Of a DNA stretch of 64,000 nt, positions 1 through 64,000 are shown one piece after another. This stretch comes from Dokdonella fugitiva (lineage in GTDB: Bacteria; Pseudomonadota; Gammaproteobacteria; Xanthomonadales; Rhodanobacteraceae). A model generated the notes under the pieces. The model saw only the letters and a program-made list of their open reading frames with translations. It was not told the origin of the DNA and searched no databases. The DNA lies in the NCBI RefSeq assembly GCF_014138265.1, contig NZ_JACGXL010000004.1:1-64000 (forward strand), read 5' to 3'. How positions within the stretch are numbered: the stretch's first letter is position 1; each line of letters begins with the position of its first letter. The position numbers were made by a program, and so were the translations under genes.

Positions 1-33
1 GAACTCCGCGGTGAATCGCTGACGCTTCTCCAT
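1..33 (-). CDS. Transposase OrfA N-terminus (partial, cut by window edge)
   Basis: Eleven codons are visible, reading MEKRQRFTAEF, before the window ends. A lysine/arginine-rich start followed by RFTAEF is typical of IS3/IS911-type OrfA proteins, whose N-terminal helix-turn-helix (HTH_Tnp_1) binds the element's ends. A strong Shine-Dalgarno, GGAGG, sits six bases upstream of the ATG at 33-31. The gene runs away from purN. With so few residues the family call relies on the motif and on the IS-like end at 95. Confidence 0.6.
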   Translation of the reverse strand, partial: MEKRQRFTAEF

Positions 34-95
34 CGAACACCTCCGTGCGAGGATTGTCCTCGCTTTCTGGTGTCCGAAAAATCAGGGGTAGTCCA
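1..95 (-). mobile_element. End of an IS3-like insertion sequence
   Basis: Read on the minus strand, a sequence starting TGGACTACCCCTGATTTTTC at 95 runs inward to a transposase-type start codon at 33. The terminal 5'-TG and a short inverted-repeat-like tip, followed about 60 bases later by a ribosome binding site and an OrfA-like start, are the layout of an IS3-family left end. Only one end is in the window, so the second inverted repeat and the target duplication cannot be checked. The outer boundary is set by the TG at 95-94. Family assignment is inference from the encoded N-terminus and the end structure. Confidence 0.6.
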
Positions 96-146
96 GAGGC
101 ATTTTTTCGCGAAATGCCCGATGCGCGACCGACGAAACCCGAAAAA

Positions 147-806
147 ATGCCTCCGTCCCCTTTTCGCATCGCCGTGCTCGCCTCCGGGCGCGGCTCGAAC
201 CTGCAGGCGCTGATCGACGCGCGGCGCGCGGGCACGCTGCCGATCGAACTCGTGCTCGTCGCGAGCGACAAGGTCGACGCGTACGCGCTGCGGCGCGCCG
301 AGGCGGCCGGCATCCCGACGCTCGCGCTCACGCCGAAGTCCGCGCCGACGCGCGCCGCCTACGACGCCGACCTGTTCGCGCGCGTCGCCGCGGCCACGCC
401 GGACCTGATCGTGCTCGCCGGCTTCATGCGCATCATCGACCCGGCCGTGCTGGTGCCGTGGGCGGGGCGCATCGTCAACATCCATCCGTCGCTGCTGCCG
501 AAGTACCCCGGACTGCACACGCACCGCCGCGCGATCGAAGCCGGCGACGCACTGCACGGCGCGACCGTGCACTACGTGACCGCCGAACTCGACGGCGGCC
601 CGCCGATCGCCTGCGCCGAAATCCCCGTGCACGCGGGCGACACGCCGGAGCGGCTCGCCGAGCGCCTGCTCGTCGAAGAACACCGCCTGCTCGTCGCCTG
701 CATCGCCCTCATCGCGGCAGGCCGCATCACCCTCGACGGCACCCGCGTGCGCCTCGACGGCGCCGCGCTGGCCACGCCACTGCGGCTCGGTACGGACCCT
801 TGGTGA
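147..806 (+). CDS. purN: Phosphoribosylglycinamide formyltransferase
   Basis: PurN transfers the formyl group of 10-formyltetrahydrofolate to GAR, the third step of purine synthesis, in the cytoplasm. The N-terminal nucleotide-binding strand VLASGRGSNLQALID follows the start closely. The catalytic set is present: Asn and His in NIHPSLLPKYPGLHTH, and Asp in ELDGGPPI. The protein has 219 residues from ATG 147, against 212 in E. coli. The frame stays open upstream to a GTG at 45, but codons before 95 lie in the IS end, so the start is 147 or the in-frame ATG at 114. Neither has a strong Shine-Dalgarno. In Xanthomonads purN usually follows purM; here the IS occupies that position, so the promoter has probably been altered. 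Confidence 0.93.
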   Translation: MPPSPFRIAVLASGRGSNLQALIDARRAGTLPIELVLVASDKVDAYALRRAEAAGIPTLALTPKSAPTRAAYDADLFARVAAATPDLIVLAGFMRIIDPAVLVPWAGRIVNIHPSLLPKYPGLHTHRRAIEAGDALHGATVHYVTAELDGGPPIACAEIPVHAGDTPERLAERLLVEEHRLLVACIALIAAGRITLDGTRVRLDGAALATPLRLGTDPW

Positions 807-819
807 GCTGAAGAGCTGG

Positions 820-1037
820 AAAGATTGAAACACGAAGGACACGAAGGACACGAAGGAAAAGCAAGAAGATTTCAGAGATTGAAACACGGAGCACACGGAG
901 CACACGGAGGAGGAGCTTTCAAATAGGAAAAGCTCTTCCTTACCTGCTTTCTCCGTGTGCTCCGTGTGCTCCGTGTTTCAAGCTTTTCCTGATTCCGCTT
1001 TTCCTTCGTGTCCTTCGTGGTCCTTCGTGTTTCAATC
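820..1037. repeat. Nested inverted repeat built from GGACACGAA and GCACACGGA units
   Basis: The whole gap between purN and the DUF3108 gene is repetitive. An outer arm (823-862), made of GATTGAAACAC followed by tandem GAAGGACAC units, is mirrored by 997-1037. Inside it, an arm at 877-909 of GATTGAAACAC plus tandem GGAGCACAC units is mirrored by 951-983. The transcript could fold into a long double hairpin and terminate purN transcription. Low-complexity ORFs crossing it (TTKDTKE, CAPCAPC) are artefacts. The outer right arm carries one extra base. Confidence 0.85.
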
Positions 1038-1104
1038 TTCGCTCTGCACGTTTCGTTCAGGGAACCGTAGCGATACTGCAGCGTCTGTCGTCCCGAAGGC
1101 CACC

Positions 1105-1815
1105 ATGAAGATTCCGTTCGTCGCTGCCGCACTGCTCGCCTTCGCCGCGCCCGTGTTCGCCGCCGATGCGATCAAGCCGTTCCACGCCGAGTACGCGACC
1201 TTGCGCAACGGCGACGAGATCGGCCATACCACGCTCGACCTCGCCGACAACGGTGACGGCAGCTGGACCCTGCGCAGCGAGACGCGCGGCACCTCGGGGC
1301 TCGCCAGGATCGCCGGCATCCACATCGTCGAGACCTCGCGCTTCCGCTGGAAGGATGGCCGGCCCGAGGCGCTCGCCTACGACTACAAGCAGGAAGGCGC
1401 GTTCAAGCAGCGCACGCGCCACGCCGCGTTCGACTGGCAGGCCGCCGCGGTCGCGGTGAACGAAGGCGGCCAGGATTTCCACTACGCGACCGTGCCGGGG
1501 CTGATCGACCGCCAGTCGGTCACGCTCGCGCTCGCCAGCGACCTCGTGCACGGCGCGACCGCGTTCGAGTACCCGGTCGCGGTCAAGGATCGCGTCGAGA
1601 CGATGCGCTACCGGCGCGGTGCGGTCGAGACGCGCAAGGTGCCGGCGGGCGAGTACAAGGCGCAGCTCATGCAGCGCGACGGTGAACCGGGCGAGGACCG
1701 CAAGCGCGTCGCGCGCAGCTGGTTCGCCGAATCGCTCGGCTGGCTGCCGGTCGAGATCGAGCAGACCGAGAAGAAAGGCGACACGGTCACCTTGCGCCTC
1801 GTCTCCGTGCGCTGA
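1105..1815 (+). CDS. DUF3108 domain secreted protein
   Basis: The 236-residue protein begins with a clear signal peptide (MKIPFVAAALLAFAAPVFA, cleavage near residue 20). The mature part is a beta-rich DUF3108 domain, recognisable from its opening FHAEYATLRNGDEIGHTTL, the central YDYKQEGAFKQRTRHAAFDW and the terminal WFAESLGWLPVEIEQTEKKG. DUF3108 proteins are periplasmic or outer-membrane associated and of unknown function, and in Xanthomonads they commonly lie just downstream of purN, as here. The start is ATG 1105 because the signal peptide begins there; the upstream open frame is repeat DNA. No catalytic residues can be proposed. Confidence 0.8.
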   Translation: MKIPFVAAALLAFAAPVFAADAIKPFHAEYATLRNGDEIGHTTLDLADNGDGSWTLRSETRGTSGLARIAGIHIVETSRFRWKDGRPEALAYDYKQEGAFKQRTRHAAFDWQAAAVAVNEGGQDFHYATVPGLIDRQSVTLALASDLVHGATAFEYPVAVKDRVETMRYRRGAVETRKVPAGEYKAQLMQRDGEPGEDRKRVARSWFAESLGWLPVEIEQTEKKGDTVTLRLVSVR

Positions 1816-1934
1816 CGCCGCCCGCCCCGCCGGGGCGACGCGACTGTTCGGGTTCGGCGCGTTTTTCCGTTTCCCTCGATGCAGGCCCGCGGGCGTATGC
1901 TCGCGTGGCGGTTGCGGCACGGGGAGAGCGCGCA

Positions 1935-2501
1935 ATGGCGAAGACGGCGGTGGCTAAGATCCTACTCGCGCTCGGCGCGAGCCTCATGCTGGCGGGCGCG
2001 GTCGCCGGCGCGGAAGCGCCCGGCACCGACTACGGCTGGCCCAACCTCACCGATTTCCTCAAGCAGCTCATCGCCAAGGTCGGTGCGCCGGTCAAGGTGT
2101 ACAAGCTCGCGATGGACCGCGACGGCAAGGTCGACCTGTGGATCCAGGACCAGGCGCATCCCGACCTCGTCGACAGCTGGGAATACGACCACGGCGCGAT
2201 CGAAGGCCCGATCCCGGTCAAGTTCGACCACTACCCGTCGATCGCCGCGCTCGACCACCACGTGATCGAGCTGACCACGATCGACTTCCCGCGCCTGCCG
2301 GCGATGCTCGCCACTGCGCGCACGAAACTGGGCCAGCCCGACGCGCGCGTCGTCTTCATCGAACTCGAACGCGGCGACTCGAGCGGTTTCATCTCGGTCA
2401 CCGACACGCCGATCTGGACCATCGCCCTCGACTCGCCGCGCCACGACGGCCGCGTCGAGTTCGACCTGCAAGGGAGGGTGCTCGATGTCGACAAGGACTG
2501 A
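1935..2501 (+). CDS. Secreted protein with one copy of a locally repeated domain
   Basis: The 188-residue product has an N-terminal signal peptide (hydrophobic stretch ILLALGASLMLAGAVAGA, residues 9-26) and no further membrane segment. I do not recognise a named family. The mature part, from about residue 38 to the end, aligns by eye with both halves of the next gene's product: KVGAPVKVYKLAMDRDGKVD matches EVGAPLGFKHIGIDR, and GRVEFDLQGRVLDV matches GNVEYDERGRLVSA. The Shine-Dalgarno GGGGAGAG at 1921-1928 fixes the ATG at 1935. The last 17 bases overlap the downstream gene, so the pair is probably translationally coupled and acts together in the periplasm. Confidence 0.75.
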   Translation: MAKTAVAKILLALGASLMLAGAVAGAEAPGTDYGWPNLTDFLKQLIAKVGAPVKVYKLAMDRDGKVDLWIQDQAHPDLVDSWEYDHGAIEGPIPVKFDHYPSIAALDHHVIELTTIDFPRLPAMLATARTKLGQPDARVVFIELERGDSSGFISVTDTPIWTIALDSPRHDGRVEFDLQGRVLDVDKD

Positions 2502-3582
2502 GCTGCACTACGCGTTCGCGCTCGCCGCGCTGTGCGCGCTCGACGTCGCCGCGGCCGACGCGCCGGTCGCGCCGGCGCATCCGCTCGACGCGCCGGCCGC
2601 GCTCAAGGCCGCGTTCGCCGAACGCATCGGCCACCCGGTGAACGTGCTGAGCTTCGGTTTCGGCGAACACTACGCGCAGGCGCTCGTGCAGAACGCGGCC
2701 GCGCCCGACGAGTTCGACGAGTACGAGGCGGTGCCCGGCCGGCCGCTCGAACCGGGCCGGCCGAAGAAGGCGGGCGAGGTCGATTGCCGCAAGAAGATCG
2801 CGTTCGCCGCGCTCGACCTCGACGCGGGCGCACGCGCGCTCGCGCAGGCGCGCGCCGCCGCGGCGGCGAACGGCTACAAGACGCCCGACAACGTCACCCT
2901 CGGCGCCGACGTGTTCTGCAACGACTTCGGCTGGCGCGCGATCCTCACCAGCGACGCCAACGACGACGCGATGCTGCAGATCGTCTGGGCCCCGGACGGC
3001 ACGTCGCCGAAGGCGCAGGAACTGCACGACGGCGGCTGGCGCAAGGTCGACGTCGCGAAGCTGCTCGCCGGCAGCGCCAAGGTCGCACCCGCCGCGCCGA
3101 AGGCGGAACCGAAGACGGTCGCGGGCGACGGCCGCAAGCGCGATTTCCGCCGCGGCATCGACGCCGACCTCGCGCGCCTCGAGGCCGAGGTCGGCGCGCC
3201 GCTCGGCTTCAAGCACATCGGCATCGACCGCACGCAGCTCTCGGTCGACGTGTTCCAGAGTGCCAACCGCAAGCGCGTGTCGACCTGGCTCGTCGGCGAC
3301 GACGGCGCGATCAAGCTCTGGCGCGAGGACGACACGATCCCGTTCGACTGCAACAAGCCGTTCGCGGCCGGCGATTTCCCGCTCGCGCAACTGCCCGACC
3401 TGGTCGCCGACGCGCCGTCGCGGATTCCGCCGATGCCGCAGGCACAGGTCAAGGACGTCGCGGTCTACCGCAGCGGGCTGTGCGGCAGGCCGCACGTCTA
3501 CATCAAGCTCGAGGACGAGCGCGGCTACGGCAACGTCGAGTACGACGAGCGCGGCCGCCTCGTCAGCGCGCAGATCCAGTAG
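2485..3582 (+). CDS. Secreted protein with two copies of the same repeated domain
   Basis: The 365-residue product has a signal peptide (about residues 1-24, FALAALCALDVAAADA) and two related halves joined by an alanine/lysine-rich linker near 200-215. The N-half (about 35-180) contains IGHPVNVLSFGFGEHYAQAL and ends in LQIVWAPDGT. The C-half (about 220-365) contains VGAPLGFKHIGIDR and ends in GNVEYDERGRLVSAQIQ. Both resemble the single domain of the overlapping upstream gene. Four cysteines (in VDCRKK, VFCNDF, DCNKPF and LCGRPH) could form disulfides after export. No enzyme motif is visible, so function is unknown. The upstream stop overlaps the start by 17 bases. Confidence 0.75.
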   Translation: MSTRTELHYAFALAALCALDVAAADAPVAPAHPLDAPAALKAAFAERIGHPVNVLSFGFGEHYAQALVQNAAAPDEFDEYEAVPGRPLEPGRPKKAGEVDCRKKIAFAALDLDAGARALAQARAAAAANGYKTPDNVTLGADVFCNDFGWRAILTSDANDDAMLQIVWAPDGTSPKAQELHDGGWRKVDVAKLLAGSAKVAPAAPKAEPKTVAGDGRKRDFRRGIDADLARLEAEVGAPLGFKHIGIDRTQLSVDVFQSANRKRVSTWLVGDDGAIKLWREDDTIPFDCNKPFAAGDFPLAQLPDLVADAPSRIPPMPQAQVKDVAVYRSGLCGRPHVYIKLEDERGYGNVEYDERGRLVSAQIQ

Positions 3583-3628
3583 GGCGGTACGCGCGCAGCG
3601 CGTGCCGCCGGTGCGCCCCCACGCCTTT

Positions 3629-3702
3629 TGTGGGAGCGGCGGAAGCCGCGATGCTCTCGCTGGGTGTGGCGAAAGAGCATCGCGGCTTCCGCCGCTCCCA
3701 CA
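3629..3702. repeat. Perfect REP-like palindrome (29-bp arms) between convergent genes
   Basis: The arms 3629-3657 and 3674-3702 are exact reverse complements separated by 16 bases. The arm begins TGTGGGAGCGGCGGAAGCCG and contains GCCGCGATGCTCT. This GTGGGAGCGGC...GCCGCGA pattern is that of the REP/RAYT palindromes scattered between genes in Pseudomonas and Xanthomonadales. It sits between the stops of the plus-strand secreted-protein gene and minus-strand murA, so it probably also works as a bidirectional transcription terminator. Confidence 0.88.
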
Positions 3703-3711
3703 GATGAAGGA

Positions 3712-5124
<1,413 letters not shown>

Positions 5125-5361
5125 TCAGCCGCGCGCGGCTTCCTCGGGGGTGAGCGTGCGCAGCGACAGCGCGTGGATCGCGCCGCCCATGAGGTCGCCG
5201 AGCGTCGCGTAGACCATGCGATGGCGCGCGAGCGGCAGCTTGCCGGCGAACGCCGGGCTGACCACGAGCGCCTCGAAATGCACGCCGTCCGGGCCGTGTA
5301 CCTCGACCTTCGCCTCCGGCATGCCTTGCTGGATCAGACTCTGCACGGTCGAACTGTCCAT
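5125..5361 (-). CDS. ibaG: BolA-family protein IbaG
   Basis: The 78-residue protein is a BolA/IbaG-type partner of monothiol glutaredoxins in Fe-S handling and acid response. The family core is visible: the amphipathic N-terminus VQSLIQQGMPEAKVEVHGPDG, then FAGKLPLARHRMVYATLGDLMGGAIHALSL with the conserved ligand histidines and the invariant IHALSL end. The start is ATG 5361, preceded by GAGGAAA; a longer upstream frame has no homology. It lies upstream of murA on the same strand, a linkage conserved in gammaproteobacteria, and diverges from kdsD. Confidence 0.9.
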   Translation of the reverse strand: MDSSTVQSLIQQGMPEAKVEVHGPDGVHFEALVVSPAFAGKLPLARHRMVYATLGDLMGGAIHALSLRTLTPEEAARG

Positions 5362-5477
5362 CTTCTGCGTTTCCTCGGGCGATCGGCGGACGGGCGGCGG
5401 GGCGCCGCGTGCGACGCTGGGGCCGCATGACCCGTCCTGTAGCCGGCCTGCCGGACCAATCCCGGCGGGGAAGCAGC

Positions 5478-5483
5478 TACAAT
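5478..5483 (+). promoter_or_regulatory. Possible -10 element of the kdsD-lpt-rpoN operon
   Basis: TACAAT occurs in the ibaG/kdsD divergent region, about 90 bases before the kdsD start, in an otherwise GC-rich gap. No convincing -35 box is seen 16-18 bases upstream, so this is a weak call made from position and composition. Confidence 0.3.
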
Positions 5484-5569
5484 GGAGGCGGCGCATGGTA
5501 CTCAAAATCCTTGGGCAGCGCAGAAAACCCGACGTCTTCCACGCCTATGCGGCCCTCCACCTCGTCACG

Positions 5570-6595
5570 ATGAACGCCCCGATGCTCGCCGCCGCCCGCC
5601 CCCTGAGCAATCCGCTGCTCGACGCGACTGCCCTCGTGCGCAGCGCCCAGGCCGTGATCGCGACCGAGGCGCAGGCGATCGAGGCGCTGCACGGGCGCAT
5701 CGACGCGAACTTCCTGCGCGCCTGCCAGCTCATGTTCGAGTGCAGCGGCCGCGTGGTCGTCTCGGGGATGGGCAAGTCCGGGCACATCGCGCGCAAGATC
5801 GCCGCGACGCTCGCCTCCACCGGCACGCCCGCGTTCTTCGTGCATCCGGGCGAAGCGAGCCACGGCGACCTCGGCATGATCACGCAGAAGGACGTCGTGC
5901 TCGCGCTCAGCAATTCCGGCGAGACCGACGAGTTGCTGACGATCCTGCCGCTGATCAAGCGCCAGGGCATCCCGCTCATCGCGATGAGCGGCAACAACGG
6001 TTCCTCGCTCGCGCGCCTCGCCGACGTGCACCTCGACACGAGCGTGCCGGCCGAAGCGTGCCCGCTCGGCCTCGCGCCGACCTCCAGCACGACCGCCGCG
6101 CTCGTCATGGGCGACGCGCTCGCGATCGCGCTGCTCGAGGCGCGCGGCTTCACCGACGAGGACTTCGCGCGCTCGCACCCGGCCGGCAGCCTCGGCCGCC
6201 AGCTGCTGCTGAAGATCAGCGACGTCATGCACCGCAACGGCCAGATCCCCTCGGTCGGCCCCGACGTCACCCTCACCGAGGCGCTCGTCGAAATGACGCG
6301 CAAGGGCCTCGGCATGACCGCGATCGTCGACCCGGCCGACCAGCGCCTGCTCGGCGTGTTCACCGACGGCGACCTGCGCCGCGCGGTCGACGACGACGAC
6401 ATCGACCTGCGCACGACGCCGGTCATGCGCCTGATGACCCCGCAGCCGAAGACGATCACCGCCGACAAGCTCGCGGTCGAGGCGGCGCAGCTCATGGAAG
6501 CGCACAAGATCCACGCCCTGCTCGTCGTCGATGCGGACAACCGCGTGGTCGGCGCGCTCAACATCCACGACCTGCTGCGCGCACGCGTGGTCTGA
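5570..6595 (+). CDS. kdsD: Arabinose-5-phosphate isomerase (KdsD/KpsF)
   Basis: KdsD interconverts ribulose-5-phosphate and arabinose-5-phosphate, the entry to Kdo synthesis for LPS. From ATG 5570 the protein has 341 residues (E. coli 328). An N-terminal SIS sugar-phosphate isomerase domain spans about residues 45-190, with VVSGMGKSGHIARKIAATLAS and the phosphate-binding SNSGETDE. Two CBS domains follow (about 220-275 and 285-341: ISDVMHRNGQIPS and VMRLMTPQPKTI). It starts the long plus-strand run kdsD-kdsC-lptCAB-rpoN, in the same order as in other Xanthomonadales. An earlier in-frame start would add about 18 or more residues without homology. Confidence 0.95.
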   Translation: MNAPMLAAARPLSNPLLDATALVRSAQAVIATEAQAIEALHGRIDANFLRACQLMFECSGRVVVSGMGKSGHIARKIAATLASTGTPAFFVHPGEASHGDLGMITQKDVVLALSNSGETDELLTILPLIKRQGIPLIAMSGNNGSSLARLADVHLDTSVPAEACPLGLAPTSSTTAALVMGDALAIALLEARGFTDEDFARSHPAGSLGRQLLLKISDVMHRNGQIPSVGPDVTLTEALVEMTRKGLGMTAIVDPADQRLLGVFTDGDLRRAVDDDDIDLRTTPVMRLMTPQPKTITADKLAVEAAQLMEAHKIHALLVVDADNRVVGALNIHDLLRARVV

Positions 6596-6661
6596 CGCCC
6601 GGCGGTAGCCGGCGGCGGCGGACACCCCTATCATTCCGTGCACCGACGCGACCGCGTCGGG

Positions 6662-7231
6662 ATGCCCGTTCCCGCCGCCGAACCCGCCATGCTGCCCAAC
6701 GACCTGCCCGCCGACATCCGCGAACGCGCCGCGCGCGTGAAGCTCGCCGTGTTCGACGTCGACGGCGTGCTCACCGACGGCAAGCTCTGCTTCACGGCCG
6801 ACGGCCACGAGATCAAGGCGTTCAACGTGCTCGACGGGCTCGGCTTCAAGCGCCTGCTCGCCAACGGCATCGAGGTCGCGGTGATCACCGCGCGCCTCAG
6901 CCACGTCGTGACCGAGCGCATGGCCGCGCTCGGCGTCGCGCACGTCTACCAGGACCAGCAGGACAAGCGCGCCTGCCTCGACGAACTGCTGCACGCGCTC
7001 AAGCTCGACGCGAACGACGTCGCCTACACCGGCGACGACCTGCCCGACCTCGCCGCGATGCAGAAGGTCGGCCTCGCGATCGCGGTCGCCAACGCGCATC
7101 CGTGGGTGCGCGAGCGCGCGCACTGGCGCACGCGCCTGACCGGCGGCAACGGTGCCGCGCGCGAAGTGTGCGACCTCCTGCTCGGCGCGCAGGGACGCGC
7201 GGAGTCCGAGCTCGCCGCGTTCCTGCGCTGA
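6662..7231 (+). CDS. kdsC: 3-deoxy-D-manno-octulosonate 8-phosphate phosphatase
   Basis: KdsC is a C0-type HAD phosphatase that releases Kdo from Kdo-8-phosphate as a tetramer in the cytoplasm. The HAD nucleophile motif FDVDGVLTDG is at about residue 31, with catalytic aspartates D32 and D34. Motif II is in VAVITAR and motif IV is YTGDDLPDLAAM. The length is 189 residues from ATG 6662, close to the family's 175-190. The in-frame ATG at 6689 is an alternative, since neither site has a clear Shine-Dalgarno. It lies between kdsD and lptC, eight bases before lptC. Confidence 0.93.
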   Translation: MPVPAAEPAMLPNDLPADIRERAARVKLAVFDVDGVLTDGKLCFTADGHEIKAFNVLDGLGFKRLLANGIEVAVITARLSHVVTERMAALGVAHVYQDQQDKRACLDELLHALKLDANDVAYTGDDLPDLAAMQKVGLAIAVANAHPWVRERAHWRTRLTGGNGAAREVCDLLLGAQGRAESELAAFLR

Positions 7232-7238
7232 ACCGCCG

Positions 7239-7823
7239 ATGGAGCGCCGCTACTGGGTCATCGTGTTCGTGCTCGGCCTGCTCGTGATCGGCACGGAGGC
7301 GCTGCTCTGGCTCGTGCGTGACCGCACCAACGCGCAGACCTTCGCCGGCCCGCCACGCTCGGACTACACGCTGAGCGACTTCACGCTCGACGCGCTCGAC
7401 TCGGCAGGCAAGCGCACGTTCCAGGTCAGCGGGCCGCGCCTCGCGCGACGCGGCGACGACGGTTCGATCTTCGTCGACGCACCCGACTACACGCTCGTCG
7501 ACGGCGCCGGCCATCCGTGGACGGGCACGTCCGAATCGGCCTGGGTCAACAAGGACGGCACGATCATGAAGCTGCTCGGCCACGTCGAGATGCATCGCGC
7601 CGGCGACGACAAGTCCGAGCCGGTCGACGTCGTGACGAGCGACCTCACGACCTGGCCGAAGGACAAGAAGATGGAAACCGCGGCCGCGGCGACGATCACC
7701 CAGCCCGGCTCTATACTGCGCGGCACCGGCCTGCGCGGCGACCTCAACGACAAGACCCTGGAGCTCCTCTCCGATGTCAGCTCGACCCTGCAATCGAGGC
7801 ACGCGCGCGACGGCGCGCAATGA
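7239..7823 (+). CDS. lptC: LPS export protein LptC
   Basis: LptC is the bitopic inner-membrane subunit that receives LPS from LptB2FG and passes it to LptA. The 194-residue protein has one N-terminal transmembrane helix (about residues 6-25, VIVFVLGLLVIGTEALLWLV). A periplasmic beta-jellyroll follows, with the characteristic SDYTLSDFTLDALDSAGKRTFQVSGPRLAR and GHVEMHR. Its last 50 bases overlap lptA in another frame; an lptC/lptA overlap is also seen in E. coli, which suggests coupled synthesis of the two bridge components. Confidence 0.9.
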   Translation: MERRYWVIVFVLGLLVIGTEALLWLVRDRTNAQTFAGPPRSDYTLSDFTLDALDSAGKRTFQVSGPRLARRGDDGSIFVDAPDYTLVDGAGHPWTGTSESAWVNKDGTIMKLLGHVEMHRAGDDKSEPVDVVTSDLTTWPKDKKMETAAAATITQPGSILRGTGLRGDLNDKTLELLSDVSSTLQSRHARDGAQ

Positions 7824-8418
7824 CCGCGCGCTGCGCTTGCTCGCCGCGTTGCTCGCCTGCGCCGCGGTTCCGGCCGCGCACGCGCTCAGCAGCGACCGCG
7901 AAAAGCCGATGGACGTGACCGCGGACTACTCGAAGATCAACCAGGGCAAGGACAAGCAGCCGGGCACGACCTACCTGCGCGGCAACGTGCGCGTCGTGCA
8001 GGGCACGATGAAGGCGAACGCGGCCGAGGCGACGATCCACCAGAAGTCGAACGGCGACGTGCTGCGCGTGGTCATGAACGGCAAGCAGGCGCACGTCGAG
8101 CAGCAGCAGGACGGCGGCGGCACGATGACCGCCGACGCCGACCAGATCGATTTCAACAACGAGACGAGCATCGCCGTGCTGACCGGCGACGTGAAGGTCG
8201 TGCAGGCCGGCCGTGGCGAGTTCCACGGCGAAAAGATGACCTACAACACCAACACCGGCGAGATGGAGAGCGGCGACACCAGCGGCAACAGCCGCGCGCA
8301 CATCATCCTGCAGCCGAAGGCGAAGCCGGCGGGCGAGGCGAAGCCGGCCGCGTCCAAGCCCGCCGCCGACGGCAAGACGGACGAGAAGCCCGCCGACGAC
8401 AAGGGCGCGCCGCGCTGA
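7774..8418 (+). CDS. lptA: LPS transport periplasmic protein LptA
   Basis: LptA oligomers form the periplasmic bridge for LPS between LptC and LptD. The 214-residue precursor has a signal peptide (about residues 17-37, [20 protein letters not shown]). The OstA-like jellyroll has [20 protein letters not shown] and [20 protein letters not shown]. The C-terminus is a Lys/Ala/Pro-rich tail (from about 175, [16 protein letters not shown]) longer than in E. coli. The only ATG compatible with the signal peptide lies within lptC, giving the 50-base overlap. Its stop overlaps the lptB start (TGATG). Confidence 0.92.
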
Positions 8419-9137
8419 TGCTGAGCGCGTCCGGACTGCGCAAGAGCTTCCGTGGTCGCGCCGTCGTGCGCGACTTCGCGTTCCACCTGCGCCAGGGCGA
8501 GATCGTCGGCCTGCTCGGCCCGAACGGCGCCGGCAAGACCACCTCGTTCTACATGATCGTCGGCCTCGTCGCCGCCGAGACCGGCGCGATCCGCATCGAC
8601 GAGCGCGACGTCACCGCGCTGCCGATGCACGCGCGCGCGCGCCTCGGCGTCGGCTACCTGCCGCAGGAACCGTCGGTGTTCCGCCGCCTCAGCGTCGCCG
8701 ACAACATCCTCGCGATCCTCGAGCTGCGCGACGACCTCGACGAAGCGGGCCGCCAGGGCGAACTCGAGGCGCTGCTCGACGACCTGCAGATCGGCCACAT
8801 CGCGGGCCAGAAGGGGATCAGCCTGTCCGGCGGCGAGCGCCGCCGCGTCGAGATCGCGCGCGCGCTCGCGGCGAAACCGCGCTACATGCTGCTCGACGAG
8901 CCGTTCGCGGGCATCGATCCGATCTCGGTCGTCGACATCCAGCGCATCGTGCGCCAGCTCAAGTCGCGCGGCATCGGCATCCTCATCACCGACCACAACG
9001 TGCGGGAGACGCTCGGCATCTGCGAGCGCGCGTACATCATGAGCGAAGGCAGCGTGCTCGCGCAGGGCACGCCGGCGGAGATCCTCGCCAACGAGCAGGT
9101 CCGCGAGGTCTACCTCGGGCGCGAATTCCGCATGTGA
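8418..9137 (+). CDS. lptB: LPS export ABC transporter ATP-binding protein
   Basis: LptB is the ATPase that drives LPS extraction from the inner membrane with LptFG, which are not in this window. The 239 residues contain Walker [10 protein letters not shown] (34-42), a Q-loop at YLPQEP (80-85), the ABC signature LSGGE (136-140), Walker B MLLDE (157-161) and the switch histidine in [10 protein letters not shown]. The length and the C-terminal YLGREFRM agree with E. coli LptB (241). The start ATG overlaps the lptA stop. About 140 bases separate it from rpoN, the standard gammaproteobacterial neighbour. Confidence 0.96.
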
Positions 9138-9265
9138 GCGGGCGCCCGTGAACGCCGTCACGTGCGGACGGCGCTGGCGATTCCGTGGAGATTCCGCCGG
9201 TTGCGGCGCCGCGTCAAGACCTGCCCTCGACCGATCTTTGGCGCTAGGATGACCGAAACGCCACT

Positions 9266-9281
9266 TGGCACGTTTTCGGCA
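9266..9281 (+). promoter_or_regulatory. Sigma-54-type sequence over the rpoN start codon
   Basis: The sequence TGGCACGTTTTCGGCA matches the -24 half TGGCACG exactly. It has GC at the -12 position, and GG and GC are separated by exactly ten bases. It ends on the first base of the rpoN ATG, so binding there would block rather than promote rpoN transcription. The -12 half is CGGC instead of TTGC, so it could be a weak site or chance. Confidence 0.4.
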
Positions 9282-10696
9282 TGAAACCCGCTCTCCAACT
9301 CCGCCTCGGCCAGTCGCTGGCCCTGACGCCACAGCTGCAACAGGCGATCAGGCTGCTGCAGCTGTCGCGCATGGAGCTGGAGCTGGAGCTCAATACCGCG
9401 CTCGAATCGAACCCGCTGCTCGACATGACCGAGGACGGCGGCGAGGGCGAGGACGGCGAAGGGTCCGACGAGCTCGATGCCGTCGACGAGGCGCCGGCGG
9501 AGTCGGCCGACGAAGAGCCGCCGCTCGACATCGACGTCGACCCCGACCCGACCGACTACCGCGGCAGCGGCGCGACCGACGAGGACGGCCTCGAACCGCA
9601 GGACGCCGAGATCGAGGACCTGCGCGACCACCTGCTGTGGCAGCTCAACCTCACGCCGATGTCGCCGCGCGACCGCGCGATCGCGACCGCGATCATCGAG
9701 GCCGTCGACGACGACGGCTACCTCGCCGAAAGCGACGACACGATCCGCGACGCGCTCGCCTCGCTGTACACCGTGACCCCGGAGGAAATCGAGTCGGTGC
9801 GCCATCGCGTGCAGCACTTCGACCCGGTCGGCGTCGCCAGCCGCAACCTGCGCGAATGCCTCGCCGTGCAGCTCGACGCGTTCGACGTGCAGACGCCCGG
9901 GCTGTCGCTCGCCCAGCTGCTCGTCGCCGACCACCTCGAAGCGCTCGCCCGGCAGGACCGCGTGCGCATCTGCCAGCGCCTGCAGACCGACGAGGCGGAG
10001 TTCGAGACCGCGCTCGCGCTGATCCGCTCGCTCGTGCCCAAGCCTGGCGGCTCGTTCGCGAGCACGAACGCCGAGTACGTCGCGCCGGACGCCTACGCGC
10101 GCAAGGTCAGCGGCCGCTGGCAGGTCGCGCTCGCGCCCGGTTGCCAGCCGCGGCTGGGCATCAACGAGCACTACGCGAGCCTGATCGCGAAGGCGCGGCG
10201 CGAGGATGCGAGTTACCTCAAGGGCCAGCTGCAGGAAGCACGCTGGCTCATCAAGAGCCTGAAGACGCGCGCCGAGACGATGCTCAAGGTCGCCGGCGCG
10301 ATCGTGCGCGCGCAGGAAGCGTTCCTCGAGTTCGGTGCGGAGGCGATGCGCCCGCTCGTGCTCAAGGACGTCGCCGACGAGATCGGCATGCACGAATCGA
10401 CGATCAGCCGCGTGACCACGCGCAAGTTCCTGCACACGCCGCGCGGCACGTTCGAATTCAAGTACTTCTTCTCCAGTGGCGTCGGCACCGTCGACGGCGG
10501 CGCCGCTTCGGCGACCGCGATCCAGGCGATGATCAAGCGACTCATCGACGAGGAGCACGCGACGCGGCCGATGTCCGACCAGCTGCTCGCGACCGAGCTG
10601 AACCGGCGCGGCATCAACGTCGCGCGGCGCACGGTGGCGAAGTACCGCGAGGCGATGAACATACCCTCATCGAACGATCGCAGCCGGCTTGGATGA
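9281..10696 (+). CDS. rpoN: RNA polymerase sigma-54 factor
   Basis: RpoN directs core RNA polymerase to -24/-12 promoters that need AAA+ activators. The 471-residue protein has all family regions. Region I is Gln/Leu-rich (1-47, LTPQLQQAIRLLQLSRMELE). Region II is acidic and runs to about 120. The core-binding domain follows, then the helix-turn-helix (AMRPLVLKDVADEIGMHEST) and the RpoN box ARRTVAKYRE (448-457). It sits between lptB and hpf, the order conserved across proteobacteria, upstream of the PTS-Ntr genes. A candidate sigma-54-like sequence overlaps its start codon, which would fit autorepression as reported in Pseudomonas putida and rhizobia. Confidence 0.97.
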   Translation: MKPALQLRLGQSLALTPQLQQAIRLLQLSRMELELELNTALESNPLLDMTEDGGEGEDGEGSDELDAVDEAPAESADEEPPLDIDVDPDPTDYRGSGATDEDGLEPQDAEIEDLRDHLLWQLNLTPMSPRDRAIATAIIEAVDDDGYLAESDDTIRDALASLYTVTPEEIESVRHRVQHFDPVGVASRNLRECLAVQLDAFDVQTPGLSLAQLLVADHLEALARQDRVRICQRLQTDEAEFETALALIRSLVPKPGGSFASTNAEYVAPDAYARKVSGRWQVALAPGCQPRLGINEHYASLIAKARREDASYLKGQLQEARWLIKSLKTRAETMLKVAGAIVRAQEAFLEFGAEAMRPLVLKDVADEIGMHESTISRVTTRKFLHTPRGTFEFKYFFSSGVGTVDGGAASATAIQAMIKRLIDEEHATRPMSDQLLATELNRRGINVARRTVAKYREAMNIPSSNDRSRLG

Positions 10697-10862
10697 GCGC
10701 GCGGCGCCACCACGTACGGAATTGACCACCACGCGAATACGGAGGGAACGAAGGCATCGATCGAAGTGTCGGAATGTTGGAGCCGCCGCCCGCCGACGAT
10801 CTGCGTGCGGTGTTCGAACCAGGGCCGCGGCGTCGCCGCGCCCGTCCAGCGAGGAGTCAGTC

Positions 10863-11183
10863 ATGCAGATCAACGTCAAGGGTCACCAGGTCGAAGTCAC
10901 CGCCGCGTTGCGCGATTACGCCGCCGGCAAGTTCGAGCGCGTCACGCGCGTCTTCGACCACCTGCATGACGTCACGGTCGTGCTCGGCATCGAGAAGCTG
11001 CTGCACAAGGCCGAGGTCACGCTGCAGCTCTCCGGCAAGACCCTGCATGCGGACGCGACTGCACCCGACATGTACGCGGCGATCGACGCGCTCGTCGACA
11101 AGGTCGACACGCAGTTGCGCAAGCACAAGGAAAAGCTGACCGACCACCACGCGGAATCGGTACGCTCGACGCGGTACAGTTGA
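10863..11183 (+). CDS. hpf: Ribosome hibernation promoting factor (short form)
   Basis: This 106-residue protein is a short HPF/RaiA-type factor that binds the 30S decoding channel and helps form inactive ribosome dimers in stationary phase. It shows the family beta-alpha-beta-beta-beta-alpha order: QINVKGHQVEVTAALRDYAA, HKAEVTLQLSGKTLHADA and the Asp-Met-Tyr-Ala-Ala-Ile helix DMYAAIDALVDKVDTQLRKH. It lacks the C-terminal dimerisation domain of long HPF. AGGAG about nine bases upstream sets ATG 10863. It lies between rpoN and ptsN, as in most gammaproteobacteria. Confidence 0.94.
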   Translation: MQINVKGHQVEVTAALRDYAAGKFERVTRVFDHLHDVTVVLGIEKLLHKAEVTLQLSGKTLHADATAPDMYAAIDALVDKVDTQLRKHKEKLTDHHAESVRSTRYS

Positions 11184-11213
11184 GGTTCGTCCGCCCGGAT
11201 CCCGCGCCCGCCC

Positions 11214-11669
11214 ATGCCTTTCCTCGACTTGCTGCCCGCCGAGCGGGTGCGGACCGACCTTGCCGCCGCCGACAAGGGCGGGCTGATCGAGCAGCTCGCG
11301 CGACTGCTCGCCGGTGACGGTGACCCGGCGATCGCGCGCGACGCACTCGCCGCGCGCGAACGCCTCGGCAGCACCGGCCTGGGCCACGGTGTCGCGATCC
11401 CGCACGGGCGCAGCGCGAAGATCGACGAGGCGTGCGCAGCGTTCGTGCGACTGGCCGCGCCGGTCGACTTCGGCGCCGACGACGGCCGACCGGTCGATCT
11501 GGTCGCCGCCCTGCTCGTGCCCGCGCATTTCACCGACCAGCACCTCAAGCTGCTGGCCGAGCTGGCGGAATTGTTCTCCGACGTCGAAGTGACTCGGGCG
11601 CTGCGTTCGGCGCCGGATGCGACCGCCTTGCGCGCGGTGCTCGAACGAGGCCTCAGGGCCGACGGCTGA
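11214..11669 (+). CDS. ptsN: PTS nitrogen-regulatory EIIA component
   Basis: EIIA-Ntr is a regulatory phospho-acceptor that modulates potassium transport and other targets according to its phosphorylation state. The 151-residue protein has the PTS EIIA type-2 fold. The phosphorylation motif is [12 protein letters not shown], with His64 as the expected phospho-site, corresponding to His73 in E. coli. It follows hpf by 30 bases and precedes hprK. No EIINtr (ptsP) or NPr gene is present here; the only visible phosphate chain is EI/HPr encoded downstream, so those proteins probably feed it. Confidence 0.94.
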
Positions 11670-11797
11670 GGGCCGGATCGCCCGGATCGGCCGGACGGAC
11701 AGCGGCGGGCACTGGGCATGCCTTACACTTCGTCGTCGCCTCGACACGCCGGTGCCATGGCCGCTTCCCGCCTCCAGTCCCCAGCCCTGCCCGCCGC

Positions 11798-12744
<947 letters not shown>

Positions 12745-12751
<7 letters not shown>

Positions 12752-13653
12752 AGACCGTGACCACGACGGCGCCCGTCGACGGCGCGCACGCGAGCGGCCC
12801 CGACCAGCTCATCGTCGTCAGCGGCATGTCCGGTTCGGGCAAGACGGTGGCGCTGCGCACGCTCGAGGACCTCGGCTACTACTGCGTGGACAACCTGCCC
12901 GCGGCGCTGATGCCCGCGTTCGTGCAGGCGCTGTCGCATTCGACCGTCGGCCACCGCAAGCTCGCGGTCGGCGTCGACGTGCGCAACCGCGCCGAGAACC
13001 TCAACCGCCTGCCGCAGATCCTCGCCGAACTCGCGCGCTCGGACATCGGCTACCGGCTCGTGTTCCTCGACACGCGCGACGACGTGCTGATCAAGCGCTA
13101 TTCGGAGACGCGCCGCCGCCATCCGCTGTCCGGCGAAGGCCTCGGCCTCGCCGAGGCGATCGCCGAAGAGCGTCGCCTGCTCAAGCCGATGCTCGCGCTG
13201 GCCGACCGCGTCGTCGACACCAGCGACCTCAACGTGCACCAGCTGCGCCGCCTCGTCATCACCGAGATGGGGCTGACGCCGGGCGCGATGACCTTGCTGT
13301 TCGAATCGTTCGCCTATCGCCGCGGCGTGCCGACCGACGCCGATTTCGTGTTCGACGCGCGCTGCCTGCCGAACCCGCACTGGGACTCGAAACTGCGCCC
13401 GCTGTCGGGCAAGGACGCGCCCGTGCGCGAATGGCTCGAGGCGAAGCCCGAGGTGAAGCAGTTCGGCGACGACCTGCTCGCGTTCCTTTCCACCTGGCTG
13501 CCGCGCTTCGAGGCGGACGGCCGCAGCTACGTGACGATCTGTCTCGGCTGCACGGGCGGGCGCCACCGCTCGGTGTATCTTGCCGAACGCCTGGCCGAGC
13601 AACTGCGCCCGCGCTACGGCCAGGTCCTGACGTACCACCGGGAGATGGAGTGA
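12745..13653 (+). CDS. rapZ: RNase adapter RapZ
   Basis: RapZ binds RNA and RNase E and senses glucosamine-6-phosphate to control GlmS synthesis, linking PTS-Ntr genes to envelope precursors. The 302 residues show an N-terminal P-loop domain with GMSGSGKT (about 28-35) and the following [13 protein letters not shown]. The C-terminal domain has the conserved [19 protein letters not shown]. The length is slightly above the E. coli 284 because of about 17 extra N-terminal residues. The start overlaps the end of hprK. In E. coli it also sits among ptsN and npr. Confidence 0.95.
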
Positions 13654-13759
13654 TGAAGGCCGAGCATCGGATATCGGGAATCGGGGACCGGGGAAGCGCC
13701 TGCCGCTTCGCCGCTCGCGTTCGAGTCCCCGGCGGCCCTTCGCTCGGGAGGCCATGCCC

Positions 13760-14152
13760 ATGAGCGTCGGCGTATTGCTCATGACCCACGAATCGATGGG
13801 CGCGGCGCTCGTCAACGCCGCGCGCCACGTGCTCGGTCGCTTGCCGCTGCCGGTCGAAGTGCAGGAGGTCGCCGCCAACGCGGATCCCGACCAGATGCTG
13901 CGCGCGGCGGCCGCGAATGCGCGCGGCCTCGACCACGGCGACGGCGTGCTCGTGCTGTCGGACCTGTACGGCGCCACGCCGTGCAACATCGCGCAGCGCC
14001 TGCCCGACCTCGGCGTGCGCATGCATTGCGTGTCGGGATTGAACCTGCCGATGTTGCTGCGTGTCCTCAACTACCCGGAACAATCGCTCGACGAGCTCGC
14101 GCAGACCGCCGCCAGCGGCGGCCGCGGCGGCATCGTCGTCGACACCCCCTGA
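13760..14152 (+). CDS. PTS EIIA component, mannose/fructose (Man) type
   Basis: The 130-residue protein is a stand-alone EIIA of the mannose family. The phospho-accepting His10 is in VGVLLMTHESMG, the same position as in E. coli ManX, and the fold continues with VLVLSDLYGATPCNIA. No EIIB, EIIC or EIID gene is present, so it is likely a regulatory phosphate acceptor rather than a sugar transporter part. Two ATGs compete: 13754 lies only two bases from the GGAGG at 13747-13751, while 13760 has an eight-base spacing, so 13760 is chosen. The order EIIA-Man, HPr, EI is typical of Xanthomonadales and betaproteobacteria. Confidence 0.9.
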   Translation: MSVGVLLMTHESMGAALVNAARHVLGRLPLPVEVQEVAANADPDQMLRAAAANARGLDHGDGVLVLSDLYGATPCNIAQRLPDLGVRMHCVSGLNLPMLLRVLNYPEQSLDELAQTAASGGRGGIVVDTP

Positions 14153-14204
14153 AACGCCGCGCACGGACGACGCGCGGCCGCCGCCACCGAACGACGGATA
14201 CACC

Positions 14205-14474
14205 ATGCTCGAGAAGGACATCACGATCAGCAACAAGTTGGGGCTGCACGCGCGCGCATCGGCGAAGCTCGTGCAGGCGCTGCACGAGTTTCAGTCGAGC
14301 GTGTTCATCGCCTGCCGCGGCAAGGAAGTCAACGCGAAGAGCATCATGGGCGTGATGATGCTCGCCGCCGGCCTCGGCACGCCGATCCGCCTGCGCGCCG
14401 ACGGCGTCGACGAGGAAGCGGCGATGAACGCGATGGTCGACCTGTTCGAGCGCAAGTTCGACGAAGGCCAGTAG
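14205..14474 (+). CDS. ptsH: Phosphocarrier protein HPr
   Basis: HPr carries phosphate from EI (on His15) to the EIIA proteins. The 89-residue sequence has His15 in KLGLHARASAKL and the regulatory Ser46 in KEVNAKSIMGVMML. Both are at canonical positions, so it can be a substrate of EI and of HprK. The C-terminal acidic helix AMVDLFERKFDEG is normal. It lies between the EIIA-Man and ptsI genes and is followed by a strong intercistronic hairpin that may set the HPr:EI ratio. Confidence 0.96.
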   Translation: MLEKDITISNKLGLHARASAKLVQALHEFQSSVFIACRGKEVNAKSIMGVMMLAAGLGTPIRLRADGVDEEAAMNAMVDLFERKFDEGQ

Positions 14475-14492
14475 CCATCGACGGCGCGGCGA

Positions 14493-14514
14493 CGGCACCG
14501 CCGCGGCGGTGCCG
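14493..14514. other. Intercistronic hairpin between ptsH and ptsI
   Basis: CGGCACCGCC at 14493-14502 pairs with GGCGGTGCCG at 14505-14514, a perfect ten-base stem. No T-run follows, so it is unlikely to be a full terminator. It may stabilise the ptsH 3' end or cause partial termination. Confidence 0.5.
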
Positions 14515-14577
14515 CGATGCGGGTGCGGATGACGGGAAGCCGGTCCGCGGATTTTCGACACGGAGGATGGAAAGCGC

Positions 14578-16311
14578 GTGCGACTCGTACTGACCGGCCT
14601 CGGCGCATCGCGCGGAATGGCGCTCGGTCGCGCACGCCTCGAACAACCGAGCCGCTACCTCGTCGACGACCGGCCCCTCGCGGAAATCGAGGTCGAGGCC
14701 GAAGTCGAGCGGCTCAAGCACGCGATCGCCGCGGCGCGCGACGAACTCGCGCTGCTGCGCGACAAGGTGCACGGCGCGATGGCGCGCGAAGTCGCCGAGT
14801 TCATCGACGCGCACAGCCTCATGCTCGCCGACCGCGAGCTCACCAGCGGCCTGTTCGACCTCATCCGCGTCGGCCGCTATCGCGCCAGCGCCGCGCTCAA
14901 GATGCAGAAGGATCGCCTCGTAGCCGTGTTCGAGGCGATGGACGATCCGTACCTGCGCAGCCGCAAGGAGGACGTCGAACACGTCATCGCGCGCGTGCAG
15001 GCCGGCCTGTCGCGCGAGTCGAGCCGCGCCGAGCGCCAGCTCGCCTCGCGCGTCGGCGAGATCCTGATCAGCGACTCGGTCGCGCCGTCCGAGCTCGTGC
15101 CGCTCGCCGAGCACGGCGTGCTCGGCGTCGTGCTCACCTCCGGCAGCCAGGTCTCGCACAGCGCGATCCTGTCCCGTTCGCTGCGCCTGCCGATGATCGT
15201 CGCCGCGCACGATGCGCTCGCGCGCATCCAGGACGACGACCTCATCCTCGTCGACGGCGAGCGCGGCGAGGCGATCGTGCACCCGGCCGCGCCCGACCTC
15301 GCGCGCTACCGCACCTGGCAGCGCGACATGGCGCACAAGGGCAAGCGGCTCGCGCTGCTGCGCGACGTCGACACGCGCACGCGCGACGGCGTGCCGATCG
15401 CGCTGTACGCGAACGCGGAGTCGGCCGCGGACGTCGCGCAGGCGCGCGCCTGCGGCGCCGCGGGCATCGGCCTGTACCGCACCGAATTCCTGTTCCTGCA
15501 GCGGCGCGAATTGCCCGACGAGGACGAGCAGTTCCTCTGCTACCGCGACCTCGTGCTCGGCATGGGTGGCCTGCCGGTGACGATCCGCACGCTCGACCTC
15601 GGCGCCGACAAGGCCGACTCGAGCGGCCTCGCGCTCGACGACGAGGAGAACCCCGCGCTCGGCGTGCGCGGCGTGCGCCTGTCGCTGCGCCACCCGCAAC
15701 TCATGCGCACGCAGCTGCGCGCGATCCTGCGCGCGTCCGCCTACGGCCCGGTGCGCGTGCTGGTGCCGATGGTGTCCGCGGCGGAGGAGATGGCGAGCGT
15801 GCGCCACCTGCTGCGCGACTGCGCGCGCGACCTGCGCTCGGCCGGCCACGAGATCGCCGAGAACGTCGAACTCGGCGCGATGATCGAGGTGCCGGCCGCG
15901 GCGATCGCGCTGCAAGGCATGATCCGCGACCTCGATTTCGTCGCGATCGGCACCAACGACCTCATCCAGTACACGCTCGCGGTCGACCGCAACAACGACC
16001 AACTCGCCAATCTCTACGATCCGCTGCACCCGGCCGTGCTCAAGCTGCTCGCGCAGACGATCGCGGTCGCCCAGCGCGCCGGCAAGCGCGTCAAGCTGTG
16101 CGGCGAAATGGCCGGCGACCGCCGCTACACCGCCTTGCTGCTCGCCCTCGGCCTGACCGACTTCAGCATGCACCCGGCCGTGCTGCTGGAGATCCGCGAG
16201 GCGATCATCGGCCTCGACCGCGCCGCGCTGCGCGCGCACGCCAACGCGCTGCTGCGCGCGCCGACGCGCGAGCGCATCGGGCGCGTGCTCGCGCGGATGG
16301 GCACGCCGTAG
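14578..16311 (+). CDS. ptsI: PTS enzyme I (phosphoenolpyruvate-protein phosphotransferase)
   Basis: Enzyme I takes phosphate from PEP and passes it to HPr. The 577-residue protein starts with GTG 14578, preceded by a GGAGG. It has the N-terminal HPr-binding domain, the swivelling phosphohistidine domain with His194 in SGSQVSHSAILSRSLRLP, and the C-terminal PEP-binding barrel. The barrel shows GIGLYRTEFLF, TIRTLDLGADK, ENPALGVRGVRLSL, FVAIGTNDLIQY and the catalytic cysteine in LCGEMAGD. The length matches E. coli (575). No sugar-specific EIIB/C gene is nearby, so it feeds a regulatory relay to EIIA-Man and perhaps EIIA-Ntr. Confidence 0.96.
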   Translation: MRLVLTGLGASRGMALGRARLEQPSRYLVDDRPLAEIEVEAEVERLKHAIAAARDELALLRDKVHGAMAREVAEFIDAHSLMLADRELTSGLFDLIRVGRYRASAALKMQKDRLVAVFEAMDDPYLRSRKEDVEHVIARVQAGLSRESSRAERQLASRVGEILISDSVAPSELVPLAEHGVLGVVLTSGSQVSHSAILSRSLRLPMIVAAHDALARIQDDDLILVDGERGEAIVHPAAPDLARYRTWQRDMAHKGKRLALLRDVDTRTRDGVPIALYANAESAADVAQARACGAAGIGLYRTEFLFLQRRELPDEDEQFLCYRDLVLGMGGLPVTIRTLDLGADKADSSGLALDDEENPALGVRGVRLSLRHPQLMRTQLRAILRASAYGPVRVLVPMVSAAEEMASVRHLLRDCARDLRSAGHEIAENVELGAMIEVPAAAIALQGMIRDLDFVAIGTNDLIQYTLAVDRNNDQLANLYDPLHPAVLKLLAQTIAVAQRAGKRVKLCGEMAGDRRYTALLLALGLTDFSMHPAVLLEIREAIIGLDRAALRAHANALLRAPTRERIGRVLARMGTP

Positions 16312-16318
16312 CACGGTC

Positions 16319-16348
16319 GACCGCGCGGTAGCCGACCGTCGCGCGGTC
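16319..16348 (+). terminator. Hairpin after ptsI
   Basis: GACCGCGCG at 16319-16327 pairs exactly with CGCGCGGTC at 16340-16348, starting eight bases after the ptsI stop. There is no U-tract. It is a plausible end point for the PTS operon before the accessory genes. Confidence 0.4.
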
Positions 16349-16414
16349 GCACGCGGGTTCCCGCCGGCCTTCCGGGCATGAAGCGCGGGCCGACGCATGG
16401 CATCATGCGCGCTT

Positions 16415-17359
16415 ATGCCCGCCCCCGCCCTCCTCCATCGCATCGCCGCGCGCGTCGTCGCCGACGCCGAACGCCACGCGGCCGCGTTCGCGCGGCGCGA
16501 TCCGTTCCGCCATGTCGTCATCGACGACTTCCTCGACGCCGACTACGCCGCGGCATTGCTCGCGCGATTCCCGCCGTTCGAGCGCGGCAACGCGCGCAAC
16601 GAGGCGGGCGAACTCGGCGGCAAGTCGACGGTGGAGCGCATCCGCGGCCTCGGCGAATCGTACGCGCAGCTCGACGACCTGGTTCAGTCGGCGGAATTCC
16701 TCGACCTCGTCGGCCGCATCACCGGCATCCCCGACCTGCTCTACGATCCGGACTACTTCGGTGGCGGCACGCACGAGAATCGCGAAGGCCAGGACCTCGA
16801 TCCGCACGTCGACTTCAACCGCCACCCGCGCGAACCATGGCACCGCCGCCTCAACCTCATCGTCTACCTCAACCGGGAATGGGAAGACGACTGGGGCGGC
16901 TCGCTCGAACTGCATTCGGATCCGCGCTCGCCGGACGATCGCGTCACGCTGGTCACGCCGCTGTTCAACCGCTGCGTGATCTTCGAGACCACCGAATGGA
17001 GCTGGCACGGCTTCGGACGCATCACGCTGCCGCCCGAACGGCGCGCGCTGTCGCGCAAGTCGATCGCGCTGTACTTCTACACGCGCGACCGCCCCGCCGA
17101 GGAACTCGCCGACGCGCACTCGACGATCTACGTCGACCGGCCGCTGCCGGATCGTTTCCGTGCCGGCTTCACGCTGGACGAACGCGACGTCGAGGAACTG
17201 CGCGTGCTGATCGCGCGCCGCGACCAGCACAACCAGCGCCTGTATCGCGACATCACGCGCCTGACGGCCGACCTCGAACGCTCGCAGGCGGCGCTGTACG
17301 GCGGACGCCTCGGTCGCCTGCGCTATCTCGCGCGCCGCCTGATGCGCCCGCGCGGATGA
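16415..17359 (+). CDS. 2-oxoglutarate/Fe(II)-dependent oxygenase
   Basis: The 314-residue protein carries a prolyl-4-hydroxylase-like 2OG-Fe(II) domain. The iron triad is visible as HVDFNRHP (His and Asp, about residue 136) and the distal His in WSWHGFG. The 2OG-binding basic residue is probably the Arg or Lys in LSRKSIALYFY. Related enzymes hydroxylate proteins or sugar and lipid substrates in surface polysaccharide clusters, which fits the methyltransferase and acyltransferases downstream. The C-terminal part (about 250-314) is helical and arginine-rich. ATG 16397 is an alternative start; no Shine-Dalgarno separates the two. The substrate is unknown. Confidence 0.8.
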   Translation: MPAPALLHRIAARVVADAERHAAAFARRDPFRHVVIDDFLDADYAAALLARFPPFERGNARNEAGELGGKSTVERIRGLGESYAQLDDLVQSAEFLDLVGRITGIPDLLYDPDYFGGGTHENREGQDLDPHVDFNRHPREPWHRRLNLIVYLNREWEDDWGGSLELHSDPRSPDDRVTLVTPLFNRCVIFETTEWSWHGFGRITLPPERRALSRKSIALYFYTRDRPAEELADAHSTIYVDRPLPDRFRAGFTLDERDVEELRVLIARRDQHNQRLYRDITRLTADLERSQAALYGGRLGRLRYLARRLMRPRG

Positions 17360-17394
17360 TGCGCGGTGCACTGCGGCATCGGTGACGTCCACCG

Positions 17395-18117
17395 ATGCTG
17401 TTCAATTCGATCCACTTCCTCGTCTTCTTCCTCGTCGTCCTGGCGCTGAACCAGGCGCTGAGCCGCTGGCCGACGGCGCAGAAGCTCATGCTGCTCGGCG
17501 CGAGCTACTACTTCTACGGCCAGTGGGAGTGGCACTACCTGCTGCTGGTGTGGTTCTCGACCCTGGTCGACTACGCGATCGCGCTGCGCCTGCCGAAGAC
17601 GGCGCGGCCACGCCGCCTCGTCGTGCTCAGCGTGATCGTCAACCTCGGCTTCCTAGCCGTGTTCAAGTACGCCAACTGGCTCATCGCGACCTGGAACGGC
17701 GGCGTCGACCTGCTCGCGTCGCCGGCCTGGCACGCCACGCCGATCGACCTGCTGCTGCCTGTCGGCATCTCCTTCTACACGTTCCAGAGCCTGTCCTACA
17801 CGATCGACGTCTACCGCGGCGTGCTGCCGCCGCGTCGCAACCTGCTCGACTACGCGCTCGCCGTCGCGTTCTTCCCGCAGATCGAGGCGGGTCCGATCGT
17901 GCGCGCGCGCGAGTTCCTCGCCGAACTCGACGGCGACCAGCGCATCGGCTTCGGCGACGTCAAGTACGCGCTCGTGCTGATCGCGCTCGGCTACGCGAAG
18001 AAGCTCGTGTTCGCCGACAACCTCGCCCTCGTCGCCGATCCCGTGTTCGATCATCCGGCCGGATTGTCGTTCGCGCAGACCCTGCTCGGCGTATACGCGT
18101 TCGCGTTCCAGATCTAG
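17395..18117 (+). pseudogene. Truncated MBOAT (AlgI-like) O-acyltransferase
   Basis: The frame encodes the N-terminal half of an AlgI/DltB-type membrane O-acyltransferase. It includes FLVFFLVVLALNQALS, the conserved LLPVGISFYTFQSLSYTIDVYRG and FFPQIEAGPIVR. It stops with TAG after GVYAFAFQI, just where intact relatives continue into YxDFSGY. Full members have about 460-500 residues; here there are 240, and the catalytic-histidine segment (WRRWHISLS-type) is missing. The 100 bases after the stop are open in the same frame (RFTRWLLPQLQGLLYQ) but do not look like MBOAT. This suggests an internal deletion joined to the tail of another gene. It is almost certainly inactive. Confidence 0.8.
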
Positions 18118-18218
18118 CGCTTCACCCGCTGGTTGTTGCCGCAGCTGCAGGGATTGCTGTACCAAGACGCTACCGGCACGCGTGCATCGCCTGCCCCGAC
18201 CCTGGATCGGCCGCGACC

Positions 18219-19337
18219 ATGACCGCCATCGACCGCCTCGTCCGCTGGCTCCGCCCCATCGCGCGGCGACTGCCGGAATGGATCAAGCGGCCGCTGCGAG
18301 GCTGGTACTACCGGCGCCCCTCGGCGCTGCGGTTCGGCGACCGGACCTACCGGGCGCGCTTCACCGAGGAAACCGCCACCTTCAGCGAGCAGGCGCAGGT
18401 GCACGACCTGCCCGCGATCTTCCACTACTGGTCGAACAGGCACCTGCGCCCGCAGCTCGAGCGATTCGGCTTCGCCAATCCCGACGAGTTCTTCGCGAAC
18501 TACCTCGCGGCCGCACATGCCGACGCACGCGCGGCGAACCGGCACGCGCGCTTCGCGAGCCTCGGCTGCGGCAATTGCGACACCGAAGTTCGCGTCGCCG
18601 CGATGCTGGTCGCGCGCGGCATGGACGCCTTCACGATCGACTGCGTCGACATCAACGACGCGATGCTCGCGCGCGGACGCGAGCTGGCCGCGGCAGCCGG
18701 CGTGTCGGCGCAGATCGACGCGGTCCGCGGCGATTTCAACGACTGGCGACCCGTCGCGCGCTACGACGCGATCCTCGCCAACCAGAGCCTGCACCACGTC
18801 GTGAACCTCGAAGGCCTGTTCGACGCGATCGACGCGCCGCTGCAACCCGACGGCCGCTTCGTCGCCTCGGACATGATCGGCCGCAACGGCCACATGCGCT
18901 GGCCCGAGGCGCTGGCGATCGTGCACGAGTACTGGCGCGAGTTGCCGCGCGCCTATCGTCGGAACGTGCAGTTGCGCCGCCACGAAGAGCAGTTTGAGAA
19001 CTGGGACTGCTCGATCTCGGGTTTCGAAGGCATCCGCGCACAGGACATCCTGCCGCTGCTGCTCGCCCGTTTCGATTTCGAACTCTTCGTCGGCTACGGC
19101 AACCTCATCGATCCGTTCATCGACCGCAGCTTCGGCCCGCATTTCGATGCGGGTGCGCCTTGGGACCGCGACTTCATCGATCGCGTGCACGCGCGCGACG
19201 AGGCGGACATGCTCGCCGGCCGCATCACGCCGACGCACATGATGGCCGTGATGCGCCATCGCCCGTACGCCGGACCTTACCTTCATCGCGACGGATTGCC
19301 CGCGCACGCCTGCACGCGCCCGTCGGCGGCGACGTAG
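18219..19337 (+). CDS. SAM-dependent class I methyltransferase
   Basis: The 372-residue protein has the Rossmann methyltransferase core. Motif I is ASLGCGNCDTEVRVA (about residue 110), motif II is IDCVDINDAML, and motif IV is YDAILANQSLHHV. A long N-terminal extension (1-100) starts with a basic amphipathic stretch (MTAIDRLVRWLRPIARRLPE) and has no predicted membrane helix. The substrate is unknown. Its place between an MBOAT remnant and an acyltransferase-3 gene points to surface glycan or lipid modification. It starts about 100 bases after the MBOAT stop and ends five bases before the next gene. Confidence 0.8.
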   Translation: MTAIDRLVRWLRPIARRLPEWIKRPLRGWYYRRPSALRFGDRTYRARFTEETATFSEQAQVHDLPAIFHYWSNRHLRPQLERFGFANPDEFFANYLAAAHADARAANRHARFASLGCGNCDTEVRVAAMLVARGMDAFTIDCVDINDAMLARGRELAAAAGVSAQIDAVRGDFNDWRPVARYDAILANQSLHHVVNLEGLFDAIDAPLQPDGRFVASDMIGRNGHMRWPEALAIVHEYWRELPRAYRRNVQLRRHEEQFENWDCSISGFEGIRAQDILPLLLARFDFELFVGYGNLIDPFIDRSFGPHFDAGAPWDRDFIDRVHARDEADMLAGRITPTHMMAVMRHRPYAGPYLHRDGLPAHACTRPSAAT

Positions 19338-19342
19338 CCGCG

Positions 19343-20449
19343 ATGAATGCGCGTTCGGTCGCGTCGCGCCTGTGGTTGCCGCCGACCCGCCTCGCCGACG
19401 GCCTGCGTTCGCGCGCGGACAATTTCCTGCTGCTGCGCTTCGTCGCCGCCGCGCTCGTCATCTACGGGCACGGTCATGCGGTCGCGGCCCACGCACCCGA
19501 GGCCGTCGACGTGTTCCTGCGCATGGGCTGGGGCCGTTACGCGGGCGCGATCGGCGTCGACCTGTTCTTCGTGATCAGCGGCTTCCTCGTCACCGGCAGC
19601 TTCCTGCGCCGGCACAGCCTGCCCGCGTTCGTGTGGGCGCGCGCGCTGCGCCTGCTGCCCGGCTACGCCGCATGCCTGCTGCTCAGCGCCTTCGTGCTCG
19701 GCGCCGCGTGCACCGAACTTCCGTTGCGCGACTACCTCGGCCACCCGGACACGTACAGCTACGTGTACTCGAATCTCAGCCTCGGTCGCCTGCAATGGAA
19801 CCTGCCGAGTGTGTTCACGCACAATCCGCGCCACGGCACGGTCAACGGCTCGATCTGGACGTTGCCGGTCGAAGCGCGCATGTACCTGTGCGTCGCGTTG
19901 TTCGGCGCGTTCGGACTGCTCGCGCGCCGTGCATGGGCGAGCGCGGTGATCGTCGCGCTGCTCGTGTCCGGCTGGTTCGCGCCCGGGCTCAACCCGCTGG
20001 TGTCGATCCCGGAATCGCCGCGGCTCGCCGCGATGTTCGCGCTCGGCGCGCTGTGCTGGCTGCATCACGAGCGCATCCCCGTGCACGGTGCGCTCGTGCT
20101 CGTCCTCGCGGCGACCTGCGCGTGCGTGCACGGCACGGTCGCGTATCCCATCGCGTTCTCGCTCGCCGAGACCGCGTTCGTGTTCTGGTTCGCCTACCGC
20201 TTGCGCTGGCACGGTTTCAACCGCGTCGGCGACTACTCGTACGGGCTGTACCTGTGGAGCTATCCGATGCAACAGCTCGTCGCGTTCCTCGATCCGGGCG
20301 TGACGCCCGCGGGCGACGCGTTGCTCGCGTTCCCGCTCGCGCTTTCGCTCGGCGTGCTTTCGTGGCACGTCGTCGAGCGCCCGGCACTGGCGTGGAAGGA
20401 TCGCCTGCCGTGGTCGCGCCGCCAGCCGGCATCGACCGACGCCGCCTGA
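19343..20449 (+). CDS. Acyltransferase 3 family membrane protein (OafA-like)
   Basis: The 368-residue protein has about ten transmembrane helices. It carries the family hallmarks: an early LLLRFVAAALVIYGHGHAVA with the conserved His, then DLFFVISGFLVTGSFLRR and the late YGLYLWSYPMQQ. Such proteins O-acetylate or otherwise acylate LPS, peptidoglycan or exopolysaccharide at the inner membrane. No SGNH domain is fused here. ATG 19343 is the start because the longer frame upstream lies in the methyltransferase gene. It ends the plus-strand accessory run, one base from the end of convergent tsaB. Confidence 0.88.
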   Translation: MNARSVASRLWLPPTRLADGLRSRADNFLLLRFVAAALVIYGHGHAVAAHAPEAVDVFLRMGWGRYAGAIGVDLFFVISGFLVTGSFLRRHSLPAFVWARALRLLPGYAACLLLSAFVLGAACTELPLRDYLGHPDTYSYVYSNLSLGRLQWNLPSVFTHNPRHGTVNGSIWTLPVEARMYLCVALFGAFGLLARRAWASAVIVALLVSGWFAPGLNPLVSIPESPRLAAMFALGALCWLHHERIPVHGALVLVLAATCACVHGTVAYPIAFSLAETAFVFWFAYRLRWHGFNRVGDYSYGLYLWSYPMQQLVAFLDPGVTPAGDALLAFPLALSLGVLSWHVVERPALAWKDRLPWSRRQPASTDAA

Positions 20450-20450
20450 G

Positions 20451-21137
20451 TCAACGGTTGCGACGCTGCTCGTCGAGCGTCAGCGCGACCTTGTCGCGCA
20501 GGTAGACCGGCAGCGCGTGTTCCGGTGCGACGCCCTCGCCGACGCGCGGCAATGCGAGCCGCGCGACGTCCACCGCCTGTGGATAGCGGTCGCCCTCCGC
20601 CCATGCGGGTTCGACGCCGAGGCGCGATCGCAGTACCTCGTGGTAGGTCGACCAGCCGCTGCCGACGACGTGGCACGCCGCGTGCGTCGCGAGCGGCACG
20701 TCGGCCGCCGGTCCGACCGTCTCCGCACCGAGCGGCTCGACCAGGCCGTCCGCGCCGCGCCGGAACCAGCCCGCGTAGATCTCGCCCATGCGCGCGTCGA
20801 CGACCGCGAGGATCGGTACGTCGCCGTCGGGCGCCTGCAGCGCGAGTGCGGCGAGCGACGACACCGGCACGACCGGGATGCCGAGCGCGAACGCGATGCC
20901 TTGCGCGGCCGATATCGCGAGGCGCACGCCGGTGAACGCGCCCGGGCCGCAGCCGACCGCGATCGCATCGAGGCCGCGGCGCGCGAGGCCCGCCTCGGCG
21001 AGCACCTCTTCGCACATCGGCAGCAGCAGTTCGGCGTGGCGCCGCGGCGCGAGTTCGCTGCGCGCGAACAGGCGTTCGCCGGCGAGCAGGGCGACCGAAC
21101 AGGATTCGGTCGCGGTTTCGAGCGCGAGCAGGTTCAT
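20451..21137 (-). CDS. tsaB: tRNA t6A37 threonylcarbamoyltransferase subunit TsaB
   Basis: TsaB is the non-catalytic scaffold of the TsaBDE complex that makes t6A37 in ANN-decoding tRNAs. The 228-residue protein has the ASKHA-fold N-terminus (LLALETATESCSVAL), the dimer-interface and TsaD-contact motif GCGPGAFTGVRLAISAAQGI, and DARMGEIYAGWF. The length agrees with E. coli TsaB (231). It is convergent with the acyltransferase gene. Confidence 0.95.
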   Translation of the reverse strand: MNLLALETATESCSVALLAGERLFARSELAPRRHAELLLPMCEEVLAEAGLARRGLDAIAVGCGPGAFTGVRLAISAAQGIAFALGIPVVPVSSLAALALQAPDGDVPILAVVDARMGEIYAGWFRRGADGLVEPLGAETVGPAADVPLATHAACHVVGSGWSTYHEVLRSRLGVEPAWAEGDRYPQAVDVARLALPRVGEGVAPEHALPVYLRDKVALTLDEQRRNR

Positions 21138-21194
21138 GGCGCCGATTCTAGCAAGGGTCGCGGCGACTGCCGTCCGCGCGTCCGCCGCAGCGGA

Positions 21195-21223
21195 GCCGCG
21201 ATGCTCCGGCGAGGCATCGCGGC
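21195..21223. repeat. Short REP-like palindrome
   Basis: GCCGCGATGC (21195-21204) and GCATCGCGGC (21214-21223) are exact complements around a nine-base loop. The GCCGCGATGC core is the same as in the large palindrome at 3629-3702, so this is probably a degenerate member of the same family. It lies between creD and tsaB. Confidence 0.6.
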
Positions 21224-21254
21224 GGCCGCGTCGCGACGGACACGAAGCGCGCGC

Positions 21255-22574
21255 TCAGGCACCCGGACCGCGCGAGCCGGCCGCGTACCAGTCCACCCGC
21301 CGCGTCAGCGCCATCAGGGCGACGACGGTCGCGAGCATCGCGAGCGAACCCATGAGCAGCGCGTAGTCCTCGCTGCGCACGAGGCCGTACAGCAACGCGT
21401 AGACGAGCGCGAGCATGCCGCCGAGCGCGAGGCCGGCACGTCGCTGCGCGAGGATCGCCGCGGCGTAGCCGCCGACGATGCACGCGGTCACGCTCGCCGC
21501 CACCGCGTACGCGGCGCCGAAGCCGACGTGCTCGGACAACGCGAGCAGCACGAGGTAGAACGTGCACAGCGCCGCGCCGACGAGCAGGTACTGCACCGGA
21601 TGCACGCGCAGGCCGCGCAGCACTTCGAACAGGAAGAACGCGACGAAGGTGAGCGCGATGAACAGCAGGCCGTACTTGCCCGCGCGCACGTTCTGCTGGT
21701 ACGCGTTCGCGGGGCGCACGAGGTTCACGCCGAACGCGCTCGCACCGGGGTCGACCGAAGCCGCCTCCAGCGACGACCAGTGCTGCGGCACGGGCCGATT
21801 GAGGTCGAGCACCTGCCAGTCGGCGCGGAAACCGTTCGCGTCGATGTGCCGCTCGGCGGGCACGAAGGCGCCGTCGAAGCCGGGATCCGCCCACGCGCCG
21901 TCGACGTGTACTTCGGTCTGCCGCGCGAGCGGCAGCGCCGCGAAGCGTTCGCTGCCGGCGACGGTCAGTTCGAATGCGAACGGCAGCGGCTGCACCGCGA
22001 GCGACGGGTCGAACGGGGCCGCGGCGCTGATCGCCGGCAGGTTGCCGATGCCGGCGCCGTCCGGTCCGAACTCGAGCGTGTCGGCGCCGAACCGCAGCGC
22101 CGACGCGCGCCGGATGCCGTGCACGTCGGCGATCGGCACGCGCAACTCCGCGCGCCGCCACTGCGCGCTGCAGCCGTCGCCGCCGACGTGCGCGACGTCG
22201 CCCGGTACGAAGCGGCCCTCGGCCTTGATCGTCGCGGTGTAGACCACGCTCTCGTAGATGCCGTAGCTGCGCAACTCCGGCACGAGGGTCGTGGCGAGCG
22301 CGAGGCGGTCGGGCAACACGAACTCGGTGCGCTCGAGCGTGACCGGCTTGCCGTCGCGTTCGAGCTCGCAGCGCACCGGCACGGCGAGCACCGGTCCGCC
22401 GACGACCTGCGGCGCGCCCCAACGCACGGCGATCTGCCGCGCCGCCTCCTGCGCGCGGCCGGCGCGCTCGCCGATGAGGTCGTTGACCTGGGCGAGCGGG
22501 ATGAGCATCAACAGCGCGAGCAATGCGACCCCGAGCACCTTCGCGGTGACGCCGGGCGTGAATCGCGGAATCAT
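21255..22574 (-). CDS. creD: CreD family inner-membrane protein
   Basis: The 439-residue protein matches the CreD/YrfE-type family. It has one N-terminal transmembrane helix (about residues 12-31), a large periplasmic beta domain (about 45-300; DRLALATTLVPELRSYGIYE, AALPLARQTEVHVDGAW) and five or six C-terminal transmembrane helices. The latter include the conserved KYGLLFIALTFVAFFLFEVL and RVHPVQYLLVGAALCTFYLV. CreD is induced by CreBC in enterics and contributes to envelope integrity and beta-lactam responses; no creBC genes are visible here. A GGAGG lies just upstream of ATG 22574. Confidence 0.92.
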   Translation of the reverse strand: MIPRFTPGVTAKVLGVALLALLMLIPLAQVNDLIGERAGRAQEAARQIAVRWGAPQVVGGPVLAVPVRCELERDGKPVTLERTEFVLPDRLALATTLVPELRSYGIYESVVYTATIKAEGRFVPGDVAHVGGDGCSAQWRRAELRVPIADVHGIRRASALRFGADTLEFGPDGAGIGNLPAISAAAPFDPSLAVQPLPFAFELTVAGSERFAALPLARQTEVHVDGAWADPGFDGAFVPAERHIDANGFRADWQVLDLNRPVPQHWSSLEAASVDPGASAFGVNLVRPANAYQQNVRAGKYGLLFIALTFVAFFLFEVLRGLRVHPVQYLLVGAALCTFYLVLLALSEHVGFGAAYAVAASVTACIVGGYAAAILAQRRAGLALGGMLALVYALLYGLVRSEDYALLMGSLAMLATVVALMALTRRVDWYAAGSRGPGA

Positions 22575-22687
22575 GGTCTGCCTCCGTTCGTCGGGAGCGA
22601 CCATTGCACGCGCGTCGCGCGGCGCGGTGCGGGCGGATTCGGGCTGATTGCGGGCGGAATGCGCGGACGCGGTGGCGATCGCCGCGG

Positions 22688-22717
22688 TGGCGTCACTCCG
22701 GCGAACCGGGATGACGC
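22688..22717 (-). terminator. Repeat-type hairpin downstream of the giant protein gene
   Basis: GGCGTCA (22688-22694) pairs with TGACGCC (22711-22717), and the interior CCGG-CGAA-CCGG (22697-22708) continues the stem with a small bulge. The GTCA...CCGGCGAACCGGGATGAC pattern resembles dispersed intergenic palindromes found in many proteobacteria. It begins 26 bases after the stop of the 2646-residue gene, so it may end that transcript. No T-run is present. Confidence 0.5.
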
Positions 22718-22742
22718 CGATCGACTCGGCGCGCCGATGCCG

Positions 22743-25700
22743 TCAGTGCGCGATCGCCCAGGCCGTCCAGTCGATGCGCGTGCGCAGCGCATCCGCCTGG
22801 GCATTGGCCGAACGACCGCAGGCTTCGGCGGCATCGAGCAGGCGCAGCAACGCGGTCTCGCGATCCTGCGCCGACCATGCTGCCTGTGCCGCCTGCAGCG
22901 CCGTCACCGCGCTCGCGAGCGGCGCATCGGGGTTGCCGATCGCGTTCGCGACGACGACGAGATCGGCGATCGAGTCGCCGGGCAGGTGCGTGATCGCGAG
23001 CTCGGCATGCGCCAATTGCGCGATCGCGACCGGATCGCTCGACGACACCGTCGCCGCGATCGTGGTCGAGCCGCCGTACCCGAGCCGCACGTTCGAGTGC
23101 GCGACGAAGCTGCCCTGTTGCGAGAAGTCGAGCGCCCACGACGGCGTCGCCGGCATGAACGCGGAGCCGTCGTCGGCCGCGAGCACGAGGGTGCCGCGGA
23201 ACGGATCGGCATGGTTCGTCACCGTCGCGGTCAGCGGCACGACCGAGCCAGCGCGCAGCTCGACCGAGGTCGGCGCGAGCGTCGGCAGCACGCCGCCGAA
23301 CAGCTGCGAAAGCACGCCGGGCACCGCGTTCTCGTAGGTGCCGATCGCCGCCTGCCAGTCGAACGCCGCGTACGCACTGCGGCCGCTGCCATAGGCGTTG
23401 GTGAGCACCGCAGGCACGCGCCGCTCGACGCCGGCCCAGGCGCACGCGCGTGGATCGATCGTGATCTTCGCTCCGGCCATGCGGATCGTGTCGCCGATCA
23501 GCGAGCACTTGAACAGGCTGCTCGAACCGGACGCCTCGATGCCGCCGGCCGGCGCGAACACGTAGCCGCCGAGCGTCATCGACGAGGTCGCGAGCTTGAC
23601 CGCATCCGGACCGTGCAAGGTCGTCGCGAACTGCAGGCCCTGGTAGTACGGGTCGAACGTCGCGCTCGAGCCGGAGAACTGGATCGAGCCCGTGCTGACC
23701 AGCGTCACGGTGCCGCTGAAGCTCGAACCGGCGAGCTTCACGTCGCACGGGATCCAGTACACCCCTGGCGGCAGCACGATGCTGCTGCCGTTGCGTTGCC
23801 AGCGGTGGCTGCGCGCGCATTCGGCCGACTGGTCGAGGTAGGCGCCGCCGAGCGCGGCCTGCACCGGACCGCCCGGCCGGAAGTCGTCGAGGTTCGTGAG
23901 CTGCGGCAACGGCTGCGGGCTCACCGCGCGCGGCGGCACGCTGAACGTGTTCTGGCTGCCGCTGTTGGCGAACGTCGTCACGTAGTGCACAGGACCGTCG
24001 ACGGTGTTCTGCGCGCCGGTCCAGCGGATGCCGCCGTTGGAATGCACGGCGCCGTGGCTCTCGTGCTGGCTGCCGCTCCACTCCAGCGCGGTGTCGTTGC
24101 CGGTCGCGTTCGCCCACAGCGCGATCGCGCCGGGGTTGTCGCCGACGTCGACGATGCGCGCATCGCTGAACACGGTCGCGGGCGATGCAGCGGTCTGGAT
24201 CGCCTGCGCGCCTTCGGACAGGCGATGGTCGGCGCTGGCGGCGACGACCGGGCTCGCGACGTACGTGTCTGTGTGCGCACCGACCGCGAGGTTCGCGCTG
24301 TAACCACCGGCGATGCTCGCGAGAACGACGTTGCGCGCCGTCGCGCCGCTGTTGCGGATGCGCCAGGCCGTGTAGCGGTCGCTGCCGTCGGCGTTGCGGA
24401 CGCGGCCGAGGCCGGCGAGCGAGAGGCGCGTATTGCCGGTGCCCGCGTCGCTGCCGTAGTAGCCGATGTCGACGCGGCCGTGCGCCGCGAGTTCGTCGGA
24501 CAGGCGGCCCTGTTCCGGCGTGAGCGGCAGGCGACCCGTGAGTTCGGCGAGCACCTGCGCCGCCTGCGGCACGACGATCCGGCTCGCGAGGGTCGGTGCG
24601 AACGTCGCGTGCGCGGCACCGCCGGGAGCGGTGGCGAGCACGTCCAGCGACGCCGCGTTGATCGACGCCAACGCGTCCGACGCCGCGAGCCCGTTCGCCT
24701 GCGCGAGCGCGTCCGGCAAGCGTGCCCTGCCGTTGGCGACGAGCAGGCCGTCGCCACGGTGCACGCCTTCGCGCACGAGGCGCAGGGTCGTCGCATCGGC
24801 CTCGACCTGCGTCGCGAGCAGCAGGTACAGGCGATAGGCGCCGCTGCGCACGCCCGCCGCGAAGTCGGCCGGCGTCGTCGCGAACGTGACCGCGTAGCCG
24901 AGCGTGCCGAGCTGGGCGGCGATGCGCGTGCCTTGCGCCGCGGGCATGCCCGGGTCGACGAGCGCGAGCGCGGCCTTCTGCGGCGGCGCGGCGGCGAGCA
25001 CGACGTCGGCGTCGAGGCTCAGCAGCAGCTGGTAGGTGTCGACCGCGAGCGCCATCTCGTGTGCATTCGCGCCGCTGCCGACCGTCGCGCTGAGTACCGC
25101 GAGGTAGGTCGTGCCGACGCGACCGCGCGTGATCCAGCTCGCCGTGAACGGCACGCTCGCGCCGACGCCGATGTTCGACACCTGGTCGAAGCGCTGCATC
25201 ACCTCGCCGGTATCGGGATCGACCAGGGTGATCGCGAGCGGCAGGTTCGCGAACGCGCTGTTGCCCTGGTTCGCCGCACTCGCGTCGAGCGCGAGCGTCG
25301 CGCCGACCGGCAACGTCTTCGGCGTCGCGCCGATCGTGCCGACGAGGCCGAAACCGGTGTCGCTGCTCGAGACGACGTTGTAGGCGGTCTCGACGTGGCT
25401 GAGCAGGTTCGACTGCGCGTCGAACAGGTCCTGCTTGACCGCGTAGATGCCCGGCGCGGCATTGGCGAGCGTCTGCGGCACGCTGAAGTCGAGTCCCTGG
25501 CCGGCGAGCAGCTGGGCGATCGAGTACGTGTGCGTGAACTGCAGCGCGTCGGTCGCGTCGTAGACGTCGACCACCAGATGCAGGTTCGACAGCGTCGCGT
25601 TGACCGATCGGCTCTGCACGTGCGAGAGGATCTGCACGCGGTCGCTCGGGTTGTAGCTCTGCCGATCGGTGTGCACGGTCGACGTCGCCGCCGTGTTGGC

Positions 25701-28700
25701 GCCGTCGGGCAGCACGTTGAACGTGGTCTGGCCGCGCGCGATCGTGCGGCCGGCGTCGGCGAGTGTCGCCTTCACCGTGTACTGCGCCGGCGCGATCGTG
25801 CCGATCGGGAACGGATCGGTGACCGGCAGCGAACCGCCCTGCGGGATCGTCACGTCCTCGCGCGTGACGTGGCCGACGAGCGCGCCCGCGGCGTCGTAGA
25901 CGTCGACGACGAGCGTGCCGTTGACCGGGATGCCGTCGCCGTTGACGAGCGTGGTGGTCACCTGCGCGATCGCGTTGTTCGGATAGTCGGGATGGTCGGT
26001 GACGACGCCGAGCGAAACGACCGAGTCCGCGGTGACGACCGGCACGTCGATCGGCATCGTGACGATCTGCTGGGTGAAGCTGTTGGCGAACGTCATGTGC
26101 GCGTCGGACGCGACCGCGCGCTGCTCGCCCGGCTGCATGTCGACGAGGCGCAGCGCGAACGCGAGGTCGCGGCCGTCCTCCGTGACGCCGGTCAGCGCCC
26201 AGCTCACGACGAGGTTGCCGGCGGCGTCGGTGGTGCTCTGGTCCGGCACGGGCACGAAGTCGGAAGGCTGCACGTTCGGCGGGAACGTCGCCGACACGGT
26301 CGCGTCGATGCTGCCGAGGCGATCGAGGATCGTCGGCAACCAGATCGCGACCATCGTCGTGGTCGACTCGTGCGTGCTCATGATGCCGTTCGAACTCGTC
26401 CACGAGCCGTCGCCCTGCTGCTGCGTGAGCAGCCAGGCGACCGCCTTGCGGATCGCCGGATCGCCCGCCGACGGGTTCGTGTAGTCGATCGCGAGGCCGA
26501 CCTGCGCCGTGACGAGCGCATCGCTGCCGTAACCGGTGTAGCGCCCCCAGCCACCGTCGGCATTCTGGTTCGCGCGCAGGCGCGTCGCGATCGTCGCCAT
26601 CGCGGCCTTGATGTTCGCCGCGCGCGCGAGGTTCGACGCCTCGTAATAGCGGTACGCCTCGCCGAGGCCCCACAGCTGCTGCGCGAGGTGCATGTTGTCG
26701 TTGGTCGCGACCGACTGCCCCTGCAGCCAGGTCGTGCCGCGATCGATCGCGGTGTCGTAGTGCGCGAGCGAATCGGCGACGGTTTCGCTCTGCGGCACGA
26801 GCTTGTAGATGCCGCTGCGGCCGCTCGCGACGTAGGCGACGCTGCCGTCGGCGAGGTGCGTCATCTGGTTCGCCTGCGTGTAGGTCAGGCGCTGGCCTTC
26901 CCAGGCTTCGCTGAAGCGATAGATGCCGTTGGTCGTCGACAGCAGCCAGTGGTCGCCGTCCTTGAACAGCTGCAACAGGTTCGGCGGTGCGCCCGCGCCC
27001 TGCATCACTTCGAAGGCGAGGCTGACCGTCTTGTCCGGCGCGACGCGATAGACGCGGCCGTTGTAGTAGTCGGGCACGTAGAGGCTGCCGTCGTCGTTCG
27101 GCGTGATCGTCACCGGCTGCTGGAACGGTCCGTTCTGCACCCAGATGCTCGCCGCACCCGTGTCGTCGAAGCGATAGACGTTGCGGTTGCCCCAGACCGT
27201 GCCCCAGACCGTGCCGTCACTGCCGACCGACAGCGTGTCGAAGCCGGTCGCCGGCAATGCCACGCGCGTACCGTCCGCATTCAGGCGATAGACGTTGCCG
27301 GCGGTGCTCACCCACACCTGGCCGTCGGGCCGCTCGACGATGCTGCGCGGGTCGCTCATGCCGGTCCACTTCTGCACAAGCGAACCGTCGGGGCGGACCA
27401 GGTACACCGTCGCCCCGCTCTGGTCGGAGTAGTAAAGGTTGCCGCTCGACGCGGCGAGCAGCGAGCCGCGGCTCGAACCGGGCTGGCTCGCCAGCAGCGT
27501 CGCGCTGCCCCAGGTCGGCACGCTGGCCGGCGCGTTCGCGCGCAGGAAGTCGCCGACGCGGCGCAGGTTCGACAGGTTCAGCATCGACATGCTGATGTCG
27601 TTGTCGAACCAGGCCGCGTTGTAGTCGGACGACCAGTTGCCGTTGCTCGCCTGGAAGTTCACGACCCAGTCGCCCGCGCGCTTGAGCACGGCCGGGAATT
27701 CGCCGAGGTTGTGGTAGCCGAGCAGGCCCCACAGGGTCAGTGAACCGAGGCGACGGTAGTAGCTGCAGCAGTACCCCTGCGTGATGCCGCCGTCCTGCCC
27801 CTGGTTGGTCGAGACATTGTTGAGGATCGCGTTGCGGTCGAAATCGCTGAAGGACGTGAGCTCGCGCGTGAGCTCGCCACCGATCAGCGCCTGGTTGCCG
27901 ATGTGGCAGCTCGAGCAACGATTGGTGTCGATCCACGTGCGCGCGGCGGGATCGTTGAACGCGACCGCCTTCTGGATCGCGGTGCGGATCAGCGGTGCGA
28001 GCGGATCGCTGATCGTCGCGTGCGCGGGATCGGCGCCGCTGACGTGGATGTTGCCCTGCACGGTGCGCGTGCCCGCGAGCACCGTGTCCGGCGTCGCGCT
28101 GAACGCGGCCTGCGCGACGTTGCCGACGTAGAGGCTGCCGGTGACGCGCCCGAGCGCGGGGTTCGCCGCGGTGACGACGAGATCGAAATCACCACCCGCG
28201 GACGGCGTCCAGTTGCCGAAGTCGAGCGAGGCGAGTCCGCTCGGCGCGAGTTGGCCGAGGTCGGCGCTCGCGCTGAACGCGATCGCGCCGCTGTGCGTGT
28301 CGACCACGGCGAGCTGCATCGGCTGCGCCGGGAACGCGACATTGCCGTCGTTCTTGATGACCGCGGCGAGCGCCACGGGCTGGTTCAGGCCGGCCTGGAT
28401 CACCGGCGGATCGGCGGCGACCGTGCCGCCGAAATGCGTCGTCGCGACGATCGTGAACGGCGCGACCTGGTTGACGACGAGCGTGCCGAGCGGATTCGTG
28501 CGCGTGACCGAACCCGGCTGCACGACGCGCAGTTCGAACTGGTAGCTGCCCGGTGCGAACGTGCCGGTGTTCCAGCGGCCGATGATGCCGAGGTGCTCGC
28601 CCGCCGCGAGCGAGATCGCGCCGATGCCGAAACCGCTCGCATCGGTGAGCGGCCCGCTGCCGACCAGTGCGTGCGCAGCGTCGTACACCTCGAGCAGGAG

Positions 28701-30683
28701 TACGCCGTCGAACGTGGTCGAGCCGCCGTTGACGAGCGTCGTGCTGACCGCGAGGTTCGCGTTCGAGCCAGCACTCGCCGGCGTGACCGTGAGCGGGCCG
28801 AGCGTGACCGCGTCGGTCTGCTGCGCGACGAGGCTGAAGTCCTGCGCGTAGTCGCCCGGCGCGGTGATCGTGAAGGCGAAGCCCTGCGGCACGTAGCCAC
28901 TCGCCGAAACGTCCACCGCGAACGCGGTGCCGACGATGCCCGCAACGGCATAGCTGCCGTCCGATCCGCTGACTGCACTCGGCCCGCTTTCGACGGCGAC
29001 GGTCGCATTCGCGATCGGCGCACCGTGCTCGTCGAGTACGCGGCCGTGCAGCGACGTCGTCATCTGCGCGGTCTGCAACGCGATCGCGCCGATGTCGTTG
29101 AGGCCCTGCACGAGGCTGCCACTGACGACGACGCCCTGGTAGCCGTTCGCCGACACCGTCGCGCTGAACGCACCGACGTTGACGCCGGTGAACACGAACG
29201 TGCCGTCCGCCGCAGTGACCTGGGGCGTACCTCCGAGCACGACGCTCGCTCCGGCGATCGGCTGGCGCGTCGTCGCGTCGACGACGCTGCCCTGCAGCGT
29301 GGTCGCCGGCGGCGTCACGTTGGTCGGATACAGCGTCGGCGAGAAGACGTAGTTCGTGCCGGCGACGAAGGTCACGCTCGCCGTCACCGTGCGATAGCCG
29401 CCGAGGCTCGCAGTGATCGTCGCCGCACCCGGCGGGATGGCGCCGAGCTGGTACGCGCCGCTCGCGTCGGTGAGCGTGGAACGGCTGCCGACCGAGACGA
29501 TCACGTTCTGCAACGCCTGGCCGGTGTTGCTCTTGATCACGCCCGACAGGCTCGACGTGGTCGCGACGGGCGCGAGCGCGATCGCGCCGGTGTCGAGGTT
29601 CGTCGCGGCGACGACCTGGATGCCGAGCGCGCGCGACTGGTAGCCGCTGCGCGACAGCTGCAACGTGTAGTTGCCCGCCGGCACGCCGGCGAGATGGAAG
29701 CCGCCATCGCCGGCGGTGGTCGCGGCGAAGCCCGCGTTCTCGGCGAGCTTCACGCTCGCGCCGGAAAGCGGCTGGCCGGTCGCCTGGTCGACCACGCGCC
29801 CGCGCACGTCGCCGCTGTCGATCGTCGTCGGCGGCGCGCTCGCGTACCACAGCGCGTGCAGCGCGAGCGCGGTCACGTACGGATCGTCGCCCCAGCTGCC
29901 GTTGCCCGCCTGCGCGGCGTCGAGGGCCGCGACCAGCGGCGGCAGCGCCGCGCTCTGCGACGGCTGCGTCGCGAGCGCGAGCAGGCCGTACGCATCCTCG
30001 AAGGCATTGCCGTAATCGTGCGCGACGTTCTGCGCGCCGAGCAGCCACGTCGTCGCCGCGGCGGCGACGACGCCGTTCACGTCTTGGTCCGACCAGGCGT
30101 CCGCGGCGATCAGCACGTTGGCCGTGAGATAGACGGACGACGCGTCCGACACGCCCCAGCCACCATCGGCGAGCTTCGCCTGCGCGAACCACGCGAGGCC
30201 CTCGGCGGCGACGGGCGCCGGTGCGCCCGCGGCGCGCAGCGCCTGCAGGGCGAACGCGGTGTCGAGCGCATCGCTGGCATAGCTGCGCGTGAGGCCCCAG
30301 CCGCCGTCGTCGTTCTGCAGCGCGAGCAAAGTCGCGACGTCGTTCGGGTTCGGCTGGCCCGCCGCTGCGGCCGCCTGGATCCGGCGCGCGACGTATTCGA
30401 CGTTGCCGTCGCTGTTCGCCGCGATGACGCCCGCGAGCGAGGCCGGCGTGCTCGACAGCGCATGCAGGGTGACGAGTGTCTCCATGCGCGCCTGCATCGG
30501 CGTCGCGATCGCGGCGCCCTCACCCGCGAGCGAGCCGTTGCCCTGCACTTGCGCGCCGAGCCAGTCGACGCCGCGCTGCACCGACGGCGGCACCGCCTGC
30601 GCGTGCACGCCGCACGCGAACGCGCACGCCAGAAGCGAGGCCACGACGGCCCGGAAACGCGCCACTCCAAAGCACAGGTTCAT
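22743..30683 (-). CDS. Giant multidomain secreted protein (toroid / CarboxypepD_reg / CXXCH / propeller)
   Basis: The 2646-residue precursor starts at ATG 30683 (GAGGAG upstream) with a signal peptide ending near AQA (residue 30). Domains seen: alpha/alpha-toroid repeats with QW-like motifs DGGWG at 126-130 and 173-177 and NGSWG at 261-265; four carboxypeptidase-regulatory-like beta domains (about 291-370, 376-450, 461-535, 543-618); CARDB-like sandwiches (about 625-855). Then comes one CXXCH haem-type motif (923-927, CSSCH). A second toroid (about 980-1050 and 1300-1455) is split by a propeller-like insert (about 1060-1300). CARDB-like repeats follow. A C-terminal region (about 2211-2415) resembles PilX/TadG-type or polymer-forming adhesins (HSNGGIRWTG, GGYVFAPAGG). 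Function is unknown. It ends a three-gene run behind the RHS gene and its putative immunity gene. Confidence 0.8.
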   Translation of the reverse strand: MNLCFGVARFRAVVASLLACAFACGVHAQAVPPSVQRGVDWLGAQVQGNGSLAGEGAAIATPMQARMETLVTLHALSSTPASLAGVIAANSDGNVEYVARRIQAAAAAGQPNPNDVATLLALQNDDGGWGLTRSYASDALDTAFALQALRAAGAPAPVAAEGLAWFAQAKLADGGWGVSDASSVYLTANVLIAADAWSDQDVNGVVAAAATTWLLGAQNVAHDYGNAFEDAYGLLALATQPSQSAALPPLVAALDAAQAGNGSWGDDPYVTALALHALWYASAPPTTIDSGDVRGRVVDQATGQPLSGASVKLAENAGFAATTAGDGGFHLAGVPAGNYTLQLSRSGYQSRALGIQVVAATNLDTGAIALAPVATTSSLSGVIKSNTGQALQNVIVSVGSRSTLTDASGAYQLGAIPPGAATITASLGGYRTVTASVTFVAGTNYVFSPTLYPTNVTPPATTLQGSVVDATTRQPIAGASVVLGGTPQVTAADGTFVFTGVNVGAFSATVSANGYQGVVVSGSLVQGLNDIGAIALQTAQMTTSLHGRVLDEHGAPIANATVAVESGPSAVSGSDGSYAVAGIVGTAFAVDVSASGYVPQGFAFTITAPGDYAQDFSLVAQQTDAVTLGPLTVTPASAGSNANLAVSTTLVNGGSTTFDGVLLLEVYDAAHALVGSGPLTDASGFGIGAISLAAGEHLGIIGRWNTGTFAPGSYQFELRVVQPGSVTRTNPLGTLVVNQVAPFTIVATTHFGGTVAADPPVIQAGLNQPVALAAVIKNDGNVAFPAQPMQLAVVDTHSGAIAFSASADLGQLAPSGLASLDFGNWTPSAGGDFDLVVTAANPALGRVTGSLYVGNVAQAAFSATPDTVLAGTRTVQGNIHVSGADPAHATISDPLAPLIRTAIQKAVAFNDPAARTWIDTNRCSSCHIGNQALIGGELTRELTSFSDFDRNAILNNVSTNQGQDGGITQGYCCSYYRRLGSLTLWGLLGYHNLGEFPAVLKRAGDWVVNFQASNGNWSSDYNAAWFDNDISMSMLNLSNLRRVGDFLRANAPASVPTWGSATLLASQPGSSRGSLLAASSGNLYYSDQSGATVYLVRPDGSLVQKWTGMSDPRSIVERPDGQVWVSTAGNVYRLNADGTRVALPATGFDTLSVGSDGTVWGTVWGNRNVYRFDDTGAASIWVQNGPFQQPVTITPNDDGSLYVPDYYNGRVYRVAPDKTVSLAFEVMQGAGAPPNLLQLFKDGDHWLLSTTNGIYRFSEAWEGQRLTYTQANQMTHLADGSVAYVASGRSGIYKLVPQSETVADSLAHYDTAIDRGTTWLQGQSVATNDNMHLAQQLWGLGEAYRYYEASNLARAANIKAAMATIATRLRANQNADGGWGRYTGYGSDALVTAQVGLAIDYTNPSAGDPAIRKAVAWLLTQQQGDGSWTSSNGIMSTHESTTTMVAIWLPTILDRLGSIDATVSATFPPNVQPSDFVPVPDQSTTDAAGNLVVSWALTGVTEDGRDLAFALRLVDMQPGEQRAVASDAHMTFANSFTQQIVTMPIDVPVVTADSVVSLGVVTDHPDYPNNAIAQVTTTLVNGDGIPVNGTLVVDVYDAAGALVGHVTREDVTIPQGGSLPVTDPFPIGTIAPAQYTVKATLADAGRTIARGQTTFNVLPDGANTAATSTVHTDRQSYNPSDRVQILSHVQSRSVNATLSNLHLVVDVYDATDALQFTHTYSIAQLLAGQGLDFSVPQTLANAAPGIYAVKQDLFDAQSNLLSHVETAYNVVSSSDTGFGLVGTIGATPKTLPVGATLALDASAANQGNSAFANLPLAITLVDPDTGEVMQRFDQVSNIGVGASVPFTASWITRGRVGTTYLAVLSATVGSGANAHEMALAVDTYQLLLSLDADVVLAAAPPQKAALALVDPGMPAAQGTRIAAQLGTLGYAVTFATTPADFAAGVRSGAYRLYLLLATQVEADATTLRLVREGVHRGDGLLVANGRARLPDALAQANGLAASDALASINAASLDVLATAPGGAAHATFAPTLASRIVVPQAAQVLAELTGRLPLTPEQGRLSDELAAHGRVDIGYYGSDAGTGNTRLSLAGLGRVRNADGSDRYTAWRIRNSGATARNVVLASIAGGYSANLAVGAHTDTYVASPVVAASADHRLSEGAQAIQTAASPATVFSDARIVDVGDNPGAIALWANATGNDTALEWSGSQHESHGAVHSNGGIRWTGAQNTVDGPVHYVTTFANSGSQNTFSVPPRAVSPQPLPQLTNLDDFRPGGPVQAALGGAYLDQSAECARSHRWQRNGSSIVLPPGVYWIPCDVKLAGSSFSGTVTLVSTGSIQFSGSSATFDPYYQGLQFATTLHGPDAVKLATSSMTLGGYVFAPAGGIEASGSSSLFKCSLIGDTIRMAGAKITIDPRACAWAGVERRVPAVLTNAYGSGRSAYAAFDWQAAIGTYENAVPGVLSQLFGGVLPTLAPTSVELRAGSVVPLTATVTNHADPFRGTLVLAADDGSAFMPATPSWALDFSQQGSFVAHSNVRLGYGGSTTIAATVSSSDPVAIAQLAHAELAITHLPGDSIADLVVVANAIGNPDAPLASAVTALQAAQAAWSAQDRETALLRLLDAAEACGRSANAQADALRTRIDWTAWAIAH

Positions 30684-30709
30684 TTCGTGAACTCCTCGAC
30701 GACATCGAG

Positions 30710-31375
30710 TCAACTCGACAGCCGCTTCTCCAGAAACGGAAATCCGTAGGTGTCCAGTAGATGGAACACCTTGTTCAACGCTGGCTCGATCGCGCGATCG
30801 AGTTCGTGATCCGGAATCTCGATCGCTTTCGCGATGCTTCCCCACAGTCCGAATTCGATCCTGTCCGCCCGGGCCAGCAGCTTCTCGATCTCATCCATGG
30901 TGACCGCAGGATTCGCGCGCCGCATGTCGGTGATCGTCATCTCGCGGACGCGGCGATAGAGGTCGGTCGTCGATGCCGCGCGGATCGCCTCGTCCTGCAG
31001 CGCGATCGGCGGGTCACTGACTTCGATGAAGCGCGATCCGTCGACGAGGTCGTCTCCGACCAGCGGCTCGTCCGTCAGCTGCAAGCCGCCGCTGGCCGGG
31101 ACGCTGGGGTTCACGTGCCAATCCCATCCCGGCAACTCCTGCCACGACACGCCTTCGGACGTCCAATACAGCACGGCCGTGATCCATTGTTCGTTCGCCG
31201 TCCCGCCTAGCACGATCCATGCACGGTGGAGGTCGCCGACCGCTTTCGAATACACGTCGCAACCCGTCCAGCTCGTTCCGGCCAGGCTGACCTTGGTCTT
31301 CGGATAGTCCGGGTGGGCCGCTTTCATACGTTTCGCAACCTGGCTCGCGAAGCGGGTTCGAAGTGCCTTCAACAT
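30710..31375 (-). CDS. Putative immunity protein for the RHS toxin
   Basis: The 221-residue protein has no signal peptide or membrane helix and I recognise no family. It is acidic-to-neutral with mixed alpha/beta character. Its start follows the RHS stop by 21 bases, with a good Shine-Dalgarno (GGGAGGAAT), and its stop is 26 bases before the giant gene. A small cytoplasmic protein encoded directly after an RHS toxin tip is the usual position of the cognate immunity gene. Its DNA is less GC-rich than the flanking genes (line 30781-30840 is 35/60 G+C against 45/60 at 28021-28080), as expected of a swapped toxin/immunity cassette. The function is inferred from position only. Confidence 0.6.
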   Translation of the reverse strand: MLKALRTRFASQVAKRMKAAHPDYPKTKVSLAGTSWTGCDVYSKAVGDLHRAWIVLGGTANEQWITAVLYWTSEGVSWQELPGWDWHVNPSVPASGGLQLTDEPLVGDDLVDGSRFIEVSDPPIALQDEAIRAASTTDLYRRVREMTITDMRRANPAVTMDEIEKLLARADRIEFGLWGSIAKAIEIPDHELDRAIEPALNKVFHLLDTYGFPFLEKRLSS

Positions 31376-31396
31376 TCCGTGATTCCTCCCGAGGAC

Positions 31397-31900
31397 TCAG
31401 AGGCAGCCGCCTGCCGTTTCCTCGATGAACATCGCGAAGTCGACGAACCCGCCGATCACGGAGACGGCATCGACTCCGGACAGCTCGCGCAGCAGCTTCT
31501 CGCGATTCGCCTTCGCCCCAGGGCCGAGCTTCTTGCCGGAGACGATCAACACTTCCCGTCCTTCCGCCGCCGCAGCCTTGATCTGGTTGACGAGTCGCAT
31601 CATCGCTTCACTGCCCGCCTTGGGAATCTGATACTTCGATTCGATCGTGCGCAGCTTGCCCGCCAGCTGGACTTCGAAGTCGAGATTGATCTTGGTTCCC
31701 TTCAACGCGGCGCCCTTCGCCTTTCCAGGGCCGACGCATTGCTCGATGATCTTCTTCACGCCCTTCTCGGCGAGTTCGCCGAGGCGATTGAATACGCTGC
31801 GGCCGGCTCCCTGCGCGAACTGCCGCCCCGCTTGCTGGCCGGCGAGGTTCAGATCCGCCTGGATGTCCTCCGCCGCCGACGTTTCGGCCAGCGTCATGTT
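31397..31900 (-). other. C-terminal toxin tip of the RHS protein, nuclease-like
   Basis: These are residues 2375-2541, after the RHS core DPSG boundary. The segment INLDFEVQL...LRTIESKYQIP carries an Asp (2448) followed 13 residues later by Glu-Ser-Lys (2461-2463). This spacing fits the D-Xn-ExK catalytic core of PD-(D/E)XK restriction-endonuclease-fold toxins. The preceding helix (GELAEKGVKKIIEQC) and the following strand (REVLIVSGKKL) are compatible. Local G+C falls (31621-31680 is 33/60). The nuclease assignment is inference. Confidence 0.55.
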
Positions 31901-34900
31901 GCCGCTGGGATCGGCGTTGTTGACCGGGTCGTTGCCCGCGTACAGGTAGCGATTCAGCGACGCGACGCAGCCGAGGCATCCACGGTACGCGTCGGGGGCG
32001 GTGAAGCGGGCGATGCCCGGGTCGTACCAGCGGGCGCGCAGGTAGAGCAGGCCGGTGTCGGCGTCGAAGCGCTCGCCTGCGAAGCCGAAGGCGTTGTCAT
32101 CGCTTCCGGTCGACTCGACCCGATTGCCCCAGGCATCGTAGCCGTAGAACTGGATCGCAGCGCCGCTCGCATCGCTGAGCGCGACGATCGAACCGAGGCC
32201 GTCGTGGTGGTAGTAGGTACCCTGGCCGCCGCGGAAGCGCAGGATGAGCTCGTCGCCGTACACGTATACCGCGGTCGCGTGGCCCGCCGCGTCGTACTCC
32301 GCGACGATCCGCGCAGCGTCGTTGTTCGCGTCGACGAGGAAAGCCGTCGTCTGCGACGAGCCGCCCGCGCTCTTCGTGCGCTGCGAGAGATTGCCGTCCG
32401 GTGCATACGCGTACGTCAGGCCGACGCCGCCGGGAAGCGCCACGCCGGCGAGGTTGTGCTCGGCGTTGAACGTGTAGGTCGTCGTCGCGCCGCCCTGCGT
32501 CCTGCTCGCGATCTGTCCGTTGGCATCCCACGCGTACGTCGCCGCGCCGCTGCCGGTCGCTGCGGTCAGGCGATCGGCGCTGTCGTAGGTGTACCCCGTG
32601 TTCGCACCGTCGAGCGTCTGCGCCGACCGGTTGCCGACGGCATCGAGCGTCCAGGTGGCCGCGTGTGCGGGCAGGCTGCGCGTTTCGCCGGTGAGGCGCG
32701 CCGCGCCGTCGTAGCTCCATCCGATGTCGCGGACCGAGCCGTCCGGCGCGTGCTGGCTCAGCGCGGTGCGCTGGCCGGCAGCATTGAGCGTGTAGCCGCC
32801 CTGCACGAGCACGCTCGCACCGTGCTTCGTTTCGTAGGCGGTCAGGCGATCGTTGGCGTCGTAGGCGTACGTGGTGACCACACCGTTCGGATCGTCGCGT
32901 TCGATGCGCCGGTTCGCCGCGTCGTAGCGGAACGTGACCGTCTGCCCGAATGCCGTCACCGACGCGAGGTTGCCGGCCGCGTCGTAGGCATAGTCGGTGC
33001 GGAAGCCTTGTCCATCCGGCGTCGTCGCGACGATGGCCGTACGTTGTCCGGCCGCGTCGTATTCATAGTGCAGCTTCGACTGGTCGGCATTGGTGACGTC
33101 GACGAGGCGATCGCGCGAGTCGTAGCCGTAGCGCGTGACGGTGGACGCACCGTTGAGCGCACGCGTGAGGCTCGCCACCTGGCCGCCTTGCGTGTAGGTC
33201 GTGCTGAGCACGGTGCCGTCGACGAAGGTGCGGCTGCGGATGCGCCCGGCGGCGTCGTACTGGTATCCGCTCGCGTTGCCGGCGAAATCCGTGCTGTTCG
33301 TGAGACGGCCCGCCGCGTCGTACGCCATCGTTTGATAGCGCGCGTCCGGCAGCGTTATGCTGGTCGCGCGACCGAGTGCGTCGTAGCCCCACTGCGTCGC
33401 ATGGTTGAGCGCGTCCGTCTGCGACGTCTTGTTGCCGAGTTCGTCGTAGCCGTAGGCGGTGATCTTGCCGAGCGCGTCCGTGACCTTGTTCATGCGCCCG
33501 TTGCGGTCGTAGCCGAGCGTCGTCGTACGGCCGAGGGCGTCGGTGTTGCCCGTCTTGCGACCCGCGGCGTCGTAGGCGTACTGGCTCGCACTGCCGTCGG
33601 CCCACGTGGTCCGAGTGCGTCGGTTGGCGGCGTCATAGTCGTGCTGCACCGCGTGGCCGAGCGCGTCGGTGACCTTGGTGAGCTTGCCGACCGCGTTGTA
33701 CTCGTAGTCCGTGGCATTGCCCGCCGGGTCGGTCGACTGCGTCTTGCGGCCCGCCGCGTCGTACGCCGAGTGCGTCGTGCGACCGAGTTCGTCGCTGCTC
33801 GCGGTCTCCTGGTCTCCCGCGTCGTACGCGGTCGTCGCGCGGCTGCCGTCCGGATTGACGACGGCGACGGCTCGATCGAGCGCGTCGTATTCGGTCCGCG
33901 TCTCGCGACCCGCGCGATCGGTTTCCTTGATCACGTTGCCGTTCGGATCGCGCTCGGTGGCGGTGCTCGTGCCGTCCGGGTACGTGACGAGCGATTCGCG
34001 CCCCAACACGTCATAGGCGTAACGGGTCATGCGCCCGAGCGGATCGGTCAGCGATGCGAGCTGCTTCTGCGCGGTCCATGCGTAGCGCGTGATGTTGCCG
34101 AGCGGGTCGGTCTCGGTCGTCAGGTTGCCGTCGGCGTCGTACACGTACGTCGTCGTCAACGTCTGCGTCTGTCCGGCCACCACGCGCGTGCGCACGGTGG
34201 TGAGACGGTTGCCGTCGGCGTCGTAGGTGTACTTGGTGACGTTGCCGAGCGGATCGGTTTCCTGCGTCTTGCGACCCTGCGCGTCGTTCTGGTACGTCGT
34301 GGCGTAACCGGTCGGATCCGTGAACTGGACCAGCTGGTCGAAACTGGAGCCACCCCAACCGAGCCCGGTCGAGTGACCGAGTGCGTCGGTGATCGAGCGG
34401 AGCATCCCCGGATCGGTGTAGCCGAACGTCGTCGCATGACCGAGCGCGTCGGTGACGGATTCCACGCTCTGCGGGGTGTGGTTCCCCATCATCGTGTAGA
34501 AATTCCAGTCGGTCGTCGTCGTGTGGCCGAGCCCGTCGGTCTGCGTCAGCACCGTGCCCGACGGCGTGTCGTAGGTCGTCGACGTCGAACGGCCGAGCGG
34601 ATCGGTCGTCGCAAGCAGGTTGCCGAAGGCGTCGAATGTCGACGTCGTCACGCCACCGAGGGCATCGACGACCTTCGTGATGTTGCCCTGGTCGTCGAAC
34701 GTGTAGGTCTTCGTGTTGCCGTTGCGATCGGTAACGGCCTGCGTATGCGTGTCGAGATCGCGCTGCGACAGGTCGATCTTGTTGCCGAGCGCGTCGTACT
34801 GCGCGACGAGGCGGCCGCTCGCGTCGTACTCGTTGCGTACCTGCTGCACGCCGGACGCGTCGGTGTAGTTCGTCAGCAGGTGGGCGAGCGCAGCCGGCAC

Positions 34901-37900
34901 GGTCGCGTACTGGTTGCGACTGACCTTGTTCGCCGGGCTCGTGATGCTGTCGAGGTCGCCCGCAGCCGTGTAGGCGTACTTGACCTTGCGGCCGGACGGA
35001 TCGGTGACCTGGGTGATGCGCCCTTCCGCGTCGCGCGTGAACTGCAGCGCGGCGCCGTTGCCGGCGAACGCGCCCTGCGCGTTGAGCACGAGCGTCTGCC
35101 CGTTCGGGTCGGTGATCTGCACGACCTTGAACGTGTTCGCGCCGTCGCTGCTCTTCAGGATGTACTTGAAGTTCTCGATCGTCGTCAGCTGGTAGCTCTG
35201 CGAGTCGTATGCAGCGCCTTCATCCGGGTCGAACACGGTGCCGCCCTGGTAGAGCAGGTCGCCGCCGTCGAGCACGTCGAGCGTACTGGTCGTGCCCGGG
35301 CGCGGGTTGAACGCCATCGAGAACACCGCAGGCACGCCGCCGGTGGCGCATTCCTGGCTCGCGACGACGTCGAACTGGTGCACCTTGCCGTCCGACAGCG
35401 CGATGCTCACCACGCGCTTGCCGATCGGGCGGATGCAGAACGTGAGGAAGCCCGGCTGGTACAGCTCCCATTGCTCGCCGAGCGGCTTGTTCCGCTGCAG
35501 CTTCACGTTCTGGTACGACAGCGTCCAGCCGTAGCCGAAGTCGCCCTTCTCGTCCTTCCGGCGCGAATCGTAGGTGCGCGTGATCGTCAGCGGCACGCCG
35601 CCGACGTCGAGCTGGATGTCGTTGAAGCTGACCGTGAACGCGCCGATCTTGAGGTCGCCCTGCACGACCACGTGCTGGACCGCACTCGCCGAGCTGCCGT
35701 TGGCGTCCCAGGCGACGAGGCCGAGGTCGTACTGGCCGTTCTCGACCTGGGTTGGATCGAACGCGCCGAGCGCCCCGTTGACCGCACCGGAACCGCGCGC
35801 GAGTTCGCGCCAGGCGTTGCGGCCGGTCGGCGACACCGACAGCGTCCACAACGTGGTGTTCGCGTCGGAGACGACGCCGCTCACCGGCGTCGGCTTCGTC
35901 AGTACGTCGCCGTCCGCGGGCGCGGTGATCTGCACGGTCGGCGGCGTCGTGTCGCCGTCGACGTGCACGCCGAACGCACTGCTGCGCACGAGCGTGCCCT
36001 TGTTGTCGGTCGCGTTCGCGACCACCGTGTGGGTGCCCGCGCCGTGCGCGGCGACGTGCGCCTGGCCGTTCGCGTCGAGCGGCACGTTCGTGCCGTCGAT
36101 CGCGAGCGACTTCGCGACGGTGCCGGAACCGCCGGTCGTCGCGACCGTGATCGTGACCGTGTCGCCTTCGTTGACGAACTGCGGCGCGACCGCGAGGTTG
36201 AGATCGAGCGGCATCACCTGGCCGATCGTCAGCGTGAACGCCTGCTCCGCCGTCGCATGGCCGTCGGAGACGCGCAGCGTGATCGGATACGAACCGGTGA
36301 CCGGGCTCGCCCAGGCGAGCAGGCCCGCGCTCGACAGCGTCACGCCGTTCGGCGCGCCGACGAGCTGGAACGTGAGCGCGTCGCCGTCCGGGTCGGTCGC
36401 GGTCGCGAAGTACTGGTACGCCTGGCCGAGCGCGCCGCTCGTCACCGGCGCGCTCGTGAAGTACGGCGCGTTGTTCGTCTGCGGGCCGCCCGGCAGGCCG
36501 GTATGGTCGACCGTGTCGACCGCGCTAACGACCGACGTGCCGATGTCGCCGAGCGCGCCGGGCAGGCCGTCCCACAGCGCGCACAGCCACCACTGGCTCA
36601 GCACCGTCGGCGCGCCGACGAAGTTCGACCACGGCACGGTACCGTAGTCGGCGAGCAGCGCCACCGCGGCGTTGTAGTAGTTCGCTTCGACCGTGAGCGG
36701 CCCCTGCAGCGCCGCGGCGACCGCGTCGCCCTGTACGCCGAGCGCGGGGCCGGCGAGCGCGAGCGGCAACCAGCCGCCGGCGACGTCGAGTTCGGCCTGT
36801 TCGCGACCGCTGATCTCGTAGTCGCCGCTGCCGGTGGCCGTGTCCTCGAGCACGTAGCCGACGCCGTTCCACGCGCCGACCGCGACACCGGACTGGCTGA
36901 TCGTCGCGGTACGCCCCGACTGGATCGCGTCCTGCATGACGGTGATCGTCGCCGGATCGACGCCGAGCTGCGGCAGCACCGTGGCGCCGTTCGTCGACGT
37001 CGCGCGGTAGATCTTCTGGCCGGACGTCGTCGCCGCGTGCAGCGCGCGTACCGCGGATGCGGCACTGCCCGCGTGCGCGGCGTCGGTGAACAGCGCGTCG
37101 AGCAGCAGGTGCGTGTACGCCGACGCGCGTTCGCCGTAGGTGCGCTGGAACGCCTGCGCGCGCGCCGCGTTCGCGTCGCTCGCGACGGCGGTGCGACCGA
37201 TCGCCTCGACCGTGAGCGCTACGCCGGGGAATGCGACCGACTGCGGCAGCCCGTTGGCCGACGTCACGGTCGCGTGCGTGCTCACGCGCACGATCGTCGG
37301 CAGCGGATAGCCGACGATGCCGCACGCCTTGCACATGAGTTCGGTGTTGCCGGCGACCGTCGTCGCGTAGGCGAGCGCCGCATAGTCGAGCACTTCACCG
37401 ACGAGCCCGTCCTGGCCGAGGCCGGCGTACTGGTGCGCGGCGAGCTGGCTGCCCATCGCCGCGAGGCGGTCGCGGCTCGCCGCGAGCGTCGCCGGCGATA
37501 CGCCGTTGCCGATCAGCGCGAGCGAATGCGTTTCGCCGGCGACGACGCGCGTGCCGGGCGCGTAGCGCCAGTCGCCGACCTGCGGATCGAAGATGCCGAC
37601 CGCGCCGACCAGCGCGGTGCCGAACGGCACGCTGCCGCCGCTCGCGGCGACCGTACCGTCGATCGTCAGCTGCACCTTGGTGCTGACCGTCGACGCCGAC
37701 ACGTTCGCCGGCAGCGGGTTCGCGTTGAGGCGCGCGGCGAGTCGGCTGTCGTCGCCCGCGCTCGCGCCGGGGAACGTGAGCGTGAGCCGCTTGCCGACCC
37801 ACTTCGGCAGCGATTGCGACACGCTCGCGAGCGCGTGACCCTGGCTGCGTTCGAACTCGTCCGCGTAGACGCCGTACTGCACCTTCCAGCGCAGGGTGTC

Positions 37901-39022
37901 GGGCAGGTCCGAATAGACCGCGCCGAGCGCGACCGTCTTGTACGGCAGCGCACCCGCGAGCACGGGCAAGCCCTCGCCGATGATCGATTGCGCACCGAGC
38001 ACGTCGGCGACCGTCGCACCCGGCTTGTGCGACTGGATGTACGCGTCGACGCGGCCGGTGAAGTCGGCGTATGCGGCGGCGAGCGTGGAGAGGTCGAGGC
38101 CGCTCACGCCGTCGGCGCTGATCGACGCGCCCTGCGCGATGCGCGCGGACAACGCGGCGGTGTCGAGCGTGACGCCGGTGCGCACCGGCAGGCCCGCGCT
38201 GTAGCGATACTGCTTGTAGGACGCGTCGAGCGGCACCCAGGTGGATGCGCTGCGGTTCACCGCGCCGCGCGACGGGTTGAAGTCGACCCACGCCTCGACC
38301 CACACGTGCTCGAGGCGCAGCGCACCGATGCTGCCGCCGCTGACGACGCCCTGCACGGGCACGCCGCCCTGGTCGAACAGGCTGACCGCCGCCTCCGGCG
38401 CGGCGACGCCGCCGACCCAGTTCTGCGCGGCCGCCGCGGGCACCTCGATCGTGCCGTACGCGTAGCGCGCGGGCACGTTGCTCGCGCGCAGCAGCGCGAC
38501 GAGCAGGCTCGCCGTGTCGTATGCATTGCCGCGGCGCGTCTGCAAGGTCGCGTCGGCGCCCTGGATCGAACCCCAGGTCGGCGTGAACGCGACATGGTCG
38601 CGTACCCAGTTGTAGATCTGCACGGGGTTGTGGCCGAGCGAGTCGGCGAGCGAGCGGATCGCCGGTGTGAGCACGACGTCGTCGTTCTCGCCGAGATCGG
38701 CCGGACCCGGCGGCACGAATGCGTCCACTGCGGCATCCTTCGCGACGCCTTTTCCGGCGCGCTTCGCCGGCGGTGCGGGCGGCAGGTAGGTAGCCGAGCG
38801 GAACGATTCGGCGCTCGCATGCGGCAGTCGCTCGCCGCGGTCCTGGGGCACGACGAAGCGCGAACGCGCCGGCGCGGGCGCTGCCTGCGCCGCCGGCGCT
38901 GTCGCGGCAAGCGCATCGGGCGGTACGACCAGCGTGGTGGATGCCCCCAGCAGCGTGCATGCCGCCGCAAACGCCATCGTCGCGACCGGTCGCACCATCG
39001 TCCATCGGCTCGTGTTCTTCAT
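31397..39022 (-). CDS. Secreted RHS/YD-repeat polymorphic toxin with transglutaminase-like domain
   Basis: The 2541-residue precursor starts at ATG 39022 with a signal peptide (about residues 1-40). A transglutaminase-like domain lies at about 120-275; His239 (LEHVWVEAWVD) and Asp266 (WVPLDASY) are present, but the cysteine position in RGNAYDTASLL is Ala167. Ig-like domains follow at about 850-935 (FATATDPDGDALTFQLVG), 940-1025 and 1026-1120. After an RHS entry region (LTITRTYDSRRKDEKGDFGY, about 1147-1166) comes a long run of YD repeats (about 1300-2300). The RHS core at about 2310-2374 (TGLLYLRARWYDPGIARF, DPSG) closes the cage, and residues 2375-2541 form the toxin tip. No VgrG, PAAR or T6SS gene is nearby; Sec export is implied by the signal peptide. 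Confidence 0.88.
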   Translation of the reverse strand: MKNTSRWTMVRPVATMAFAAACTLLGASTTLVVPPDALAATAPAAQAAPAPARSRFVVPQDRGERLPHASAESFRSATYLPPAPPAKRAGKGVAKDAAVDAFVPPGPADLGENDDVVLTPAIRSLADSLGHNPVQIYNWVRDHVAFTPTWGSIQGADATLQTRRGNAYDTASLLVALLRASNVPARYAYGTIEVPAAAAQNWVGGVAAPEAAVSLFDQGGVPVQGVVSGGSIGALRLEHVWVEAWVDFNPSRGAVNRSASTWVPLDASYKQYRYSAGLPVRTGVTLDTAALSARIAQGASISADGVSGLDLSTLAAAYADFTGRVDAYIQSHKPGATVADVLGAQSIIGEGLPVLAGALPYKTVALGAVYSDLPDTLRWKVQYGVYADEFERSQGHALASVSQSLPKWVGKRLTLTFPGASAGDDSRLAARLNANPLPANVSASTVSTKVQLTIDGTVAASGGSVPFGTALVGAVGIFDPQVGDWRYAPGTRVVAGETHSLALIGNGVSPATLAASRDRLAAMGSQLAAHQYAGLGQDGLVGEVLDYAALAYATTVAGNTELMCKACGIVGYPLPTIVRVSTHATVTSANGLPQSVAFPGVALTVEAIGRTAVASDANAARAQAFQRTYGERASAYTHLLLDALFTDAAHAGSAASAVRALHAATTSGQKIYRATSTNGATVLPQLGVDPATITVMQDAIQSGRTATISQSGVAVGAWNGVGYVLEDTATGSGDYEISGREQAELDVAGGWLPLALAGPALGVQGDAVAAALQGPLTVEANYYNAAVALLADYGTVPWSNFVGAPTVLSQWWLCALWDGLPGALGDIGTSVVSAVDTVDHTGLPGGPQTNNAPYFTSAPVTSGALGQAYQYFATATDPDGDALTFQLVGAPNGVTLSSAGLLAWASPVTGSYPITLRVSDGHATAEQAFTLTIGQVMPLDLNLAVAPQFVNEGDTVTITVATTGGSGTVAKSLAIDGTNVPLDANGQAHVAAHGAGTHTVVANATDNKGTLVRSSAFGVHVDGDTTPPTVQITAPADGDVLTKPTPVSGVVSDANTTLWTLSVSPTGRNAWRELARGSGAVNGALGAFDPTQVENGQYDLGLVAWDANGSSASAVQHVVVQGDLKIGAFTVSFNDIQLDVGGVPLTITRTYDSRRKDEKGDFGYGWTLSYQNVKLQRNKPLGEQWELYQPGFLTFCIRPIGKRVVSIALSDGKVHQFDVVASQECATGGVPAVFSMAFNPRPGTTSTLDVLDGGDLLYQGGTVFDPDEGAAYDSQSYQLTTIENFKYILKSSDGANTFKVVQITDPNGQTLVLNAQGAFAGNGAALQFTRDAEGRITQVTDPSGRKVKYAYTAAGDLDSITSPANKVSRNQYATVPAALAHLLTNYTDASGVQQVRNEYDASGRLVAQYDALGNKIDLSQRDLDTHTQAVTDRNGNTKTYTFDDQGNITKVVDALGGVTTSTFDAFGNLLATTDPLGRSTSTTYDTPSGTVLTQTDGLGHTTTTDWNFYTMMGNHTPQSVESVTDALGHATTFGYTDPGMLRSITDALGHSTGLGWGGSSFDQLVQFTDPTGYATTYQNDAQGRKTQETDPLGNVTKYTYDADGNRLTTVRTRVVAGQTQTLTTTYVYDADGNLTTETDPLGNITRYAWTAQKQLASLTDPLGRMTRYAYDVLGRESLVTYPDGTSTATERDPNGNVIKETDRAGRETRTEYDALDRAVAVVNPDGSRATTAYDAGDQETASSDELGRTTHSAYDAAGRKTQSTDPAGNATDYEYNAVGKLTKVTDALGHAVQHDYDAANRRTRTTWADGSASQYAYDAAGRKTGNTDALGRTTTLGYDRNGRMNKVTDALGKITAYGYDELGNKTSQTDALNHATQWGYDALGRATSITLPDARYQTMAYDAAGRLTNSTDFAGNASGYQYDAAGRIRSRTFVDGTVLSTTYTQGGQVASLTRALNGASTVTRYGYDSRDRLVDVTNADQSKLHYEYDAAGQRTAIVATTPDGQGFRTDYAYDAAGNLASVTAFGQTVTFRYDAANRRIERDDPNGVVTTYAYDANDRLTAYETKHGASVLVQGGYTLNAAGQRTALSQHAPDGSVRDIGWSYDGAARLTGETRSLPAHAATWTLDAVGNRSAQTLDGANTGYTYDSADRLTAATGSGAATYAWDANGQIASRTQGGATTTYTFNAEHNLAGVALPGGVGLTYAYAPDGNLSQRTKSAGGSSQTTAFLVDANNDAARIVAEYDAAGHATAVYVYGDELILRFRGGQGTYYHHDGLGSIVALSDASGAAIQFYGYDAWGNRVESTGSDDNAFGFAGERFDADTGLLYLRARWYDPGIARFTAPDAYRGCLGCVASLNRYLYAGNDPVNNADPSGNMTLAETSAAEDIQADLNLAGQQAGRQFAQGAGRSVFNRLGELAEKGVKKIIEQCVGPGKAKGAALKGTKINLDFEVQLAGKLRTIESKYQIPKAGSEAMMRLVNQIKAAAAEGREVLIVSGKKLGPGAKANREKLLRELSGVDAVSVIGGFVDFAMFIEETAGGCL
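32100..35125 (-). repeat. YD-repeat coding array
   Basis: The DNA encodes dozens of imperfect 20-odd-residue units of the type YDAAGRxTxxTDxxGxxTxY, visible at DNA level as recurring GCGTCGTAGGCGTAC-like words on the plus strand. They build the beta-cage of the RHS protein. The high internal similarity makes the region prone to recombination and assembly error. Confidence 0.85.
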
Positions 39023-39543
39023 GCAGCGTCCTCGAATGCACCTTGGCCCGCGCGCGCGCGCGGCCGCGTCAGGGTCGTTCTCTTGAAGTTCGTCGTGATG
39101 CAGCGGCGCGGAGCGGCGGCGCGATGGCGTGGCGCCAACACCGGGGCGCGATAGGACGGCAGATCCCGCCTGCGCGAACGCGGCACGCCCTCGTGGACCC
39201 ATGCGACACACCCTTTCTCCGTCCATGGCCGAAAAAGGCCGGAGCCGCCGCAAGCGCTCGCGCGCCCGGCTTGGCTCATCCGCAATCGATCGTCCGCCCG
39301 CAGATACCGGCGTTGCGCCGGTGTTCTCCCCTGCTGGGTCGAGCAATCACGCTAGCACGCGATTCCTGCAATGAAAAGTCGATGCCATGCGCATTCGAAA
39401 GAAATGTGCACGAGTTCACAGTGCGCGGGGAGCGTGCGTGCGCGCCGATCCGGGGCTGCACGAACGGAGCTGCTTGCAGTCGACCCTATCGCACCGCGCG
39501 CGACGCATAGGTCGTGCCGGGACGGTCACCCGCGGGAGGGATA
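39023..39543. other. Long intergenic region upstream of the RHS gene
   Basis: No gene is supported in these 521 bases. The part at 39345-39420 is clearly less GC-rich than its surroundings and is the likely promoter area for the minus-strand RHS operon. This gives a leader of roughly 320 bases. The leader contains a perfect hairpin, ACCGGCG-TTG-CGCCGGT (39306-39322), and GGCC-GAAAAA-GGCC (39227-39240). No riboswitch or sRNA family was recognised. Short ORFs here lack codon bias or homology. Confidence 0.5.
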
Positions 39544-39615
39544 TGGGCCGTGATGGGATCGAACCATCGACCAACGGATTAAAAGTCCGCTGCTCTACCG
39601 CTGAGCTAACGGCCC
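39544..39615 (-). tRNA. tRNA-Lys (UUU anticodon)
   Basis: On the minus strand the acceptor GGGCCGT pairs with ACGGCCC. The D-arm is GCTCAGCGGTAGAGC, the anticodon loop CTTTTAA gives UUU, and the T-arm contains GGTTCGATCC. The discriminator is A and CCA is not encoded. It lies 55 bases after the queC stop. The order tolB-pal-cpoB-queE-queC-tRNA-Lys is also found in Pseudomonas aeruginosa, where this tRNA is a genomic-island attachment site. Confidence 0.96.
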
Positions 39616-39670
39616 ACAGGAAGGCGCCCGCGACGGCCGCGGGGTCGCGCAGTTTACCCGCCCGGCCGCG

Positions 39671-40357
39671 TCAGCGGTAGCGCGTGGGGTCGGCGACGCC
39701 GGCGTGGCGGAAGCCGTCCGAGCGCAGGCGGCAGGCGTCGCAATGGCCGCAGGCGCGGCCGTCCGCGTCGGCCTGATAGCACGATACGGTTTGCGCGAAA
39801 TCGATGCCGAGCGCGATCCCGGCACGCACGATGTCCGCCTTGCCCATGTCGAGCAGCGGCGCGTGCACGACGAGGTGCGCGCCTTCGACGCCGGCCTTGG
39901 TGGCGACGTTGGCGAGGCGGCCGAACGCCTCGATGAAGGCCGGCCGGCAATCGGGATAGCCCGAGTAGTCGACCGCGTTCACGCCGCACCAGATGTCGCG
40001 CGCACCGAGCACTTCGGCCCAGCCGAGCGCGACCGAGAGCATGATCGTGTTGCGTGCGGGCACGTAGGTGACCGGGATGCCGGCACCGCCTTCGTCGGGC
40101 ACCGCGATGTCGTCGGCGGTCAGCGCCGAGCCGCCGATGCTGCGCAGGTCGACGTGCACGGTCTTGTGCAGGGTCGCGCCGAGCGCGAGCGCGACGCGGC
40201 GCGCGGCTTCGAGTTCGGACGCGTGGCGCTGGCCGTAGTCGACGCTGAGCGCGTAGCAGGCGAAACCCTGCGCGCGCGCGATCGCGAGCGTGACGGCAGA
40301 GTCCATGCCGCCGGAAACGAGCACGACCGCGCGGCGGGCAACTTCGCTCGCGCTCAC
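39671..40357 (-). CDS. queC: 7-cyano-7-deazaguanine synthase
   Basis: QueC converts 7-carboxy-7-deazaguanine to preQ0 with ATP and ammonia in queuosine synthesis. The 228-residue protein has the PP-loop [16 protein letters not shown] and [12 protein letters not shown] near the N-terminus. It also has the zinc-binding cysteines [19 protein letters not shown] near the C-terminus. Length and motifs are standard. The start is GTG 40357, with AGGAG nine bases upstream, and it overlaps the queE stop (GTGA). tRNA-Lys follows. Confidence 0.95.
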
Positions 40358-41076
40358 CGCCCCGGCTCCTCGCCCCACAGCAGCTTGTGCAATTGCAGCT
40401 GCATGCGCACGGGCAGGCGGTCGGAGAGGATCCATTCGGCGAGCGTGCGCGGCGCGAGGCGTCCGTGCACGGGCGAGAACAGCACCTGGCAGCGCGCGTC
40501 GAGGCCGTGCTCGCGCACGCGCGCGACGGCCCAGTCGTAGTCGAAGCGATCGGCGAGCACGACCTTGACCTGGTCGTGCGGCAGCAGGTGGGCGATGTTC
40601 GACCAGAGGTTGCGCGCGACTTCGCCGGAGCCGGGCGCCTTGAGATCGACGACCTTGCGCACGCGCGCGTCGACCTCGCCGACGTCGAGCGCGCCCGACG
40701 TCTCCAGCGAAACCTCGTAACCCGCGTCGCACAGGCGCGCGAGCAACGCGAGGCAGCGCTTCTGCGCGAGGGGCTCGCCACCGGTGACGCAGACGTGGCG
40801 CGCACCGTGCGTGGCGACCTCGTCGAGCACGGCGTCGATCGTGCGCCATTCGCCACCGTGGAACGAATAGGTCGTGTCGCACCAGCCGCAGCGCAGCGGG
40901 CAACCGGTCAGGCGCACGAACACGCTCGGCCAACCGACCGCGTCGGCTTCGCCCTGCAGCGAATGGAAGATCTCGGTGATGCGCAGCCGTTCCAGCGACT
41001 GCGTCGCGTCGGCATTCGCGTCCGTGATGGCGACGGCGTCGCCGGCCGCGGCGCCGCGGGCGGCGACGGTCGTCAT
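40354..41076 (-). CDS. queE: 7-carboxy-7-deazaguanine synthase
   Basis: QueE is a radical SAM enzyme that contracts 6-carboxytetrahydropterin to CDG in queuosine synthesis. The 240-residue protein has the cluster motif [14 protein letters not shown], the substrate region [24 protein letters not shown] and the SAM motif VTGGEPLAQ. About 28 extra N-terminal residues precede the conserved core. It starts eight bases after the end of cpoB and overlaps queC. queD is not in the window. Confidence 0.94.
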
Positions 41077-41083
41077 GGCGTGC

Positions 41084-42043
41084 TCAGTGGCGCGATTCCG
41101 ACTGCAGCGCGCGCAGGCGTCCCTGCGCGAGGCGTGCGACGGTCGTGTCCGGATACTTCTGCACGACTTCGTTGAGCGTGGCCTCGGCCTGGTCCCACTG
41201 CTTCTGCTCGTACTGGCTGTAGCCGACCTTGAGCAGCGCGTCGGGCGCCTTCTGGCTGCCCGGATAGCGCGAGAGCAGGGTCTGGAACGATTCCTGCGCG
41301 ATCTTGTAGTTCTGCGTCACGTAGTACGACTCGCCGAGCCAGTAGTACGCGTTGCCGGTGAGATCGCTGTTCGGATATTGGTCGATGAACGACTGGAAGC
41401 GACGCGCCGACTCGGCGTAGCGGCCGTCCTTGAGCGCGGCGAACGCCTCGTTGTAGGTCGAACCTTCCGCGGCGGGATCGGCCGGCGCCGCCTTGGCGAG
41501 CGTCGTCGGTGCCTGCGCCGGTTCGCTCGGCGTCGCCTCGCGCGGTGCGCGCTCGCCCGGGGCGAGCGCGGCGCGGTCGTCCGCGGTGAGATCGCCGACG
41601 TTGCCACGCCCGGCGTCGCCGCGCGCGGCGGCGGCCGCCGGCCGGCCGGCCGGATTGGCGAGGTCGACCTCGGGGGGCTGCTCCGGCTGCGCCGGCGCGC
41701 GCGCGGCGGACGCTGCGCCCGCAGGCGTCCCGCCGTGGCCTTCGAGACGACCGATGCGCGAATCGAGATCGGTGTACTGATCCTTGTTGCGCTGCTTCGC
41801 CTCGTCGAGCGCGTGCTTGAGTTCCTCGACCTGGCCCTGCAGCGACTGAACCTGCGACTGCAGTGCCTGGATCTGGTTGACGAGGTCGACCGCGCCGCCG
41901 CCCTGTCCGTTGGCCTGCTGCTCGAGGCGCTCGACGCGCTCGGCCAGCGACAGGCGCTGCTGCGCCGAAACGGGTGCGGCGAACGCGAAGACGGCGGCCG
42001 ACAAGGCCGCCGTCGCGATCGCACTCGACTTCAAGTGCGCCAT
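41084..42043 (-). CDS. cpoB: Tol-Pal system protein CpoB (YbgF)
   Basis: CpoB is a periplasmic protein that links Tol-Pal with PBP1B/LpoB during outer-membrane constriction. The 319 residues contain a signal peptide (cleavage after PVSA, about 27) and an N-terminal trimerising coiled coil (about 30-100, SLAERVERLEQQ...). A low-complexity Ala/Pro linker follows to about 195. Three C-terminal TPRs (about 200-319; YNEAFAALKDGRYAESARRF, GNAYYWLGESYY) end it. The ATG at 42043 is preferred over a GTG codon immediately upstream. It is the last Tol gene before queE. Confidence 0.94.
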   Translation of the reverse strand: MAHLKSSAIATAALSAAVFAFAAPVSAQQRLSLAERVERLEQQANGQGGGAVDLVNQIQALQSQVQSLQGQVEELKHALDEAKQRNKDQYTDLDSRIGRLEGHGGTPAGAASAARAPAQPEQPPEVDLANPAGRPAAAAARGDAGRGNVGDLTADDRAALAPGERAPREATPSEPAQAPTTLAKAAPADPAAEGSTYNEAFAALKDGRYAESARRFQSFIDQYPNSDLTGNAYYWLGESYYVTQNYKIAQESFQTLLSRYPGSQKAPDALLKVGYSQYEQKQWDQAEATLNEVVQKYPDTTVARLAQGRLRALQSESRH

Positions 42044-42050
42044 CACGTTC

Positions 42051-42560
42051 TTACTTCGCGGTGTAGACGATCTCGACGCGACGGTTCTTCGACCAGCACG
42101 ACTCCTCGTGCTGGCGGCAGACCGGGCGCTCTTCGCCGTAGCTCGTCACGTTGAGTTGCGAGGACGACGCACCGGCCGCGCTCAGCGCGCCCTGCACGGC
42201 GTTGCCGCGGCGCTCGCCGAGGCCGAGGTTGTACTCACGCGAACCGCGCTCGTCCGCATTGCCTTCGAGCGTCACGCGCGCTTCCGGGAACTGGCGCAGG
42301 TACTCGGCATGGCAGGCGACCTGCGCCTGGAATTCCGGCTTGATCTCGGTCTTGTCGAGGTCGAAGTAGACGACGCGCTGGCGCAGGCACGAATCCGTGT
42401 CGAGGCTGTCCTTCGTGTAGCGGCCGGTGTTCTCCATGCCACGCGTTTCGGTCTGCTGCTGCTGCTGCTCGACGACGTCGGGCTTGACCTTCTTCTTCGC
42501 GCAGGCGGCGACGCCGGCGACGAGCAGGATCGAGAAAGCGATGCGGACGGTGTTGTTCAT
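42051..42560 (-). CDS. pal: Peptidoglycan-associated lipoprotein Pal
   Basis: Pal anchors the outer membrane to peptidoglycan and is pulled to the septum by Tol. The 169-residue precursor has a lipobox with Cys20 (LLVAGVAAC), a short Gln-rich linker (EQQQQQTE) and an OmpA-like domain from about residue 65. That domain has VYFDLDKTEIKPEFQ, the DAP-binding LEGNADERGSREYNLGLGERR and NRRVEIVY. Two extra cysteines in VCRQHEESCW could form a disulfide. AAGGGA lies upstream of ATG 42560. It is followed by cpoB seven bases later. Confidence 0.96.
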   Translation of the reverse strand: MNNTVRIAFSILLVAGVAACAKKKVKPDVVEQQQQQTETRGMENTGRYTKDSLDTDSCLRQRVVYFDLDKTEIKPEFQAQVACHAEYLRQFPEARVTLEGNADERGSREYNLGLGERRGNAVQGALSAAGASSSQLNVTSYGEERPVCRQHEESCWSKNRRVEIVYTAK

Positions 42561-42662
42561 GGTCGTTCCCTTTCGTGAACTGGGCAGATAGTGTTGGAAG
42601 AATCCTGAATCGACGTTCAAGCGGAGCAAGTGGCGACTCGCCGCTTCCCGACCGCTCGCGCT

Positions 42663-43982
42663 TCAGCGCTGGCGATACGGGCCCCATGCGGGTTCACGCA
42701 CGTCCCCCTCCGCGAGGCCCAGACGTTGACGCACTCGCCCATCGGCGGATGCGGCGTAGAGCACGCCGCGGATGCCTTCGCTGGCGGCGTACAGCAGCAT
42801 GCTTCCGTTCGGTGCGAAACTCGGGGCTTCGTCTTGACTGCCCGGGGACACCAGAGTGCTCTGGCTGGTCGCCCGGTCGAGGACCGCAATACGATACACG
42901 TTTCCGTTGCCCTGCACCATTGCAAGCTTGATGCCTTTGGCGTCGACCACGCTCGGGCTCGCGTTGTACTGGCCCGTGAAGGTCACGCGCGTCGGCTCGC
43001 CGCCGCCCGGCGACACCTGGTAGATCTGCGGCTTGCCGGAGCGGTCGGAGGTGAAATACAGGGTCTGGCCGTCCGGCGCCCAGCGCGGTTCGGTGTCGAT
43101 CGCGAAGTGGCGCGTGACCTGGGTGGTCTGGCGGCTGGCGAGGTCGAGGATGTAGATGTCGGGGTTGCCGCCCTTGGACAGGCTGACCGCGAGGCGGTTG
43201 CCGTCCGGCGACCACGCCGGTGCGCTGTTGATGCCGCGGCTGCTCGACACGACCTGGCGCGAACCGGTGCCGAGGTCCTGCACGTAGATCGCCGAATTGC
43301 CGCTCTCGAACGAGACGTAGGCGATGCGCTTGCCGTCCTGCGACCACGCCGGCGACAGCAGCGCCTCGCGCGAGCGCACGACGACCTGCGGGTTGTAGCC
43401 GTCCGAATCGGCGACCATCAGCGCGTACGACATGTTCTTCGGTGGCGTGCCGGTCGCGGTGATGTAGGCGACGCGCGTCCAGAACGCACCGCGCACGCCG
43501 GTGATCTTCTCGTAGATCGCGTCGGCGACCTGGTGCGCGATGTCGCGCAGGCCGCTGCGCTGGCCGCTGATCGTGCCGTTCGCCTTGAGCGACTGGCTGG
43601 CGACGTCGAACAGTTCCCAGTCCACGCGCAGCGAGCCGCCGTCGCCGTCGGCCATGCGGCCGACCACGAGCCAGTCCTGCTTGAGCAGGCGCCAGGTCGC
43701 GAACTTCACTTCGCTCTGCCGCGTCGGGAACTCGACGATGTCGTTCTTCGGCAAGGTGCGGAACTGGCCCGAGCGCGCGAGGTCGGCGCGCACGATCTCG
43801 CCCGGGTTCGACTCGGGCGGCACGCTCGCGCCGTCGAAGCCGAACGGAACCACCGCGATCGGCAGCGCCGAAGCGTTGCCGTTGACGATGTCGATGTCGA
43901 GCTGCGCGTGCGCGCTGCCGAATCCGCAGACGCCGGCGAGGACCAGCGTCAACCTACCCAGGAATCCCGCGAAGTTCGTCAT
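42663..43982 (-). CDS. tolB: Tol-Pal system protein TolB
   Basis: TolB is the periplasmic beta-propeller that binds Pal and is regulated by TolA. The 439-residue precursor has a signal peptide (residues 1-29, ending GSAHA). An N-terminal D1 domain (about 30-170, FGFDGASVPPESNPGEIVRADLARSG) is followed by the six-bladed propeller with repeated SPAWSQDGKRIAYVSF, APAWSPDGNRLAVSL and EPRWAPDGQTLYF blades. ATG 43982 is chosen because the signal peptide begins there. It follows tolA by five bases. Confidence 0.96.
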   Translation of the reverse strand: MTNFAGFLGRLTLVLAGVCGFGSAHAQLDIDIVNGNASALPIAVVPFGFDGASVPPESNPGEIVRADLARSGQFRTLPKNDIVEFPTRQSEVKFATWRLLKQDWLVVGRMADGDGGSLRVDWELFDVASQSLKANGTISGQRSGLRDIAHQVADAIYEKITGVRGAFWTRVAYITATGTPPKNMSYALMVADSDGYNPQVVVRSREALLSPAWSQDGKRIAYVSFESGNSAIYVQDLGTGSRQVVSSSRGINSAPAWSPDGNRLAVSLSKGGNPDIYILDLASRQTTQVTRHFAIDTEPRWAPDGQTLYFTSDRSGKPQIYQVSPGGGEPTRVTFTGQYNASPSVVDAKGIKLAMVQGNGNVYRIAVLDRATSQSTLVSPGSQDEAPSFAPNGSMLLYAASEGIRGVLYAASADGRVRQRLGLAEGDVREPAWGPYRQR

Positions 43983-43987
43983 CGGCC

Positions 43988-44908
43988 CTATCCGTCGTAT
44001 CTGAAATTGAATTTGATGTTGCGCTGGAACACGTTCTCGTAGCCTTGGTACGGCAGCGGCGCCGCCTTCATCACCGCCTGTTCGATCGAGGTGCGGGTGA
44101 CCGGATCGGCATTGCACGGCGACCCGACCGATACGCTGATCACGTCGCCGCCCGGGATCTGCGCGATGTTGAGCACGCAACGCAGGCCCGCCTGCGCGTT
44201 GTCCGGGCGGTTCCAGTTGTTCGTCACCGCGGCCTGGATCGCCGCCGCATAGCGCGCAGTGAGGTCGTTGTCCTGACCGCCCGCGCCGGTCTGCGCCTGT
44301 TCCGCTTCGTGTTCGGCCTCCGGTTGCGCCTGCGCCTGCGCCTGCTTCTGGTTGCGATCCTCGATCTGCGCGAGCCGGTCGCGCTCGAGCTTGAGCTTCT
44401 TCTCCACCGCCTCGCGCTCCTTGCGGATCTCGGCGAGTTGCTTCTGCTGCTCCTCGCGCAGCTTGCGCTGCTTCTCGTCCTCGAGCTCGACCTGGCGCTG
44501 GCGGACCTTCTCCTCCTGTTCGCGCTTCTCCTGCTCGGCCTTTTCCTGGGCGAGCGCGGCGACGCGTTCCTGGTCGACCTGACTGGGCTTTTGCAGTTCG
44601 TTCGGCGTCTGCTTCTCGGGCTTGGGCGGTTCGGGCTGCTCTACGGGTTTGGGTTCAGGCTTCGGTGGCTCGGGCTTGGGCGGTTCCGGCTTCACGGGCG
44701 GCCTGGACGGCTGCGGCTTCTGCGCACCCGACCGCGCCTTCGGCGCTGCGGTCGGACCGACCAGCGTCGCCTCGATCACCGGTCCCGGCATGCTCACCGG
44801 CCGCGTCTCGTGGGTCCACCACAGGCCGACCAGCAACGCGAGGATGCACAGCAGGTGCAGCGCCATCGCCAGCGCGAACGCGCGCAACTTGTCGCCGAAC
44901 GTCTCCAT
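43988..44908 (-). CDS. tolA: Cell envelope integrity protein TolA
   Basis: TolA spans the periplasm, transmitting the proton motive force from TolQR to TolB-Pal. The 306 residues comprise one N-terminal transmembrane helix with the SHLS-type histidine region (about 13-31, LAMALHLLCILALLVGLWW). A Pro-rich segment (65-100) and a long Gln/Glu/Lys/Arg coiled coil (about 105-200) follow. The C-terminal domain III (about 215-306) has YAAAIQAAVTNNWNRPDN, LRCVLNIAQIPGGDVISVSV and AVMKAAPLP. It starts four bases after tolR. Confidence 0.95.
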   Translation of the reverse strand: METFGDKLRAFALAMALHLLCILALLVGLWWTHETRPVSMPGPVIEATLVGPTAAPKARSGAQKPQPSRPPVKPEPPKPEPPKPEPKPVEQPEPPKPEKQTPNELQKPSQVDQERVAALAQEKAEQEKREQEEKVRQRQVELEDEKQRKLREEQQKQLAEIRKEREAVEKKLKLERDRLAQIEDRNQKQAQAQAQPEAEHEAEQAQTGAGGQDNDLTARYAAAIQAAVTNNWNRPDNAQAGLRCVLNIAQIPGGDVISVSVGSPCNADPVTRTSIEQAVMKAAPLPYQGYENVFQRNIKFNFRYDG

Positions 44909-44912
44909 CCGG

Positions 44913-45353
44913 TCAGTGGGCCTGTTCCGCCTGCACGGGCTGGCTCATCAGCCCGACCTTCGGCACGCCCGCCGACTGCAACAGCACCATCGCCTGGTAG
45001 ATCTTGCCGTAGTCGGCGCGCTGGTCACCGGCGACCAGCACGGGTACCTGCGGATTCTCGCGGACGAAAGCTGAAACTTTCTTGACCAGCGTGTCCGCGT
45101 CGATCGGTTCGCGCTGCGACGTGCCGAGGGTGAGGAACAACGCGCCACCCTCGTCGACGCTGACGACGGCGGGCTCCTTGTCGTTCTGGATCGCCTTCGC
45201 CGCCGACTGCGGCAGCTGGATGTCGACGCCGAGGTTGAGCAGCGGCGCGGTCACCATGAAGATGATGAGCAGCACGAGCATGACGTCGATGTACGGCACG
45301 ACGTTGATCTCGGCCTTTAGCTTGCGGCGCTTGCGCGATTTGAGGTTCTGCAT
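44913..45353 (-). CDS. tolR: Tol-Pal system protein TolR
   Basis: TolR belongs to the ExbD/TolR family and forms the proton channel with TolQ. The 146-residue protein has a basic N-terminus (KSRKRRKLKAEIN), a single transmembrane helix (about 21-41) containing the proton-relaying Asp23 (YIDVMLVLLIIFM), and a periplasmic domain with the family GDQRADYGKIYQAMVLLQSAGV. It lies between tolQ and tolA in the conserved order. Confidence 0.96.
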   Translation of the reverse strand: MQNLKSRKRRKLKAEINVVPYIDVMLVLLIIFMVTAPLLNLGVDIQLPQSAAKAIQNDKEPAVVSVDEGGALFLTLGTSQREPIDADTLVKKVSAFVRENPQVPVLVAGDQRADYGKIYQAMVLLQSAGVPKVGLMSQPVQAEQAH

Positions 45354-45390
45354 GCAGGGGATTCCAACGCGGGGCGGGACGGCGCGGGGT

Positions 45391-46074
45391 TCAGGCGTCG
45401 TCGACGTGTGCCTGGCGCGCGAGGATCGAGGAGAACTCCTCGACGAACGTGTCGTAGCGCAGGCTGATGCGTTCGAGCTTGGTCGAATAGCGGTTGTACG
45501 CCCACACCGCGGGGATCGCCGCGAACAGGCCCATCGCGGTCGCGATCAGCGCCTCGGAGATGCCCGGCGCGACCATCGCGATGGTCGCCTCCTTGACGTT
45601 GGCGAGGCCCTGGAACGCGATCATGATGCCCCACACGGTGCCGAACAGGCCGACGTACGGGCTGATCGAACCCACGTTGGCGAGGAACTCGAGGCTGTGT
45701 TCGAGTCGGTCGACCTCGCGCGTCGAGGCGACGCGCATCGCGCGTTGCGCGCCTTCGAGCAACGCGCGCGAATCGACGCCGCGGCGCTGTCGCAGGCGCG
45801 CGAATTCACGGAAGCCGGCCTCGAAGATCGCGCCGCTGCCGCTGACCCGCTCGCCGGCGCCGCTGATTTCCTTGAACAGGCCGGCTAGGTCGGCGCCGGA
45901 CCAGAAGCGCTCCTCGAATTCGTCGGCGCTGGCGTTGGCGCGATCGATGAGCGCCTTCTTGCGGAAGATGATGAACCACGACGCGATCGAGAAGCCGATC
46001 AGGATCCCGAGCACGAGCTTGACCGGCAGGCTGGCGCCGAGGATCAGGGCGAGGACGTTCAGTTCCGAGTTCAT
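45391..46074 (-). CDS. tolQ: Tol-Pal system protein TolQ
   Basis: TolQ is the pentameric ExbB-like channel subunit. The 227-residue protein has three transmembrane helices (about 17-38, 130-155 and 165-190). The second and third carry the conserved SISPYVGLFGTVWGIMIAFQGL and EALIATAMGLFAAIPAVWAYN. The cytoplasmic loop contains EERFWSGADLAGLF. Its ATG overlaps the ybgC stop (ATGA), starting the coupled block ybgC-tolQRAB-pal-cpoB. Confidence 0.96.
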   Translation of the reverse strand: MNSELNVLALILGASLPVKLVLGILIGFSIASWFIIFRKKALIDRANASADEFEERFWSGADLAGLFKEISGAGERVSGSGAIFEAGFREFARLRQRRGVDSRALLEGAQRAMRVASTREVDRLEHSLEFLANVGSISPYVGLFGTVWGIMIAFQGLANVKEATIAMVAPGISEALIATAMGLFAAIPAVWAYNRYSTKLERISLRYDTFVEEFSSILARQAHVDDA

Positions 46075-46510
46075 GCAGGGGCGATTTCCTGGAGCAGGTG
46101 ATTCGGGATGGGACGCGGACGAAAACGCTGCGCGTCGAGGCAGGCGATGCGCACCTTCGCTTCGACCAGCGCCTTCGGTTCGGGTTCGCGCAGCAGCTGC
46201 TGGCGCACGCTGAAGCTCGCGCTGCGCAGGTCCTCGATCGCGACGGTCGCGCTCAGCAGGTCGTCGAGGCGCGCCGGTGCATTGAACGCGAGTTCCATGC
46301 GGTGCACGACGAAGACGAGCCCTTCCTGCTCGCGCAGGCGCTGCTGGCCGATGCCGGACGCGCGGAACCACTCGCTGCGCGCGCGTTCGAGGAAGTGCAG
46401 GTAGCGCGCATGATAGACGACTCCGCCGGCGTCGGTGTCTTCCCAGTAGACCCGGCAGGGCCAGGCGAACACGGCGCCGACGGCGGCGGGCTTCCCTCCC
46501 GCGGCCGCGC

Positions 46511-46514
<4 letters not shown>
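46071..46514 (-). CDS. ybgC: Acyl-CoA thioesterase YbgC (Tol-Pal associated)
   Basis: YbgC is a hotdog-fold thioesterase acting on acyl-CoA or acyl-ACP, always linked to tol genes. The 147 residues have the active-site segment [26 protein letters not shown] and the strand region [17 protein letters not shown]. The start is a GTG at 46514 that overlaps the ruvB stop (GTGA). About 18 Ala/Gly-rich residues precede the conserved core, and a GGGAG is upstream. The stop overlaps tolQ. Confidence 0.93.
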
Positions 46515-47557
<1,043 letters not shown>

Positions 47558-47687
47558 CGTGCAGGGGTCGGTGATTCGGGCGGCGCAATTATGCGGGTTT
47601 CGTCATCGCCGCACGCGCGCGAACCCATATGGAGCATGAACGGGCTCGATTTTCCGCCGCCGACCCGCGCCCCTCCGCCGTCGGCGC

Positions 47688-49577
47688 TCAGATCTCGACC
47701 TGCGTGCCGAGCTCGATCAGGCGGTTCCCCGGGATCTGGAAGAACGCGGTCGCCGGGATCGCGTTGCGCTGCATGAAGGCGAAGAGCTTGTCACGCCACA
47801 GCGCCATGCCCGGTCGGTCGGTCGCGACGATGCTCTCGCGGCTGAGGAAGAAGGTCGTGTCCATCATGTCGAACGGGTGGCCGCAGACGGTCACGGTCTC
47901 GAGCATGTTCGGCACGTCCGGGTCCTCGGCGAAGCCGAAGCGCAGGGTAACGCGGTAGAACTCGTCGCCGAGTGACTCCACTTCGACGCGCTCGTCGTTC
48001 TCCGCGATCGGCGTGTCGACGGTTTCCACCGTGAGCATCACGTTGCGCTCGTGCAGCACCTTGTTGTGCTTGAGGTTGTGCAGCAGCGCGTGCGGCACCC
48101 CTTCCTGGTTCGCGGTGAGGAACACCGCGGTGCCGGGCACGCGCAGCGGCGGATGCGCGACGATCGAGGAAATGAACGGCTCCAGCGCGAGGCCGCCGTG
48201 CTTGATCTCGCGCACGACGAGTTCGCGGCCGCGGCGCCAGGTCGCCATCAAGGTGAAGATCACCGCGCCGAGCACGAGCGGGAACCAGCCGCCGTGTTCG
48301 ACCTTGTCCGCGTTCGCGGTGAGGAAGGCGAGATCGACGAACAGGAACAACGTGCCGACCAGGGCCACGCGCGTGCGCGTCCAGTGCCACATGCGGCGGA
48401 ACACGATCATCACGAGGATCGAATCGATCGTCATCGTGCCGACCACGGCGATGCCGTACGCGGCACCGAGGTTGTCGGACGAGCGGAAGCCGACCACGAC
48501 CGCGAGCGTGAGCACGAGCAGCATGCGGTTGATCCACGGCAGGTAGATCTGCCCCATCTGCTCGTGCGAGGTATGGCGCACCTGCATGCGCGGCAGGAAG
48601 CCGAGCTGGATCGCCTCGCGCGTGACCGAGAACGCGCCCGAGATCACCGCCTGCGAGGCGATCACCGCGGCCGCCGTCGCGAGCACCAGCATCGGCACGA
48701 GCAGCATCGGCGGCACCATGAGGAACAGCGGGTTCTCGGCCGCCTTCGGGTCGGCGATCAGCAGCGCGCCCTGACCGAAGTAGTTGAGCACGAGCGACGG
48801 CAGCACGAAGCCGAACCACGACCAGCGGATCGGCTTCTTGCCGAAGTGGCCCATGTCCGCGTACAGCGCCTCGGCGCCGGTGATCGCGAGGATCACCGAA
48901 CCGAGCGCGAAGAACGCGGTCCAGCGCGCCTGCGCGAAGAATTCGATCGCGTAGTAAGGCGACAGCGCGCGCAGCACGGCCGGGTGCTGCGCGACATGCC
49001 AGATGCCGAGCACGGCGAGCGCGAGGAACCAGAGGATCATGATCGGCGCGAACACCGCGCCGACCTTGCCGGTGCCGCGGTTCTGGAATGCGAACAACCC
49101 GACGATGATCAGCGCCGACAGCGGCACGACCCAGTGCGCGAGCCCCGGCGCGAGCACCTCCATGCCCTCGACCGCGCCGAGCACGGAGATCGCCGGCGTG
49201 ATCACGCCGTCGCCGAAGAACAGCGCGGCGCCGAACAGGCCGAGCACGACGATCCACCAGCGCGCGCGCTGGCTCGAACGCACGCTGCGCTGGGCGAGCG
49301 CGGTGAGCGCCATGATGCCGCCTTCGCCCTTGTTGTCGGCGCGCATGATGAAGCCCGCGTACTTGACCGAGACGACGAGGATCAGCGACCAGAACACGAG
49401 CGACAGCACGCCGAGCACGTTGGTCGTGGTCGGCGGCGCACCGTGCTCGCCGAAGGTCTGTTTGATCGTGTAGAGCGGGCTCGTGCCGATGTCGCCGTAC
49501 ACGACGCCGATCGCGCCGAGCACGAGTGCGCGCGTGCGCGCGCCGATGTCGCCACCGTTGCCGATGTCCTGGCTCAT
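47688..49577 (-). CDS. kup: KUP family potassium transporter
   Basis: Kup is a K+/H+ symporter of the inner membrane. The 629-residue protein has about twelve transmembrane helices in residues 15-435, opening with the family signature ALVLGAIGVVYGDIGTSPLYTI, then DGVITPAISVLGAVEG and ITGAEALYADMGHFG. A cytoplasmic C-terminal domain follows (about 440-629; VPGTAVFLTANQEGVPHALLHNLKHNKVLHERN). The length matches E. coli Kup (622). GAGG lies upstream of ATG 49577. It is inserted between ruvA (13 bases away) and ruvB on the same strand. Confidence 0.96.
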   Translation of the reverse strand: MSQDIGNGGDIGARTRALVLGAIGVVYGDIGTSPLYTIKQTFGEHGAPPTTTNVLGVLSLVFWSLILVVSVKYAGFIMRADNKGEGGIMALTALAQRSVRSSQRARWWIVVLGLFGAALFFGDGVITPAISVLGAVEGMEVLAPGLAHWVVPLSALIIVGLFAFQNRGTGKVGAVFAPIMILWFLALAVLGIWHVAQHPAVLRALSPYYAIEFFAQARWTAFFALGSVILAITGAEALYADMGHFGKKPIRWSWFGFVLPSLVLNYFGQGALLIADPKAAENPLFLMVPPMLLVPMLVLATAAAVIASQAVISGAFSVTREAIQLGFLPRMQVRHTSHEQMGQIYLPWINRMLLVLTLAVVVGFRSSDNLGAAYGIAVVGTMTIDSILVMIVFRRMWHWTRTRVALVGTLFLFVDLAFLTANADKVEHGGWFPLVLGAVIFTLMATWRRGRELVVREIKHGGLALEPFISSIVAHPPLRVPGTAVFLTANQEGVPHALLHNLKHNKVLHERNVMLTVETVDTPIAENDERVEVESLGDEFYRVTLRFGFAEDPDVPNMLETVTVCGHPFDMMDTTFFLSRESIVATDRPGMALWRDKLFAFMQRNAIPATAFFQIPGNRLIELGTQVEI

Positions 49578-49590
49578 GTTCCCGCCTCTT

Positions 49591-50187
49591 TCATTGGCGC
49601 AGCGCCGCCTTTAGGGCCTTGCGGATGATGTCTTCGGCACGATCGCCGGGAGCGGCCGCGTCACGCACGAGGCGCGCGACTTCGGCCGGTTTGTAGCCGA
49701 GTGCCTGCAGTGCGACGCCGGCTTCCGCGACCGGATCGGCCGCGCCGGCGGCACCGCCGATCGCCGCCGGCACGCCGCTGCCGAGGCCGTCGACGCGATC
49801 GCGCAGCTCGACCACCATGCGTTCGGCGGTCTTCTTGCCGATGCCGGGGATGCGCGTGAGCGCGGCGACGTCGCCGACCTGCACGAGCCGCGCGAACTCG
49901 TCGACGCTGACGCCCGACAGCACCGACAGCGCGATCTTCGCGCCGACGCCGGACACCTTCTGCAGGGTGCGGAACAGGCTGCGTTCGGCCTCGCGCAGGA
50001 AGCCGTACAGCGCGACCGTGTCCTCCTTGACCGCGTAGTGCGTGCACAGGCTCACTTCGCGGCCGAGTTCGGGCAGGTCGAAGAACGTCGACATCGGTGC
50101 TTCGAGTTCGTAGCCGACGCCGCCGACATCGAGCACGAGCCACGGCGGCTGCTTGGCGACGAGCACGCCCTTGAGGCGGCCGATCAT
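49591..50187 (-). CDS. ruvA: Holliday junction branch migration protein RuvA
   Basis: RuvA tetramers bind the junction and load RuvB. The 198-residue protein starts [27 protein letters not shown] (OB domain). It has two helix-hairpin-helix motifs ([18 protein letters not shown] and [22 protein letters not shown]) and a C-terminal RuvB-binding three-helix domain ([17 protein letters not shown]). Start 50187 is preferred over the ATG at 50202 because GGAGG is eight bases upstream and it overlaps the ruvC stop (ATGA). Confidence 0.96.
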
Positions 50188-50708
50188 CGGCGCCGCCTCC
50201 ATGCTTCGCGCGGCAGGCCGAGGCGCTGCAGGCTCGAACGCGTGTGCGCGTGGGCGAGCGCGATCGCGAGCGCGTCGGCGGCATCGGCCTGCAGCCGGCC
50301 CGGCAGCTGCAGCAGCAGACCGACCATGTGCTGCACCTGCGCCTTGTCGCCCGCGCCGGTGCCGACCACCGCCTGCTTCACTTCGCGCGCGGCGTATTCG
50401 GCGACGCCGAGGCCGTGGTGCATGACCGCGCAGATCGCCGCGCCGCGCGCCTGGCCGAGCTTGAGCGCGGAATCGGCGTTGTGCGCGACGAACACGCGCT
50501 CGATGGCGACTTCGTGCGGCGCGTATTCCGCGACGATCGCGCCGACGCCGTCGAAGATGCGCTTGAGGCGCGCGGCGAACGCGTCGTCGTCGCCGTCGAG
50601 CAGCTTGAGCGCGGTGTGGAACACGTGGCGCGAGCGCCCGGCCGGGTCGACGTCGATGATGCCGATGCCGGTGCGCTGGCTGCCCGGGTCGATGCCGAGG
50701 ATGCGCAC
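50184..50708 (-). CDS. ruvC: Crossover junction endodeoxyribonuclease RuvC
   Basis: RuvC cleaves Holliday junctions. The acidic active site is visible as Asp in RILGIDPGS, Glu in VAIERVF, and the Asp residues of [15 protein letters not shown]. From the GTG at 50708, the protein has 174 residues (E. coli 173) and starts RILGIDPGS as in most relatives. A second GTG at 50744 would add 12 residues. Neither has a clear Shine-Dalgarno. The stop overlaps ruvA. Confidence 0.94.
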
Positions 50709-50787
50709 GACGGCGAGCGCTGGCTGGAGGGCAGTGATCGACACGATCCCGTTGGCTCGGCTTGAAGAGTGGAGTCTAGCGCAGCGT

Positions 50788-51489
50788 TCAGCGCGGCGTC
50801 GGCGCGAACTGGCCCGCGCGCAGGAACGCGACCGTGAGGTCGGCGACTTCGGAGGAGAACAGCAGGCCCGTGTGCGAAGCGGCGACGGTGCGATGGTCGC
50901 TGATGCCGGCGAGCTGCGTCTCCTCCACCGACACGGTGCCGTCGTGCGGCGCGACCAGCGGACCGAGCGTGATGCCGAGGCCGAACGGCAGCTTGCCGGC
51001 TATCACGCCGACCGGGCGCGACCCCTTCCACGCTTCGACGCCGTCGATCAGCGGCTCCGCACTTTGCCCGAGCAGCAGGCGCCCGCCGGGAAATCCAGTG
51101 AGCGCGCGCGCGACCGCGCTGCCGCGCAGCGGCGGGCCGATACAGACGATGCCGCCCTTCGGCAAGCCGCGCACGCCACGCGTCGCCTCGAGCGCGACGA
51201 GCGAACCGAGGCTGTGGCCGACCAGGTGCACCGCGGCCGCGTCCTGCGCGAGCATGCGTTCGCGCAGGCGCGCGACCGCGGGCTGGATGCCGCGGAACAC
51301 GCTCGCGTAATCGATCGTCTCGACCGTGTAGCCGGCCTGGCGCAGGCGCCGCGCGAGCGGCAGCAAGGTGATGCCGCGCATCCAGATGCCGTGCAGCAGG
51401 ATCACGTGTTCGCGCGGCGCGGAATCGACCGCCGCGCGCGGCGTGCGCCCCGCGCGCGGATCGATCGGCCGGCGCGACGCGCGGCTCAT
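50788..51489 (-). CDS. Alpha/beta hydrolase (esterase/lipase-like)
   Basis: The 233-residue cytoplasmic protein has the alpha/beta-hydrolase fold. The oxyanion strand is [12 protein letters not shown] (about residue 28), the nucleophile elbow is [15 protein letters not shown] with Ser in GHSLG, and a late Asp/His pair lies in [18 protein letters not shown]. The closest look is to PGAP1/lipase-class esterases often annotated as permease or lipase-like in Xanthomonads. The substrate is unknown. Its ATG overlaps the aspS stop (ATGA), and it precedes ruvC on the same strand. Confidence 0.82.
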
Positions 51490-53264
51490 TCCGCCTTGCG
51501 CTCCGCGACGCGGATGTGCACTTCGGCGAGCTGCGCTTCCGGCACGGGCGACGGCGCGCCGGTCATGAGGCACTGCGCGCTCGTCGTCTTCGGGAACGCG
51601 ATCACGTCGCGGATCGATTCGGTGCCGGCCATCAGCGCCGCGATGCGGTCGATGCCGAACGCGATGCCGCCGTGCGGCGGCGCGCCGTACTTGAGCGCGT
51701 CGAGCAGGAAGCCGAACTTCGCTTGCGCCTCTTCCGCGCCGATGCCGAGCAGGTCGAACACGGCCGACTGCATCGACGAACGGTGGATGCGGATCGAGCC
51801 GCCGCCGATCTCGTTGCCGTTGAGCACCATGTCGTAGCCGCGCGAGACCGCGATCTTCGCGTTCGCGCGCAGGTCGGCCTCGTCGTCGACCGCGGGCGCG
51901 GTGAACGGGTGATGCAGGGCGACGTAGCGCTTTTCCTCGTCGTCCCATTCGAACATGGGGAAATCGGTGACCCACAGCGGCGCCCAGCCTTCGGCGACGA
52001 GGCCGAGATCCTTGCCGAGCTTGAGGCGCAGCGCGCCCATGAAGTCGGACGCGGTCTTGTACGTCGCCGCGCCGAAGAAGATCGCGTCGCCGGTCCGCGC
52101 GCCGGTCGCCTTCACGATCGCCGCGAGCGTGGCATCGTCGAGGAACTTGGCGATCGGCGAATGGATGCCTTCGCGCCCCTTCGCCGCGTCCTCGACCTTC
52201 ATCCAGGCGAGACCCTTCGCGCCGTACTTCGCCGCGTGCGCGCCGTAGTCGTCGATCTGCTTGCGCGAGAACTGCGCGCCGCCGGGCGCGCGCAGCGCGA
52301 CGACGCGGCCGTCGGCGTGGTTGGCCCAGTCGGTGAACACCTTGAATTCGCAGCCCTTGACGAACTCGGCGACGTCGGTGAATTCCATCGGGTTGCGCAG
52401 GTCCGGCTTGTCCGAACCGTAGCGGCGCATCGCCTCGGCGTAGGTCATGCGTAGGAACGGATCGGCGAGTTCGACGCCCTTCACTTCGCGGAACACGACG
52501 CGGATCATTTCCTCGACCGTGTCCTGCACGTCGCGCTCGGAGACCCAGGCGAACTCCATGTCGAGCTGGGTGAACTCGAGCTGGCGGTCGGCGCGCAGCG
52601 CCTCGTCGCGGAAGCAGCGCGCGATCTGGTAGTAGCGGTCGAAGCCCGCCATCATGAGGATCTGCTTGAACAGCTGCGGCGACTGCGGCAGCGCGTAGAA
52701 CTCGCCCGGGTGCATGCGCGCCGGCACGAGGAAGTCGCGCGCGCCCTCGGGCGTCGCCTTGGTCAGGATCGGCGTCTCGATGTCCTGGAAGCCACGCTCG
52801 TCGAGCCAGCGGCGCAGCGCCTGCACGAGGCGGATGCGCGTACGCATCATCTGCTGCATCTCGGGACGGCGCAGGTCGAGGTAACGGTACTTGAGGCGGA
52901 TGTCCTCGCCCGGGTTCTCGTGCGCGTGGAACGGCAGCGGCTCGGCCTTGTTGAGCAGCTCGATCCTGGTCGCGACGACTTCGACGCGGCCGGTGCGGAT
53001 CTTCGCATTGATCGCTTCGCGCTTGCGCACGACGCCGGTCACGCGCAGGCAGTCCTCGTAGCCGACCGCGGCCGCGGCCGCGAGTACGCCGGCATTCCCC
53101 TCGGCATCGGACGGTTCGGCGACGATCTGCACGATGCCTTCGTGGTCGCGCAAGTCGATGAAGCAGAGCCCGCCGAGGTCGCGGGCGACGTCCGCCCAAC
53201 CGCAGAGGGTGACGGTCCGGCCGATCAGCGCCTCGTCGACGAGGCCGCAATAGTGTGTGCGCAT
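51486..53264 (-). CDS. aspS: Aspartyl-tRNA synthetase
   Basis: AspRS charges tRNA-Asp. The 592-residue protein is the bacterial type: an N-terminal OB anticodon-binding domain ([23 protein letters not shown]), class II motif 2 ([19 protein letters not shown]), the GAD insertion domain, and motif 3 ([15 protein letters not shown]). The length matches the family (about 590). Whether it is discriminating or also charges tRNA-Asn cannot be decided by eye. The stop overlaps the downstream esterase start. FmdB-type and DUF3011 genes lie upstream. Confidence 0.97.
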
Positions 53265-53354
53265 GGAAGTCCGCTGGCGCCGGTGCGGCGCGAAACCAAG
53301 CGCGGAATGCTACGGAGGATTGTGCTGCACCGCAATGCGGCGGCGTCTCGACGT

Positions 53355-53382
53355 GGAACGCCCGTCGCGGGACGGGCGTTCC
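53355..53382 (-). terminator. Strong hairpin after the DUF3011 gene
   Basis: GGAACGCCCGTC (53355-53366) pairs perfectly with GACGGGCGTTCC (53371-53382) around a four-base loop, 19 bases after the minus-strand DUF3011 stop. No T-run follows, so it is a likely but non-canonical terminator. Confidence 0.6.
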
Positions 53383-53401
53383 GGATCAGCCGATGCGTGG
53401 C

Positions 53402-54025
53402 TCAGCGCCAGCGGCGATTGACCATGAACTCGGCGTCGCAACCGCCGTCGACCCAGATGCCGGCGCGGTTCCAGCCCCAGTTCTGGCCTTCGACGCAGCG
53501 CGTGTTGGAGATCTGGCGCGAGATGCGCACGTCGCTACCGCGGCCGGTGTCGACCTGACACATGCGGTAGTTGTAACCCTCGCTCGCGCAACGCACGCGG
53601 ATCGACTGGTCCCAGCCCGGACCCGGACGCCAGTCGCCACCGCCGCCGTGATCATGGCCGCCACCGCCCGACCAGCGGCGCTGCACGCGGAACACGCCTT
53701 CGCAGCCCTGGTCGACCCAGATGCCGGCGCGGTTCCAGCCCCAGTTCTGCCCTTCGCGGCACGGGGTCTTGGAGATCTGCTTGGCCAGGCGCACGTCGCT
53801 GCCGCGGCCGGTGTCGACCTGGCACATGCGGTAGTTGTAGCCGTCGCTCGCGCAGCGCACTTCGATGTCGCGATCCCAGCCGGGGCCTGGGCGCCAATCG
53901 TCGTACTGCGCGGACGAGGCGACGGCAAATGCCTGCGCGAGCGGCTGCGGCGCGGGCGCGGCGCCGAGCGTGGCGCAGGCCGACGTCAGTACGAGGGCGA
54001 TGATTCCTTGGAATGCCTTGAGCAT
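53402..54025 (-). CDS. Secreted protein with two DUF3011 repeats
   Basis: The 207-residue precursor has a signal peptide (about 1-22, IIALVLTSACATLGAA). Two nearly identical DUF3011-type units of about 75 residues follow (about 44-120 and 131-207), separated by a Gly/His linker (GGGGHDHGGGGD). Each unit shows WRPGPGWD, RCASxGYNYRMCQVDTGRGSDVR and GQNWGWNRAGIWVDxGC, with four conserved cysteines likely paired in the periplasm. The function of DUF3011 is unknown. A strong hairpin lies downstream. Confidence 0.85.
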   Translation of the reverse strand: MLKAFQGIIALVLTSACATLGAAPAPQPLAQAFAVASSAQYDDWRPGPGWDRDIEVRCASDGYNYRMCQVDTGRGSDVRLAKQISKTPCREGQNWGWNRAGIWVDQGCEGVFRVQRRWSGGGGHDHGGGGDWRPGPGWDQSIRVRCASEGYNYRMCQVDTGRGSDVRISRQISNTRCVEGQNWGWNRAGIWVDGGCDAEFMVNRRWR

Positions 54026-54100
54026 GACCTACTCCCCGGTCGTTGGTGGAAGACGCCCGTGGAGTCTAGATGATCCGCATGAACGGAATCGAAGCGCGCC

Positions 54101-54400
54101 TCAGGATGCCGCGCCGCCGTCGGTTTTCGCCGCGGGTTTCGCCTCGGCTTTCGGCTCCGCCTTCGCCTCGGCCTTCGGTGCCTCGTCCTTGCCGGCGAGG
54201 TTACGTTTCGTGTCGCCGTCCTTCTTGAAGTCCGTCTCGTACCAACCGCTGCCGGCGAGGCGGAACGCGGGCGCGGTCAGGCGGCGCTTCACGCGCGGTT
54301 GCCCGCACTCCGGGCAGTCGACGGGGTCGGGGTCGGACAATTTCTGCAGGCGATCGAACACGGCTTGGCAGGCGGAACATTCGAATTCGTAGATCGGCAT
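54101..54400 (-). CDS. FmdB-family zinc ribbon protein
   Basis: The 99-residue protein begins MPIYEFECSACQAVFDRLQK, with the zinc-ribbon cysteines C8, C11, C29 and C32 (DCPECG). The family motif VKRRLTAPAFRLAGSGWYETDFK follows. The C-terminal third is a Lys/Ala/Glu-rich tail (AEAKAEPKAEAKPAAK). FmdB proteins are putative regulators of unknown mechanism and commonly lie upstream of aspS in Xanthomonadales, as here with the DUF3011 gene between. GGAAG precedes ATG 54400. Confidence 0.9.
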   Translation of the reverse strand: MPIYEFECSACQAVFDRLQKLSDPDPVDCPECGQPRVKRRLTAPAFRLAGSGWYETDFKKDGDTKRNLAGKDEAPKAEAKAEPKAEAKPAAKTDGGAAS

Positions 54401-54588
54401 ACTGAAACTTCCATTGGACTTGGCATGGCACCATGCGGCGCCGAAACGGCGTGCAGCATGCGGGCACGCCGGAGAATTGCAAGTACCACCGCCACCGCGT
54501 GGCCGGCGTACGGCTGCGCCGCCTACGGCGAGGGCGATGATCGGCTGGCCGCGGGCGCCGCCTGCGCGCGCCCGCAGTCCTCGCAGCT

Positions 54589-57171
54589 TTACGCGCCCGA
54601 GAATACGAGGCGCCCGCCTTCCGCGTCGACGCGCACCGTGTCGCCAGGCCGGAAACGGCCCTCGAGGATCTCCCGCGCGAGCGGGTTCTCGAGCTGCTGC
54701 TGGATCGCACGCTTGAGCGGACGCGCGCCGTACACCGGATCGAAGCCGACGTTGCCGAGCAGGTCGAGCGCCTTGTCGCTGATCGTCATGCGCAGCTGCC
54801 GTTCGGCGAGGCGCTTCTCGAGGTAGGCGATCTGAATGCGCGCGATCTGCCGGATCTGGCTCTTGTCGAGCGCGCGGAACACGACGATCTCGTCGAGCCG
54901 GTTGATGAACTCGGGGCGGAAATGCGCCTGCACCACGCCCATCACCGCGGCCTTCATCTGCGTGTATTGCGCCTCGTCGTCGCCCGCGTATTCCTGGATG
55001 TACTGCGAACCGAGGTTCGAAGTCATCACGATGACCGTGTTGCGGAAGTCGACCGTGCGGCCCTGGCCATCGGTGAGGCGGCCGTCGTCGAGCACCTGCA
55101 GCAGGATATTGAACACGTCGTGGTGCGCCTTCTCGACTTCGTCGAGCAGGATCACGCTGTACGGGCGGCGACGCACCGCTTCGGTGAGGTAGCCGCCCTC
55201 CTCGTAGCCGACGTAGCCCGGCGGCGCGCCGATCAGGCGGCTCACGGAGTGCTTCTCCATGAACTCGCTCATGTCGATGCGCACCATCGCGTCCTCGCTG
55301 TCGAACAGGAAGCCCGCGAGCGCCTTGCACAGCTCGGTCTTGCCGACGCCGGTCGGGCCGAGGAACAGGAACGAGCCGTTCGGCCGGTTCGGGTCGGACA
55401 GGCCCGCGCGCGAGCGGCGGATCGCGTCGGCGACCGCACGCACCGCCTCGTCCTGGCCGACCACGCGCTTGTGCAGCTCGTCCTCCATCCTGAGCAGCTT
55501 GTCGCGCTCGCCCTCGAGCATCTTCGACACCGGGATGCCGGTCCAGCGCGAGACGACCTCGGCGATCTCCTCCGCGGTGACCTTGTCCTGCAGCAGCGTG
55601 AAGCCCTTCGTCTCGGCTTCTTGCGCGGCCTTCAACTGCTTCTCGAGTTCCGGAATCTTGCCGTACTGGATCTCGCTCATCTTCGCGTAGTCCTGCCGGC
55701 GCTGCGCGGCCTCGAGCTCGAGCCTCGCCTGTTCGATCTGCTCCTTGACCTTGGTCGCGCCCTGCAGCGTCGCCTTCTCGCTCTTCCAGACTTCCTCGAG
55801 GTCGGAATACTCGCGCTCGAGCGAACCGATTTCCTTCTCGAGGTCGGCGAGTCGCTGCTTCGATTCCTTGTCCTTCTCCTTCTTCAGCGCTTCGCGCTGG
55901 ATCTTCAGCTGGATCAGCCGACGCTCCTTGCGGTCGAGTTCCTCCGGCTTGGAATCGATCTCCATGCGGATGCGCGACGCCGCCTCGTCCATGAGGTCGA
56001 TCGCCTTGTCGGGCAGCTGGCGATCGGGGATGTAGCGGTTGCTCAGCGTCGCTGCGGCGACGATCGCCGGATCGGTGATCTCGACGCCGTGGTGGACCGC
56101 ATACCGTTCCTTCAAGCCGCGCAATATCGCGATCGTGTCCTCGACGCTCGGCTCGCCGACGAACACCTTCTGGAAGCGGCGCTCGAGCGCGGCGTCCTTC
56201 TCGATGTACTTGCGGTATTCGTCGAGCGTGGTCGCGCCGATGCAGTGCAACTCGCCGCGCGCGAGCGCGGGCTTGAGCATGTTGCCGGCGTCCATCGCGC
56301 CTTCGGCCTTGCCGGCGCCGACCATCGTGTGCAGTTCGTCGATGAACAGGATCACCTGGCCTTCCTGCTTGGCGAGGTCGTTGAGCACGCCCTTGAGGCG
56401 CTCCTCGAATTCGCCGCGGAACTTCGCGCCGGCGATCAGCGCGCCCATGTCGAGCGACAGCACGCGCTTGTCGCGCAGGCCCTCGGGCACCTCGCCGTTG
56501 ACGATGCGCTGGGCGAGGCCTTCGACGATAGCGGTCTTGCCGACGCCGGGCTCGCCGATCAGCACCGGGTTGTTCTTGGTGCGCCGCTGCAGCACCTGGA
56601 TCACGCGGCGGATTTCCTCGTCGCGGCCGATGACCGGATCGAGCTTGCCCTTCTCCGATCGCGCGGTGAGGTCGATCGTGTACTTCTCGAGCGCCTGGCG
56701 CTGTTCCTCGGCGTTCTCCGACTGCACCTTCTCGCCGCCGCGCATCTTCTCGATCGCCGCCTCGATGTTCGCCTGGGTCGCGCCGGCCGCCTTCAGCGCG
56801 GCACCGGCTTCGCGCTTGTCGTCGAGCGCGGCGAGCACGAACAGTTCGGACGCGATGAACTGGTCGCCGCGCTGCTGCGCGAGCTTGTCGGTGAGGTTGA
56901 GCAGGCGGTTGAGGTCGTTGGAGACGTTGATGTTGCCTTCCTGCCCGGCGACCCTGGGCAGCGCGTCGAGCAGCTGGCCGACGCGCGTCCGCAGCGCCGG
57001 CACGTTCGCGCCCGCCTGCGCGAGCAGCGGCACGGTCGAACCCCCTTGCTGGTCGAGCAGCGCGGCGAGCACGTGCACGGGCTCGAGCATGTTGTTGTCG
57101 CGTCCGACCGCGAGCGACTGCGCGTCGGCGAGCGCCTGCTGGAAGCGCGAGGTGAGTTTGTCCATTCGCAT
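54589..57171 (-). CDS. clpB: ATP-dependent chaperone ClpB
   Basis: ClpB is a hexameric AAA+ disaggregase that works with DnaK. The 860-residue protein has the N domain (1-145, with [13 protein letters not shown]). AAA1 follows with Walker [14 protein letters not shown] and Walker B LFIDELH. The long coiled-coil M domain (about 410-525) and AAA2 with [14 protein letters not shown] and [10 protein letters not shown] complete it. The length matches E. coli (857). It starts [11 protein letters not shown], as expected. It diverges from the saccharopine-dehydrogenase-like gene; no clear sigma-32 promoter was identified in the 100-base gap. Confidence 0.97.
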
Positions 57172-57272
57172 GGTGGCGGATGCCCTGTTCGAAGGTGGAA
57201 AGGTCGCGGCATGCGCGGCCGGCTGCGCCGAAGATGCGGCCCCGAACGCCGCGATTCAAGCAGAATCACCGC

Positions 57273-58463
57273 ATGGAAAGCGCCCTTCCCTCGCCTGCCC
57301 GACCACCCGTCCAGCGCGCCGCAAGACCGTTCCGCATCGTCGTCCTCGGCGGCTACGGGCTGTTCGGCGCGCGCATCGTGCGTGCGCTCGCCGGCGACGG
57401 CGGCCTCGAACTCGTGATCGCCGGGCGAGATGCGGCGAAAGCGCGCGGGCTCGGCGAGGAACTGGCGCGTTCGGGCGCCCGCGCGGCGATCGCGATCACG
57501 GCGCTCGACATCGACGCCGCCGATGTCGGCGACCGCCTCGCCGCGCTCGCCCCCGCGCTCGTCGTCCATACGGCCGGGCCGTTCCAGCGGCGCGACTACG
57601 CCGTCGCGCGCCTCGCGCTCGCGTTGGGTGCGCACTACATTGACCTCGCCGACGGCCGCGACTTCGTCGCCGGCTTCGGCGTACTCGACGCCGAAGCACG
57701 CGCCGCGGCGCGCTGGGCCGTCAGTGGCGCGAGCAGCGTGCCCGGCCTCAGCGGCGCCGTCGTCGCCGCGCTGGCCGGCCGTTTCGGCCGGCTCGACGCG
57801 CTCGAGACGGCGATCAGCCCCGGCAATCGCACGCCGCGCGGCCTCGCGACGACGCGCGCGATCCTCGGCTACGTCGGGCGCCCGTACGCGCGGCTCGCGC
57901 AAGGCCGCTGGCGCCGTGTGCACGGCTGGCAGTCGCTGCGCCGGCTGCATGCGCCCGGCGTCGGCACGCGCTGGCTCGCGCGCTGCGAAGTGCCCGACCT
58001 CGCGCTGCTGCCGGCACGCCATCCGACGCTGCGCGACTGCGATTTCCGCGCCGGGCTCGAGTTGCGGCGCATGCATTTCGGCCTCTGGCTCGCCTCGTGG
58101 GCGGTGCGCGCCGGCATCCTTCGCGACCTCGCACGGCACGCGCCGTCGCTGCTGTCGCTCAGCGAGCGCTGGCTCGCCGCGGGCAGCGATGCCGGCATCA
58201 TGCAGCTCGACCTGCGCGGCGTCGATCCTGCCGGCGCGCCGCTGCACCTGCGCTGGCGCCTCGTCGCGGCGAACGGCGACGGTCCGCAGGTACCCGCGAC
58301 CGCTGCGGTCGTGCTCGCGCGCAAGCTCGCACGCGGCGAATTGCACGGTGGCGGCGCGCGCGCCTGCCTCGACCTGTTCACGCTCGACGAGTTCGTCGAC
58401 GCGCTCGACGGCTATGCGATCGGCACGACGCTCGAACAGCCGACGTCGAGCCAGCCGCGATAG
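57273..58463 (+). CDS. Saccharopine dehydrogenase-like oxidoreductase
   Basis: The 396-residue protein has an N-terminal Rossmann fold ([20 protein letters not shown], about 20-40). The saccharopine-dehydrogenase NADP domain motifs [34 protein letters not shown] and [17 protein letters not shown] follow. The C-terminal half is less conserved. Such proteins, often paired or fused with DUF4166, are NAD(P)-dependent enzymes of unknown substrate. Its last 52 bases overlap the convergent DUF4166 gene, a physical link that supports a shared function. ATG 57273 starts just before the conserved fold. Confidence 0.82.
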
Positions 58464-58957
58464 CGCACGAGCAGGCCCGCGATCGGCAAGGCGGCCCGCA
58501 CGTCGAACGTGTAACGCCCCTCGCCGTCGGCTTCGCGCGCGCCGACCGCGGCGAACCAGCGCGCCGGCAACGGCAGGCCGAGTGCACGCACGCGCACGAC
58601 GCTCCACTCGATCGCACCGCCGCGCGCCTGCAGGCGGAATACGAACGTGACCGCGCCGAGGCGCTCGTGCAGCAGGCTGTCGCGCGCCCACAACCGCGAA
58701 CGCATCACGTGCGCGCCGACATGGCGCGACCAGCGCTCGCCCGCGGCGTCGGCGATGATCTCCACGTCGATCGACGCGCGGCCCGCGGGCGGCAGGCGCG
58801 TCGCCCGCGCGCACAAGCGCGCGAGCGGATGACGGCCGCGTTCGACCTCGACTTCTCCCGCGTAGCGGCGTTCGCCGCGATCGCGATGGAGCGTGCGCAC
58901 GCACGGGTCGAGCGTGTCGAACGCGCTGCCGAGCAGGCGCTCGAACAACGGCGTCAC
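58412..58957 (-). CDS. DUF4166 domain protein
   Basis: The 181-residue protein has no signal peptide. It starts at GTG 58957 (TPLFERLLGSAFDTLDPCVR), overlapping the pgeF stop (GTGA). The DUF4166 pattern includes GEVEVERGRHPLARLCARATRLPPAGR, WSRHVGAHVMRSRLW and the end LPARWFAAVGAREADGEGRYTFDV. In other bacteria this domain is fused to, or encoded beside, saccharopine-dehydrogenase-like proteins. Here the two genes run toward each other and overlap by 52 bases. Function is unknown. Confidence 0.78.
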   Translation of the reverse strand: MTPLFERLLGSAFDTLDPCVRTLHRDRGERRYAGEVEVERGRHPLARLCARATRLPPAGRASIDVEIIADAAGERWSRHVGAHVMRSRLWARDSLLHERLGAVTFVFRLQARGGAIEWSVVRVRALGLPLPARWFAAVGAREADGEGRYTFDVRAALPIAGLLVRYRGWLDVGCSSVVPIA

Positions 58958-59700
58958 GGCGTCATCCAGACCAGCGAGGCGAAGCGCCCGGTATCGCGAT
59001 CGCGGCGGTAGGAGTAGAAGCGTGCGTCGGCGAACGTGTCGAAGCCGCCGCCGTGCACGCCGTGCACGCCCGCGCGCGCAAGGCGCCGCCGGGCGAGCGC
59101 GGCGAGGTCGCACAGCCAGTGGCCGGGACGCGTCGGCGCGAAGCAGGCGTCGGCGCCGGAATCGGTCGCGACGAAGGCCTCGCGCACTTCGGCGCCGACT
59201 TCGTACGAGCGCGCGCCGATCGCGGGTCCGATCCACGCGTGCACGCGCTCCGCATGGAGGCTTGCGAGCGTCGATTCCAGCACGCCCGCGGCGAGCCCAC
59301 GCCACCCCGCGTGCGCGGCGGCGATCGCGTCGCCGTCGGCGCTGCAGAAGAGCACGGGCAGGCAGTCGGCGGTGAGGATCGCGAGCACGATGCCGGCCTT
59401 GCGCGTGATCGCCGCGTCGGCGTCGCGGTCGCGCCCGGGCGCGTCGGCGTCGAGCACGGCGGTGCCGTGCACCTGGCGCAGCCAGGCCGGCGCGGACGGC
59501 AGGTCGAGCAGTTCCGGCAATGCCGCGCGATTCGCGGCGACCGCATCGGGCTCATCACCGCTGTGTCCGCCGAGGTTGCACTGCTCGAACGGCGGCTGCG
59601 AACGGCCGGGCAACCACCGCGTCGTGACGGAGGCGCGCACGTTCGCCGGAGCCGGCCAGTCCGGCACGATCACGCGACCTGCAGCGGGCGGTGCCGGCAT
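58954..59700 (-). CDS. pgeF: Purine nucleoside phosphorylase/laccase-domain protein PgeF (YfiH)
   Basis: The 248-residue protein belongs to the YfiH/DUF152 family, which acts on peptidoglycan editing (removing misincorporated serine in E. coli) and on purine nucleosides. The metal-ligand set is present: His in LRQVHGTAVL, Cys in LTADCLPVLF and His in AAHAGWRGLAAGVL. The GPAIGARSYEVG segment is normal. ATG 59700 lies four bases after the rluD stop; an upstream frame inside rluD has no homology. Confidence 0.93.
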   Translation of the reverse strand: MPAPPAAGRVIVPDWPAPANVRASVTTRWLPGRSQPPFEQCNLGGHSGDEPDAVAANRAALPELLDLPSAPAWLRQVHGTAVLDADAPGRDRDADAAITRKAGIVLAILTADCLPVLFCSADGDAIAAAHAGWRGLAAGVLESTLASLHAERVHAWIGPAIGARSYEVGAEVREAFVATDSGADACFAPTRPGHWLCDLAALARRRLARAGVHGVHGGGFDTFADARFYSYRRDRDTGRFASLVWMTP

Positions 59701-59704
59701 GCGA

Positions 59705-60697
59705 TCAGCCGTTTTCCCGGGTGTCCGCACGCAGCGCGGTGAGCAGCCCTTCCATGTCGGCCGGGCGTTCCGCTTCGACCGCGACCGGCTTGCCGGACTT
59801 GGGATGGGCGAACTCGAGCTTCTCCGCATGCAGCGCCTGGCGCTTGAAGCCGCGCAGCGCGGCGACGAGTTCCGGCGTTGCGCCTTTCGGCAACTTGAGC
59901 AGGCCGCCGTACTGCGCGTCGCCGACGAGCGGGTGGCGCACGTGCGCCATGTGCACGCGGATCTGGTGCGTGCGGCCGGTTTCCAGGCGGCACTCGACCA
60001 GGGTCATCGTGCGGAACCGTTCGCGCACGCGGTAGTGCGTGACCGCGTCGCGGCCGTCCTCGCGCACGGCCTGCTTGAGGCGATCGTGCAGGTGGCGGCC
60101 GATCGGCGCGTCGACGCGCCCGCCGGCGACCATCGCGCCGTAGACGATCGCCGCGTACTGGCGATGCACGTCGCGCTCGGACAACTGCTCCACCAGCGAA
60201 GTGTGCGCGCGCAGCGTGCGCGCGACGACCATCAGGCCCGAGGTGTCCTTGTCGAGGCGGTGCACGATGCCGCCGCGCGGGATCTCGGCGAGCTTCGGAT
60301 CGTGGTGCAGCAGCGCGTTCTGCAGGGTACCCGCGGGATTGCCCGCGCCCGGATGCACGACCAGCCCGGGCGGCTTGTTGACGACGATGACCTCGGCATC
60401 CTCGTAGCGGATGTCGAGCGGGATCTCCTCGGCTTGGGCGCCGATCTCGCGCTCCATGCGCACGTCCAGCTCGATCGCTTCGCCACCGCGCAGGATCTGC
60501 CTCGGTGCGACGACCTCGCCGTCGAGGCGCACGGCGCCGGCCTTGATCCACGCGGTCAGGCGTGAACGCGAGTAGTCCGGGAACAGCTCGGCGAGCGCCT
60601 GGTCGAAACGCCTCCCGGCGAGCGCATCGGGTACGGTGGCGGCCAGTCGCGACGCATCGGGCGACTGCTCGTTCAGGCGTGATTCGGGTTCGGTCAT
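59705..60697 (-). CDS. rluD: 23S rRNA pseudouridine synthase RluD
   Basis: RluD makes pseudouridines 1911, 1915 and 1917 in helix 69 of 23S rRNA. The 330-residue protein has an N-terminal S4 domain ([26 protein letters not shown]), the catalytic motif [19 protein letters not shown] with the nucleophilic Asp, and the later [23 protein letters not shown]. It is followed by pgeF and divergent to bamD, the conserved gammaproteobacterial arrangement. Confidence 0.96.
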
Positions 60698-60747
60698 GCT
60701 CGGGAATGCCGGGAAACGGCGCTTCCTGCGCCGGCGAGGTTTCGGGT

Positions 60748-60753
60748 TATGAT
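60748..60753 (+). promoter_or_regulatory. Possible -10 element upstream of bamD
   Basis: TATGAT occurs in the 170-base rluD/bamD divergent gap, 115 bases before the bamD start. No good -35 box is found at the right distance, so it is a weak call. Confidence 0.3.
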
Positions 60754-60867
60754 CGGTGTTTCGCGCGGCGCGCGGTAGCGTCGCGGGCCGGTCGATCCGG
60801 CGGATCCGGCAGGCAGAGTCAGCCGGACCCACTCCATCCGTCCATCATCGCAGAGCCTGCCCCCCGC

Positions 60868-61707
60868 ATGCGAGTCTCCTCCAGTTTCCGTCCCATCCTG
60901 CGCCTCGCCCTGCTCGCGCTGTTCGTCGCGCTCGCCGGTTGCTCCCTGTTCCATCGTGGCAAGAAGGGCGACCCGATGGACACGCTGCCGGTCGAGCAGC
61001 TCTACCAGCAAGGCAACGAAGCGCTGCAGTCGGGCAACAACGACTACGCCGTGCGCGTGTTCCAGCGCCTGATCGCGCGCTTCCCGTTCGGCCCGTACAC
61101 CGAGCAGTCGCAGCTCAACCTCGCCTACGCGCAGTACAAGTCGGACAAGCCCGACGACGCGTATTCGACGGTCAACCGCTTCATCAAGACCTACCCGACG
61201 CATCGCCACATCGACTACGCGTACTACCTGCGCGGCCTCATCAATTTCAACCGCTCGGGCGGCTTCATGGAACGCTACGTCGGCCTCGACATGACGCAGC
61301 GCGACCAGGCCAACCTGCGCCAGTCGTTCGACGACTTCGGCGCGCTCGTCACGCGCTACCCGCAGAGCCGCTACGCGGCGGACGGCCGCCAGCGCATGAT
61401 CCACCTGCGCAACATGATGGCGCAGGCGGATCTCAACGTCGCCCTGTTCTATCTCAAGCGTGGCGCCTACGTCGCCTCGTCCAACCGCGCCAAGTCGATC
61501 CTCGAGACGTATCCGCAGACGCCGCAGGCGGGCGATGCACTCGCGATCATGGTCAAGAGCTACCACGAACTCGGCCAGGACAAGCTCGCCGACGACGCCA
61601 AGCGCGTGCTCGAGCTCAACTACCCCGACCACCCTTCGCTGAAGGGTCGCTGGCCGAGCTACCGCTCGAACTGGTGGAAGCTGATTCCGCTGCAGAATCG
61701 GGGATGA
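60868..61707 (+). CDS. bamD: Outer membrane protein assembly factor BamD
   Basis: BamD is the essential lipoprotein of the BAM complex. The 279-residue precursor has a lipobox with Cys25 (LFVALAGCSLF) and five TPR-like repeats, for example YQQGNEALQSGNNDYAVRVFQRLIARFPFGPY and SQLNLAYAQYKSDKPDDAY. The conserved DMTQRDQANLRQSFDDFGALVTRYP and RNMMAQADLNVALFYLKRGAY are also present. ATG 60868 begins the signal peptide. The C-terminus ends WKLIPLQNRG, slightly longer than in E. coli (245). Confidence 0.96.
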   Translation: MRVSSSFRPILRLALLALFVALAGCSLFHRGKKGDPMDTLPVEQLYQQGNEALQSGNNDYAVRVFQRLIARFPFGPYTEQSQLNLAYAQYKSDKPDDAYSTVNRFIKTYPTHRHIDYAYYLRGLINFNRSGGFMERYVGLDMTQRDQANLRQSFDDFGALVTRYPQSRYAADGRQRMIHLRNMMAQADLNVALFYLKRGAYVASSNRAKSILETYPQTPQAGDALAIMVKSYHELGQDKLADDAKRVLELNYPDHPSLKGRWPSYRSNWWKLIPLQNRG

Positions 61708-61830
61708 CGGCAGCGAGGTCGGCGGCGTTCGCCGCGTCGCGCGGGCAATTGCGCCGGCAGCTTCGCTGCCTCGCGAGGGCGCTCGCCTTCGGCTCGCTCG
61801 TGAGAAGATGAGAAAGCTGCGACGGCCTTT

Positions 61831-61890
61831 TCCCACGAGCCGGCGAAGCGGGCGACCTCCTTCCCACGGAGGCGCGAAGCAGTCGACCTC
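61831..61890. repeat. Imperfect 29-base tandem direct repeat between bamD and nadE
   Basis: Two units at 61831-61859 and 61862-61890 share TCCCACG, GCGAAGC and CGACCTC in the same register. They lie between the convergent stops of bamD and nadE, and look like eroded REP-type sequence. The rest of the 194-base gap (61708-61901) shows no gene. Confidence 0.5.
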
Positions 61891-61901
61891 AGGGCCCCGC
61901 C

Positions 61902-63551
61902 CTAGCGCCAGCCCGACGTGATCGGATAGCGACGCTCGCGGCCGAACGCGCGGCGCGACACCTTCGGCCCCGGCGCCGCCTGCTGGCGCTTCCATTCGCT
62001 GATGCGCACGAGCCGCAGCACGCGCTCGACCGTCGCGGCATCGAAGCCCGCGCGCACGATCTCCTCGCGCGACTGCTCCTGGTCGACGTGGCGGAACAGG
62101 ATCGCGTCGAGCACGTCGTACGGCGGCAGCGAATCCTGGTCGGTCTGGTTCTCGCGCAGTTCCGCCGACGGCGGGCGTTCGATCACCGCGGGCGGGATCA
62201 CCGGCGAACCGGCCATCGCGTTGCGCCAGCGCGCGAGCGCGAACACCTCGGTCTTGTACAGGTCCTTGATCGGCGCGTAGCCGCCGCACATGTCGCCGTA
62301 GATCGTCGCGTAGCCGACCGCGTACTCGCTCTTGTTGCCGGTCGTGAGCAGCAGCCCGCCGAACTTGTTCGCGAGCGCCATGAGGATCGTGCCGCGGCAA
62401 CGCGACTGCAGGTTCTCCTCGGTCACGTCCATCTCGTGGCCGGCGAACGCGGGCGCGAGCGCGTCGAGGAAGCCGCGGAACGGCGCCTCGATCGGCACGC
62501 CCAACATGCGCACGCCGAGCGCGCGCGCCTGCTCGTCGGCGAGGTGGTTGCTGAGATCGGAGGTGTAGCGCGACGGCAGCCGCACGCCGGTGACGTTGTC
62601 CGCGCCGAGCGCATCGACCGCCACGCTGAGCACGAGCGCGGAATCGATGCCGCCGGAGAGGCCGATCCACGCCTTCGAGAAGCCGTTCTTCACGCAGTAG
62701 TCGCGCGTGCCGCGCACGATCGCGCGCCAGGCGAGCGCATCGCGACCTTCGTCGTCCTCGACCGGCCAGGCGACGGGCGTGAAGCGGCGCGTCGACGCGT
62801 CGTAGTCGGCGACGAGCCAGTGATCCTCGAACGCGCGCGCGGCCGGATGGACGTGGCCATCGCCGTCGGCGAGCACCGACGCACCGTCGAACACGACCGC
62901 ATCCTGGCCACCGACGGTGTTGAGGTAGGCGACGCCGACGCCGCGGCCGTCGCGCTGCGACTCCTGCACGCGCTGCGCGAGCAGGGCGTCGCGCTGCGCG
63001 TGCTTGTCGCGCTCGAACGGCGACGCATTCGGCACGAGCACGAGTTCGGCGCCCGCGGCGACGGCGCCGGCGAGCGGCTCGGCGAACCAGAGGTCCTCGC
63101 AGATGATCAGGCCTACCCCGACCCCGCCGACATCGAACACGCAGTCCTCGCGATCCGGGTCGACGTCGAAATAGCGGCGCTCGTCGAACACCGCGTAGTT
63201 CGGCAACTCGCGCTTGCGATACGTCGCGGCGACGGTGCCGTCGCGCAGCACGCTGGCCGCGTTGTAGACGACCGCGCCGGCCGCCTGCGGCCAGCCGACC
63301 ACCGCTACGATGCCGCTCGTCGCCGCCGCGAGGCGACCGAGCGCGGCTTCGCATTCGGCGAGGAAGCTCGGTCGCAGCAGCAGGTCCTCGGGCGGATAGC
63401 CGCTCAGCGCGAGCTCGGGGAACAACACGAGATCGGCGCGGTGCAGGTCGCGTGCCTGCGCGATCAACGCGCCGATGCGCTCTTCGTTGCGCGCGACGGC
63501 GCCGACGGGGAAATCGAACTGGGCCAGGGCGATGCGTAGCTTCGGCATCAT
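61902..63551 (-). CDS. nadE: Glutamine-dependent NAD+ synthetase
   Basis: NadE makes NAD from nicotinate adenine dinucleotide using glutamine-derived ammonia. The 549-residue protein has an N-terminal nitrilase/glutaminase domain with the Glu-Lys-Cys triad (FPELALSGYPPEDLL, YRKRELPNYAVFDERRYF, LIICEDLW). The C-terminal synthetase domain has the PP-loop WIGLSGGIDSALV and LLTTGNKSEYAVGYATIYGDM. Its ATG overlaps the stop of the SGNH gene upstream (ATGA); a second ATG follows at once. It is convergent with bamD. Confidence 0.96.
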   Translation of the reverse strand: MMPKLRIALAQFDFPVGAVARNEERIGALIAQARDLHRADLVLFPELALSGYPPEDLLLRPSFLAECEAALGRLAAATSGIVAVVGWPQAAGAVVYNAASVLRDGTVAATYRKRELPNYAVFDERRYFDVDPDREDCVFDVGGVGVGLIICEDLWFAEPLAGAVAAGAELVLVPNASPFERDKHAQRDALLAQRVQESQRDGRGVGVAYLNTVGGQDAVVFDGASVLADGDGHVHPAARAFEDHWLVADYDASTRRFTPVAWPVEDDEGRDALAWRAIVRGTRDYCVKNGFSKAWIGLSGGIDSALVLSVAVDALGADNVTGVRLPSRYTSDLSNHLADEQARALGVRMLGVPIEAPFRGFLDALAPAFAGHEMDVTEENLQSRCRGTILMALANKFGGLLLTTGNKSEYAVGYATIYGDMCGGYAPIKDLYKTEVFALARWRNAMAGSPVIPPAVIERPPSAELRENQTDQDSLPPYDVLDAILFRHVDQEQSREEIVRAGFDAATVERVLRLVRISEWKRQQAAPGPKVSRRAFGRERRYPITSGWR

Positions 63552-64000
63552 TGCGCCACCGCGGAACGTGCTTGCAGATAGGGCATGAGGCGCTTGCCGA
63601 TCGGCTCGGCGAGGCCGAGCACATACGAGGCGTTCAGGTGTTGCGCGTCGCGGTAGGCGAGTTCACCGGCGACCCACGCGGCACAGACGCCACGCGGACA
63701 AGCGATGTCGTTGAGGTTGACGACGGTCGCTCCCTGCACGCCTTCGACCGCCTTCTCGAGGGAATCGATGACGGGCCGGTCCTCGATATCCGCCAGTCGG
63801 GCGCTGCATAGGTCGCCCGCGCCGCCTTGCAGCGCATCGAAGTTCCGGATCACGCAGGAAGGCCCGTCGAACGGGAGGCGCGGGGACGGCGCCAATACCA
63901 CCACTTCGGCCGCACCGGCGCGCAGGGCTTCCACGAACCGACGCGAGCCGTCCGTCCATTGTTCCTGCGTGAACGGGTAGGAACCCGCCGAGCCGACAAC
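63548..64000 (-). CDS. SGNH-domain O-acyltransferase C-terminus (partial)
   Basis: The frame is open from the window edge to the stop at 63548, giving 150 residues. The sequence (QEQWTDGSRRFVEALRAGAA, VVVLAPSPRLPFDGPSCV, CPRGVCAAWVAGELAYRDAQHLNASYV) matches the C-terminal SGNH hydrolase domain fused to acyltransferase-3 (OafA-type) membrane proteins. The catalytic Asp-His pair is in YRDAQHLN. Paired cysteines are seen at CPRGVC. The membrane half and the GDS serine lie beyond the window. The stop overlaps nadE. Confidence 0.8.
   Translation of the reverse strand, partial: VVGSAGSYPFTQEQWTDGSRRFVEALRAGAAEVVVLAPSPRLPFDGPSCVIRNFDALQGGAGDLCSARLADIEDRPVIDSLEKAVEGVQGATVVNLNDIACPRGVCAAWVAGELAYRDAQHLNASYVLGLAEPIGKRLMPYLQARSAVAQ

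Follow-up and report, generated by a model that had tools for sequence, protein, structure and literature searches.

The locus described here raises the question of whether the giant secreted toroid protein (TOR) encoded beside an RHS polymorphic-toxin-like gene acts together with the toxin and, if so, in what capacity. In the window, the whole stretch of 64,000 nucleotides from Dokdonella fugitiva that was analysed, re-reading of the open reading frames (ORFs) bore out the three minus-strand genes, their lengths and their spacing as claimed in an earlier note on this DNA: the RHS gene (2541 aa) is followed after 21 nt by an ORF of 221 aa and this, after 26 nt, by the gene for TOR (2646 aa). 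By eye, a Shine-Dalgarno-like purine-rich stretch lies ahead of each of the three starts, and a Sec-like signal sequence was recognized at the N-terminus of both the RHS protein and TOR.

Table 1. Features of the operon and of the two giant proteins (positions in the window).
Feature	Position	Strand	Remarks
RHS polymorphic-toxin-like gene	31397..39022	-	ATG 39022, stop 31397; 2541 aa
Putative immunity gene	30710..31375	-	221 aa, starts 21 nt past toxin stop
TOR, secreted toroid partner	22743..30683	-	ATG 30683, stop 22743; 2646 aa
TG, transglutaminase-like domain	38222..38629	-	residues 132-267; Transglut_core 3.4e-15 (Pfam)
T2 domain	36806..38005	-	about residues 340-739; conserved with TG across phyla
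RHS/YD shell	31895..35689	-	residues about 1112-2376, end DPVNNADPSG
C-terminal toxin candidate	31397..31894	-	165 aa, no relative found
TOR toroid domain 1	29829..30575	-	about residues 37-285; most widely shared TOR part
CarboxypepD_reg (TTR-like) x4	28674..29807	-	Pfam
CXXCH motif, CSSCH	27903..27917	-	TOR residues 923-927
Propeller-like region	26943..27467	-	Vgb_lyase 35.8 bits, below cut-off 50
Second toroid, SQHop_cyclase-like	26340..26687	-	C-terminal half of TOR
Ig/MG/CARDB-like region (TORMG)	25077..26036	-	present in both giant TOR size classes
TOR C-terminal region	22755..24797	-	end ...LRTRIDWTAWAIAH

The operon is bounded by a tRNA-Lys gene (39543-39616) and creD (21255-22604). 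Pfam matched five of ten flanking ORFs (CreD, QueC, a TolA-binding/CpoB type, an OmpA family protein and TonB_2) and left five without a match. No secretion-system domain was detected by Pfam in these ten or in the three operon proteins, and for this set of proteins the earlier statement that no T6SS, VgrG, TpsB or T7SS gene is nearby holds true. Since the organism's own genome contains three secretin matches, a T2SS-type route across the outer membrane is possible for the window's system. GC3 amounts to 0.93 in TOR, 0.905 in the RHS gene and 0.79 in the 221-aa gene. Long open frames run antisense on the plus strand opposite TOR and RHS (20517-27743, 2408 aa; 31226-39154, 2642 aa) and are probably GC-driven shadow ORFs of these high-GC3 genes.

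The RHS protein consists of a signal sequence, TG, T2, an Ig-like part, the RHS/YD shell and a variable C-terminus. Pfam detected Transglut_core, 25 RHS_repeat stretches and DUF6531, and the NCBIfam Rhs_assc_core match stops at residue 2374. The T2 domain, which no Pfam or NCBIfam model matched, ends in a junction of the '(I)SGG.NGG' type that reads EISGREQ in the window's protein. The previous description of the N-terminal domain as transglutaminase-like is correct with regard to the fold match, but the catalytic cysteine is absent: in all 28 aligned rows its column is occupied by other residues (A in 14, D in 13, S in 1), while the active-site histidine is kept in 24 and the aspartate in 15 of the 28. 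TG is thus predicted to be an enzymatically dead transglutaminase-like domain.

In TOR, the propeller-like region apparently sits within the second toroid. Identity with squalene-hopene cyclase was rejected given an NCBIfam hopene_cyclase score of 32.1 bits versus a cut-off of 431.1. Alpha-2-macroglobulin, weighed owing to MG2 and TED matches, was likewise dismissed because the thioester motif (GCGEQ/CGEQ) occurs in none of 48 TOR ORFs. Across TORs the toroid is constant, and propeller, Ig, vWA and adhesin-like domains vary. Relatives' TORs reach 5.7-6.5 kaa; the smallest toroid partners comprise a signal sequence, the toroid and a short tail, 'toroid' in small partners denoting a modest profile match (43-130 bits). 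The haem function ascribed earlier to this protein does not extend to TORs in general: the window's TOR has a single CXXCH, and among the 48 TOR ORFs (46 contigs) only those of the window and G543 carry the motif, which marks a rare TOR variant. These two share the context TNRC..CHI and are 28.6% identical over 1880 columns; the G210 TOR is cut before the CXXCH point.

Linkage of TOR and TG-T2 was assessed in relatives, parts of TOR serving as queries against 233 genomes from the family, 369 from the class and 299 from the order. Flanks of TOR matches were scanned with profiles built from the window's domains, and counts were read from the tables by hand. A TG gene adjoins TOR in 27 of 28 relatives' loci with usable flanks. 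In the single exception (G471:C28) a TG gene of the 'long TOR' clade sits on another contig, so the pair may be split in this genome. This count excludes the window, G018 (which had been found through TG and contributed a row to profile A3), 12 loci that are fragmentary or have less than about 1.5 kb of sequence behind TOR (G569:C111, G333:C132, G437, G453, G264, G609, G643, G660, G602, G758, G620, G210:C108), and weak matches in ORFs no longer than 1,070 aa (15 genomes in the family search, 10 in the order search). The earlier note had named separation of the two genes in most relatives as the outcome that would speak against a joint system; this is not borne out, and with the pair also conserved across phyla a joint function of toxin gene and TOR is strongly supported.

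In the opposite direction, a family search with the N-terminal part of the RHS protein found TOR adjoining 14 of 17 relatives' TG genes, the others being G075, G081 and copy d of G224, which is nearly identical to the paired copy c. A TG-T2 profile matched 27 of the 369 class genomes. A toroid gene, mostly small (442-1002 aa), is close to 9 of 13 newly found class genes, four of the nine being loosely linked (divergent at 0.9 kb in G296; 0.8-1.5 kb between in G401, G542 and G351); the partner in G588 has 2056 aa with its toroid match at the C-terminus. The remaining four TG genes (G303, G360 and both of G471) are without a toroid neighbour; G471 C13 has only a 143-aa ORF matching at about 40 bits, under threshold. 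The 13 newly found genes leave out G251, G376, G543 and G229, already known and the source of the rows of the class profile (A4), as well as G498 and G569. The TG-led counts exclude the window, G226:C252 and additional TG copies standing in tandem in G251, G648 and G402; G233, G264, G313, G326, G342, G433, G438, G550 and G333:C23 and C74 were dropped as fragments or for short flanks. Plasmids of Methylomonas and Paraglaciecola carry a TG gene without a toroid neighbour.

The usual gene order is TOR followed by the toxin gene, and the window's order (toxin, small gene, TOR), shared with G543, is thus the rarer variant. In five loci (G229, G224, G655, G617, G606) the TOR stop and the TG start overlap as ATGA. 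Three-giant layouts, in which TOR is immediately preceded by another giant ORF (2650-3264 aa), were seen at G026:C16:26926-34878, G018:C61:12760-20712 and G227:C13:83126-92920.

In a TG-T2 tree of 57 rows (quick method, SH-aLRT support only) all 18 'long TOR' rows fall into one clade (support 100) and 19 of 20 'short' rows into another (99), Paenibacillus also being short. Small-partner rows form a third clade (94, below the starred level), joined by Herbivorax. Only three changes occur among the short, long and tiny partner classes; with all six labels there are 12 changes versus a shuffled mean of 30.6, and none of 200 shuffles gave a value as low. Since related sequences cluster anyway, the tree documents that the pairs stay together and is no evidence that the two proteins touch each other.

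TOR followed by TG-T2 is also found in Candidatus Magnetomicrobium cryptolimnococcus (Nitrospirota), where TOR is in two ORFs, in Herbivorax sp. ANBcel31 (Bacillota, Clostridia) and in Paenibacillus soyae. A scan of contigs from named genomes yielded at least 62 loci. Among those listed, at least 57 match toroid repeats only (their ORFs have about 330-1,141 aa, and in one case a CarboxypepD_reg stretch accompanies the repeats) and were set aside, at least three (L011, L014, L015) contain the pair, and two (L012, L013) resemble TOR and end at the contig edge. A plasmid of Spartinivicinus ruber encodes a 587-aa toroid protein, followed after 48 nt by an RHS gene and then a 163-aa gene; these are annotated as 'prenyltransferase/squalene oxidase repeat', RHS and hypothetical. 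Just upstream of the Herbivorax pair lies another gene (L014 6535-9414), in which vWA-like and SLH-like parts were recognized by eye. Plasmid pUP202 of Methylomonas sp. UP202 (L307 6317-19962) has a TG-RHS gene and a small follower but no toroid gene; a type II secretion/pilus-like cluster (annotated as GspE, F, G, PilN and PilO-like) adjoins them in divergent orientation and is perhaps an alternative export partner.

The wider comparison revises the identity of TOR's conserved partner, previously taken to be the RHS toxin. An RHS match is absent from at least ten TG-T2 proteins encoded beside a toroid gene (G227, G251, G376, G402, G543, G588, G648, Magnetomicrobium, Herbivorax and Paenibacillus). 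Because TOR stays where the RHS shell is gone, the conserved partner is TG-T2, and the RHS cocoon would be an optional cargo placed after it. Past the end motif of T2 (ISGG.NGG-like) the sequences diverge: the tail is Amidase_2 in Herbivorax and DNase_NucA_NucB in G376 (Pfam), and hydrophobic by eye in G251, G648, G227 and Magnetomicrobium. Tandem partial T2-tail cassettes with small genes are found in G648, G251 and G588. Those at L219/L240 (G648:C1:1149921-1167328) and L203/L238 (G251:C1:1773230-1786940) are orphan cassettes composed of a partial TG/T2, a new hydrophobic tail and a small gene of lower GC3, and by eye transposase-like ORFs lie between some cassettes of both genomes.

A small ORF on the same strand comes after 40 of 44 closed TG ORFs, and its GC3 is lower in 38 of the 40 (median drop 0.21). 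By contrast, 138 of 247 other long ORFs on the same contigs have a small follower, with lower GC3 in 75 of the 138 (median drop 0.02). The gap to the follower is -15 to 35 nt for 31 of the 44 TG ORFs versus 61 of the 247 control ORFs. This combination of followers and variable tails is as expected of polymorphic toxins whose immunity genes can be exchanged, and it indicates that TOR serves TG-T2 and not the RHS shell. Based on its position and lower GC3, the 221-aa gene is probably the immunity gene of the RHS toxin. Its product had no Pfam match above cut-off and no match in plasmids, 244 other genomes or PDB (E under 0.3). The toxin end, also without a Pfam match above cut-off, gave none in plasmids, viral contigs, 223 other genomes or PDB (E under 0.3); a D...ExK pattern noticed by eye makes it a possible PD-(D/E)XK nuclease candidate. 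Structure models were unusable both for the toxin end alone (pLDDT 45.5) and for TG-T2 (4 alignment rows; pLDDT 53.7), for which Foldseek returned nothing under E 0.3.

Near relatives allow the same chromosomal site to be compared. In G028, whose CreD is 90% identical to that of the window, one contig carries QueC, tRNA-Lys, TOR and RHS and breaks inside the RHS gene; a second starts inside an RHS gene and continues with two small genes and CreD. If these unjoined contigs represent one site, the order would be TOR, RHS, small genes. The N-terminal parts of the RHS proteins of window and G028 are 75% identical and parts of TOR 41-52%; RHS similarity extends to residue 2394, 18 residues beyond the shell, and the tails differ. 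The interval between tRNA and creD measures about 3.9 kb in G032 and about 4.3 kb in G029 and contains no RHS or TOR match over 60 bits in either. Given the different tail in G028 and the intervals of G032 and G029, the module appears to be an accessory insertion whose tail can be exchanged. An LRR-like ORF of 366 aa (below Pfam cut-offs) lies between the putative immunity gene and creD of G028 (L324 2546-3643).

What, then, might TOR do for TG-T2? We consider it reasonably probable that the operon belongs to a polymorphic toxin system that has two partners and is exported by Sec, and in which TOR acts as a scaffold at the cell surface. The constant N-terminus of the toxin protein would be the dead transglutaminase-like domain plus T2, and the C-terminal cargo, swapped among relatives, would in the window be an RHS cocoon with a possible nuclease, matched by an immunity gene behind it. 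TOR would be a secreted scaffold whose toroid binds TG-T2 and holds it at the cell surface, to which the giants would add Ig/MG, TTR and propeller parts; it is a candidate for what the dead TGase domain binds. From surface-held TG-T2 the cargo would reach neighbouring cells, and contact-dependent delivery, toxicity and immunity are predictions from sequence. Anchoring or display of the toxin by TOR, as proposed in the earlier note, receives indirect support from toroid proteins of relatives: the Herbivorax TOR has three SLH domains (Pfam), the G401 partner an IPTL-CTERM above its cut-off (NCBIfam), and by eye the C-terminus of several giant TORs shows P-x-P followed by a hydrophobic stretch and Arg. 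None of these anchors is recognizable in the window's own TOR, and the additional suggestion that TOR helps to process the toxin found no support.

Surface anchors also bear on the idea that TOR is a targeting or entry subunit, which would recognize prey and help the cargo across the envelope instead of being anchored to the producer itself, as TcA does for the cargo of Tc toxins. The diversity of propeller, Ig, vWA and adhesin-like domains around a constant toroid fits such a role, as does the fact that no other delivery gene occurs among the ten scanned flanking ORFs. We nevertheless regard it as unlikely, because SLH and IPTL-CTERM attach some toroid partners to the surface of the producing cell itself and four TORs scanned with Pfam contain no pore-forming or TcA-like domain.

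Alternatively, TOR and the RHS protein may be two halves of a split teneurin-like particle, in which TOR provides TTR and propeller, the RHS protein the YD shell, and TOR caps the cocoon. The TOR of G028 scores 32.6 bits with TTR_TEN1-4 (cut-off 27) and 50.9 with TEN_NHL (cut-off 27.1), relatives' TORs match teneurin models, and the RHS shell resembles bacterial and animal teneurin shells in sequence, the TEN_YD-shell match of the RHS protein (34.6 bits) being below the cut-off of 50; no NHL or TTR match was obtained in this protein at E 0.1 (Pfam). However, TOR is kept at the ten loci where the TG protein gave no RHS match, and small partners scanned with NCBIfam retain the toroid without a CarboxypepD_reg or propeller match (among small partners, Pfam covered Herbivorax only). 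Because of these shell-less pairs and small partners, shell capping cannot be the shared function, which makes the split particle rather improbable; capping may be an added role in giant TORs.

A third option, export or folding of TG-T2 by TOR as a chaperone in the periplasm or cell-wall space without a surface role, would be compatible with a toroid able to hold a chain and with TOR usually preceding TG, sometimes with an ATGA overlap favouring paired translation, yet sizes of up to 5.7-6.5 kaa are beyond the need of a chaperone and some TORs carry surface anchors, so that we judge it quite improbable. That the two genes are functionally unrelated neighbours, as TG genes without a toroid neighbour and the varying content of the same interval within the genus might suggest, is already contradicted by the linkage counts and, in view of adjacency over three phyla, matched phylogeny and overlapping genes, is highly improbable.

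A scaffold function of TOR can tentatively be extended to a general toxin-display platform of single- and double-membraned bacteria, in which any cargo may be mounted on the dead-TGase handle; we are inclined to doubt this broader claim somewhat. If true, a surface-anchored toroid would clasp the TG 'handle', the cargo would be an RHS-cocooned toxin, a pore-former, a nuclease or an amidase, scaffold size and anchor would be fitted to the envelope, and the system would stand as a separate class of delivery alongside CDI, T6SS, T7SS and Tc.

CDI and other two-partner secretion systems combine two large proteins with an immunity gene, orphan cassettes and a contact-dependent logic. All of these recur here, the contact-dependent logic as a prediction, but the partner is without an outer-membrane barrel match and the pair also occurs in Bacillota; neither a TPS domain nor a TpsB/CdiB barrel was found in the operon proteins or ten flanking ORFs. 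Tc (ABC) toxins possess an RHS cocoon, a C-terminal toxin and separate giant partner proteins and are similar in cocoon, toxin end and giant partner, with no TcA, TcB or SpvB-type Pfam match in the three operon proteins at E 0.1. T6SS Rhs effectors have an RHS shell, a C-terminal toxin and an immunity gene. They use PAAR/VgrG, whereas the window's RHS protein has a Sec-like signal, and no PAAR/VgrG or T6SS genes were detected in the operon proteins or ten flanking ORFs.

The toxin half belongs to a group that had already been described, although the earlier label was 'candidate undescribed system'. As far as the accessible text goes, inactive-TGase RHS toxins comprise a signal sequence, a dead TGase, optional Ig, RHS repeats and a variable C-terminal toxin, and it was proposed that their TGase domain binds peptides and so serves as an anchor (Zhang et al. 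2012, PMC3482391). The window's protein agrees in its TGase fold with a lost catalytic residue, its RHS repeats and a C-terminal region varying among relatives. In the available portion of that paper RHS arrays follow the dead domain; here, by contrast, RHS is optional after TG-T2. The terms toroid, terpenoid, prenyltransferase, squalene, S-layer and SLH are absent from the searched text of PMC3482391, the accessible part of PMC13274458 held nothing relevant, and no description of the toroid partner was found in titles and abstract openings of the open-access literature.

Bacterial teneurin-like proteins, according to the available part of their description, consist of a YD shell with a variable C-terminal toxin and a downstream immunity gene, lack obvious delivery machinery, and reach their targets by a route that is an open question (Raoelijaona et al. 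2026, PMC13018210). They are alike in these three features, but form one superfold protein, as far as that text extends, whereas here TTR and propeller reside in a separate protein, TG-T2 leads the shell, and the RHS protein does not combine the YD shell with the other superfold domains; the word 'transglutaminase' is absent from the available portion of PMC13018210. Our data suggest an unrecognised two-part machine that would display toxins on the bacterial surface. A partner travelling with the toxin's constant module across phyla, mostly with operon-like spacing and with a matching phylogeny, would provide a concrete, deletable gene for the delivery question. The system also offers a function for 'prenyltransferase/squalene oxidase repeat-containing' toroid proteins and suggests what the dead transglutaminase domain reported in 2012 may be used for.

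Other genera of the family contain open frames of ~12,100-12,850 aa (G169:C17, G112:C5, G085:C7, G088:C3, G205:C11, G145:C1) whose similarity is confined to the Ig-like stretch that precedes the RHS shell. The window's own genome encodes further RHS genes without a TG match at L133, L134 and L135 (C8, C9 and C7); the one at C7:68319-76811 (2830 aa) is followed by a 191-aa ORF with a GC3 of 0.60.
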